The notes: generated from the letters alone by a model not told the origin. A DNA stretch of 36,606 nucleotides from a virus (IMGVR_UViG_3300020122_000603:1-36606), one strand, 5' to 3'. Numbered from the stretch's first letter, positions 1 through 36,606 are shown. Program-made: numbers and translations.

Positions 1-127
1 CATTGCGCAGGCCAGAGAAATAGCCGCGGCAGACGGCATGCGATGACCGAAAAACCCGGTTTTAAGGAGGGGGAATCGTGCAAAAATCATACCTGAATCG
101 ACGATTGGGACCTGTTTTATCTACGGG
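1..127. repeat. Left copy of the 127-bp terminal direct repeat
   Basis: Bases 1-127 are identical to 36480-36606. The repeat begins inside the replication initiator (its stop codon TGA is at 44-46 in this copy) and ends inside the next small gene. The most likely explanation is a circular molecule whose assembly ends share one k-mer of 127. A packaged terminal redundancy is less likely because it would cut through a coding sequence and its length is exactly a common assembler k value. The unique genome is therefore 36,479 bp. Confidence 0.95.
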
Positions 128-308
128 AAAAAAGCTCACGGCAATGCCGGTGCACCTGGCGCTGGAGCGGGGAAGCCCCGGGCGGCTTTCTCTCCAGTGC
201 GTTCCGGAAAAAGTATCTCAGGTAGTCGAGTTCATGCTTCGGCATGGAGCCGCGACCGTGAACGTTCGATCCGTGAGCTGTCCGCGGTGCCGGGCCTTGA
301 TGAAGTGA
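78..308 (+). CDS. Small unknown protein downstream of the replication initiator
   Basis: A 76-aa protein that starts at GTG, supported by a strong ribosome-binding site (GGAGGGGGAATC just before the GTG). It lies 31 bp after the replication initiator stop codon at 44-46, on the circular map, so both are probably on one transcript. The protein is basic and ends with a Cys-Pro-Arg-Cys pair near residues 68-71. I do not recognise a family. Its first 50 bp are duplicated at the right end of the window because of the circular overlap. A replication or early-operon role is only inferred from position. Confidence 0.65.
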   Translation: MQKSYLNRRLGPVLSTGKKLTAMPVHLALERGSPGRLSLQCVPEKVSQVVEFMLRHGAATVNVRSVSCPRCRALMK

Positions 309-319
309 AGGAGGAACTT

Positions 320-523
320 TTGGAAGAAAAGATTGTCGATTTGTCGCGGGCTCCTGGGCGAGCTCGGATCGTTCACCGTTATCCCCGGCGGGGCGAGCGG
401 GCGGCTCAGATAGGGCGGATCCCTTGGCGAAAGCTCGGGGGTCTCGCCGCCGTGATTGGAACGGGGTTTCTTATCATTCTCTTGGGCTGGGCGATCTACT
501 TCCAGCTCCAGGCGCTCGACTAG
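320..523 (+). CDS. Small single-span membrane protein
   Basis: A 67-aa protein. I place the start at TTG (320) because AAGGAGG lies at 308-314 with normal spacing; upstream in-frame codons back to 197 overlap the preceding gene and lack such a site. The N-terminal half is basic (residues about 10-40), and residues about 44-62 form one hydrophobic helix rich in Leu, Ile and Gly, so it is probably a membrane protein with its N-terminus in the cytoplasm. It follows the 78-308 gene by 11 bp and its end overlaps the convergent regulator gene by 4 bp. Function unknown; a minor holin or exclusion protein is possible. Confidence 0.6.
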   Translation: MEEKIVDLSRAPGRARIVHRYPRRGERAAQIGRIPWRKLGGLAAVIGTGFLIILLGWAIYFQLQALD

Positions 524-732
524 GTTTTTTTCTTGTTCGCTGGGCGGTCGGGGTGGGTCGCCAAAAGCTTTCGAATGTAGGAATTCAGACTCGAACCTAG
601 CGGGCCGTCGGCGGCCGCTTCAATCTCCAGTGCCGCAAACTCTTCAGGCCCCAGCCTCATTTGAAACCGCTTTGTTAACACCTCATGGCTTTGGGGGCGC
701 TTTGATTTCTTAGACATATCATCAGTGTACAC
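520..732 (-). CDS. Ribbon-helix-helix DNA-binding protein, candidate repressor
   Basis: A 70-aa protein with the layout of Arc/MetJ/CopG-type ribbon-helix-helix proteins: a basic N-terminus, a short strand around residues 20-27 (TKRFQMRL), a helix over about 30-40, and a second helix starting near the SLNSYIRKLL segment (about 48-57). The GTG start at 732 is chosen because GGAGGG sits 6 bases upstream; an ATG at 717 lacks a site. The gene is divergent from the early operon promoter at 794-822. The palindrome GTGTACAC (725-732) overlaps the start codon and shares TGTACA with the 791-804 operator candidate, which hints at autoregulation. The family is seen; the role as lysis/lysogeny repressor is inferred. 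Confidence 0.7.
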   Translation of the reverse strand: MYTDDMSKKSKRPQSHEVLTKRFQMRLGPEEFAALEIEAAADGPLGSSLNSYIRKLLATHPDRPANKKKT

Positions 733-790
733 CCGATACCCTCCCGGTGTCTAAAAAACATACACGTGACGTCAGCCGCCGCATCAACAG

Positions 791-804
791 CTATTGTACA
801 TCAT
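791..804. promoter_or_regulatory. Shared 14-bp operator candidate, copy 1
   Basis: The 14-mer CTATTGTACATCAT occurs here and again at 33765-33778. Here it overlaps the -35 hexamer of the early rightward promoter; the other copy overlaps the -10 of the lipoprotein promoter. It contains the palindrome TGTACA. A shared repressor-binding site is the simplest reading, but this is not demonstrated. Confidence 0.5.
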
Positions 805-822
805 AGCACACTGCGTTATAAT
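794..822 (+). promoter_or_regulatory. Early rightward sigma70-type promoter
   Basis: TTGTAC (794-799) and a perfect TATAAT (817-822) are separated by 17 bp. This is the best promoter-like sequence seen in the window. It should start transcription near 829, giving a leader of about 80 bases before the ATG at 910 of the exonuclease operon. The -35 hexamer lies inside the shared 14-bp operator candidate, so a repressor bound there would block RNA polymerase. Confidence 0.7.
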
Positions 823-909
823 TGTAAGTGGGAGTGTCGGCGGAATATCGGCGAGTGAGTTAGGGAACAACGCCTCCGGTAGCCGCCGGCGCTCTCAGTG
901 GAGGGTTTT

Positions 910-1170
910 ATGCCGAAGCCAAAACTGACTCTGATCCACGGGGAAGGGAAGGGGAGCACGCCGATTCCCACTAACCCGACGGTCAACATGGAACCGGCCT
1001 TAGCCGCGGTCGCGAAGTTCGAGGGTATTCTCGACGGCATCACGGCGAGCTTCGGGCCCGATACCCATCCGCTCGAGAAAGTTTTCATTATGAGATGGCG
1101 CCGCGAGCTCGACGAGATGCGGGCACAGCTGAAGGAGCCGCTTCCTGACTACGGGGGAGGGGAGCGATGA
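910..1170 (+). CDS. Unknown early protein, first gene of the exonuclease operon
   Basis: An 86-aa protein. The ATG at 910 is preceded by GGAGGG with a 4-base gap; an in-frame GTG at 898 overlaps that site and is unlikely to be the start. It is the first gene after the promoter at 794-822, and its stop codon overlaps the next ATG (ATGA). The middle contains a short amphipathic helix (about residues 30-45) and the C-terminus is charged. No family recognised. Placement suggests a role in early metabolism or recombination along with the downstream nuclease. Confidence 0.65.
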   Translation: MPKPKLTLIHGEGKGSTPIPTNPTVNMEPALAAVAKFEGILDGITASFGPDTHPLEKVFIMRWRRELDEMRAQLKEPLPDYGGGER

Positions 1171-1460
1171 GCCAGCATACGACGGGACCGTGGATAACTA
1201 TTTCGGGCGGCGCTCCGAACCGGCCGATTGAAATTATTTCTAAGGGCCTGAACGTCGCGACGGTTAAGGGCGCCAAGGCCTACAACGTTCCCGAAGCGTA
1301 TTCAGAGCGCATCGCTAACGCGCGCCTCATCGCCGCCGCGCCGGAACTACTGGAAGCCGCCCATATGGCGCTTAAGCTTATTCGTGGCTCGGGCTTCACG
1401 GATAATACGCAAGCACTTATCGCGCTTCGAGAAGCCATCGCCAAAGCGGAGGGGAAATGA
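1167..1460 (+). CDS. Conserved-type phage protein with an NARLIAAAPELLEA motif
   Basis: A 97-aa protein. The segment NARLIAAAPELLEAAHMAL (about residues 51-69) is a signature of a very widespread phage protein family of unknown function, usually found in early operons of tailed phages. The N-terminal half looks like a small beta-rich domain (TGPW...). It overlaps both neighbours by 4 bp (ATGA), so it is probably translationally coupled to the 910-1170 gene and to the exonuclease. Family recognition is from memory of the motif; the function is not known. Confidence 0.75.
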   Translation: MSQHTTGPWITISGGAPNRPIEIISKGLNVATVKGAKAYNVPEAYSERIANARLIAAAPELLEAAHMALKLIRGSGFTDNTQALIALREAIAKAEGK

Positions 1461-2455
1461 GCTCCCGCCCGGTCATAGTGACGCCCGAGAACCGGATGGA
1501 ATGGCGCCGGAAAGGCGTCGGCGGCTCGGACGCTCCCATCATCATGGGCGCTTCTCCGTGGTGCGACGCAAAGAAACTCCTTCTCCTCAAAACGGGCCAG
1601 ATTCTCCCTGATCCTCCGACCTTCGTCATGAAGCGTGGGATTTGGGAGGAGCCGCGCTCTCGGTGGGAGTACGAGCGGATCACGGGCACCCCGATGCCCA
1701 AACGTTTCCTCGAGCATTCCGATTTCAGCTTCGTCCGCGGTTCCTATGATGGGCTCAACGACTACGTCCAACGTTCCTATGAGACCAAGTTCGCCGGCAA
1801 AGCCGATCACCTCACCGCGCTGAACGGAGAGATCCCCAAAAAATATATCTGGCAGTGTGTCCACCTTGCTTTTTTGTGCGGCTACGAGGAGCTCGACTAC
1901 CATAGTCGCAACCCCCGATTCGAGCCACCCTTTCAGAACAAGATCCTCCGCTATCGTCGGAACCGAATTCTCGAGAAGACCCTCCTCACCCAGGAGAATC
2001 TCTTTTGGAAAGAAGTCCTGAAAACTTTGGAAAAACTTCGGAAGGAGAAACCAATGGAAAACGGAAAATATACCGTGCAAGAGCTCATTGAGCTGATGAA
2101 AGCGGCAAAGGAAATCGGGTATCGAAACGTCAGCGTACCGGGCTTTGGTGCCAGCATGGATCCCATGCTCGATCCAGGCGGCGACCAGGTCGCAGTGCAA
2201 ACCGGTCCGGCGATGCCGGCGGAACAAACCGGCCCGCACCTTCACGCCGTGCCCGAGTATCCGGCAGCTGCCCCTGCTCCTCAGCCCTGGGGCTTTCCCA
2301 TGCGACAAAGCATGGGACGCTATCCGACGGAACCGTATGGTCAGAACCGATGCCAAAGCTGCGGCTCGCCCTACCTGCGTCGATGGCAACGCTGGTGCGA
2401 TAATTGTTATGGCGGCAACCCGCGGACCCGGCGCTCGTGGTATCGCCAGCGATGA
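1457..2455 (+). CDS. YqaJ-type exonuclease with a C-terminal zinc ribbon
   Basis: A 332-aa protein. Residues about 17-140 carry the motifs of the YqaJ/lambda-exonuclease family in the PD-(D/E)XK superfamily: GVGGSDAPIIMGASPW near 20-35, the catalytic aspartate in SYDG (D98), the E-x-K pair E109/K111, and Q133 in the following helix. Such enzymes resect double-stranded DNA 5' to 3' to give tails for single-strand annealing. A Pro/Ala-rich linker (about 235-290) then leads to a CxxC-11-CxxC zinc ribbon (C299, C302, C314, C317), which is unusual for this family. No obvious annealing partner gene was seen nearby. The start overlaps the preceding gene (ATGA). Confidence 0.85.
   Translation: MSSRPVIVTPENRMEWRRKGVGGSDAPIIMGASPWCDAKKLLLLKTGQILPDPPTFVMKRGIWEEPRSRWEYERITGTPMPKRFLEHSDFSFVRGSYDGLNDYVQRSYETKFAGKADHLTALNGEIPKKYIWQCVHLAFLCGYEELDYHSRNPRFEPPFQNKILRYRRNRILEKTLLTQENLFWKEVLKTLEKLRKEKPMENGKYTVQELIELMKAAKEIGYRNVSVPGFGASMDPMLDPGGDQVAVQTGPAMPAEQTGPHLHAVPEYPAAAPAPQPWGFPMRQSMGRYPTEPYGQNRCQSCGSPYLRRWQRWCDNCYGGNPRTRRSWYRQR
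2054..2455 (+). CDS. Possible internal translation product: exonuclease linker plus zinc ribbon
   Basis: Inside the exonuclease gene, in the same frame, an ATG at 2054 (residue 200) is preceded by GAAGGAGAAACCA, a near-ideal Shine-Dalgarno site. Initiation there would give a separate 133-aa protein made of the helical segment after the nuclease core, the Pro/Ala-rich linker and the four-cysteine ribbon. The site lies just where the nuclease domain ends. This could be chance in purine-rich lysine/glutamate codons, so it is a candidate only. If real, the free ribbon protein might regulate or bind the nuclease. Confidence 0.35.
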   Translation: MENGKYTVQELIELMKAAKEIGYRNVSVPGFGASMDPMLDPGGDQVAVQTGPAMPAEQTGPHLHAVPEYPAAAPAPQPWGFPMRQSMGRYPTEPYGQNRCQSCGSPYLRRWQRWCDNCYGGNPRTRRSWYRQR

Positions 2456-2502
2456 TTGTCGGAAGCGCCCAGATTGTCGGCATAGTAGAGTAGGGGGACC
2501 CT

Positions 2503-2706
2503 GTGGAAAAACGACTTGAAAACGACCTTCAGCAATTCCAGTGGTCTGTCGTGACGGTGCGCCTTCTCATCGAGAAGTTTGCGCACGATGACGACTTTCT
2601 CTCCGAGCTCGCCGCGCGCGGCGTGACGAAAAAAGACCTCCAGGAGGCCAAGGAGAGGCTCGATCGGATCGAAGAGGGGTTTTACCGCACGCCTAAGCCC
2701 GAGTAG
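2503..2706 (+). CDS. Small helical unknown protein
   Basis: A 67-aa, strongly charged and predicted helical protein (Leu/Glu/Arg/Lys heptad-like pattern across residues about 3-60). The GTG start at 2503 has AGGGGG five bases upstream. It lies 47 bp after the exonuclease and 22 bp before the next gene, all on the same strand. No family recognised. The gap before it contains a 9-bp direct repeat (GATTGTCGG, twice), of unknown meaning. Confidence 0.6.
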   Translation: MEKRLENDLQQFQWSVVTVRLLIEKFAHDDDFLSELAARGVTKKDLQEAKERLDRIEEGFYRTPKPE

Positions 2707-2728
2707 GGCTTCGGCCGATAAGGAGGGC

Positions 2729-2989
2729 ATGAAGAAACCCTCCGTGAAAGAACAGTGCGAGCGCGCCAAAGTCGTGCTCGGTGAAATCGACAGCCTTTCC
2801 GAGAAGAGAAAGCGCCTCTACGACGAGCTCGACGAGCTCGCGGTCAGCCTCAAGAACGCCAAAGGGATCGAATCCCATGGCATCCGCGTCAAGAACGCCT
2901 TTGAAAAGGGAAACACTCAGTGGGGACACGGCCCGGTGCGGGCGCTCGTCATTGAGGTTTTGGAGCCGGAGTCAAAGGCGTCGGCCTGA
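2729..2989 (+). CDS. Small coiled-coil unknown protein
   Basis: An 86-aa protein with AAGGAGG two bases before the ATG. Residues about 8-45 (heptad-like Leu/Val spacing with many Glu and Lys) look like a coiled coil, followed by a short tail with no clear motif. It is the last gene of the early rightward operon, and its 3' end overlaps the convergent nuclease gene by 41 bp (2949-2989). No terminator was seen between them. Function unknown. Confidence 0.6.
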   Translation: MKKPSVKEQCERAKVVLGEIDSLSEKRKRLYDELDELAVSLKNAKGIESHGIRVKNAFEKGNTQWGHGPVRALVIEVLEPESKASA

Positions 2990-3476
2990 CCGAAGTAGCC
3001 CCCGCCCAGATAAGCTCAAAGCGCGCCTTGTAGCGCTGGAGTGCCAAAGCATCGGTCGTGTAGAGCTGGTTCTCCTGGTTATCCTGCGACGCGTGAACCG
3101 TGTAGTTGAAAGATCCCGTCTCGAGCCATCCCCCATCCAGGATCGCAAACTTATTGTGCATGATGCCTTTTTGGTGTCCATACCGGAGGGGGACGCCGGC
3201 GTCCGCGAGCTTTTTGATGGCCGAGTGCGGGCCTGCGGCCTGGACCTTGTCGCAGACTATGCGGATCCGGACCCCTTGGGCCTGCGCTTTCAGAATTGCG
3301 CCAACGATCCCAGGCTCGTTTATGTCATAGATGGCAACGTCGATCGTGGACTTCGCCGAGGAGAGGAAGGAGGCGAGTGGGATCTCGCATCTTTCATCCG
3401 GGGAGAAGCAGACGCCACTCAGCGGATCCTGGGCGCGCGCGAGACTCGCTATCGTAAGCAAAAGAAGGATTCTCAT
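2949..3476 (-). CDS. Exported phospholipase-D-family nuclease (Nuc-like)
   Basis: A 175-aa protein. It begins with a Sec signal peptide (MRILLLLTIASLARA, likely cleaved after ARA), so the mature protein should act outside the cytoplasm. It then has the Nuc-like start (VCFSPDERC, STIDVAIYDI) and one complete HKD motif: H-N-K-x4-D followed by GSFN in the C-terminal half. A single HKD is typical of Nuc endonucleases that work as dimers; those are known DNA-degrading enzymes. The start at 3476 is preferred over 3512 because it gives the signal peptide and overlaps the lysozyme stop codon (ATGA). It is the last gene of the lysis cassette. Cell-envelope or periplasmic DNA degradation is inferred. 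Confidence 0.85.
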   Translation of the reverse strand: MRILLLLTIASLARAQDPLSGVCFSPDERCEIPLASFLSSAKSTIDVAIYDINEPGIVGAILKAQAQGVRIRIVCDKVQAAGPHSAIKKLADAGVPLRYGHQKGIMHNKFAILDGGWLETGSFNYTVHASQDNQENQLYTTDALALQRYKARFELIWAGATSVRPTPLTPAPKPQ

Positions 3477-3970
3477 GTCGGGGGTGCCTCTCCGGGAAAG
3501 ACGTCTTGCCATTCGATACCCGCGCCCTGGAGGAACATGGCGGCCTCTCGAGCGCGGCGTTTGGCGAGATCGTCACAGACTTCTTTTTCGCCATCTTCGG
3601 TATGGATCCAGACCCACCGGCGGAACTGCTTTGCGGCCCCGCGCTTATCGCCCTGGTTCAGGCGCTGAAGAAGAGTCGAGGTCTGGAAATCTTCCTCCCC
3701 GATGTTGTAGACCAAAGACACCAGGGCATTGAATTCCCCCTGAGAGAGAGGCACGTTTGCATCGACCGCTTCGTTGACCGCTTCCTCTACCGGTTCGACC
3801 GCCTCTTCGAATAGAAGTTCCGCTTGAGCTGGGGAAATGACAAGCCCGGGGACGACGCCATCGCGGCATCCGAACCCTATGGTCCATTTGCCGGCTGAAT
3901 CCTTGTAGGCTTTCAGCCGGCAGCCCTCCTCTTTTTTGAGGAAGGCTGCGCCGGCTAAATCGAGATTCAT
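3473..3970 (-). CDS. Endolysin, T4-lysozyme family
   Basis: A 165-aa glycoside hydrolase that should cut the MurNAc-GlcNAc backbone of peptidoglycan. The catalytic triad of the T4 lysozyme/RrrD family is intact: E15, then eight residues, D24, then five residues, T30 (EEGCRLKAYKDSAGKWTIGF). The helical C-terminal lobe contains the usual FNALVSLVYNIG segment. Length matches the family. There is no signal peptide or anchor, so release to the wall probably depends on a holin. It overlaps the upstream holin-like gene and the downstream nuclease gene by ATGA stop-start junctions. Confidence 0.92.
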   Translation of the reverse strand: MNLDLAGAAFLKKEEGCRLKAYKDSAGKWTIGFGCRDGVVPGLVISPAQAELLFEEAVEPVEEAVNEAVDANVPLSQGEFNALVSLVYNIGEEDFQTSTLLQRLNQGDKRGAAKQFRRWVWIHTEDGEKEVCDDLAKRRAREAAMFLQGAGIEWQDVFPGEAPPT

Positions 3971-4215
3971 CAGAGCCCTGCTTTGACGAGAGCGAAATTG
4001 ATTGCCTGGTCGATCAGCGGTTCAAGATCCGCGATGACGGTTCCTGCCCAGGAGGGAACTTTCTTCTCGAGTGGCTGCAGGAGATCATGGACCCCGTCGA
4101 GCACCCATTGTCGCTTCTGAGCTCCGTTTCCGGACGAAGAGAATAGGGATTCTGCCTCCTGAACCAGCGCGGGGACTACCGCGGAGATCAGGGCCAGGAT
4201 GATTGAAATTGGCAT
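3970..4215 (-). CDS. Holin-like small protein
   Basis: An 81-aa protein starting at ATG 4215, which has GGAGG five bases upstream; longer readings of this frame cross the promoter region and are not supported. The N-terminus is hydrophobic (MPISIILALISAVVPALVQ), and the rest contains the pattern of KR-W-V, proline, and a C-terminal IDxAxNxAL-like helix often seen in small phage proteins next to endolysins and annotated as holins. Only one clear hydrophobic span is visible, so the call rests mainly on the position directly before and overlapping the lysozyme. Confidence 0.6.
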   Translation of the reverse strand: MPISIILALISAVVPALVQEAESLFSSSGNGAQKRQWVLDGVHDLLQPLEKKVPSWAGTVIADLEPLIDQAINFALVKAGL

Positions 4216-4257
4216 TATTGCCTCCGAAAAAGTTGGTTGGGGAGAAAGACTCCCTTC

Positions 4258-4286
4258 ATTATAGCCCCTCGTGTTGCTTGAACTAA
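4258..4286 (-). promoter_or_regulatory. Leftward promoter of the lysis cassette
   Basis: On the minus strand a perfect TATAAT (4258-4263) follows TTAGTT (4281-4286) with 17 bp between. It would start transcription about 40 bp before the holin-like gene. The -35 half overlaps the -35 of the rightward promoter at 4278-4306, so the two promoters probably exclude one another. A small GGGAG/CTCCC stem lies in the leader. Confidence 0.55.
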
Positions 4287-4306
4287 GATTTTTTGCCAGA
4301 TAGACT
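4278..4306 (+). promoter_or_regulatory. Rightward promoter of the 81-aa gene at 4375
   Basis: TTGAAC (4278-4283), a 17-bp spacer and TAGACT (4301-4306) form a good sigma70-type promoter reading toward the gene at 4375. It overlaps the leftward lysis promoter. The gene it drives stands alone before a strong hairpin, so it seems to have its own transcription unit. Confidence 0.6.
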
Positions 4307-4374
4307 AATTGAAAAACGACCCGCCGCGCCTTTTGGGTAAAGGGTTTCGGAGGTCGATCACGGGAGGAATGAAG

Positions 4375-4620
4375 ATGCAAAAAGGTAAAGGCGGTTTTAG
4401 GGGTCCGAAGCACAACAACGCGAATCCGATCAAGCACGGCGATCCGCAGTCGATCGAGCAAGTGAAGAGCGGCTTCGATGGGCTCACGGACACTATCAAC
4501 AAGCTTCCGGACAATGCGGTCCGCTCGACTCTGCTCAATCAGGTCGGCAACACCTACGTTGCCGCCGCCAAAGCGCTTTGGGGGATGGCTATTGGGGCTT
4601 TCGCGGAATCGCACGCGTAA
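4375..4620 (+). CDS. Stand-alone small protein, unknown
   Basis: An 81-aa protein. The start at ATG 4375 is preferred because GGAGG lies seven bases upstream; the ATG at 4369 is too close to that site. The N-terminus is Gly/Lys/Asn-rich and basic (MQKGKGGFRGPKHNN), and the C-terminal half is an amphipathic to hydrophobic helix. It has its own promoter (4278-4306) and a 10-bp hairpin after the stop (4638-4672). A monocistronic gene beside the lysis cassette could act in lysis control or lysogenic conversion, but no family is recognised. Confidence 0.6.
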   Translation: MQKGKGGFRGPKHNNANPIKHGDPQSIEQVKSGFDGLTDTINKLPDNAVRSTLLNQVGNTYVAAAKALWGMAIGAFAESHA

Positions 4621-4637
4621 GACCAAACGACAGGTAC

Positions 4638-4672
4638 ACCGGGAGGGTTTGGCTCTCTCCTTCCCTCCCGGT
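4638..4672. terminator. Strong hairpin between convergent genes
   Basis: ACCGGGAGGG (4638-4647) and CCCTCCCGGT (4663-4672) form a perfect 10-bp stem with a 15-base loop, just after the 4375-4620 gene and touching the stop codon of the convergent recombinase. There is no clear T-tract on either strand, so it is a terminator-like hairpin rather than a textbook intrinsic terminator. It could serve both genes. Confidence 0.55.
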
Positions 4673-5256
4673 TAGCCCTTCAGAATGGCATCATCGATTT
4701 CGCTGTCAGCGAACCCAAGATAAGAAACTGTCGATGTAATTCGGGCGTGGTTCAACGCCTTTTGAGTCTTCATGAGGTCCCGACCTAGGAGCTCATACAT
4801 CCTTTTGGCGAAGGTCTTTCGCATGCAGTGGGTGCCGAGCTTCCCGCGGATGGCGCAGGCCATCGCGGCCTTTCTTAGAATCGACCAGGCCTGGCGGCGA
4901 TCGAGGGGCTGATTCTTCCCGTTGCGGCTCTGGAAGAGATAGCTTGAGCGGTCGAACCCCATCGCCTCGAGCTCCCGGATCCAGATGGCCACGAGCTCGC
5001 GGGCCTGGGGATGAAGGAGCACGGTCCGGGCCTCCCGCTTACCCTTCATATGCTTTCTCGCCACCCGAACGTGATCGGAGAGCTGCCCCGCATGGTAGAA
5101 GTCGCCGACCTTGAGGGAGAGGAGCTCGGAGATCCGAAAGCCGGATCGGATCCCCAGGACAAAAAGCGCTTTGTTGCGCGCGGGATAGCGCGTTCTCGCC
5201 AAGTGCTCTAGCACCTGGTTGATCTCCTCATCAGTGAGCGGCCGGCATCCCTTCAT
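4672..5256 (-). CDS. Short tyrosine recombinase (catalytic domain only)
   Basis: About 194 aa from ATG 5256, or 209 aa if the ATG at 5301 is used (residue numbers below use 209). All active-site residues of tyrosine recombinases are present: R56 in GFRISELL, a lysine in the KGKRE turn (about 86-89), H158-C-M-R161, H185 and the nucleophile Y194 in STVSYLGF. There is no N-terminal core-binding or arm-binding domain, so it resembles the short phage recombinases found apart from the main integrase. The 5256 start has AAGGG four bases upstream. A second, longer integrase lies at 33945. This one may resolve dimers or invert or excise a segment; its target is unknown. Confidence 0.85.
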   Translation of the reverse strand: MKGCRPLTDEEINQVLEHLARTRYPARNKALFVLGIRSGFRISELLSLKVGDFYHAGQLSDHVRVARKHMKGKREARTVLLHPQARELVAIWIRELEAMGFDRSSYLFQSRNGKNQPLDRRQAWSILRKAAMACAIRGKLGTHCMRKTFAKRMYELLGRDLMKTQKALNHARITSTVSYLGFADSEIDDAILKG

Positions 5257-5299
5257 GAAACCCTTATCGGCAAAGGCTCCGCGTGGTATGACTGGGCGC

Positions 5300-5689
5300 A
5301 TGGAGCTAGCAAGTACGATTAAAGAAGGGACGTTTGTTCATAGGGCAAAACTCGTTGAACATGAAGTGGTTCCAGTCGAAGATCTAATGGAATGGGCTAA
5401 ATGGTTTGAAACCGGAGAGCGTCATGTGAGGGTGACGATACTATCTCACCGCCGACGCATCTGGGTGAGCACGGTTTTTCTGGGCCTGAATCACGGTTGG
5501 TTCGGAATCCCATTGTGGTTTGAAACCATGATTTTCGGAACGTCGATCGACGGCGCGCAAGATCGATATACGACTTGGGACGAAGCGCTCCGCGGGCATG
5601 AAAAAATGGTCAGGCGCGCGCGACAGGCCAGGCAAGTCAGGCACGTCCCTGTGAGTATGAAAAATGTCCGTCGTCGGTTTCGAAAATAG
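5300..5689 (+). CDS. Conserved-type phage protein of unknown function
   Basis: A 129-aa protein starting at ATG 5300; longer in-frame starts overlap the divergent recombinase. The central part, WVSTVFLGLNHGWFGIPLWFETMIFG followed by RYTTWDEALRGHEKMV (cut here into motifs WVSTVFLGLNH, PLWFETMIFG and RYTTWDEALRGHEKMV), is the signature of a small protein family that is very common in tailed phages and has no known activity. The C-terminus is basic. No clear Shine-Dalgarno site is visible. Its stop codon TAG is the first part of a repeated 19-bp motif (5687-5708). Confidence 0.75.
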   Translation: MELASTIKEGTFVHRAKLVEHEVVPVEDLMEWAKWFETGERHVRVTILSHRRRIWVSTVFLGLNHGWFGIPLWFETMIFGTSIDGAQDRYTTWDEALRGHEKMVRRARQARQVRHVPVSMKNVRRRFRK

Positions 5690-5708
5690 ACGATTGAACC
5701 TTTTGTCC
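5687..5708. repeat. GACRATT/TGTC motif, copy 1
   Basis: This gap sequence matches the pattern GACRATTNAACNNNNTGTC, also found at 6321-6343 and 7314-7336. Here it begins at the stop codon of the 5300-5689 gene and precedes the 5716 gene. The ends (TAGAC, GTCC) form a weak dyad. It may be a protein-binding site. Confidence 0.45.
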
Positions 5709-5715
5709 AATTAGA

Positions 5716-5943
5716 ATGACGAGAATGACGAGAATGACGAAGAAAGAACTCAAAGGCCTCATCGAGCACATACATCAACTTTGGTACTCCAATTGGGATG
5801 AGGATCCCGCTGTGGCCTTGAAGCTTCATCGCCACATGGAGGCACTTTTCAACTTCGCCGATATTAAATCGACCCTGATTGAGAAGAATCCAGGAGAGAT
5901 CTCGCCGACCCAGTTTGCGAAGATGATGGGGATAAAGGAATGA
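5716..5943 (+). CDS. Small unknown protein with a tandem-repeat start
   Basis: A 75-aa helical protein. The first codons are a 9-bp tandem repeat (AATGACGAG three times, giving MTRMTRMTKK), so three in-frame ATG codons at 5716, 5725 and 5734 compete as starts. No good Shine-Dalgarno site is seen before any of them. Copy-number change in this repeat would alter the N-terminus or start choice. The stop codon overlaps the next gene (ATGA). This gene and the next look less GC-rich than the surrounding genes, which may indicate recent gain. Confidence 0.55.
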   Translation: MTRMTRMTKKELKGLIEHIHQLWYSNWDEDPAVALKLHRHMEALFNFADIKSTLIEKNPGEISPTQFAKMMGIKE

Positions 5944-6323
5944 GTTTCAGCTGTACTATTAAAGCCGGGGAAAAAGAGCTTACGAAATGGAGGGAAGGGC
6001 CGATTCACTCCCAGCTCCTTGGCTTAGGTCCGAACACCGAAAACGCCACGCCGGCGCCATTCAGAGTCACCGATCTGCGAGATGTCGTTTGCAAGTGCGT
6101 CTACGGAGATCGCCTGCCAGATGCGGCGAGAGATTGCTTTCGAGTGCTTCAATCAATGGTCGCGGAGAATCTCGCTTCACTGAAAGAAGAACCGCACTGC
6201 GACAAATGCAAGTGCTTTGCTGACTCAGCCGAGAAGGAACCAGAATGGTGGGATGCTGATGCATGTCGACGATTTCTCGCCATCAATGCCGATGAAATCA
6301 CGTTCGTACAGGGTTCGTACTAG
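5940..6323 (+). CDS. Cysteine-rich unknown protein
   Basis: A 127-aa protein coupled to the upstream gene by an ATGA overlap. It has several cysteines: VCKC near residues 50-53, DCF near 65, and CDKCKC near 88-93, followed by WWDADACRRFL. The second cluster could bind a metal ion. No family recognised. Its base composition is closer to the two preceding genes than to the structural genes. Its stop codon TAG opens the second copy of the GACRATT/TGTC motif. Confidence 0.6.
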   Translation: MSFSCTIKAGEKELTKWREGPIHSQLLGLGPNTENATPAPFRVTDLRDVVCKCVYGDRLPDAARDCFRVLQSMVAENLASLKEEPHCDKCKCFADSAEKEPEWWDADACRRFLAINADEITFVQGSY

Positions 6324-6343
6324 ACGATTCAACGGAATGTCTA
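6321..6343. repeat. GACRATT/TGTC motif, copy 2, between convergent genes
   Basis: This is the most symmetric copy: TAGACGATT and AATGTCTA flank six bases. The outer TAG and CTA are the stop codons of the two convergent genes (5940-6323 and the RNA ligase), so the whole intergenic space is this motif. A hairpin could form on either strand, which leaves a terminator role open, but the match to copies 1 and 3 argues for a binding site. Confidence 0.5.
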
Positions 6344-7267
6344 TTTAAACTGCGCCTTGGCCAGCTGTTCCTTGTACCACTCGGCGATCCCGTTGGTGCA
6401 CCCTCGCCGGATCTTGGGGATTGCCCACTCCTTTAGCGCTCCCACGATCTCCTCCTCGCACTCGTTCAGGATGTCGGCGCCGGCTTCTTTGAGGATGAGG
6501 CCGATGTCTCGAGGCGAGCCCTCGAGCTTTCCCGCCTCTTGAAGATGTTGGACGGCCTTCTGCCAGCGGGCAGGCGTCTTATACTTCAGGACCAGGTTGT
6601 CGATAATGCCAGTGGAACCCGGATTGCTCATCTTCCACTCGGCCGCATGAACCTCTTTGAATGCCTCGGACACGAACTTTCCCATCAAGGCCTTCTTGTC
6701 TTTTCCAAATTGCGCGTAGTTTTTGACGACGACACCTTCCACCTTTTGCCCTCCGAGGGCAGAGGTGTATTGCAGGTAGGTCTGGAATTGTTCGTAAGAA
6801 GCAAGGGGTCCCTCGAAGATCCGTGGCACGACTTCGAGATCTATCTTCGCCGCTTCGTCCCGCTTCTCTTCCCACCCCATGTACTTTTCTTCGGCGGTGT
6901 TGATGTCGAAGACCATAAGGTGATTCTTTGGGATCCGATCGTACGCAAGGCTATTATGTTTCGGAGCGGCGAGATACTCAGCGCGGTAAGTCCACCCGTC
7001 GACCAGGCGGTCCGCGATGGAGCTCACGTAGTCGATCGCCTTGAGAAACATCTTCTCCGGGGCATTCAGAAAGATCTCCTGCCCCTTGCTTCGCACGCGG
7101 AGCGCGCCGTTGAATCGACCGAAGGAAAACTGAGACCCATCGATCTTTTCCTCTATCAGGACAGGTCCCTCGAGAAGCTTGGCCAGAGCGGTGTGGCCGA
7201 GAGCGTAGATCTTGGGATAGGAATGCCAGGAGGTAATGATTCCGGAAGGGTCGATGATTTGTTCCAT
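6341..7267 (-). CDS. RNA ligase (Rnl2-like nucleotidyltransferase family)
   Basis: A 308-aa ATP-dependent RNA ligase. The covalent nucleotidyltransferase motifs are all visible in order: motif I EEKIDGSQ with K41 as the AMP-accepting lysine, the RVRSKG segment near 57-62, motif III YRAEYL (E97), LMVFDI near 117-122, motif IV EGVVVKNY (E177, K182) and motif V MGKF (K197). A helical C-terminal region of about 100 residues follows. Such phage enzymes typically repair tRNAs cut by host anticodon nucleases. No polynucleotide kinase partner was seen beside it. It is transcribed alone from a promoter at 7300-7328. Confidence 0.88.
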   Translation of the reverse strand: MEQIIDPSGIITSWHSYPKIYALGHTALAKLLEGPVLIEEKIDGSQFSFGRFNGALRVRSKGQEIFLNAPEKMFLKAIDYVSSIADRLVDGWTYRAEYLAAPKHNSLAYDRIPKNHLMVFDINTAEEKYMGWEEKRDEAAKIDLEVVPRIFEGPLASYEQFQTYLQYTSALGGQKVEGVVVKNYAQFGKDKKALMGKFVSEAFKEVHAAEWKMSNPGSTGIIDNLVLKYKTPARWQKAVQHLQEAGKLEGSPRDIGLILKEAGADILNECEEEIVGALKEWAIPKIRRGCTNGIAEWYKEQLAKAQFK

Positions 7268-7299
7268 GACTTCTATTCGGCTACCGTGAGGCTCTTCTT

Positions 7300-7328
7300 A
7301 GATTAAAACCAACGGGACAATTTAACAA
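7300..7328 (-). promoter_or_regulatory. RNA ligase promoter
   Basis: On the minus strand, TTGTTA (7323-7328), a 17-bp spacer and TAATCT (7300-7305) read toward the ligase start at 7267. The third GACRATT/TGTC motif (7314-7336) covers the -35 and much of the spacer, so a protein bound there could regulate this promoter. Confidence 0.5.
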
Positions 7329-7336
7329 AATGTCTA
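7314..7336. repeat. GACRATT/TGTC motif, copy 3, over the ligase promoter
   Basis: GACAATTTAACAAAATGTC matches the shared pattern exactly. It overlaps the -35 region of the RNA ligase promoter. The three copies are 630-1,000 bp apart, each in a gap between genes. Confidence 0.45.
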
Positions 7337-7432
7337 GTTGGCGCGCGGCCGCATGTTTCGCCGGCGCCGTCCGGCTTGCGCCTCCCGGTGCCGTCGAATC
7401 AAGCGCCCGCGCGCCGGCGCCGATACCGGGGC

Positions 7433-7711
7433 ATGGAAAAGAAAGAACCTATCTTCATCAGCCTCGCCGGAGCGCAAGAGATGGTTCATCCCTATCGCCT
7501 CGAGGAAGTTCTCGAGACGCTGCAGATGAACCGAGTTATCGACGATTTCTCGATCGGAACGCATCTCGTGAAAATCGTTCCGCCGAAAAATAAAAGATTC
7601 GATCTTGCGATGTACTTTTGTGAGACGACGTTGAAGCCACCGGATGTTTACGACGGGGACCCCCTGCTTGGCGACCCCTCGGGCCCCCTCCGAAAAGCGC
7701 GCCGGGGCTAA
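7433..7711 (+). CDS. Unknown small protein
   Basis: A 92-aa protein from ATG 7433, beginning MEKKEPIFISLAGAQEMVHP. A longer reading from 7376 adds a low-complexity Arg/Ala/Pro segment and is not favoured. The protein has a mixed alpha/beta look and a Pro/Arg-rich tail. No good Shine-Dalgarno site is present (GGGGC directly before the ATG). The stretch before it, 7337-7432, is very GC-rich and shows nothing I can assign. It opens the long chain of small rightward genes that continues to 12079. Confidence 0.5.
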   Translation: MEKKEPIFISLAGAQEMVHPYRLEEVLETLQMNRVIDDFSIGTHLVKIVPPKNKRFDLAMYFCETTLKPPDVYDGDPLLGDPSGPLRKARRG

Positions 7712-7829
7712 GTCTGCGAAATCCCTCTCCTTCAGTTTCCGAGTAAAACGCCGAAAAGGTGAGCAAAAGCGCAAAAACGAGCAAAAAAAGGACGGAAACG
7801 TCCTTAAACCGCGCAGGATGGAGGATTTT

Positions 7830-8351
7830 GTGCCTGAAGGCGAAATCGCACTGCAGCAAAGTGAACTGGATGTGAACCAGGCGCCGGCGGCTACCGTGCC
7901 TCCGGCCAACCCCGAAGTCAACGCCTCCCCCGAGCCCGGGGATCCGGCGCTGCTCGAGCGGCTCAAAGCCACCCAGGGAACGCCTGAGAACCCCAAAGAG
8001 CCCCGCACGAAGAACGAGCTCGATAAGGAGTTCGAGCGCCTGTACTCGGAAACCGGCAAAGCCTATATGGCCCGCGAGTACCAGAAGATGCAGCTCGATA
8101 ATTTGACCAACCAGTTTGCGGCCGTCTGCCAAGAGGCGGAGGCGCGCGGGAAGCTTGATCGAGCGAAGATCGAAGCGGCGCAGGCGAAGCGGGATCGGAA
8201 GGCTGCGCTACGCGCGGGAGGAAAGAATGGGGCTACTATCCAGACTTCGACGGCTGACGGCAGTGGAGAAGAAACCTTGTCGGGTGGGACCGAAACGGCC
8301 GGCGCCGCTGACCAGTCTTCTCCCGAAGGGATGGGAGAAACGAAAGCTTAG
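7830..8351 (+). CDS. Unknown protein, Pro/Glu-rich with a central helix
   Basis: A 173-aa protein starting at GTG 7830, which has GGAGG five bases upstream; the ATG at 7818 overlaps that site. The first 55 residues are Pro/Ala/Glu-rich and probably disordered. Residues about 63-125 are strongly helical and charged (NELDKEFERLYSETGKAYMA...), a possible coiled coil. The tail is Gly/Thr/Ser-rich. The gene overlaps the next one by 125 bp in another frame. Disordered-plus-coiled-coil layout would suit a DNA-binding accessory or scaffold role, but nothing in the sequence decides this. Confidence 0.55.
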   Translation: MPEGEIALQQSELDVNQAPAATVPPANPEVNASPEPGDPALLERLKATQGTPENPKEPRTKNELDKEFERLYSETGKAYMAREYQKMQLDNLTNQFAAVCQEAEARGKLDRAKIEAAQAKRDRKAALRAGGKNGATIQTSTADGSGEETLSGGTETAGAADQSSPEGMGETKA

Positions 8352-8550
8352 AGACGTCTTTTCCCTGGTTCACGAGCGCGGCCTTAAGGCGCGCATGCCG
8401 GGGAAGCCGAAGAAGGAACCGACCTTCAATCCCTCAGGGAACGCGAGGCAGAGGCGGAAGGCCCGGCGGCTCGGCGGAAAATCAATTTGGTGTCGGAAGC
8501 CAGGATGCAGCGCGATTGTTCATCTGAAACACGACGAGGAAGCGGCATGA
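8227..8550 (+). CDS. Basic unknown protein with a CxxxxC motif, overlapping gene
   Basis: A 107-aa, strongly basic protein. The ATG at 8227 has GGGAGG five bases upstream, and the stop codon overlaps the next ATG, both of which support a real gene despite the 125-bp overlap with the preceding frame. The N-terminal half is Arg/Lys/Pro-rich; the second half contains NARQRRKARR and then WCRKPGCSAIVHLKH, a possible partial metal site. It could bind nucleic acid. No family recognised. Confidence 0.5.
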   Translation: MGLLSRLRRLTAVEKKPCRVGPKRPAPLTSLLPKGWEKRKLRDVFSLVHERGLKARMPGKPKKEPTFNPSGNARQRRKARRLGGKSIWCRKPGCSAIVHLKHDEEAA

Positions 8551-8744
8551 TTGAGGGGATTTGGCCATGGTTGAAGACGACCTGGCATTGTGCCATTCGC
8601 CTGCACCGGCTCGAGACGCGCGAAAGTTTTGCCGACGGAAAGAAAATCGCCCGCTACTACTCGTGCGAATGCGGGTATCGCAAACCCGCTGAAGATTGGT
8701 GGAAACTGAACGACCAGCTCGTCGCCAGGTGGCAGAGGAAATGA
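8547..8744 (+). CDS. Small Trp/Cys protein, unknown
   Basis: A 65-aa protein whose ATG overlaps the previous stop codon (ATGA). It has six tryptophans and the segment YYSCECGYRKP (about residues 38-48), a CxC that together with His16/Cys15 might bind zinc. Comparable small proteins with a -CxCG- knuckle occur in many phages. Function unknown. It couples by another ATGA to the micro-ORF at 8741. Confidence 0.55.
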   Translation: MIEGIWPWLKTTWHCAIRLHRLETRESFADGKKIARYYSCECGYRKPAEDWWKLNDQLVARWQRK

Positions 8745-8818
8745 AGCTCTTTGGCCCAGCCCTTGCGCAGCTTTTGGGCAAGTGGGCGAGAAGCCCGCAA
8801 GACTGGGTCTATGACTGA
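8741..8818 (+). CDS. Possible 25-aa micro-protein
   Basis: A 25-aa reading frame (MKLFGPALAQLLGKWARS...) that begins with an ATGA overlap to the gene before it, has AGAGG just upstream, and whose end overlaps the ATG at 8811 of the next gene. The first half is a short amphipathic, hydrophobic helix. It fits the coupling pattern of the whole cluster and otherwise-empty space. It is too short to be judged by composition; a leader that carries ribosomes to 8811 is the main alternative. Confidence 0.35.
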   Translation: MKLFGPALAQLLGKWARSPQDWVYD

Positions 8819-9311
8819 CTGGGCGCGAGCTCGGGAGCAGGGGGCGTTTGCGCGGGGAGATTGGGCCAGGCCGATAATCAAGAAAATGTGCGACGACATA
8901 GGGGCGTCGCTCAGGCGGCAAATCGACGAGTTTGCAAGGAGACAACCCATGAAATACCAGACCAAGGTTTTGGTGAAAGAGGCGATGCAGTCGACGGGAA
9001 AAAACGGGAAGGCCGTCTGCGAGTGGGCCAATTCGCCGGATGTTCGGTTCGAGCGGCGCGGGCCCGAGGGCCTGGAATTCGTCGACGTCGAGCAGAACCG
9101 CGTGGTCACCCCAGCGAAACCCGGCGACTGGATCGTGGCCAATACCCACGGCGGTTTCACCGTCTGCCCCAATGAAGATTTTCAAGCCCATTACGAGCCA
9201 TATGTTGAGCCCATACCAGCTCAAGAGCCCCAGGCGCCGGAGAACGGACCTTCAAACTCCTCCGTCAAGGAGGCCGGCGCGACGGCGCCTGGGGAGAATT
9301 CAGAGGAATAG
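8811..9311 (+). CDS. Phage protein with a PGDWIV domain
   Basis: A 166-aa protein if started at ATG 8811. An internal in-frame ATG at 8949 has a much better site (AAGGAG, seven bases upstream) and would give 120 aa; both forms may exist. From 8949 on, the protein carries VTPAKPGDWIVANTHGGFTV and then FQAHYEPY, the core of a common small phage protein family of unknown function (PGDW followed by YEP). The upstream 46 residues are charged and helical. The C-terminal 35 residues are Pro/Glu/Ser-rich and probably disordered. Confidence 0.6.
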   Translation: MTDWARAREQGAFARGDWARPIIKKMCDDIGASLRRQIDEFARRQPMKYQTKVLVKEAMQSTGKNGKAVCEWANSPDVRFERRGPEGLEFVDVEQNRVVTPAKPGDWIVANTHGGFTVCPNEDFQAHYEPYVEPIPAQEPQAPENGPSNSSVKEAGATAPGENSEE

Positions 9312-9971
9312 ATGTTCGGCTACGACGCGTCCGAGGAAGCCAAGAAAGAGCTCGAGGAGCTGAAGACTCGGCTCCCGGCGCCGGACCAAATGCGAAGGGC
9401 CGTGGAAGAGGCTTACTGGTACGGCTTTGGGCGCGGCCAGGCCGAGCTCCGGCGGGACGCCGCGAAAATCCTCTCAGTGCCTGGCCGCGCACCGGCCGCC
9501 GGCGCCGGAACCGGCGCCCAACTTCGGCGAGCTCCAGAAAAAAGAAAGGCTGTTCCCATGAAAGGCGTCGGCGTCATACTTCAGGAACTCGGCGGCAACG
9601 AAGAATCGGCGAAGGCTTTTTCGTCATCGATCGGGAAGAAAATCGCCGATGTCCGGCTCCAGGGCGACTACCTGGTGTTTAAGTTCGAGGATGGCTCGGG
9701 GCTCAAAATCTCAGACCATGGGCAATCCTGTTGCGAGAGCCGCTACATGAACTGCGACGATGATTTGACCGCCTTCAAAGGGGCGACGCTCCTGTCCGGG
9801 GAAGTTAGAGACGCTCAGGAAGGTGAGCGGGAAAGAGAAGAGAGCTACAACTTCAAAGACTGCCAGTTCCTCATTATCAAAACGGATAAGGGGGACTTCA
9901 CCGTCGCCAACTACAACGAGCACAACGGCTACTACGGCGGATTCTCCATCCGCGCCGAGGCGATGGAATGA
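9312..9971 (+). CDS. Phage protein with a DUF7448-like C-terminal domain
   Basis: A 219-aa protein that begins one base after the previous stop codon. The C-terminal 140 residues hold the conserved signatures GQSCCESRYMNCDDDL, TLLSGEVRDA and a final ANYNEHNGYYGGFSIRAE, which I recognise as a widespread phage domain of unknown function (DUF7448-like). The N-terminal about 80 residues are helical (EEAKKELEELKTRL), then Ala/Gly/Pro-rich, and look like an added linker. An ATG at residue 83 could start the domain alone. It overlaps the next gene by ATGA. Confidence 0.7.
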   Translation: MFGYDASEEAKKELEELKTRLPAPDQMRRAVEEAYWYGFGRGQAELRRDAAKILSVPGRAPAAGAGTGAQLRRAPEKRKAVPMKGVGVILQELGGNEESAKAFSSSIGKKIADVRLQGDYLVFKFEDGSGLKISDHGQSCCESRYMNCDDDLTAFKGATLLSGEVRDAQEGEREREESYNFKDCQFLIIKTDKGDFTVANYNEHNGYYGGFSIRAEAME

Positions 9972-10153
9972 AGCTATTCTTTTACCGAATCGCGGCGTGG
10001 GTTTTTCTTGTCGGCGTCATTGCGTTCATCGTCGGCATTTTCGGCTTCAAAGCCTGGTCAAAGCTGCAAATCTGCAAGACCTACTACCCGGAGCTCAATG
10101 GATTTGTGTGTTTCAGCTCGCACTACGGGCTTCCGCCCAAGGTAACGAAATGA
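9968..10153 (+). CDS. Small membrane protein
   Basis: A 61-aa protein with one strong transmembrane helix over residues about 7-28 (IAAWVFLVGVIAFIVGIFGF), a basic N-terminus and a short outside tail with two cysteines. It is coupled to both neighbours by ATGA overlaps. A role in exclusion, envelope stress or lysis timing is possible; none is shown. Confidence 0.55.
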   Translation: MKLFFYRIAAWVFLVGVIAFIVGIFGFKAWSKLQICKTYYPELNGFVCFSSHYGLPPKVTK

Positions 10154-10368
10154 ACGAGCTCGTCATCCATCTCCTGAGTCGGTTGAGAGACATGCCGGGC
10201 TTCAAGATGCATTGCCCGAATCCGGGAACCTTTCTCATCGAGGCGCAGGGAATCGCTTACGACTGTTCCCATTACTCGACCGCGGAGGCGATTGAGGATG
10301 CCTATTTGTATATCGCCTCGGAGCTCAGGGCCCGCGAGCTCGTGAAGAACGCCAAGGTGACCCTATGA
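10150..10368 (+). CDS. Unknown small protein
   Basis: A 72-aa protein, mixed alpha/beta, starting at the ATGA overlap with the membrane protein gene. It has two cysteines (HCPNPGTF, YDCSHYS) and a C-terminal helix. Longer readings of this frame from 9823 run antiparallel to the codon pattern of the preceding genes and are rejected. No family recognised. Confidence 0.55.
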   Translation: MNELVIHLLSRLRDMPGFKMHCPNPGTFLIEAQGIAYDCSHYSTAEAIEDAYLYIASELRARELVKNAKVTL

Positions 10369-10787
10369 CCCGCCTCTGGTACCGCCTCACCGCCTGGTGG
10401 CCAAGGCCGTTCCCGAAAGATGAATCGGAGTGGAACGATCTGCAACTCGTCCTCTTTGAGCACTTTGGCGTCCCAGATAAGCCGGACGTCTGGGCGCTGA
10501 TCGCAAATTTTATCATCGGAGCTCCGCCGGGGAGAACGCGGCTCTCTTACCGCTTTTTGGCGAGCATTGGACGCCGGCATGCCATCTCGACCCCCGCCGC
10601 GCGCGCGCTTCAGCTGCGCTGCCACGACGCGCTTATCCGGGAAGAACAGCGAAAAGCGCGCGAGAAGGAAGCGGCGGAGAAGGAGAACGCGAATGCCCAG
10701 GGCAGCCTCAACCCGCAAACTCAGCAAGCTGGCGCTCCGGCTGATAGCCCAGGATCTCCGGCGCATAGCGGAGATGATGCCCAATAA
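10365..10787 (+). CDS. Unknown protein with a disordered tail
   Basis: A 140-aa protein coupled by ATGA to the gene before it. Residues about 1-85 are Trp-rich and probably folded (MTRLWYRLTAWWPRPFPKDE..., DVWALIANFIIG); residues 95-110 form a charged helix and the last 30 residues are Gln/Ala/Pro/Ser-rich. The next gene starts inside its 3' end, 95 bp before its stop, in another frame. No family recognised. Confidence 0.55.
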   Translation: MTRLWYRLTAWWPRPFPKDESEWNDLQLVLFEHFGVPDKPDVWALIANFIIGAPPGRTRLSYRFLASIGRRHAISTPAARALQLRCHDALIREEQRKAREKEAAEKENANAQGSLNPQTQQAGAPADSPGSPAHSGDDAQ

Positions 10788-10974
10788 GCCGCCGGGGGAA
10801 TACGATCTCGTCCTGACCCGGTATTATTCGGCCATCTCGGATCGCATGAAGATGGACGAGAAGCTCGAAGACGCCATCCGCGCGGTCTTAAAAAAGATGC
10901 CCAAAAAACAGCTAGAGGAACTGGCTGGTCTCAAGAAGGAAGCGGCGAAAGGGAAGTCTCCCAAAGATGCGTGA
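10693..10974 (+). CDS. Helical unknown protein, overlapping gene
   Basis: A 93-aa protein. The start is set at ATG 10693, which has AAGGAG seven bases upstream, inside the 3' end of the previous gene. It is highly helical with a basic beginning and a Lys-rich end (KKMPKKQLEELAGLKKEAAKG). Its stop codon overlaps the GTG of the next gene. No family recognised. Confidence 0.55.
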   Translation: MPRAASTRKLSKLALRLIAQDLRRIAEMMPNKPPGEYDLVLTRYYSAISDRMKMDEKLEDAIRAVLKKMPKKQLEELAGLKKEAAKGKSPKDA

Positions 10975-11351
10975 CCCCCTTTTACCAGACGAAACGGTTC
11001 AAGCGTGAGAAACGTAAGTGGGACAGAATCCTGGAACGAGAACGCTTCCCCGACATCGAGCGGACGAGCTCCCACGGGACGGTGCTGTCCCAGCTCTCCC
11101 TGCGTAAGAATTTCAAAGCCACGGCGATTGAAGCCACACAAGCCTACTACTCGTGGGCGAATTCCATCATGTGGACTCGTCGCTTTCGTCGTGGCCTTTA
11201 CAATGAGTTCGGCCGCGGTCGGAAAACCCTCTGGCGCCTTCACGCCGGGGGCCTCTCCAATTCTGAGATCGCCCGCCGCGTTGGGCTCTCCCGCTGGACC
11301 GTCGAAGACCTGCTCGGTAAACTGAGAGAGTACCTGAAAGGGAAACCATGA
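10971..11351 (+). CDS. Helix-turn-helix protein, candidate late regulator or small terminase
   Basis: A 126-aa protein starting at GTG 10971 (GTGA overlap). The C-terminal 35 residues are a clear helix-turn-helix of the sigma-region-4/LuxR type: GLSNSEIARRVGLSRWTVEDLL. The N-terminal part is basic and aromatic. It sits upstream of the virion module, where sigma-like late activators and small terminases are often found. It is the only HTH protein seen near the terminase, but three kb and several genes separate them, so either role is a guess. Confidence 0.6.
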   Translation: MTPFYQTKRFKREKRKWDRILERERFPDIERTSSHGTVLSQLSLRKNFKATAIEATQAYYSWANSIMWTRRFRRGLYNEFGRGRKTLWRLHAGGLSNSEIARRVGLSRWTVEDLLGKLREYLKGKP

Positions 11352-12079
11352 GATCCTCCGACCACACACTTTCCGCTCAGGCCCCGCTCGAGCACCGGCA
11401 CAAGTGGTTTCGAACTAGGGACGACAGTTTCCAATGCGAATGGTGCCGGGGCCCTGTCGTGACTTATCTCGAATACGTGCACGCAGCCCCTGAGAAACAA
11501 TTTCAAAAATTCTGGGAAACCCGAGAAACGGAGCACGGCCGCACGCCACGCCTTTCCGACGCCGGCGTCCAAGCCGTCTGCGACTACGTGTGGGAGATAA
11601 AGCAGAAGACGAAGGGATGCAAGAATTTCGTCCTCAGCACTGGCCGCCAGATGGGAAAGCGCGCGGGCTTGGCCGCCCTGAAGCCGGTCCCACCGTCGAT
11701 TAGGCTGAGGATTCCCTTGATAAGAAAGAACCGTCTCAAGTGCCGCTGCGGCAATGAACTGCCCATCGATCCCAGCTGGGACGCTGTCCGGTGCATCCCC
11801 TGTAAAGGCACCATCACCAAAGATAGGGATACCGGCCTTTGGGTCATGGAGATCCCGCAGCCACCTCCGGCGCCACCGGCCGTCGGCTCCCCGGACTATC
11901 TGGATGCGCTCCACTACGCGAAAAATCCCGCCCTCGCGATAGTGCCAGCGCCGGCTCCCAATCTCGGCGAGTTTACCGACATCATGCAATGCATTTGCGG
12001 AAAAAAGCGCCGGTTTCGCCCCGGCATTCGCGGCCAGAGCTATCGGTGCTCCTGTGGGATGACGATCGCTCTCCCCTGA
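11348..12079 (+). CDS. Protein with three zinc-ribbon-like cysteine clusters
   Basis: A 243-aa protein coupled to the HTH gene by ATGA. It has three cysteine clusters: CEWC near residues 30-33, CRCG with CIPC near 132-152, and CICG with CSCG near 216-238. The last two look like complete four-cysteine ribbons. The region between them is Pro-rich. A nucleic-acid-binding or transcription role is plausible because ribbons often bind RNA polymerase or DNA, but no family is recognised. Confidence 0.55.
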   Translation: MRSSDHTLSAQAPLEHRHKWFRTRDDSFQCEWCRGPVVTYLEYVHAAPEKQFQKFWETRETEHGRTPRLSDAGVQAVCDYVWEIKQKTKGCKNFVLSTGRQMGKRAGLAALKPVPPSIRLRIPLIRKNRLKCRCGNELPIDPSWDAVRCIPCKGTITKDRDTGLWVMEIPQPPPAPPAVGSPDYLDALHYAKNPALAIVPAPAPNLGEFTDIMQCICGKKRRFRPGIRGQSYRCSCGMTIALP

Positions 12080-12097
12080 CCGTGGTAGAATAAATCT

Positions 12098-12778
12098 ATG
12101 AACGTCAGCGTCAATGTCCCGAAGAAACTGCCCTCCGTCGCTTTGGGCCAGAGCCAATCGGCATCGGGCGACAATGCCGGGCGCTTGGTAGTCTCACCGT
12201 CGAAGTACCTCTCGGCGCTTCTCAACACGCTCTTTGTGCTCGATTCCCAGAGCGTGACCTTGGCCTCGGCGAATGCCACGAAATCGGCCTTGGGAACTGC
12301 CAAATTCATCAACGGGTTTTACAACGGGAGCTCGGGCGCGACCGCGGTCAACGCCGTGATTCGCCGCGTCCATGTGGCGACGGTCTCGGGTACCCCCGCC
12401 GGCCCCTATTTTTACAACTATCTGAATCTGCCCAGCGTGAACCAGCCCGCGACCTCGGCGTCTACGGGCACCATCCAGGCGGGGTTTCTCAGCTCTGCCG
12501 CTACCGCGTCGGTTGTGACGCCGCTCGTTAACGTGGTCCTCGCCGCCACCGGCGCCCCCACGACGGCCCTCAATCAATTGGGCCTTGTCGGCGGTCCCGC
12601 AGCCATCGCGGCCGGCGCCGGCCTCTATGACGCGTTCGATGAACCCGACGGCGGGATCGTCGTCCCGCCCGGCTGCCTCTTTGGCATCATGGCCACCGCG
12701 GCCGGCACGACCCATGTCGTGCAGTCCACTCTTGTCTGGGAAGAGATCCTCGTTACCGCGAGCTTGGGAAACCCCTAG
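12098..12778 (+). CDS. Probable virion surface or decoration protein
   Basis: A 226-aa protein rich in Ala, Thr, Ser, Val and Gly with alternating beta-strand patterns and no charged helices. The C-terminal segment (GGIVVPPGCLFGIMAT, TTHVVQSTLVWEEI) resembles the end of beta-sandwich proteins found on phage heads. It is the first gene of the virion region but is separated from the terminase by a minus-strand island. There is no good Shine-Dalgarno site; TAGAAT lies just upstream and might be a -10 element. Call rests on composition and position. Confidence 0.5.
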   Translation: MNVSVNVPKKLPSVALGQSQSASGDNAGRLVVSPSKYLSALLNTLFVLDSQSVTLASANATKSALGTAKFINGFYNGSSGATAVNAVIRRVHVATVSGTPAGPYFYNYLNLPSVNQPATSASTGTIQAGFLSSAATASVVTPLVNVVLAATGAPTTALNQLGLVGGPAAIAAGAGLYDAFDEPDGGIVVPPGCLFGIMATAAGTTHVVQSTLVWEEILVTASLGNP

Positions 12779-13029
12779 AGGAACTCTCGAAACTTCACGC
12801 CCTGGGCCTGGGCCTCCTCGGCTTCGGTTTGGGAGAGGACTTTGAAGTTTACGTGGCCTTTTTCCGCGATCGCGAATCTCACGCCTTTGGGAAAGAACCT
12901 ATCAGCCCAGTGGTAATCAGGCTGCGGCCCCACTGCCGGATCGTATTCGACGAGGACCATGTCCCCGGGCGCGAGGTCCTCGGCCCGAATCACTTTCAGC
13001 TCGAGCTTCGATAGGTCGACGACGCTCAT
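12775..13029 (-). CDS. Unknown small protein of the minus-strand island
   Basis: An 85-aa protein starting at ATG 13029, which overlaps the stop codon of the gene before it (ATGA). It looks like a compact beta-rich domain: DLAPGDMVLVEYDP near residues 20-33, then a helical C-terminus. The convergent virion gene overlaps its end by 4 bp. An extended start at 13068 lacks support. No family recognised. Confidence 0.55.
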   Translation of the reverse strand: MSVVDLSKLELKVIRAEDLAPGDMVLVEYDPAVGPQPDYHWADRFFPKGVRFAIAEKGHVNFKVLSQTEAEEAQAQGVKFREFL

Positions 13030-13406
13030 TTTCCCAACTTCTCCTTCTGTACTAGCTTGGCGCGCCAATCAAAATCACAATCTGTTTCGTCGAGCGGTCT
13101 GCGCCAATTGTCTTGGTCTTTCCACGCATATACCCACGGCGCGTTCTCGACCTCCTCCTTGATCGCTAGGAGCGAAGCTTCCAACTTTGCATGCTCCGCT
13201 TCCAGCTCCTTAATCCTACTGCGCAGGTTGATGTTCGCGATGGGCGTTATCGCTGAACCGCACTCAAAGCATTTGTAAGCCAGTACGCCATTTTCCCACT
13301 CCGCAATCCCCGCCTCCAGCTCGCGGATGATGCGGCAGAGGCGCTGTTCCTTCGGGCGCCCCATCGCCTCCGCGTCCTCCACAAACTTCTTGTCGTCGTC
13401 CGTCAC
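13026..13406 (-). CDS. Coiled-coil protein with a CxxC pair
   Basis: A 126-aa protein. The GTG start at 13406 overlaps the stop codon of the gene upstream, and the region before it in this frame is a low-complexity antisense reading. Residues about 20-40 and 60-90 are coiled-coil-like; between them is YKCFECGSAI, a CxxC that could bind zinc in a dimer. It is the second of three coupled leftward genes. Unknown function. Confidence 0.55.
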   Translation of the reverse strand: MTDDDKKFVEDAEAMGRPKEQRLCRIIRELEAGIAEWENGVLAYKCFECGSAITPIANINLRSRIKELEAEHAKLEASLLAIKEEVENAPWVYAWKDQDNWRRPLDETDCDFDWRAKLVQKEKLGK

Positions 13407-13621
13407 TGCACCGTCTCCGCGGGCTCGAGATACGCATACTCGCCGCACCAGCCATCCGCTCTCGCCGGCGCTTGCGCGCCTTGAAAGTTCATCGCCGGCC
13501 GCCCGAGCGTATCCTGTCCCATGACGAGAAAGACCTGGGGCGGTTTCGCGCGGCACCAGCCGTTTCCGGCCTCGCCTTCCTTCAGCCAAAACCGGCAATT
13601 CTTGCAGGCCTGCTTTTCCAT
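13403..13621 (-). CDS. Small cysteine-motif phage protein
   Basis: A 72-aa protein starting at ATG 13621 with GGAGGG three bases upstream. The pattern CKNCRFWL...GWCRAKPPQVFLV...ADGWCGEY gives four conserved cysteines. It matches a small putative zinc-binding protein type that is common in temperate phages and has no established activity. It is the first gene of the leftward island and is divergent from the acetyltransferase gene; the shared 53-bp gap contains one of the repeated C-rich boxes. Confidence 0.7.
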   Translation of the reverse strand: MEKQACKNCRFWLKEGEAGNGWCRAKPPQVFLVMGQDTLGRPAMNFQGAQAPARADGWCGEYAYLEPAETVQ

Positions 13622-13635
13622 CCACCCTCCGACGG

Positions 13636-13660
13636 GCTCCCCCCAATTTAGGGTAGGTAG
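13636..13660 (+). repeat. Intergenic C-rich/AATTTAGGG box, copy A
   Basis: CTCCCCCCAATTTAGGG followed by TAGGTAG lies in the divergent gap before the acetyltransferase gene. In this copy GGCTCC (13635-13640) can pair with GGAGCC (13660-13665), which would fold the ribosome-binding AGGAG into a hairpin. Copies B (15971), C (18305) and D (28837) sit at three other gene boundaries. Confidence 0.7.
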
Positions 13661-13674
13661 GAGCCGAAGTTTTT

Positions 13675-14127
13675 ATGCCTGAGTTGGAAACCCAAGATCT
13701 CGTTTTCCGCCCTTACACACCCGAAGATCGCCCTTTCATTGAGTCCTCCTGGGCGAGCTCTTACTATTCCGCGCAAAGAATCAAAGACTTCCTCTCGCCT
13801 GAGACGTTTCACTTTTTCCATCGGCCGCTGAGAGAACGCTTCTTCAACCGCCCGACCGCAACCGTCATTGTGGTCGCCGCCGGGGAGAACCCGGACGTCA
13901 TTCTGGGCTGGATTGCCGTCGAGTGTATCCCCAACGCCACCGTCATCCACTACCTCTACGTCAAAGCCGACTACCGGCGAAAGTTTGATCTCGCAAACCA
14001 GCTTCTGATACGCGGCGTCCCCGCGGGCAACGTGCTCTATACCCATTTTACGCCCAAAGCCGGAAAAATCATGGCCGCTAACCCCGGCCGCTTCCGCCGG
14101 TTCAAGTTTTCCCCACACCTTACCTAG
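13675..14127 (+). CDS. GNAT-type acetyltransferase-like protein
   Basis: A 150-aa protein. The N-terminus reads like a GNAT strand and helix (LVFRPYTPEDRPFIESSW), and the middle has ILGWIAVECIPNATVIHYLY followed by a V-x-x-DYRRKFDLANQLL helix, equivalent to the acetyl-CoA-binding strand-loop-helix, although the pyrophosphate-binding R/QxxGxG/A loop is replaced by RRKFDLA. Similar proteins lie next to the terminase in many podoviruses. Substrate unknown. It follows box A and has AGGAG upstream with a long spacing. Confidence 0.65.
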   Translation: MPELETQDLVFRPYTPEDRPFIESSWASSYYSAQRIKDFLSPETFHFFHRPLRERFFNRPTATVIVVAAGENPDVILGWIAVECIPNATVIHYLYVKADYRRKFDLANQLLIRGVPAGNVLYTHFTPKAGKIMAANPGRFRRFKFSPHLT

Positions 14128-14136
14128 GAGCCGAAA

Positions 14137-14472
14137 ATGAACGTCAATATCAATGGCAGGCGCATCGAGTATTTCCGAACCACGATCTCCCCGCCCATCG
14201 GTCCCATGCCGAAAAACAGCTTCTCGGTCACCGAGAAGGGACACGAGAAGTGGGAGATGGCGATGACGCCGGCCGGGATCTACGTGAAAGCTTTCTACCA
14301 GATGCCCGGCGACAGAAAACCGGACAAGCACGAGTTCGTCGTGCCCTACGCCAATGTGTCGGTCATCAAGTTCCTCTCCGAGAAAGCCGTTGCCGAGCTC
14401 GAGGCCAAGGAAAAAGCCGAGCTCGAAGCGAAAGAAAAGGCGGAAGCCGAGGCCAAAAAGAAAGCGGCGTAG
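14137..14472 (+). CDS. Unknown protein with a Lys/Glu repeat tail
   Basis: A 111-aa protein with AGGAG six bases before the ATG. Residues 1-80 form a small beta-rich domain; the last 30 residues are a repetitive helix (AELEAKEKAELEAKEKAEAEAKKKAA built from 9- to 10-residue units, quoted here in part as KAELEAKE). It lies between the acetyltransferase and the large terminase, the usual place for a small terminase, but shows no DNA-binding motif. Function unknown. Confidence 0.6.
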   Translation: MNVNINGRRIEYFRTTISPPIGPMPKNSFSVTEKGHEKWEMAMTPAGIYVKAFYQMPGDRKPDKHEFVVPYANVSVIKFLSEKAVAELEAKEKAELEAKEKAEAEAKKKAA

Positions 14473-14478
14473 TTCCGT

Positions 14479-15969
14479 GTGGTGCTACCGGAAAAAATTC
14501 CGCGTTCGCTTGTGATCGAGGAGTTGGCCCGCCGAAACCTCGAAGCCAGAGCTCCCGTCCCTGACATCCTGGAAGGCACGTTCTTCGAGCAAGCGGATTT
14601 CATTCTCGATCCCGCGCGCCTCAAGGCCCTTTTCTGCACGAGGCGCGCGGCCAAGTCCTACACCGGCGGCCTTTATCTAATCCGTGAAGCGCTCGAAAAC
14701 GCCGGCTGCAATTGCCTTTTCATCGGGAAAACCCGGGGATCTGCCGAAGGCATCATCTGGAAGGACATCCTAAAGAAGATCGATTCAGACTTCGGGCTTG
14801 GGATCACCTTCAACGAGAGTAAGCTCACCGCCACCCTTCCCAATGGCTCGGTTATCTACGTCACCGGCGCTGACGCCGACGAAGACGAGATGACCAAGCT
14901 TTTGGGCAAGAAATACCGGCTCATCATCATAGACGAATCCGCCGAGTATTCGATCGATCAGCGTCGCCTCGTGTACGGAATTTTGAAGCCAGGGACAGCC
15001 GACTGGCGCGGCACTATCTGCATGCTGGGGACCGCGGGCAACGCAACGCACACCCTCTTTTACGACATCACAAAGCTCCCAACTGATGACAATCCTCGGG
15101 AACAGGGCTGGTCCGTTCACCAGTGGACAGCGTTTCAAAATCCGTACGTCGCGCAGCAATGGCAGGAGGAGCTTGATGAGATTGAGCGGCTTCGCCCCCT
15201 GTTCAAGCTCACCGCCCTTTACTGTCAGTGGTACCTCAATGAGTGGGTAGTCGATGACGATGCGCTCGTCTATAAATATAGCCCGATTCTGAATAGCGCC
15301 CCGTTCCTCCCACGAGAGCTTTCGGAGTGGCGCTACCTTCTCGGGCTTGATCTCGCTCATTCGCCGGACTTTACGACGTTTGTCATCGGTGCCTGGCACC
15401 CGGCAGATCCCAATCTCTATATTGTCTCCGCGGAACAGTGCGAGAAATTCGATTTCACCGCCACCGCGCAAAAGATCAAAGAACTCGAGACCCATTTCTC
15501 GTTCGACGTAAAAGTGGTGGACGGAGCGAATAAACAGGGCGTGGCCGAGATGAATAACCGCCATGGAAGTGGTCTCATTGTCGCCGAAAAGCACGGGAAA
15601 GTGGAGTACATCAATCTTTTCAACGGCGAATTGGTGCAAGGCAAGATCAAGCTTCTGCCTTTGGCAAAGCCCTTGGGCGAGCAGATGAAGGCTTTGGTCT
15701 GGGTGACCGAGGGCGGAAAAATAGTCGAGCCCCGAGAAGAACATCAAGGCATGCACAACGATCTTTGCGATGCGGCACTTTATCTGTGGCGTTACGCCTA
15801 CACCTACCTCTTTGTCGGGCCGAAAAAGAAAACGACCGCCGAAGAGCAGGCCGCCTGGGAGAAAGCCCACATCCAAAAACTGGAAGATCAGGCCCGCCGC
15901 GAGCAAGCCGAGAAAAACCCGGACTTTGCCCCGCCCTTGGAATGGGATCCCGCCTGGGATCCGGAATAG
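14479..15969 (+). CDS. terL: Large terminase subunit
   Basis: A 496-aa DNA-packaging motor. The ATPase has a Walker A-like CTRRAAKSY (K59, S60) and Walker B LIIIDE (D152, E153). The RNase H-like nuclease domain has D291 in LLGLDLAHS, D348 in VVDGANKQG, and HNDLCDA near 426-432. The motor pumps DNA through the portal and cuts it. The start is GTG 14479 or 14482 with no clear Shine-Dalgarno site, so it may depend on the gene before it. Two bases after its stop codon lies box B. Packaging type (headful or cos) cannot be told from the sequence. Confidence 0.93.
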   Translation: MVLPEKIPRSLVIEELARRNLEARAPVPDILEGTFFEQADFILDPARLKALFCTRRAAKSYTGGLYLIREALENAGCNCLFIGKTRGSAEGIIWKDILKKIDSDFGLGITFNESKLTATLPNGSVIYVTGADADEDEMTKLLGKKYRLIIIDESAEYSIDQRRLVYGILKPGTADWRGTICMLGTAGNATHTLFYDITKLPTDDNPREQGWSVHQWTAFQNPYVAQQWQEELDEIERLRPLFKLTALYCQWYLNEWVVDDDALVYKYSPILNSAPFLPRELSEWRYLLGLDLAHSPDFTTFVIGAWHPADPNLYIVSAEQCEKFDFTATAQKIKELETHFSFDVKVVDGANKQGVAEMNNRHGSGLIVAEKHGKVEYINLFNGELVQGKIKLLPLAKPLGEQMKALVWVTEGGKIVEPREEHQGMHNDLCDAALYLWRYAYTYLFVGPKKKTTAEEQAAWEKAHIQKLEDQARREQAEKNPDFAPPLEWDPAWDPE

Positions 15970-15970
15970 C

Positions 15971-15993
15971 GCTCCCCCCAATTTAGGGTAGGT
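15971..15993 (+). repeat. Intergenic C-rich/AATTTAGGG box, copy B
   Basis: The box fills the space between the terminase stop codon and the GTG start at 15994. Copies A, B and C share 23 identical bases, from GCTCCCCCC to GGGTAGGT; B and C share 26 (extended by AGC on the left). AGGG inside the box may serve as the ribosome-binding site. Confidence 0.75.
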
Positions 15994-16395
15994 GTGAGCC
16001 CGAAAGATTTGAAAGAGCTCCTGCCGCACCTACGGCGCGCGCGCGTCGCCCACTTGAAGCTTGAGGGGCTCGAGCTCTCCTTTCACGCAAGCCCGCGAAA
16101 GAAAAAGAAGATCGCAAATCGCGATTCGCGAACTGCGGTTTCTGCGGCTCCTCCTGCCCCAGGCCCCATTGGAAACCCCACTTACCCCATCCCCGGCACG
16201 CTTCCGCAAGAGAGCTCGTTCCCCACCGAGAAAGTGGCGGATGTCGTTCTGCCCCAGGGCTTAGAGGAAGAGATCCCAAACGACAAGGTCCTGATGTGGT
16301 CAGTCCCGGGCGAAGACCTGGGGAAGACCCCCCTCACCGATGACGAGCCGATTGTCGACGAAGGCACCTTAGCCGAGGGCCGCCCCAATGGCTGA
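15994..16395 (+). CDS. Unknown protein between terminase and portal
   Basis: A 133-aa protein starting at GTG 15994, directly after box B. The N-terminal 35 residues are helical and basic; the middle is Pro-rich; the C-terminal third is acidic and contains DKVLMWSVPG, a short motif often found in small proteins encoded just before podovirus portals. It overlaps the portal gene by 8 bp. Function unknown; a connector or packaging accessory would fit its place. Confidence 0.55.
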   Translation: MSPKDLKELLPHLRRARVAHLKLEGLELSFHASPRKKKKIANRDSRTAVSAAPPAPGPIGNPTYPIPGTLPQESSFPTEKVADVVLPQGLEEEIPNDKVLMWSVPGEDLGKTPLTDDEPIVDEGTLAEGRPNG

Positions 16396-18301
16396 GCAAC
16401 CGAAAAGCCTATCCGCCTCTGACTTCACGGAAAGGGGCAAAAAGCCCCCGCAACCCAAGGAACTACCGCCGCAAACGCGCTGGTGGCTTGCCGAGAAAAA
16501 GAATTTGGCGGCCGCCGTCATGGGCCAGGTCGGCGCCATCATCAAGGCCGATAGAGGCAGCATCGATTCCTATAACACCTACGCGAAACTCTACGGGATC
16601 TACACGCCGACTTTTTGGAACGGCTACCAGCTTGCGAACTCCGGAAAACCCACGGCCCCCATGCGCGACCGGCTCACCTACAACATCTGCCAAAGCTGCG
16701 TCGACACCCTCACTTCCACCGTCACCCAGAATAAGCCAAAGCCCATGTTTCTCACCTCCGCGGGAGATTCTAGGACGCAGAGGAAAGCGCGAAAGCTCGA
16801 TGCCTTCTGCTACGGGCTTTTTTACGAAAACGACATCCACTCCAAAAAGGGCCCGAAAAGTTTCAGGGACAGCGGTGTTTTCGGCGAGGGCATCATCCAT
16901 GCTTTTGCGCAAAACGGGAAAGTCAGATACGAGCGCGTCTTCCCCTACGAGCTCCTGGTCGACTATCTGGAATCTCACTACGGCGAGGAATCGACTCTCT
17001 CGCTTTATCGCATCAAAAACATCGATCGCACGGAGCTGATGGAGAGCTTCCCCGAGCGGGCTGCGCAAATTGCGGTCATGCAGAATACCTCCCAGTTCAT
17101 CTCCGCCGCGAACCGCTCGGTCGGCGATACCTTGACCGTGATCGAAGCCTGGCGCTTGCCGGTGGGCAATAAGCCCGGCCGCCACTGCATCGTCGGCGCC
17201 AACGACTGGATCGAAGATGAGGACTACGAGGATAACTTTTTCCCATTTGCGGTGATGCGTTATTGTCCCAGGCTCTACGGCTTTTACGCCCAGGGCATGG
17301 TCGAGCAGTTGGTCCCCGTCCAGATGGAGATCAACCGCACGCTGATTTCCATCCAGCGGTCGCTCTACTTGGGCGGCACGCACAAGATTTTCGTCAAAGC
17401 CGGCAGCAAGGTCATCAAGTCCCACTTCGACAATCTCATTGGCACCATCCTCGAGTACGCCGGCGACACGGCCCCCCAGTACGTCGTGCCCCAATTGGTC
17501 CAGCCCGAAATTTACGCGCACCTCCAAAGCATGGTCGGGATGGGCTACCAGCTCCCCGGCGTCTCCCAGATGCAGGCGACCGCGATGAAGTCTCCCGGCG
17601 TGAATAGCGGCCGCGCCATGCGCACGGAGGCCAATATCCACTCCCAGAGGTTTTCCTCCGTCGGCGACGGCTACGCGCAGTCCTACGTGGACTTGGCCCG
17701 GATCACGGTGTCAGTGGCCCGAAAAGCCTACGCCCAGGACAAATCGCTCAGCGTCAAAGTGCCCGGGCGGCGCTTCATCCAGAAAATCGATTGGAAAGAG
17801 GTCGATCTCGAAAACGACGAGTTTGTACTCCAGATTTACCCGGTCAGTAAGCTCCCCACCGATCCGGAAGGGCGCTTGGCCGCCATTCAGGAAATGATGG
17901 AGGGCGGCCTCATCACCCCCGAAGTCGGCAGGCGCCTTCTCGACTACCCCGATCTCGATGCGGAGGAGAATCTCGGGAATGCCACTCAGGACTACCTGCA
18001 TAAAATCTTGGACGACATGGTCGAGGATGGAAAATTCACCCCGCCCGAGCCCTACGACAATCTCCAAAAAGCTCAGGAGCTTGCGCTCGAATACTACGCT
18101 CAGGGGAAGCTCAATAATTTGGCCGAAAATCGTCTCGAGCTCCTTCGGCGTTTCATGGCGCAAATCGATTTTTTGAATAGGCAGGCGAACCCGGCCCCCG
18201 TGCTCCCGCAGCAACCGCCGGCACCGGTGCCCCAGGCGAAGCCCGCCCCGCAGCCGGTATCGGATCTCATTCCGAATGTCGCCGGGCCGGTGGTCGCATG
18301 A
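16388..18301 (+). CDS. Portal protein
   Basis: A 637-aa protein forming the dodecameric portal through which DNA enters and leaves the head. Features seen: helical N-terminal clip/wing region, the tract TYNICQSCVDTLTSTVTQNKPKP (cut: YNICQSCVDTLTSTVTQ) at about residues 97-120 typical of podovirus portals, a central QGMVEQLVPVQMEINRTL helix near 300-317, and a Pro/Gln-rich tail. Length lies between T7 (536) and P22 (725) portals. It follows the terminase and precedes the scaffold, as in most podoviruses. The start overlaps the upstream gene. Confidence 0.88.
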   Translation: MAEQPKSLSASDFTERGKKPPQPKELPPQTRWWLAEKKNLAAAVMGQVGAIIKADRGSIDSYNTYAKLYGIYTPTFWNGYQLANSGKPTAPMRDRLTYNICQSCVDTLTSTVTQNKPKPMFLTSAGDSRTQRKARKLDAFCYGLFYENDIHSKKGPKSFRDSGVFGEGIIHAFAQNGKVRYERVFPYELLVDYLESHYGEESTLSLYRIKNIDRTELMESFPERAAQIAVMQNTSQFISAANRSVGDTLTVIEAWRLPVGNKPGRHCIVGANDWIEDEDYEDNFFPFAVMRYCPRLYGFYAQGMVEQLVPVQMEINRTLISIQRSLYLGGTHKIFVKAGSKVIKSHFDNLIGTILEYAGDTAPQYVVPQLVQPEIYAHLQSMVGMGYQLPGVSQMQATAMKSPGVNSGRAMRTEANIHSQRFSSVGDGYAQSYVDLARITVSVARKAYAQDKSLSVKVPGRRFIQKIDWKEVDLENDEFVLQIYPVSKLPTDPEGRLAAIQEMMEGGLITPEVGRRLLDYPDLDAEENLGNATQDYLHKILDDMVEDGKFTPPEPYDNLQKAQELALEYYAQGKLNNLAENRLELLRRFMAQIDFLNRQANPAPVLPQQPPAPVPQAKPAPQPVSDLIPNVAGPVVA

Positions 18302-18304
18302 AGC

Positions 18305-18329
18305 GCTCCCCCCAATTTAGGGTAGGTAG
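18305..18329 (+). repeat. Intergenic C-rich/AATTTAGGG box, copy C
   Basis: The box begins 4 bp after the portal stop codon and ends 3 bp before the scaffold ATG, so it is essentially the entire gap. It is identical to copy A over 25 bases and to copy B over 26 in slightly different windows. Confidence 0.75.
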
Positions 18330-18332
18330 AAC

Positions 18333-19307
18333 ATGGCTGATCTGATTCCCAATACGCCTCTCTCCCCAAACACCCCCCCGGGGCCGGCACCACAGGCTCC
18401 GGGGGGCGGTAAAGCCGCCCCCCCGCCCACGGCGGCTCCTCCGGACAGCAAGGAAGCGGCTCCCGGCGCACCGGAGGCCCCCTCCGAGCCCAAAGTCTCC
18501 CCCAAGCTTCAGACGCTGATTAGGCGGGAGGCGAAAGCCCTGGAAAGAGAGAAGCAGGCCAAGACCCAAGAGGAAGCCATCAAGGCGCGCGAGCAGGCCA
18601 TCGAAGCTCGTGAAGCAAAAATGAAGGAATTTGAGTCGATCCGGGCAACAAATCCCAGGAAGGCGCTCGAGCTTCTGGGGATGAGTTACCAGGACTTGAC
18701 CATGGCGGAGCTCAACGACGGGCAGGCCACCCCCGAGCAACACGTGAAAACGCTCGAGCAACGCCTCGAGGCCGAGATCAAAGCGCGCGAAGACGAAAAG
18801 CGCCAGGCCGCGGAGGAGTCGAAAAAGTCGGCCGAGCACGAGGAGCGAAAAGCCATTGAACAGGTCCACGAGAGGATCGCGGGTTTCGTCGGAGAGAATA
18901 ACGAAAAGTACGAGCTCATCAACTTCGAGGGTGCCGCCAACCCCAATAAACAATCGGGCATCTTCAATCTGATCTACAAGGTCATCGACGCGCACTACCT
19001 GCGCACGATGGATAAAGAGACCGGCATCGGCAAGATGATGTCGATTCCGGAGGCCTGCGACAAGGTCGAGGCCTGGCTCACTGCCCGCTATGAAAAGGCC
19101 CTGGGCCTTAAAAAGTTTTCTTCCCGGGTGGCTCCTCCTAAGGAGCTGCCGAAGCAGCCGAATAACCATGGCCAAAAGCCGCCGGCCAAAACGCTGACCA
19201 ACACCATGTCTGGCAATTCCAGCGCTCCCCCCACGAGAATCCTCACCGACGAAGAGCGCATCCAAAAAGCGATCGCCTTAGGGCGAACGTTTCTGCAGGC
19301 GAGATAA
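18333..19307 (+). CDS. Capsid scaffolding protein
   Basis: A 324-aa protein. Residues 1-55 are Pro/Ala/Gly-rich; about 60-205 are long charged helices with coiled-coil character (ALEREKQAKTQEEAIKAREQ and similar); a smaller folded part and a basic C-terminal segment follow. This layout and the position between portal and major capsid gene are typical of assembly scaffolds that are lost or cleaved as the head matures. No protease domain is apparent. Confidence 0.8.
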   Translation: MADLIPNTPLSPNTPPGPAPQAPGGGKAAPPPTAAPPDSKEAAPGAPEAPSEPKVSPKLQTLIRREAKALEREKQAKTQEEAIKAREQAIEAREAKMKEFESIRATNPRKALELLGMSYQDLTMAELNDGQATPEQHVKTLEQRLEAEIKAREDEKRQAAEESKKSAEHEERKAIEQVHERIAGFVGENNEKYELINFEGAANPNKQSGIFNLIYKVIDAHYLRTMDKETGIGKMMSIPEACDKVEAWLTARYEKALGLKKFSSRVAPPKELPKQPNNHGQKPPAKTLTNTMSGNSSAPPTRILTDEERIQKAIALGRTFLQAR

Positions 19308-19398
19308 CTCGCCCGCTTAGCTGTAACCGACCCACGTCGCGAGCTGACGACACAAAACCCAATTCAATTCACGCGCAATTTCGCGCGGAGGAGTTTTT

Positions 19399-20832
19399 GT
19401 GACTAACGTCGCATCTGCGGTCGGTCTTTATAACGAAGGGCAGGGCCAGGCTGCCAACGGACCTTTTACCGCAAATACCTCTGGCCAGCTCGGGATGCAG
19501 GAGATCTCCGGCATCCTGAAACAAATCTATGACGGGCAAAAGCTCGCCATTCTGTACTACCGGAATAACCCCCTCTTCACGCTTCTGAAAAAGAAGGAAG
19601 ACTTCTTCGGCGAGACCTGGCCGCTTCCGACGATCGTCGAAACGCCGACCGGTATCGCCAACGTCTTCGCCAACGCTCAGTTGCCGAACCAATTGATCAA
19701 CGGCGGCTCGGGCACCGGCGGTAACCAGGGCCCGGCCAAGTTCGTCAAATTCATGCTGACGCGTGCTTCGGCCTACGGCGTTCACATCATCGATCGCCAG
19801 GCGATGCTCGCGGCCTCCCAGAACATCGGCTCTTTCGTCAACGGCCAGATGGCCCAGATGGACGCCATGATCCAGGGGGTCACGAACCTCATCTCCCAAC
19901 AGCTCTATCGCTCGGGCTCGGGCTCTATCGGCCAGATCTCGACGATTGGATCGGTGGGAACCGGAATCGTGCAGTTGGTCAACCCGACCGATGCGCGCTA
20001 CTTCACGGTCGGCCAGGTCGTGATTGCGACTTCCGTCGATCCGACGCCCGGCTCCAACCCCACGCAGCGCGCGGGCTTTGGACTGGTCACCGCGATTAAC
20101 CGCTCGGCGGGTCAGGTGACTTTCGGAAACGCGGCCGCGGCGAACCCGCAGACGGCAGCGAACCCGTCCGCCTGGGCGGCGAACGACTTTCTGGCCATCA
20201 ACGGAACGTCGCCGCTCAATGGTCCCGCCATCTCCAGCAACCAGATCCCGGTGGCTTTGACTGGTCTTGCGGCGTGGCTGCAGAACCCGGCCAACGTCTC
20301 GGGCTCCGATGTCTTCTTCGGTGTCAACCGAAGCTCGGACACCTGGAGGCTCGCCGGCGGTTTCTACGACGGAAGCCAGAACGGGCAATCCGTCGAGGAA
20401 GCGCTCTACGACGCGTCGACCGCGCTCTTCATGGAAGGGGGTTACCCCTCCCATTGCTTCGTGGGACCGAACGCGTATGCCGCGCTCCAAAAATCCATGG
20501 CCTCTCGCAATATCTTCGAGACCCAGATCGATGGGCCTCGGGATGAGGCGGGCAATGTCCTTGTGTTCTTCAAGGGCATCAAGATCCAGGGCGCGGGCTC
20601 TGAGTTCATGGTCATCGCGGACAGAAACTGCCCGCCCTTCGCGGCGTATCTGCTGACGCTTGAGGACTGGGCTCTGTACTCGCTCAAAGCCGCTCCTCAC
20701 GTTGTCGACGACGATGGAGTTTCGTTCCTTCGTCGGACCGATAGCGATGCCTTCGAATTCCGTTTGGCCGCGTACGGGCAGCTCGGCTGCCAGGCGCCCG
20801 GCCATTCAATGCTCGTGAAGCTGTCGATCTAA
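19399..20832 (+). CDS. Major capsid protein
   Basis: A 477-aa protein, position and length typical of a podovirus coat protein. GTG 19399 is the start, with GGAGGAG five bases upstream, one of the strongest sites in the genome and expected for the most abundant protein. Residues about 195-275 look like an inserted beta-rich domain (ARYFTVGQVVIATSV, GLVTAINRSAGQVTF) within an alpha/beta shell-forming fold. The 91-bp leader before it (19308-19398) has no box but contains short GC-rich inverted repeats. Confidence 0.85.
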   Translation: MTNVASAVGLYNEGQGQAANGPFTANTSGQLGMQEISGILKQIYDGQKLAILYYRNNPLFTLLKKKEDFFGETWPLPTIVETPTGIANVFANAQLPNQLINGGSGTGGNQGPAKFVKFMLTRASAYGVHIIDRQAMLAASQNIGSFVNGQMAQMDAMIQGVTNLISQQLYRSGSGSIGQISTIGSVGTGIVQLVNPTDARYFTVGQVVIATSVDPTPGSNPTQRAGFGLVTAINRSAGQVTFGNAAAANPQTAANPSAWAANDFLAINGTSPLNGPAISSNQIPVALTGLAAWLQNPANVSGSDVFFGVNRSSDTWRLAGGFYDGSQNGQSVEEALYDASTALFMEGGYPSHCFVGPNAYAALQKSMASRNIFETQIDGPRDEAGNVLVFFKGIKIQGAGSEFMVIADRNCPPFAAYLLTLEDWALYSLKAAPHVVDDDGVSFLRRTDSDAFEFRLAAYGQLGCQAPGHSMLVKLSI

Positions 20833-20884
20833 TTGGTCGCAGCGATCTCTCTTCTGATTCGGAGCTGGGCATCTCCCTAAACTG

Positions 20885-20946
20885 CCCACCCTACCGGGTG
20901 GGGGCATCCGGAATCTAGGGAAAACCGCCCTGCCGAGTTTTCTCGG
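20885..20946 (+). promoter_or_regulatory. Two hairpins after the capsid gene
   Basis: CCCACCC (20885-20891) pairs with GGGTGGG (20896-20902) around a TACC loop, and CCGAG (20933-20937) pairs with CTCGG (20942-20946) around TTTT. Neither has a following T-tract. They lie in the 135-bp gap between the capsid gene and the next structural gene. They may protect the capsid message or cause partial termination, which would keep downstream expression lower. Confidence 0.5.
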
Positions 20947-20967
20947 TATAGCTCAAGGAGTCTTTCC

Positions 20968-21645
20968 ATGAACCGCGTCGTTCGTCCTGTCCAATTCGCG
21001 TTTGAGCCCGATGTCGTTTCGATCTTTGCCCGAATGACTTTCGGTGCTTCGGGGGCTGTGACCCTCGATACCGCAAACTCCAAGGGGATCTGCAACGTGT
21101 CCTTGGCGACCTTTGCCTTCACCGGCACGACCGCGAACGCCTCGCCCACGATTTCGGCCGTCAACACTTTCAAAAACCTCTACCCCGGAATGACGGTTCA
21201 GGACGCAGGTCCCACGAACGTCAATAGGACCATCTCTTCGATGAACGCCGGCGCGAGTACCATCACCATGAGCGGCAACGCCACCGGCACGAACACGGGT
21301 CTTACCGCCTTTGGCGGCGTCTACACGGTCCAGTTCGGCCAACAGGCCGCGGTCAGGCTCGATACCTACAACAAGCTTCTCTACATGGACGCGCAGTGGG
21401 ACGAGTCGGGCTCCCAGGGCGGTGCCTCCACTTTGGCGCTTGGCCCCGGAAACCCCGTCATCACGGTAGTCCAGAACAACATCACGACCCGAACGATTCC
21501 GCCGACGGCGGCCTCTGTTCTCACGGATGCGACCATCAACATCGCCTTTGGCACGGGCTCGGGAACGAGCTTCACCGTGAGCGCCCCCCAAAACGGCGAA
21601 GTCCTGCGGCTTGCGTTCACGTTCTGCCGCTCGGGCGCCATCTAA
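20968..21645 (+). CDS. Virion structural protein, possible head decoration
   Basis: A 225-aa beta-rich protein (many Thr, Ser, Gly, Val, Asn; few charges), following the capsid gene. AAGGAG is upstream with normal spacing. Around residues 70-110 it contains a module beginning YPGMTVQDAG and ending with TITMSGNATG, which also occurs in the connector gene and in the large nozzle gene. The ending is strand-rich (TFCRSGAI). A decoration or head-stabilising role is the best guess. Confidence 0.65.
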   Translation: MNRVVRPVQFAFEPDVVSIFARMTFGASGAVTLDTANSKGICNVSLATFAFTGTTANASPTISAVNTFKNLYPGMTVQDAGPTNVNRTISSMNAGASTITMSGNATGTNTGLTAFGGVYTVQFGQQAAVRLDTYNKLLYMDAQWDESGSQGGASTLALGPGNPVITVVQNNITTRTIPPTAASVLTDATINIAFGTGSGTSFTVSAPQNGEVLRLAFTFCRSGAI

Positions 21646-21656
21646 GGGAGGCCAAA

Positions 21657-21860
21657 ATGCCTAGCGAAATCGACGAAATCCTGGGGCCTGAAGAAAAAGA
21701 CGGCGAGGGGGAGGGGGATGAGACGAACGAGCTCGAGCTCATCTCCCAAGAGCTCATCGAAGCGGTCCATGCGCGAAACACCAAGGATGTCGCCCAAGCG
21801 CTGCGCGCGGCGTTCGCATGCCTAGAGTCCTACGAGCACGAAGAGGGCCCGCAAGAGTAG
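21657..21860 (+). CDS. Small acidic protein in the head module
   Basis: A 67-aa protein starting at ATG 21657 with GGGAGG five bases upstream. The first 25 residues are Glu/Asp/Gly-rich; the rest is an amphipathic helix pair (ISQELIEAVHARNTKDVAQA, ALRAAFACLESYE). Proteins of this size and helix pattern, encoded between the coat and connector genes, are common in phages. Function unknown. Confidence 0.6.
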   Translation: MPSEIDEILGPEEKDGEGEGDETNELELISQELIEAVHARNTKDVAQALRAAFACLESYEHEEGPQE

Positions 21861-21878
21861 CGGGCCCGCGAGGTCCAC

Positions 21879-22856
21879 ATGGCAAATGGTCTGGTCACGC
21901 TTGGATATCTGCGCCTTCAGGCGCAGCAACGCTCCGGGACGGAGAGCAATCCCGCGATCTCGACTTCCGAGTGGAACCAGTACCTTTCTTCTTCCTACAA
22001 GGAGCTCTACGACAAGATCGTCGCGGCTTACGGGAATGACTACTACTTGGCGCTCCCCTATCAGTTCTCACTCACCGGCGCTCAGTTCTATAGCCTCCCC
22101 GATGGCTCGGCGAATTTCCTCATCAGCGGGAACCCGGCGCCGGCGTTCTATAAACTCCTGGGCGTCGATCTCCAGTATTCGTCCTCGCCCACCGGCTGGG
22201 TGACGCTGAGAAACTTCGAGCTCATTGATCGCAACAAATTCTTAGCTCCCAATACGTCGACTAATTATTCAGGCTTCACGAATCTCCGCTACCGTCTCGC
22301 GGGCAGTCAGCTCTGGTTCATTCCGATCCCAGCCTCCGGTCAACAGGCCCGGATCTGGTATGTGCCCGAGCCGACCAATCTCATGTTCGCGCCAAGCTGC
22401 AACACGACCGCGAACAATGCCGTCATCACGGTTTCCGACGCCCAGGGCTTGACCTCCGGTATGTCGGTCTTTGGCACCGGGATCCCGACCGGAACGACCG
22501 TGAGCTCCGTCAATACGTCGAATAACCAGGTGACCCTCTCTGCGCAAGCGACACTCACCCAAACGGCCGCGGTCTGCATGTTCTGGATCGATTCCACGAC
22601 GATGGATGGGATCTCAGGCTGGGAAGAGTACGTCATCATTGATGCCGCGATCAAAGCCTGCACTAAGATGGAATTCGATACGGCTTCGCTGGAAAGAATG
22701 CTCGGCCGCATGACCGCCCGAATCGAGGGCATGGCCGAAGGCCGCGATGCCGGCCAAGCGCATCACGTGTCCGACGCGCTATCGGTCGTGGGCTATGGGA
22801 GCACCGATGGCTTTGACGATGGTTTCGGCGGCATGGGCGGCTTCGGGGGGCTCTAA
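21879..22856 (+). CDS. Head-tail connector (adaptor) protein
   Basis: A 325-aa protein. The N-terminal part has the pattern of podovirus adaptors of the P22 gp4 type: SEWNQYLSSSYKELYDKI followed by AYGNDYYL and a strand-rich FYKLLGVDL segment. Around residues 190-225 it carries an inserted module starting SGMSVFGTGIPTGTTV, shared with two other virion proteins. The C-terminus is helical and then Gly-rich. GAGG lies five bases before the ATG. It should join the portal to the nozzle. Confidence 0.7.
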   Translation: MANGLVTLGYLRLQAQQRSGTESNPAISTSEWNQYLSSSYKELYDKIVAAYGNDYYLALPYQFSLTGAQFYSLPDGSANFLISGNPAPAFYKLLGVDLQYSSSPTGWVTLRNFELIDRNKFLAPNTSTNYSGFTNLRYRLAGSQLWFIPIPASGQQARIWYVPEPTNLMFAPSCNTTANNAVITVSDAQGLTSGMSVFGTGIPTGTTVSSVNTSNNQVTLSAQATLTQTAAVCMFWIDSTTMDGISGWEEYVIIDAAIKACTKMEFDTASLERMLGRMTARIEGMAEGRDAGQAHHVSDALSVVGYGSTDGFDDGFGGMGGFGGL

Positions 22857-23707
22857 TGAATCAGGGCCTACTCCCAACCTTCCCCATTCAGGACCACGAG
22901 GTCTCGCTCCTGCAAACGCAGTGGAAAAAAGCGCTCGATCCGCTTTTGAAAACCGCATCGCCCGCGCAACAGAGCCTGCCCACTCGAAGTCTTACGCTTC
23001 AAACGAATAATCAACTTCAGCTCTCCGACTACGTCCTTTTTTGCAACGCCTCGAGCGCCTTGACGCTGGTCCTTCCGAACACCGCGCCGGCCGGAAAGCA
23101 GTACGTCCTTGAGAAAACCGATTCCACCTTCAATCTGGTCACGATCGTCTCCCAGGGGAACGCGCAGATTGCCTTCGGCAAAAGCACTACGCTCGCGACT
23201 CAGGGCGAGACGCTGACCATCGTCTACGACGGCACGAACTGGCAGGTCCTCTCCCGAATTATTCCGGCCAACCTCACGGCCTACACCCCGACTTTTACCG
23301 GATTTGGGACCGTCTCCGCGGTATCGGCTATGTGGTGGCGGGATAGTACCGGCTTGGGGATCAAGGGCTTTTGGACTTGCGGCACTTCTACGGCCGTGAC
23401 CGCCAAAATCAGTTTGCCCAGTGGACTGACCTTGGATGGCGCCCGCCTAATAGGAAACCAAAAAGAAAAAGTTGGAACGCTGGATCGTGGCCTCAATGCT
23501 GTCTCGACAGGTTACCCGGGGAGCACCGTCGGACCATTTGCGTTAGTGACTTCGATCGGAACGGACGCCGCCGCACTTTTTATATCTGCGCAAACCAATA
23601 GTACCGCCCCCCTTTACATTGCCAACACTGGCACGGCGTTTAGTGCCTCGGGCGACAACTTCGCATTCAAGGCGAGCGGGCTCCCCATCACGGGCTGGAA
23701 GAACTGA
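22856..23707 (+). CDS. Tail fibre or spike protein
   Basis: A 283-aa protein whose ATG overlaps the stop codon of the connector gene (TAATG). It is beta-rich throughout. Residues about 40-130 hold repeating strands of the type seen in fibre shafts (YVLFCNASSALTLVLPN). The ending NFAFKASGLPITGW is typical of trimeric tail-fibre tips in many podophages and siphophages. Probably a receptor-binding protein or its anchor. It has no enzyme motif. Confidence 0.7.
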   Translation: MNQGLLPTFPIQDHEVSLLQTQWKKALDPLLKTASPAQQSLPTRSLTLQTNNQLQLSDYVLFCNASSALTLVLPNTAPAGKQYVLEKTDSTFNLVTIVSQGNAQIAFGKSTTLATQGETLTIVYDGTNWQVLSRIIPANLTAYTPTFTGFGTVSAVSAMWWRDSTGLGIKGFWTCGTSTAVTAKISLPSGLTLDGARLIGNQKEKVGTLDRGLNAVSTGYPGSTVGPFALVTSIGTDAAALFISAQTNSTAPLYIANTGTAFSASGDNFAFKASGLPITGWKN

Positions 23708-23718
23708 AAGGAAGCTTT

Positions 23719-24216
23719 GTGGAAAAGATCTATCTCGTTTGTGGAGTCGCAGCGTGTGGGAAAAGCTGGGCGTGCCGGCAGGCGGCGGAACGCTTCCACT
23801 ACATCCCGCACGATAGGTGCTGGGTGATGCCAGGCTCTCGAGGCTGGGATCCGGGGCTCGCGGCCGCGGCGGACACTCAAGATCACTCGGCCTGGGCGCC
23901 GGGAGCGAAGAGCAATCATCTTGAGGTCCTCCTCGAAGCCGCGAAGATTGCCGAAAAACCCGTTCTCACCGAGTGCCCCTTCGCCGAACGCGTCTTAAGA
24001 GACGCCTTAGAGGCCCGCGGAATCGAAGTCATCCCGATTTTTGTCGTCGAAAAACCCTCCGTCTGCGCCACGAGATACCTGCGCCGGGAGGGAAAGCCCA
24101 TTCCCCAGGCAGCAAGGACGCGCGCCGCGACGATCGGCGATCGCGCCAAAGAATGGGGCGCTTTTTCCGGAACCAGCGACGAAGTCTTGGCTCATTTGAA
24201 GGAGATCCCACTATGA
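23719..24216 (+). CDS. P-loop kinase-like protein in the tail module
   Basis: A 165-aa protein with a Walker A motif at the very start (CGVAACGKSW; K15, S16), an acidic strand end in LTECPFAE, and an arginine-rich stretch (ATRYLRREGKPIPQAARTR) that may be a lid. It resembles small AAA_33/zeta-type nucleotide or polynucleotide kinases. Being placed between two fibre genes is unusual for a soluble kinase, which marks it as an added gene. GTG start with AAAGGA upstream. Substrate unknown; it could modify a small molecule, nucleic acid or protein. Confidence 0.6.
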   Translation: MEKIYLVCGVAACGKSWACRQAAERFHYIPHDRCWVMPGSRGWDPGLAAAADTQDHSAWAPGAKSNHLEVLLEAAKIAEKPVLTECPFAERVLRDALEARGIEVIPIFVVEKPSVCATRYLRREGKPIPQAARTRAATIGDRAKEWGAFSGTSDEVLAHLKEIPL

Positions 24217-25328
24217 AACTATTCATCCGCCTTCTTTTTCTGACCCTTTGGCTATTGGCCCCCAAGGCCGCGGCCGAGAACTACACGCTCTCGCCGAATA
24301 TGAGCCTCCCCGTCCCCATCATCGGAGTGGAAACGGGCCCCAACTACGCGACCGACATCAATAACGCCCTGGGGCTTTTGGATAGCCACAACCACACCTT
24401 TGGCCAGGGCGTTCAGATTCCAAGCTCGGGCCTCAACATCAATGCCGATCTGACCTACGGCGGAAACAACGCGACATCCCTTCGGGCCTGCCGCTACTCC
24501 TCGCAGACCTCGCCCATCACGGCGACCGCGCCCGACCTCTACGAGACATACGTCTCGGGCGTGGATCTCTATTACAACGACGGGAACGGCAACCAGGTCA
24601 GGCTCACCCAAAGCGGCGCCGTCGCCGGAACCCCGGGCAGTATCTCGGGCCTGGCTTCGCCCGCCACCGCTTCCTACAGCGCGGGCTCTACGACCTTTGT
24701 CTGGCAATCGGCCGCGAACACGCCGGCCAACATGGATTTTGAGTCAGCCATCCTCCGAAACAACGCCGCAAACTCCAAAGGGCTCACCCTTTCACCGCCG
24801 AACTCCATGGGATCTAACTTCACGATCACCCTGCCCTCGCTCCCGGCCTCTACTTCCGTGCTTACCATCACGAACGCCGGCGCCATGAACGCGACCCTCT
24901 CCCCCACTCTGACCACGATCCCCATGACGAGCGGCCCTACCCAACAGGTCTACGCCACGAACACCCTCGGCGTATCGAATAGCGGAACCGATCGGCCGGT
25001 CGTGGTTTCCGGTGGAGCTCCGACCAATGGGCTCTTGATCGTGAGAGGAGGGGGGTTAACAACCCCATCGGGAGCTAGCTGCGGAACACCAATCGGAGAG
25101 GGATACTCTTGCACGAGAACCTCGACCGGGCTTTATGCGATCACATTCTCTGTTGCATTTCCGGATAACCCCGTTTGCACCTGCGTAGACAACACTAACT
25201 CGCCTCGAATTTGCTCTATTGGCACTGGATCTTCATCACTGAACCTAACCTTGGCAACCACTGCCGGGGCGGCAATAGACGAGGCCTTTTCATTCATCTG
25301 CATCGGCCAACGGCCAGCGGGGTCGTGA
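24213..25328 (+). CDS. Tail fibre protein with an apparent signal peptide
   Basis: A 371-aa protein whose ATG overlaps the kinase stop codon (ATGA), with AAGGAG eight bases upstream. It begins with a textbook Sec signal (MKLFIRLLFLTLWLLAPKAAA, basic then hydrophobic, cut after AAA, quoted here as KLFIRLLFLTLWLLAPKAA), which is strange for a virion protein. After it comes a common fibre pattern: LPVPIIGVETGPNYATDINN then LLDSHNHTFGQGVQIPSSGL. The rest is Ser/Thr/Ala/Gly-rich shaft-like sequence with six cysteines in the last 100 residues. Fibre identity is supported; the export signal needs explanation. Confidence 0.7.
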   Translation: MKLFIRLLFLTLWLLAPKAAAENYTLSPNMSLPVPIIGVETGPNYATDINNALGLLDSHNHTFGQGVQIPSSGLNINADLTYGGNNATSLRACRYSSQTSPITATAPDLYETYVSGVDLYYNDGNGNQVRLTQSGAVAGTPGSISGLASPATASYSAGSTTFVWQSAANTPANMDFESAILRNNAANSKGLTLSPPNSMGSNFTITLPSLPASTSVLTITNAGAMNATLSPTLTTIPMTSGPTQQVYATNTLGVSNSGTDRPVVVSGGAPTNGLLIVRGGGLTTPSGASCGTPIGEGYSCTRTSTGLYAITFSVAFPDNPVCTCVDNTNSPRICSIGTGSSSLNLTLATTAGAAIDEAFSFICIGQRPAGS

Positions 25329-28300
25329 ATGCCGCTCGCGAAGGAAACAATTTCGATTTCTTTTGCCCAGGGCAGGGACGCGAAGACCGATCCTTGGCAC
25401 GTCCCCATCGGGAAATTCCTTCAGCTTTACAACTCTGTCTTTAATAAGACCGGCCGGCTCACGAAAAGAAACGGCAATAAGCAGCTCGCGACCCTTTCCG
25501 CAAGCTTCAACACCGTGCTGCTTGCGACGTATCAAGGGGGGCTCCTCGCGATTGGAAATGTCATCAATGCCTACGCCCAAACCTCGCAGAGCTGGGTGAA
25601 TAAGGGCTCTTATCTTCCGCTTTCGCTCTCGGTCCAGTCTCTCGTGCGCTCGTCGGCGACCCAAAACCAGTGCGATGTAGCCGCGACTTCTTCCGGGCAA
25701 ACCTGCGTCGCCTATACGGAGGCTCAGGGCGCCGTCACCTCCTACAAGTACGCGATTTTCGATCCCTCAGGCGCTTGCGTTGCGGGACCTACGGCTATTG
25801 TCCCCGGCGCCGGCGGCACGGTGAACGGTGCGCCGCGGGTTTTTCTCCTGGGCGCCTATTTCATCATCGTTTTTTCAGCGACCATTTCCGCGACCGAGCA
25901 TCTTCAGTACGTCGCCATTCCGACGGCGAATCCGACCTCCCCCGGAACGGCGACCGATATTTCCACGGTCTATACCCAAGCGTCGACCGTCTCTTGGGAT
26001 GGAGTTGTCGCGAATAACAACCTCTATATTGCTTGGAACGCGACGGCCGCGGGGATCAAGATGATGTACCTGGATCCCACGCTCACCGCCCACTCCACGG
26101 TGACTCCCGATGCGAGCCACCAATGCACAATGATGTCGGTCTGTGCGGACATCACGGGGAATACGCCGGTCATTTGGGTCACTTACTATAACTCCTCGGG
26201 AACGATCGGCTATACCTTTGCGGTCAATCAGGCAATGACGACGATTCTCGCAGCCGTTGAGATTTTTTCGACGGGAACGCTCTTGAACCTGGCGACGGTG
26301 GCGCAAAACCAGACGTTGACCGTATACTACGAGGTCTCGAACAACTACGGCTACGACTCGACCCTCGCCTCGAACTACATCCAGACCGTCCAGGTCCCTC
26401 AGGCCGGCCTTCCGACGATGACGGTCACCATTGCTTCGCCGGCAGTCTTCACGGTGGCGTCGACGGCGGGCCTTTCGGTCGGGCAGCCCATCTTTTTTAC
26501 GACGTCCGGAGCTCTGCCTACGGGACTGACCGCCGGCACGGTGTATTTCATCTCGGCAATCGTCTCAGGAACCACTTTCAACGTGAGCACAACGAACCCG
26601 AACACCACTTCGGGGGGCACGAACGTCAATACGAGCGGGACTCAGAGCGGGACGCATTCCTACGTTGCGTCTTCCATTCTCGTTCGCGGGATGGGTTTGG
26701 CGTCCAAGGCGTTCTTACAAAATAGCGTGCCCTATTTTCTCGGAACCTACAGCTCGACGAATCAACCCACCTATTTTCTGATGAATGGTTCGGGCAAGGT
26801 CCAGGGGAAGCTCGCTTATCTCAATGGCGGGGGCTACCTCACGACCGGGCTTCCCTCCGCGGTTCTGACCGGCTCCAAAGTGACGATCGGATACCTTTTC
26901 AAGGATCTCATCCAGCCGGTGAACCGAACGCAAGGCGCCGCGAGCTCGGCCGCGGTCTACACGCAAACCGGCATCAATGCGGCAACGTTCAATTTCTCAG
27001 CAATCCCAACGACGGCTGAGATTGGAGGCGCCCTTCATCTCTCGGGGGGCCAGCTTTGGATGTACGACGGAACCCAAGTCGTCGAGCATGGGTTTCATCT
27101 CTTCCCGGACAACGTAGAAGCGGTTTGGAGTGCCGCGACCTTCACGACTACAGCCACGCCGACCACTGGAAGCGCCGTTTTGACCTCCGTCGGGAGCACC
27201 GCCGGCGTTGCGGCCGGCATGGCCGTCACCGGAACCGGGATCCCGGCCAGCACTACCGTCGTTTCTTTCACCGCGAATACGATCACGATGAGCGCGCTCG
27301 CCACGAGCTCGCCCGGTTCCATTACCATCACCCTCAGTGTCGCCGGGAGCATCAAAGCGCAGCCGGATAGCCTGACGAACACGAATGCCTACGCCTATCA
27401 GGTCATTTATTCCTGGATGGATGCGCAGGGGAATATTCACAGGTCAAACACTTCGCTCCCGATTTTTGTGACCACGACCGGCGCAGGTTCCACGGGAGCC
27501 ATTACGCTCAATTTCCCAAGCCTTCGCTCGACATTGAAGACGCTCGTTAAGATCGACATCTTCCGCTGGTCGGTCGCCCAGCAAGCCTATTTCCAGGTGA
27601 CGAGCATCACGTCTCCGACCATGAACACGACGACGGCTGATTCGATTTCCTACGTCGATACTCTAGCGGACACCTCGATCGTTGGGAATGCGCCGCTGTA
27701 CACCGGGGGGAACGTCCTGGGCGATGATGCCGCGCCGGCGACGAATCTCTTGGCCCTTTTCGATAGCCGCCTTTGGCTTGTGGACGCGGAAGATCCAAAT
27801 CTTCTCTGGTTCTCGAAAGAGGTCGATGTCGGCTCTCCCGTGGAGCTCTCCGAAAACCTCACCAAGTGGATTTCGCCGACCTTGGGCGCCCAGGGCAATA
27901 CCGGAAACATCTCCATGATGGCGCCGATGGACGACAAGATGATCCTCTTTAAGGCGAATGCGGCGATCTATTTCTTCAACGGGCTCGGGCCCGATCTGAC
28001 TGGCGCGCAGAACCAATACAGCCAGCCCATTTTTGTGGCGGCGACGGTGAGCTGTACGAACCCGAACGTGGCACTCATTCCCAGTGGGCTCGTTTTTCAA
28101 TCGGACAAAGGAATCTGGCGGCTCGGTAGAAATCTGATGACGGACTATCTGGGCGCTTCCGTCGAGGATTACAATTCTCAAACCGTCCAGGCCGCACTCA
28201 CGATCCCGGGAACCAACCAGGTCCGCTTCAACATGTCGGGCGGCCAACAGCTGATGTACGACTATTTCGAAGAACAGTGGGGAGTCTTCCAGGGCGTCAA

Positions 28301-28832
28301 AGCCGGGAGCTCGGTTCTCTTTCAAAGCCTCCAAACGTCCATCGATACCTACGGCCGGGTCTTTCAGGAGAATCCGGGAAGCTATCTCGATGGGGCAAAC
28401 CCGGTGCTCATGTCGTTCACGACGGGCTGGATTACTCCCGCGGGTCTGCAAGGGTACCAACGCGCTTACTGGGCCTTTCTCCTCGGACAGTACCTCTCTC
28501 CGCACAAGCTCACGGTCGGAATTGCCTACGACTACAACCCCTCGATTGCGCAACAGGTCACCATCGCGCCCGACAATTACGTTCCGAATTGGGGCGGTGA
28601 TTCGAAATGGGGGTCAGGGACTGCCTGGGGAGGTCCTGGGAACCTTGAGCAGTGGCAGATCAACTTCAAGCAGCAAACCTGCGAGGCTTTTCAGCTGACC
28701 GTGAACGAACTTTTCGATTCGACCAAGGGACAGGCCGCCGGCGCCGGGCTCACATTGAGTGGGCTCGATCTCGTCGTCGGACTCAGCAAGAAATACCCGA
28801 AAAAACTTCCGGCAACGCGAATGACGGGCTGA
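25329..28832 (+). CDS. Large tail nozzle-type protein
   Basis: A 1,167-aa protein. The N-terminus (AQGRDAKTDPWHVPIGKFLQ, NSVFNKTGRLTKRNG) matches the start of large podovirus tail proteins in the place of T7 gp12 or P22 gp10, which form the nozzle through which DNA passes. It contains two kinds of inserted beta modules: one near residue 385 with TGLTAGTVYFISAIVSGTTF and one near 630 with AGMAVTGTGIPASTTV. Composition is Thr/Ser/Ala-rich with few charges. The ATG follows the fibre stop codon directly (TGAATG). Confidence 0.75.
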   Translation: MPLAKETISISFAQGRDAKTDPWHVPIGKFLQLYNSVFNKTGRLTKRNGNKQLATLSASFNTVLLATYQGGLLAIGNVINAYAQTSQSWVNKGSYLPLSLSVQSLVRSSATQNQCDVAATSSGQTCVAYTEAQGAVTSYKYAIFDPSGACVAGPTAIVPGAGGTVNGAPRVFLLGAYFIIVFSATISATEHLQYVAIPTANPTSPGTATDISTVYTQASTVSWDGVVANNNLYIAWNATAAGIKMMYLDPTLTAHSTVTPDASHQCTMMSVCADITGNTPVIWVTYYNSSGTIGYTFAVNQAMTTILAAVEIFSTGTLLNLATVAQNQTLTVYYEVSNNYGYDSTLASNYIQTVQVPQAGLPTMTVTIASPAVFTVASTAGLSVGQPIFFTTSGALPTGLTAGTVYFISAIVSGTTFNVSTTNPNTTSGGTNVNTSGTQSGTHSYVASSILVRGMGLASKAFLQNSVPYFLGTYSSTNQPTYFLMNGSGKVQGKLAYLNGGGYLTTGLPSAVLTGSKVTIGYLFKDLIQPVNRTQGAASSAAVYTQTGINAATFNFSAIPTTAEIGGALHLSGGQLWMYDGTQVVEHGFHLFPDNVEAVWSAATFTTTATPTTGSAVLTSVGSTAGVAAGMAVTGTGIPASTTVVSFTANTITMSALATSSPGSITITLSVAGSIKAQPDSLTNTNAYAYQVIYSWMDAQGNIHRSNTSLPIFVTTTGAGSTGAITLNFPSLRSTLKTLVKIDIFRWSVAQQAYFQVTSITSPTMNTTTADSISYVDTLADTSIVGNAPLYTGGNVLGDDAAPATNLLALFDSRLWLVDAEDPNLLWFSKEVDVGSPVELSENLTKWISPTLGAQGNTGNISMMAPMDDKMILFKANAAIYFFNGLGPDLTGAQNQYSQPIFVAATVSCTNPNVALIPSGLVFQSDKGIWRLGRNLMTDYLGASVEDYNSQTVQAALTIPGTNQVRFNMSGGQQLMYDYFEEQWGVFQGVKAGSSVLFQSLQTSIDTYGRVFQENPGSYLDGANPVLMSFTTGWITPAGLQGYQRAYWAFLLGQYLSPHKLTVGIAYDYNPSIAQQVTIAPDNYVPNWGGDSKWGSGTAWGGPGNLEQWQINFKQQTCEAFQLTVNELFDSTKGQAAGAGLTLSGLDLVVGLSKKYPKKLPATRMTG

Positions 28833-28836
28833 ATGG

Positions 28837-28852
28837 TCCCCCCAATTTAGGG
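28837..28852 (+). repeat. Intergenic C-rich/AATTTAGGG box, copy D
   Basis: TCCCCCCAATTTAGGG begins 4 bp after the nozzle stop codon and is followed by AGTATAGAT and the ATG of the first ejection-type gene. It shares the 16-base core with copies A-C, but the right side differs (AGTATAG instead of TAGGT). AGGGAG provides a ribosome-binding site here. Confidence 0.7.
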
Positions 28853-28861
28853 AGTATAGAT

Positions 28862-30190
28862 ATGGCAAGTCACGTGATCATGAAAAAGTCCTTGGCCCGG
28901 GCCCTCTTGGACGCGGGTGTCGAGCACTTCGATGCCGGCGGCCCAGTCGGGTCCGGCTCAACTACGGCCGGCGGTGTCGGCGGGGCTGTGTCGGATTTCT
29001 TCGGTGGCCAGAGTCAATATCGGGCAAACGCTCCCACGATCACGACTCAAAACGTTCTTCCTTCGATCGCTGGCCAAGCGGGCATCGCCTCCGATGTTTA
29101 CGGGCAACAACAGGGCCTTGCGCAAAGGCTGCTCGCGGAAAGCCAAGGCCAGGGACCAAATCCCGCGCAGGCCCGACTGAATAATGAAACGGGAAACAAC
29201 ATCGCGGAGACCCAGGCTCTTATGGCCTCGGTCCGCGGGGGCAACAGCAATCCCGGACTTACGGCGCTCAATGCCGGCCGCCAGGGTGCGGCCACGCGAC
29301 AACAGGCGGTGGGCCAAGCCGCTCAGCTCCAGGCCGAGCAGGAGCTCGGTGCACAGAACGAGCTCGCGGGGCTTTACGGTAACGAAGCCCAGAACGCCCT
29401 GACCGCTCAGAGCATTCTGCAAGGCGCGCAGGCCGCTCAGAACTCGGCGCTTACGACTGGCCAGCTCGGCGCGGAAGAAACCAATGCCCAAATCGCCGGA
29501 GCCAATGCGAATAACGCCGCATCGACGAGCGGCGGAATCCTAAGTGCTGCGGGAAGCCTTCTCAGCATGATGAACAAAGGGGGAAAGGTTCAGCGGTTCG
29601 ATACGGGAGGAATGGCGACCTATGCGGTCCCGGTGGATCCAAGAGAGGTTCTCAATTTCGGGACAACCACGGGATCCGACGTTCTTGGCAAATCAATTGG
29701 GTCACTCGGGAAAGACCTCAAGAAAAGCTCGAGCTCTATCACTTCCGGAGCTTCGCCTGTCGGTGGAACGGGTGGAACGATGGGGGAGGCCGGAGGCCTC
29801 GCCGGCGACTCCCCGGACATGGGATCCGCGATGGGGGGTATGACTGATGTGCTTAGCGACGTCGGGATGGCTGCGATGTTTGCCGCGCGAGGCGGGATGG
29901 TTCCAACAGATTTCCGCTCCGGCGGCGAAGTCCCGGGCCGCGCGAAGGTGAAAGGCGATAACCCCAAAAATGACACGGTGCCCGCCATGCTTTCTCCCGG
30001 CGAGGAGGTTCTCCCGAGATCGGTGACAATGGCGCCAGATGCCCCAGAACGTGCCAAGCGCTTCGTCCAGGCCCTCATGGACAAAGATGGGGACGATAAG
30101 GGTTATGGCAAGGTCCTGAAAGCGCGCCAAACGCTGAAACAACGGGTCGAGCAACTCGAGAAGCTTTGTTACGGGGGGAGGGCCGCATGA
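28862..30190 (+). CDS. Internal virion protein 1 (ejection-type)
   Basis: A 442-aa protein. Start ATG 28862 follows box D. Residues 80-220 are long Gln/Ala/Asn-rich helices (NNETGNNIAETQALMASVRG and similar). Near the C-terminus there is a motif common in phage internal proteins: a GG-EVPG segment, KGDNPKNDTVPAMLSPGEEV and LPRSV. Two FD-x-GG elements occur (EHFDAGGPV near 21-29, VQRFDTGG further on). Position after the nozzle fits the first of three proteins stored in the head or tail and injected with DNA, as in T7 and P22. Confidence 0.7.
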   Translation: MASHVIMKKSLARALLDAGVEHFDAGGPVGSGSTTAGGVGGAVSDFFGGQSQYRANAPTITTQNVLPSIAGQAGIASDVYGQQQGLAQRLLAESQGQGPNPAQARLNNETGNNIAETQALMASVRGGNSNPGLTALNAGRQGAATRQQAVGQAAQLQAEQELGAQNELAGLYGNEAQNALTAQSILQGAQAAQNSALTTGQLGAEETNAQIAGANANNAASTSGGILSAAGSLLSMMNKGGKVQRFDTGGMATYAVPVDPREVLNFGTTTGSDVLGKSIGSLGKDLKKSSSSITSGASPVGGTGGTMGEAGGLAGDSPDMGSAMGGMTDVLSDVGMAAMFAARGGMVPTDFRSGGEVPGRAKVKGDNPKNDTVPAMLSPGEEVLPRSVTMAPDAPERAKRFVQALMDKDGDDKGYGKVLKARQTLKQRVEQLEKLCYGGRAA

Positions 30191-32145
30191 AAACGCTCCC
30201 CAAACACTTCCAGCTCCACTCGGAAGAACCCACTCACTACGTCATCATCGACACGCGGGACAATAAAACCTTTCCCGTGGCGAAGCATGCGCTCGATCTC
30301 GAGACCCATGCGAAGCTGTCGAAAATCAAGCGCTTCGAAAGTGGGGGGAAGGTCCAAAGCGATAGCGCCGGGAAAAAGGACAAAGGAACGCTGATCGTTT
30401 CGAACATCCCCGATCTCGCCGGCGACTACAATTCGGGCGCCTCGTGGCTTAACTCCAATCCGCCTCGAGCGGCCACGCCTTCCCCGCAGCCGAGCCCTAT
30501 CGGAACTACGGTGCAGAACTATGCCCGAGGGGGAGCCGTCCGGCACTATGATGAGGGAACGCCGGATGAACCCGTCGAGGCCGATGATTCACAAGGCAGC
30601 GGTGATGAGGCTCCGACCCCTCCGGTCACGGTGAATGTGAATTCCGCACCCATGGCGCCGGCGATCCAGCCACCGCCAGTCGCCGCGGTCCCCGTCGCGG
30701 CCCCCGCGGCAGCCCCACTTGTGCGGATCCCTCCCGCCATGCCGGCCGGAGCTCCGCTCGTTCGCCAAGCCCAGGCCGCGCAGGCTCTGACTGAAAGAGG
30801 CGCCCAGGAACAAGCCACTGCCGAAGCCCAGGCCTCCGCCGCGGATGCGCAGGCCCTTCAAGACCACACCACAAAGATGCAGGCGCTAATGGACGGAGTC
30901 GCCGAGAAACGAAAGGCGCTCGATACCGAAAACGCGCAGCTCACCCAGGCTGTGATGAACCAGGACATCGATCCCAATCACTACTGGCACAACAAATCGC
31001 TTCCCGGAAAGATTTCGACCGCGATCGGCGTCATTCTCGGCGGCATCGGCGCGGGCCTTCAGCATTCGACGACGAACCAAGCGATGGAAGTCGTCCAGAA
31101 CGCCATCCGCCAGGATGTCGAGGCGCAGAAAGCCAATCTCGGGAAAAAGCAGAGTCTTCTTTCGATGAACCTTGAGAAGTACCGAAACCTCGATGCCGCG
31201 ACCTCCGCCACGATCGCGCAGATGAATGCGATGGTCGAGGGACAGCTGAAGCTCAACGCCGCAAAGAGTGGGAGCCAAAGGGCCCAGGCGGCCGCCGATC
31301 TCGCCATCGGGACCAACCGGATGAAGTACATCACCGAGCTCCCCAGTCTCGCCATGGCGGACTACAAGGCGAGCCTTCTCAACGGGGGATCTTCGGGGCC
31401 CTCGGCCGCTCAGAGGATCCTGAACCCGAATGCAGAGCCACAGGCCGGTTCTCCGATGTTGGATGCCATGCGGAGTAAAGCCGGTGTCTCAGCACCAGCG
31501 CAAACCCAACAGGGCACGGTGAAAGCGCCGCCGCCTCTCGAACCTGACATCCTAACCCCCGATCAGATCGATTTGAACCGCATTGGACATCTTAAAGCAG
31601 CCGGAGTTATCGACGATAAAGATTTCGATAAGCTTCGCGAAGAGATTGGTGACGTGAAACAGCGTGACCAAACGAACAGGTTTATTAAGAGCCAGTTCGA
31701 TCAGATGCAAGACGCCATGAACAAATCGAAAAGCGGCCCGGTTCGATCTTTCCTTGGAAGGGCCACGGCATGGGCGGGACCGTTAGCTATCGATCCCGCC
31801 ATCGGAAGTGGCACCGATCTCGCCCGCGCACAAGAAACCTTGGAGGGTGTTCCTCTAGGGATTGGAAAGTTCATCAAAGGAATGCCGACCTGGGGTGGCG
31901 CAGAGGGAAGCAAGTTCGTTGGTTCGAGAAATGCTTTACTGCTTCAGGCTCCAAAGCTTCTTGGTGACCGAGCGACCCCGGAAGTTCTCGAAAAATTGAG
32001 AGCTACTTTACCAGAAGGTCAAGAAGGCCCGGAAGAAATGCAAAACAAGTTCGAGCGTTTTCGGGACATCATCAATATGCCTCAAAAAATCCCGACGCTC
32101 GACACCCTTGATAAGGTCTACAACATCACGAGCCGAAAAAAATGA
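30187..32145 (+). CDS. Internal virion protein 2 (ejection-type)
   Basis: A 652-aa protein coupled to the gene before it (ATGA). N-terminal region with RFESGGKV and YARGGAVRHYDEG motifs, then a Pro/Ala-rich stretch (about 140-200), helical Gln/Ala-rich segments, and a possible membrane-inserting helix near 275-295 (LPGKISTAIGVILGGIGAGL). A second helical domain and a C-terminal folded part follow. This resembles podovirus ejection proteins that form a channel across the host envelope. No transglycosylase motif was seen. Confidence 0.7.
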   Translation: MKTLPKHFQLHSEEPTHYVIIDTRDNKTFPVAKHALDLETHAKLSKIKRFESGGKVQSDSAGKKDKGTLIVSNIPDLAGDYNSGASWLNSNPPRAATPSPQPSPIGTTVQNYARGGAVRHYDEGTPDEPVEADDSQGSGDEAPTPPVTVNVNSAPMAPAIQPPPVAAVPVAAPAAAPLVRIPPAMPAGAPLVRQAQAAQALTERGAQEQATAEAQASAADAQALQDHTTKMQALMDGVAEKRKALDTENAQLTQAVMNQDIDPNHYWHNKSLPGKISTAIGVILGGIGAGLQHSTTNQAMEVVQNAIRQDVEAQKANLGKKQSLLSMNLEKYRNLDAATSATIAQMNAMVEGQLKLNAAKSGSQRAQAAADLAIGTNRMKYITELPSLAMADYKASLLNGGSSGPSAAQRILNPNAEPQAGSPMLDAMRSKAGVSAPAQTQQGTVKAPPPLEPDILTPDQIDLNRIGHLKAAGVIDDKDFDKLREEIGDVKQRDQTNRFIKSQFDQMQDAMNKSKSGPVRSFLGRATAWAGPLAIDPAIGSGTDLARAQETLEGVPLGIGKFIKGMPTWGGAEGSKFVGSRNALLLQAPKLLGDRATPEVLEKLRATLPEGQEGPEEMQNKFERFRDIINMPQKIPTLDTLDKVYNITSRKK

Positions 32146-33209
32146 GCCACAAGAAAAAAGATGAAGAGCAGGACGAAGACGAACTTTCTGACGATCTAGC
32201 GCTCGCCGGCATGGTCTTGGGCTTTTCCGACGGCGGCGCGGTTCCTGCGCCGGCGGATCCGGTCGACCAGGTCCTCTCCCAGGTGCCGCAGGCTTCGGGC
32301 TCTCTCGCCCCCGCGGCGGCCGCTTTGGGCGCTCCCATCACGGAGGGCGCTCTCGGCGATCCGCAGATCAATGGCGAGCACGTCCTGGGAAAGCTCGGGC
32401 TTCGGGATCTCCTTGGGGGGAAGCTCGGAAAGAAAATCATCAGCGCGGCCGAGGAAGCGGAGGATCCGGCGGCCGCCGGCGTCGCAGGCCTTGGGCACGT
32501 TGAAAAAGTGGTTAACGACCATTCCGATCTCATCGGGAAGCGGGCCAAGGCCCTATTCAATGAGAAGCCCGCGGAGGCCTCCGAGGAAGAGGAGCTTTCC
32601 GCCGAGGACCACAAGGAGCTCGCGGAGCGCCTTCATAACCTCGCGGGTAACCCCGCTGCTCTCATCGACGAGCTCGCAGACGCTACGCTCCCGCTTCACG
32701 CCGTCGCCCCGCAGACTGCGCAGAGTGCTCAACAGACGGCAACGCGCGCGGTTCAATTCCTTTCGAGTAAGCTCAATCAGCCCGCGCCGGATCCTATGGG
32801 GAGGGAATACGAGAGCTCATCCACCGAGCGGGCAAAGTTCAACCGGTATCTCAGCGTCGTCGAGGATCCCTCGATCGCGCTTCACCAAGTGAAAGCGGGA
32901 ATGTTTCTCCCAGAGACGGCGGAAACCCTCCAGACCGTCTACCCCAAGCTGTACGACAAGATGAAGCAATCGGTGCTCGAGAATCTCGATCCCGAGATGC
33001 CCTATCAGAAAAAACTCATGGTCAGCCAGTTTCTGGGAACCCCACTCGATTCGAGCCTTTCGAGCGACCGAATCCGGGCCTTGCAACAGAGCTTCGTGCC
33101 CCCTCCGCCTCCGGGCCCGGTCGCTCCGGCGAAGAAACCGAAGAAGAGCCTTTCCAAGCTCAATATCTCCGAGCGCACGAGCCTCAAGAACGACGATAAC
33201 GACCTATGA
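32142..33209 (+). CDS. Internal virion protein 3 (ejection-type)
   Basis: A 355-aa protein coupled by ATGA. It has a charged N-terminus (KKKDEEQDEDELSDDLALAG), a GFSDGGAV motif like those in the two genes before it, Ala/Glu-rich helices, and a C-terminal domain with LYDKMKQSVLENLDPEMPYQ and GTPLDSSLSSDRIRALQQSF, the pattern of the third internal protein in several podophages. A Pro-rich patch and a basic tail end it. It should be packaged in the particle; the activity is unknown. Confidence 0.65.
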   Translation: MSHKKKDEEQDEDELSDDLALAGMVLGFSDGGAVPAPADPVDQVLSQVPQASGSLAPAAAALGAPITEGALGDPQINGEHVLGKLGLRDLLGGKLGKKIISAAEEAEDPAAAGVAGLGHVEKVVNDHSDLIGKRAKALFNEKPAEASEEEELSAEDHKELAERLHNLAGNPAALIDELADATLPLHAVAPQTAQSAQQTATRAVQFLSSKLNQPAPDPMGREYESSSTERAKFNRYLSVVEDPSIALHQVKAGMFLPETAETLQTVYPKLYDKMKQSVLENLDPEMPYQKKLMVSQFLGTPLDSSLSSDRIRALQQSFVPPPPPGPVAPAKKPKKSLSKLNISERTSLKNDDNDL

Positions 33210-33454
33210 GAGCGCAAGACGACAAATTGTGGGATCTCATCAAGGGGCTCGGAGCTGTCGTCGGGCTTCTGCTCGTTGGTTGGATGAGCTGGGTCTCTTA
33301 TACCTTAGTGAACATCCAAATTGAGCTTCAGGACTTAAACGATCGAGTGCCCCAAAAGGTAAAGACAAGCTTCATCAAGCCGGCGGGCAAATATCCTCTG
33401 CTCGCCGATCCGACCATTCCTTTCCTCAAAGACTATGAAGAAAAGAAACGCTAA
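33206..33454 (+). CDS. Small membrane protein at the end of the virion module
   Basis: An 82-aa protein coupled by ATGA to the last ejection-type gene. Residues about 13-35 form one transmembrane helix (GAVVGLLLVGWMSWVSYTLV); the rest is polar with a basic end. Late-module position and topology suit a holin, pinholin or spanin partner, but the main lysis cassette is elsewhere (2949-4215). The end overlaps the convergent lipoprotein gene by 29 bp. Confidence 0.55.
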   Translation: MRAQDDKLWDLIKGLGAVVGLLLVGWMSWVSYTLVNIQIELQDLNDRVPQKVKTSFIKPAGKYPLLADPTIPFLKDYEEKKR

Positions 33455-33746
33455 CTGGGACCTCATTGTCCTCATCACGGTTTACTGCCTCGTTGCCGGC
33501 ATGATGCTGTTCTGGTGATGACAGTGGTTGAAATGGATAGCAAAATTTCGCAACATCCTCGTATGTGGGCCTCGGAGATGTGCAATAAATTCCATTTGAG
33601 CATCCGACACAACTAGCAATGCAGAGCTTCTCGCATTGGCTCATTTCGCCTGTGGTGAAATAGGGTTTGGGAACAATTTCGGAAGAGTCGCCTTTCCCGC
33701 ATCCCGCGAGGGCCAGAAGAGCGAAGGCTAAGAAGAGTTGCTTCAT
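33426..33746 (-). CDS. Cysteine-rich lipoprotein
   Basis: A 106-aa protein starting at ATG 33746 with AGGGGGA upstream. It has a clear lipoprotein signal: KQLFLAFALLALAGC with lipobox LAGC, so C16 should be lipidated and the protein anchored to a membrane. The mature part has six further cysteines (CEKLCIASCVGC, YC, FC) and an acidic tail. It is transcribed alone from a promoter that shares a 14-bp site with the early promoter. Candidates are superinfection exclusion or a lysogenic conversion factor; a spanin role is also possible. Its end overlaps the genes on the other strand. Confidence 0.7.
   Translation of the reverse strand: MKQLFLAFALLALAGCGKGDSSEIVPKPYFTTGEMSQCEKLCIASCVGCSNGIYCTSPRPTYEDVAKFCYPFQPLSSPEQHHAGNEAVNRDEDNEVPVSVSFLHSL
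33435..33518 (+). CDS. Possible 27-aa membrane micro-protein
   Basis: A 27-residue frame, MKKRNANWDLIVLITVYCLV then a few more residues ending in FW, with a basic start and one hydrophobic helix. Its ATG lies 20 bp inside the end of the 33206-33454 gene, so it could be translated by re-initiation. It has no Shine-Dalgarno site and lies wholly antisense to the lipoprotein gene, so the evidence is only its shape. Such small membrane proteins are common near phage lysis genes. Confidence 0.3.
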   Translation: MKKRNANWDLIVLITVYCLVAGMMLFW

Positions 33747-33764
33747 ATTTTCCCCCTACAATGC

Positions 33765-33796
33765 CTATTGTACATCATTATGATACCAGGCGGCAA
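33765..33796 (-). promoter_or_regulatory. Lipoprotein promoter with the shared 14-bp site (copy 2)
   Basis: On the minus strand, TTGCCG (33791-33796), an 18-bp spacer and TACAAT (33767-33772) read toward the lipoprotein. The 14-mer CTATTGTACATCAT (33765-33778, plus strand) covers the -10; it is identical to the sequence at 791-804. ATCATTATGAT (33774-33784) is a small perfect palindrome beside it. Confidence 0.5.
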
Positions 33797-33850
33797 TGAA
33801 AATTTTTCTTAACCTTCAGAAATTGTATCGAAATACCGAAGGCGCGTGAA

Positions 33851-33892
33851 TTGGCATGGCTGCCAAACGATTTTCAGTCCTTAACTGGTTAA
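33851..33892. promoter_or_regulatory. Two inverted repeats upstream of the integrase
   Basis: TTGGCA (33851-33856) pairs with TGCCAA (33861-33866) around TGGC, and TTAAC (33881-33885) with GTTAA (33888-33892) around TG. Both lie between the divergent lipoprotein and integrase genes in a 198-bp gap. No clear integrase promoter was found. They may be operator or integrase arm-type sites. Confidence 0.4.
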
Positions 33893-33944
33893 TTCTTGAA
33901 CAACCCCCCTGTCGATCTTTTGACGACGAGGATGGTATCGATTT

Positions 33945-34880
33945 TTGCATTGTCTCCAATCGATGTTTTGGAGGCCCAAAAAAAAGCTCTTTCAGGAAAC
34001 CGCGATTCTTGTCTTGCGTTTAAGAGACCTTAAGTCGGAGAAAACACGGATTGCCGCGCGCCTCCACATTGGTCGGCTGATCAAAAATTTCGGTGAGCTT
34101 CCCATAGGTGAAATCACCGAAACGGACTGGGCGGCCTACATCACGCGCGAGCTCGCCAAAAAGAAAAGAACCTTTTTCGACGATAGAAAATATATGCGCA
34201 TGATCCTTCGGCATGCCTGGAGGGGAGGCCTCATCGCTCATCAGCTCGAGCTCGCGATTCCCGATCTGCCCTCCGAGGTTGGCCGGGAGATCGAGCCGCA
34301 CGAGCTCCGGGCCCTTCGAAAGCACGCCGGCCCGACCTTGCGTTTTCAGATAGAAATTGCGCGCCGGATGGGCCTTCGGCTCCGGGAGATGATGAGGCTT
34401 CGCTGGGATCAATTCGACTGGGAAAAATTTACCATCCGCCTTCTACCTGGCGATACGAAAACCAGGCGTGGAAGGCTGATAGCCGTGCCCCCCGATTTAA
34501 TGGCTCAGTTTAAGCGCAGGCGGGCCAAGAATCGCTCGCTCTTCGTATTTCCGACCCGGGATGGCTCCCGTCCCCAGGGGTCGAATAAGACGGCCTGGAG
34601 GCGTTGTAAAGCTAAGGCGGGGGTGCGGGCCCGCTGGCACGATTGGCGCCACACGGCGGCCACCGTCATGCTCCGGCGGGGGGTCGATCCGGAAGTGGCC
34701 CGAAGGTACCTTGGGATGAGCCGGAAGGTCTTCGATCGCATCTATACCCACCTGTCGGTCGAGGACCTGAGAAAAGCGGCCGCGGTGATGAGCGAGAAGA
34801 AAAGGCCTACTCGACTTTCAAAAGGCCATGCCGAGCAAATTTTCGAAGGGCGTCGCGGAGCTGATAAACTTCGACCTTGA
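33945..34880 (+). CDS. int: Tyrosine integrase
   Basis: A 311-aa integrase if read from TTG 33945. It has a core-binding domain (LFQETAILVLRLRDL..., ending with ITETDWAAYI) and a catalytic domain with R145 in GLRLREMMRL, K172, H232-D-W-R235 and the nucleophile Y267 in RIYTHL. The usual His/Trp of box III is Met258 (YLGMS), which is unusual. The N-terminal arm-binding domain is missing or short, and the start has no ribosome-binding site; ATG 33963 is an alternative. An upstream frame joins this one at a run of eight A residues near 33977. It lies about 530 bp from the tRNA-Gly attP core, which it most likely uses. Confidence 0.85.
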   Translation: MHCLQSMFWRPKKKLFQETAILVLRLRDLKSEKTRIAARLHIGRLIKNFGELPIGEITETDWAAYITRELAKKKRTFFDDRKYMRMILRHAWRGGLIAHQLELAIPDLPSEVGREIEPHELRALRKHAGPTLRFQIEIARRMGLRLREMMRLRWDQFDWEKFTIRLLPGDTKTRRGRLIAVPPDLMAQFKRRRAKNRSLFVFPTRDGSRPQGSNKTAWRRCKAKAGVRARWHDWRHTAATVMLRRGVDPEVARRYLGMSRKVFDRIYTHLSVEDLRKAAAVMSEKKRPTRLSKGHAEQIFEGRRGADKLRP

Positions 34881-35145
34881 GGGCATCTGACAAGCCGACC
34901 TCAGTAAACTCGATGTACGATAGCCTTCCGTCCTGGGTGGCGCTCAGGCTCCAAAGAACATTCCAAATCGTTGTCTCGAGCTGGGTAGGGAAAAGCTTTT
35001 TGAGCTTCCGATCGAGTTTCTCGCGATCCTTTGCGAAATGGATAAACTGGTTCTCCGATGAAGCGGCTTGCTCCCTCAGCGTCTCCCGAATCACGTGACC
35101 TATGAGCTCCATAGGCTTGATGTGTATATCCTCAAGGTCGCCCAC
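34807..35145 (-). CDS. Possible winged-helix protein
   Basis: A 112-aa protein from GTG 35145 (or 101 aa from ATG 35112); neither start has a strong Shine-Dalgarno site. The C-terminal half looks like a winged-helix fold: a helix (TIWNVLWSLS), a turn, a strand-like segment and a recognition-type helix (VYQLRDALRKFARHGLLKV). It is convergent with the integrase and overlaps its end by 74 bp. In a temperate phage a regulator of this type beside the integrase might control excision or lysogeny, but the evidence is weak. Confidence 0.45.
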   Translation of the reverse strand: MGDLEDIHIKPMELIGHVIRETLREQAASSENQFIHFAKDREKLDRKLKKLFPTQLETTIWNVLWSLSATQDGRLSYIEFTEVGLSDALKVEVYQLRDALRKFARHGLLKVE

Positions 35146-35406
35146 GCAAGTTTCTCACTTGGCGGCGCCCTAACCATTGGTTCCCGTCGGCGAGTTCACT
35201 CGGCCTCTCTCCTCTCGCGGTTTTCTCGAATGGCCTACGGCCCAATTTACCGTTGACCTGTGATTGCTTTCCGCGAAATGATGAAGTCTTTGTGATTAAT
35301 GCTTTCCGGGGGTTGTTACCAGCAACACCTGAAAAGCCTTTTTCTCGAAGAGAACCAATGATTAAGCCGCCCACCCCATATTTCTTTTCCTCTCCCATAG
35401 TGGGAT

Positions 35407-35453
35407 TGGAGCGGGACACGGGACTTGAACCCGCGACCTTCTCCTTGGCAAGG
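35407..35453 (-). other. attP: attP core: 3' half of a tRNA-Gly(GCC) gene
   Basis: Read on the minus strand, this gives an anticodon loop TTGCCAA (GCC), the variable region, a T-arm GCGGG-TTCAAGT-CCCGT with a full 5-bp stem, the 3' acceptor strand GTCCCGC and TCCA. The 5' half (acceptor, D-arm) is absent, so this is not a functional tRNA. Phages that integrate into tRNA genes carry just such a 3' fragment, so that the host tRNA is rebuilt after integration. The integrase lies nearby. This predicts integration into a host tRNA-Gly(GCC) gene. Confidence 0.82.
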
Positions 35454-35525
35454 ATCAGGTCACTAGCTTCGAACCGGTTTTTCTGGCGAGAAAAAAATCA
35501 CAAAGAGATTGGGCAGAAATACGAA

Positions 35526-35554
35526 GGCCCCTCAGTCTTGAAACCTGAGGGGCC
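35526..35554. terminator. Strong hairpin between attP and the replication initiator
   Basis: GGCCCCTCAG (35526-35535) and CTGAGGGGCC (35545-35554) form a perfect 10-bp stem with a 9-base loop. It is followed by TCTAATTC on the plus strand and by TTCGTATTTCTG on the minus strand, so neither side has a clean T-tract. It probably insulates the replication operon from integrase transcription. Confidence 0.6.
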
Positions 35555-35667
35555 TCTAATTCACGCTTGGCCACCGTTTAGCGACGGGGTGGGGCCGCGT
35601 TGCCTTTCACTATGTGACATCGCGCGCCCCAGGGTCAAGCCATTTTCTTTGAGGAATGGGTTGAGTC

Positions 35668-36525
35668 ATGGGGAACACCGGCAAAGTCGAGCCATCTGAT
35701 TTCAAGATCGATTCCTATTTCGAATCGCGCCGCGAACAATACTGGCCAAGCACAGCCTTTGAATTCTCGCCGCTATACATGCAGCTCGTTCTTCCATGCG
35801 CCCGTGAGCTCTACAGGCTTTTGAGCTACAAAGCGTGGGCTGAAAAGAGCCTGGTGGTCGTGGGAGCCCAATCCTACCTTGCCAAGCGAACCGGCCTTGG
35901 CACAGGTGCGATCAAACGACACCTTAAGACCCTTCGACGCTACCGGCTGGTTCGGTTGTATACGCCGTCACTGGGCCGGTTGAGCAATGAACATTTCGTC
36001 GAGCCCCTCCTGATCGCTGAATACGAATGGCCGAAGCTTCTCCATCTCAGCGAGAGTCGTTTCTTCTCCTTTACACGGGGTGGCCGCGAGGAGGCTGTGC
36101 GGTTTTGTGGGAACTATCTGGATCAAAATGATCCAGTTCTGAGGGATAGGCTGAGGTCCCGGCTTTTTCCGGAACTGGATCAAAATGATCCATCAACTGG
36201 ATCATTTTGGCCCAGTTCGGAACGCCTCTTGCGCACTCAACTGGATCAGAATGATCCACAGATCTATTCTTTGTATTCTTTCTTAGCGGACGACGCACAG
36301 CGTTATCCCCCTACTACCAGTCCGGAAGGCGGTGCTGAACGCCCAGGAGACAACGAGGGCCCCGGACAAAGGAGTCCTAACGGACAGGATCGAACTTCGG
36401 GGAAGAAAGGTGCCCGTGCGGGCAGATCAGAGCGGCCGCCCCGTAAAAAGAAGACCGAACAAAAGAACCGAGAAGAGCTCATTGCGCAGGCCAGAGAAAT
36501 AGCCGCGGCAGACGGCATGCGATGA
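35668..36525 (+). CDS. Replication initiator containing its own origin
   Basis: A 285-aa protein. Residues about 45-115 form a winged helix-turn-helix (AQSYLAKRTGLGTGAIKRHL then TLRRYRLV). The middle contains LDQNDP three times (about 151, 171 and 192), encoded by three copies of a 17-bp palindromic iteron; a fourth iteron lies inverted between them. The C-terminal 80 residues are Gly/Pro- then Lys/Arg-rich and disordered-looking, ending in a helix. This matches the lambda O arrangement, in which the initiator gene holds the iterons it binds. No helicase loader gene follows it; the next genes are at 78 and 320 across the circular junction. Bases 1-46 repeat its last 46 bases. Confidence 0.75.
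   Translation: MGNTGKVEPSDFKIDSYFESRREQYWPSTAFEFSPLYMQLVLPCARELYRLLSYKAWAEKSLVVVGAQSYLAKRTGLGTGAIKRHLKTLRRYRLVRLYTPSLGRLSNEHFVEPLLIAEYEWPKLLHLSESRFFSFTRGGREEAVRFCGNYLDQNDPVLRDRLRSRLFPELDQNDPSTGSFWPSSERLLRTQLDQNDPQIYSLYSFLADDAQRYPPTTSPEGGAERPGDNEGPGQRSPNGQDRTSGKKGARAGRSERPPRKKKTEQKNREELIAQAREIAAADGMR
36119..36135 (+). repeat. Iteron 1
   Basis: TGGATCAAAATGATCCA, a palindrome with 7-bp arms and AAA centre; with the next bases the arms extend to 8 bp (CTGGATCA/TGATCCAG, 36118-36136). It encodes part of LDQNDP. Confidence 0.85.
36176..36192 (+). repeat. Iteron 2
   Basis: Identical to iteron 1 over all 17 bases. It is flanked on the left by GAACTGG (36172-36178), which pairs with CCAGTTC (36212-36218) beyond iteron 3, so iterons 2 and 3 form one larger dyad. 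Confidence 0.85.
36198..36214 (-). repeat. Iteron 3, inverted variant
   Basis: Read on the minus strand it is TGGGCCAAAATGATCCA, matching iteron 1 at 15 of 17 positions and keeping the asymmetric AAAA. Because it is inverted it encodes GSFWP, not LDQNDP, in the gene. This shows that the repeats are conserved as DNA, not just as a peptide. Confidence 0.75.
36242..36258 (+). repeat. Iteron 4
   Basis: TGGATCAGAATGATCCA, one base different from iterons 1 and 2 and in the same frame (LDQNDP). The T/A-rich tract begins four bases after it. Confidence 0.85.
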
Positions 36526-36606
36526 CCGAAAAACCCGGTTTTAAGGAGGGGGAATCGTGCAAAAATCATACCTGAATCGACGATTGGGACCTGTTTTATC
36601 TACGGG
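36480..36606. repeat. Right copy of the 127-bp terminal direct repeat
   Basis: Identical to bases 1-127. It holds the end of the replication initiator (stop at 36523-36525) and the ribosome-binding site and first 50 bases (36557-36606) of the gene annotated at 78-308. Confidence 0.95.

Follow-up and report, generated by a model that had tools for sequence, protein, structure and literature searches.

Four copies of a short sequence box stand before virion genes of the phage described here. Judged from sequence, they are most likely a private late-gene start signal that is read by a fast-changing phage protein, since eight of 17 sampled phages carry their own, differently spelled word before the same genes. 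More specifically, the boxes would be single-element late promoters giving rise to leaderless or short-leader transcripts, a reading to which somewhat better than even chances are given. The window (i.e., the whole stretch of DNA analysed, the 36,606-base record IMGVR_UViG_3300020122_000603) has a 127-nt direct repeat at its ends and encodes a terminase, a portal protein (phrog_156), an integrase, and a capsid protein with a weak match to the SU10 capsid family. The box, TCCCCCCAATTTAGGG, is found in four exact copies, all of them on the plus strand when both strands of the record are searched:

13638..13653, plus strand: box copy 1, exact 16-mer, in a 53-bp divergent gap, 21 nt before ATG 13675, the interval including a Shine-Dalgarno site (GGAG)
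15973..15988, plus strand: box copy 2, exact 16-mer, in the gap between terminase stop and pre-portal start, 5 nt before GTG 15994
18307..18322, plus strand: box copy 3, exact 16-mer, in the gap between portal stop and scaffold start, 10 nt before ATG 18333
28837..28852, plus strand: box copy 4, exact 16-mer, in the gap between the gene for a 1,167-aa protein and gene 28862, 9 nt before ATG 28862

A fifth copy with up to three mismatches was not found anywhere in the window. In shuffled sequences the mean number of matches at this tolerance was 0.41, and none of 100 shuffles reached four. Copies 1 to 3 have 23, 25, and 26 contiguous bases in common in pairwise comparison (26 nt for copies 2 and 3; at copy 1 the shared stretch is 13636-13660), and copy 4 shares the 16-base core. 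The first-pass annotation of this DNA had thus correctly described the four core copies, the sharing of at least 23 bases by three of them, and the location of each in an intergenic gap before a start codon. Its statement on placement after stop codons applies to copies 2-4, which begin 3, 5, and 4 nt past the stop, and does not extend to copy 1, which lies at a divergent junction with no plus-strand gene before it. Coupling of genes by ATGA in the rest of the genome, as also claimed there, is seen in part; an ordinary gap with a Shine-Dalgarno site precedes both the capsid gene and gene 20968. In the window as well as in relatives, the box sequences occupy the gap from stop to start. The genes concerned are the following:

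10971..11351, plus strand: HTH protein of 126 aa, candidate box reader (HTH matches, homologues in 38 loci, structure model)
12775..13621, minus strand: gene block (gene calls; similar blocks in the relatives G002 and L182)
13675..14127, plus strand: acetyltransferase-like gene, first of the virion operon (PF00583, E 0.0022, below cut-off)
15994..16395, plus strand: pre-portal gene (position; in some relatives weak homologues precede the portal gene)
18333..19307, plus strand: scaffold gene, by position (between the portal (phrog_156) and capsid genes; homologues in relatives)
28862..30190, plus strand: gene 28862, 'ejection-type' by position only (homologues in relatives; follows a predicted all-beta protein)

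These gene labels are based on the weak GNAT match given for the first virion gene and on position. Homologues of the acetyltransferase-like gene adjoin the terminase gene in relatives; gene 28862 has no family match. The product of the 1,167-aa gene was considered as a polymerase and was dropped because its model is all-beta but poor (pLDDT 45).

Syntenic relatives were collected from viral contigs by searches with the terminase, portal, and capsid proteins, and one was obtained from a bacterial bin; among cultured phages, terminase matches were partial, at less than 60% identity, and no portal match was found. The acetyltransferase, pre-portal, and scaffold gaps of 17 phages were compared by best ungapped match, with some pre-portal starts that automatic gene calling had missed being positioned by hand from the sequence. 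At the corresponding boundaries of the relatives, the word of the window is absent. Instead, several of them repeat a word of their own, always on the plus strand: G003 (RACATCAATTTGGCTT, with one mismatch at the pre-portal gene) and L048 (CCAGACAGCGCCCCC) at the acetyltransferase, pre-portal, and scaffold boundaries; G006 (GTCCTCAAATCATACTTT) at the acetyltransferase and pre-portal boundaries; and L034, L177, L172, and L183 (TTAGCCCCRATTYAGA, AGCACATYTGACCT, TAGCAACAAWCTAGT, and CAYCTAACACGCCCCA, resp.) at the pre-portal and scaffold boundaries. A weaker pair, TAGCACCAWTT, is present at the acetyltransferase and pre-portal boundaries of L182. Altogether, 14 of 37 within-phage boundary pairs, in eight of the 17 phages including the window, score 11 or higher, versus 0 of 619 between-phage pairs at different boundaries; as within-phage pairs are not independent and the threshold was picked after the data were seen, these figures are descriptive and do not translate into an exact probability. 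In half or more of the sampled relatives a repeated box was not detectable, similarity of boxes between phages is seen in few of them, and an equivalent of copy 4 at the gene 28862 boundary was not seen in the relatives examined.

The first-pass annotation had named unrelated gap sequences in related phages as an argument against its own proposal. As regards the letters this is the case, since they differ; in substance it is not, since a number of relatives have, at the places concerned, a repeated box of their own. Phage-specific words at the same boundaries are to be expected if the sites have a single, changing protein as their reader. L034 and L182 have visibly the same pre-portal element (TAGCNCC..TTT.G.TCCTATGTG), this degenerate pattern matching these two contigs alone in the viral collection, which indicates that at least some of the words share an ancestral element and subsequently drift, while copies within one genome stay alike. 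The viral collection contains the 15-mer of L048 in 40 stretches, and no contig other than that of L048 has it more than once.

From near-identity of the copies within a genome and their location at module boundaries, it could be argued that the box is a recombination linker or the product of a recent duplication, devoid of any regulatory role. The recurrence of the same boundaries across phages in constant orientation speaks against this explanation. Moreover, among 2.9 million viral contigs the 16-mer of the window is present in four, in a single copy each, and none of the window's proteins is encoded in the stretches of these contigs that were examined. Since different boundaries of different phages do not have their letters in common, the box cannot guide exchange among them, so that the linker idea of the first-pass annotation finds no support as far as exchange between phages is concerned, and the explanation as a whole is regarded as very improbable.

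The position of copy 1 bears directly on transcription. Its gap of 53 bp (13622-13674) separates the 5' end of the minus-strand gene 13403-13621 from the acetyltransferase-like gene, and the minus-strand block stands between box 1 and the HTH gene plus two further plus-strand genes. Opposite-strand genes between the HTH gene and the acetyltransferase gene are found in three phages, namely, the window, L182, and G002, in the last of which a repeated box was not detected. With an opposite-strand block before the first virion gene, a plus-strand promoter of the virion operon is expected in the divergent gap, unless transcription crosses the whole block. No sigma70-like plus-strand site was found in the 53-bp gap or nearby. 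Over 8.6 kb, a search for sigma70 -35/-10 hexamers at a spacing of 16-18 nt returned two weak sites, both away from the boxes and without excess over shuffles, in agreement with the earlier statement that the boxes do not resemble a sigma70 promoter. The boxes are contiguous and partly GC-rich, as exemplified by that of L048, and share no common -10-like element.

A site this near to a start codon could also suit a repressor or a translation factor, which is one argument against a promoter. In the first case, the boxes would be operators or roadblocks through which a prophage repressor silences the virion genes, comparable to the stoperators of phage L5. The phage carries an integrase, the HTH protein could be the repressor, and the boxes are asymmetric, lie in short gaps, and have a single orientation to transcription, as is the case for stoperators (PMC9283540), whose words likewise vary among related phages (PMC6550527). 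However, L5 has more than 20 such sites, promoter operators included (PMC9283540), as opposed to four in the window with none in the early region at up to three mismatches, and the promoter of the divergent virion operon would be left unaccounted for. Overall, this explanation is considered unlikely. It is still less likely, albeit a little likelier than the linker, that the box acts at the RNA level on a polycistronic late mRNA, as a site of ribonuclease cleavage or as target of an RNA-binding protein. Copies 2-4 do lie between co-directional genes, but copy 1 is at a divergent junction and not within an evident operon. Furthermore, no conserved or unusual fold was found; the folding z-scores of the four copies (-0.37, -1.35, +1.70, and +0.45) are unremarkable, which leaves the CCC/GGG stem suggested in the first-pass annotation as an RNA processing or operator structure without support. 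A search of Rfam gave no match. Among the three ideas listed there, the late promoter is best supported, that of an RNA structure is not supported, and that of a recombination linker is unlikely.

Another line of evidence for the promoter reading is the relation between the distance of the box and the Shine-Dalgarno site. Most box copies are placed directly before the start codon and some are 20-25 nt away. Shine-Dalgarno pairing of -4 kcal/mol or stronger was found for none of the 14 boxes whose distance to the start codon is at most 8 nt and for six of the eight at 9 nt or more, with the cuts at 8 nt and -4 kcal/mol, like the score of 11, having been picked after the data were seen. In this comparison, the shared prefix caused the pre-portal row of the window to be placed at copy 1; the value obtained for this row, -3.9, is consistent with the separate Shine-Dalgarno computation. 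Outside the window, boxed starts pair far more weakly (median +0.2 kcal/mol) than do the remaining starts of G003, G006, and L034 (median -5.6 kcal/mol; p 7e-6). Lack of room accounts for part of the missing Shine-Dalgarno sites at near boxes. In any case, genes without such a site must be translated without one, as leaderless mRNAs are.

The same data bear on the possibility that the boxes are start-associated translation elements, read in the mRNA by a factor or by the ribosome, after the manner of the SAS of cluster K mycobacteriophages. The boxes are near start codons, often occupy the usual place of the Shine-Dalgarno site, and are placed like SAS (PMC3203893); in several phages their spacing to the start is constant (5/5/5 in G003, 2/2 in G006, 6/6 in L034, and 6/6 in L177). 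On the other hand, window copy 1 and the scaffold copies of L172 and L183 are 20-25 nt from the start and followed by a normal Shine-Dalgarno site, and in G003 a hairpin separates the gene from a copy with two mismatches at 38969. Copies of both kinds speak against the box in itself being a signal for translation. A common RNA fold was not found, and transcription across the divergent gap would remain unaccounted for. Of the alternatives weighed, this is the one with the best prospects, though still an unlikely one.

Which protein would read the proposed promoters? The likely candidate, a guess from position, is the HTH protein encoded at 10971-11351. Its homologues occupy 38 loci (duplicates of the same contigs included) just upstream of the virion operon, and the first box comes immediately after the stop codon of the HTH gene in G003 and G006. 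The structure model (pLDDT 84) has a C-terminal HTH like that of LuxR or of sigma region 4, with weak matches only, and in several relatives the protein starts with a zinc-ribbon-like CxxGH..CxxC. The HTH proteins of eight phages are 27-47% identical, and close relatives have capsid proteins with 74-78% identity to that of the window. Small regulators often diverge faster than capsid proteins, and L048, with a capsid match of 34%, is less closely related, so that the contrast in identity is suggestive only. Other factors were sought. A T7-type single-subunit RNA polymerase (PF00940) was not detected in the window or in relatives (T7 control, E 9.9e-110). Sigma region 2 (PF04542) had no match in 15 records, with 11 of 14 control genomes being positive, although a very divergent sigma factor could escape this search. 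It is because neither was found that the choice of the HTH protein is guided by position.

Taken together, the late promoter idea draws on boxes found again at the same boundaries of relatives, a spelling specific to each phage, the divergent gap, the lack of a sigma70-like site, and the relation between distance and Shine-Dalgarno sites. From the sequence we infer binding at the box, a transcription start there, and the HTH protein as reader. A phage-encoded specificity factor, most likely this small HTH protein, would bind the box, and RNA polymerase would initiate a few bases past it, on the start codon or just ahead of it. From near boxes, leaderless or nearly leaderless mRNAs would result, from distant ones a short leader with a Shine-Dalgarno site. 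The promoter at copy 1 would open the virion operon, and copies 2-4 would re-initiate transcription before the pre-portal, scaffold, and 28862 genes. Each phage would have its own spelling because site and factor change together. It is conceivable, if rather doubtful, that a new type of switch is at hand, in which an HTH protein of about 120 aa without sigma region 2 directs transcription from single-element, start-codon-adjacent promoters to leaderless virion mRNAs, with a specificity changing at such a pace that promoter words are unrelated between phages whose capsid proteins are about 75% identical.

If the promoter reading is true, the late promoters of a group of uncultivated phages could be read from genome sequence alone, with the candidate regulator encoded adjacently. 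The fast-changing letters at nearly constant positions would form a natural series for studying the joint change of regulator and site. Where boxes are near the start, leaderless late mRNAs are predicted, an arrangement that would be unusual in virion genes. The approach, that is, searching for intra-genome repeats at homology-defined boundaries and then for differently spelled ones in relatives, can be used to detect similar systems in further metagenomic phages.

With regard to known systems, the boxes resemble L5 stoperators in asymmetry, orientation, location in short gaps, and variable spelling, and differ from them in being four, all in the virion operon. With SAS they have in common that they are short and asymmetric, are for the most part placed immediately ahead of start codons, and mostly keep one orientation, and the ESAS part of SAS/ESAS also varies between subclusters (PMC3203893). 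Yet SAS includes AGGAG and has copies throughout the genome, whereas the boxes are confined to the virion operon and most near-start boxes outside the window have no Shine-Dalgarno site; the 13-bp SAS word GGGATAGGAGCCC has no copy in the window with fewer than two mismatches, its number being as in shuffles.

T7 class III promoters are contiguous elements before the scaffold and other virion genes. The boxes are similar in being a contiguous element of about 16-26 bp before such genes; they differ in that the cognate type of polymerase was not detected, and the T7 promoter word has no match in the window at up to three mismatches.

The closest precedent is that of phages phiEco32 and 7-11, in which late promoters at comparable genome positions are spelled differently and the sigma factors are 15% identical (PMC8948821). 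In phiEco32 and SU10 the promoter is tAATGTAtA, recognized by sigma gp36 (SU10 in PMC4281155); it is a single element in phiEco32, with transcription starting 6-8 bp downstream (PMC8948821). In 7-11 it is GTAAtg-(16)-aCTA with sigma gp47 (PMC8948821), which is not the word that had been predicted from repeats (PMC4331800). Neither word has a meaningful match in the window, nor is it present at the boxes, which are longer and located at or next to the start codon, and as the defining sigma factor was sought and not found, they are not classed as members of this type. What the two systems have in common are low-copy repeated elements before late (virion) genes, with differing words at similar positions among relatives.

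The window begins and ends with the same 127 nt (1-127 and 36480-36606), an exact direct repeat with one copy at either end of the record, which marks the genome as complete, either circular or with terminal redundancy. The following genes of this genome are considered here:

6341-7267, minus strand, gene of the RNA ligase family (match to PF09414 at E 3.7e-16)
10971-11351, plus strand, HTH protein, candidate reader of the box repeated before virion genes
25329-28832, 1,167-aa protein
35668-36525, gene with a weak HTH_36 match

The RNA ligase family gene is carried by a small, temperate-looking phage. Within the gene at 35668-36525, CTGGATCAAAATGATCCA occurs three times between 36118 and 36258, one copy bearing a change, and these copies are translated into a repeated LDQNDP peptide. 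They are possibly replication-origin repeats lying within an initiator gene.

Among the related phage contigs, additional box copies are found in L048 and G003. In L048 (region 4001-4113), a fourth copy with one mismatch shares bases with the HTH gene at that gene's 3' end, and an 11-bp inverted repeat, CCACGGGGCTT..AAGCCCCGTGG, is located between this copy and the acetyltransferase box. In G003, the contig's own box recurs with two mismatches at a gene end (38969), followed by a hairpin and then by a gene starting at 39034. In L032 (about 2450-2520) and L177 (about 3300-3380), the stretch from the terminase gene to the pre-portal element contains sequences recognised by eye as tRNA-like.

The 1,167-aa protein is kept in relatives, and no family match was found for it; its predicted model, which is of low confidence, is all-beta and would fit a tail nozzle. 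The window's HTH protein does not include the N-terminal CxxGH...CxxC pattern of its homologues in L033, L039, L182, L183, and L184, which resembles a zinc ribbon.
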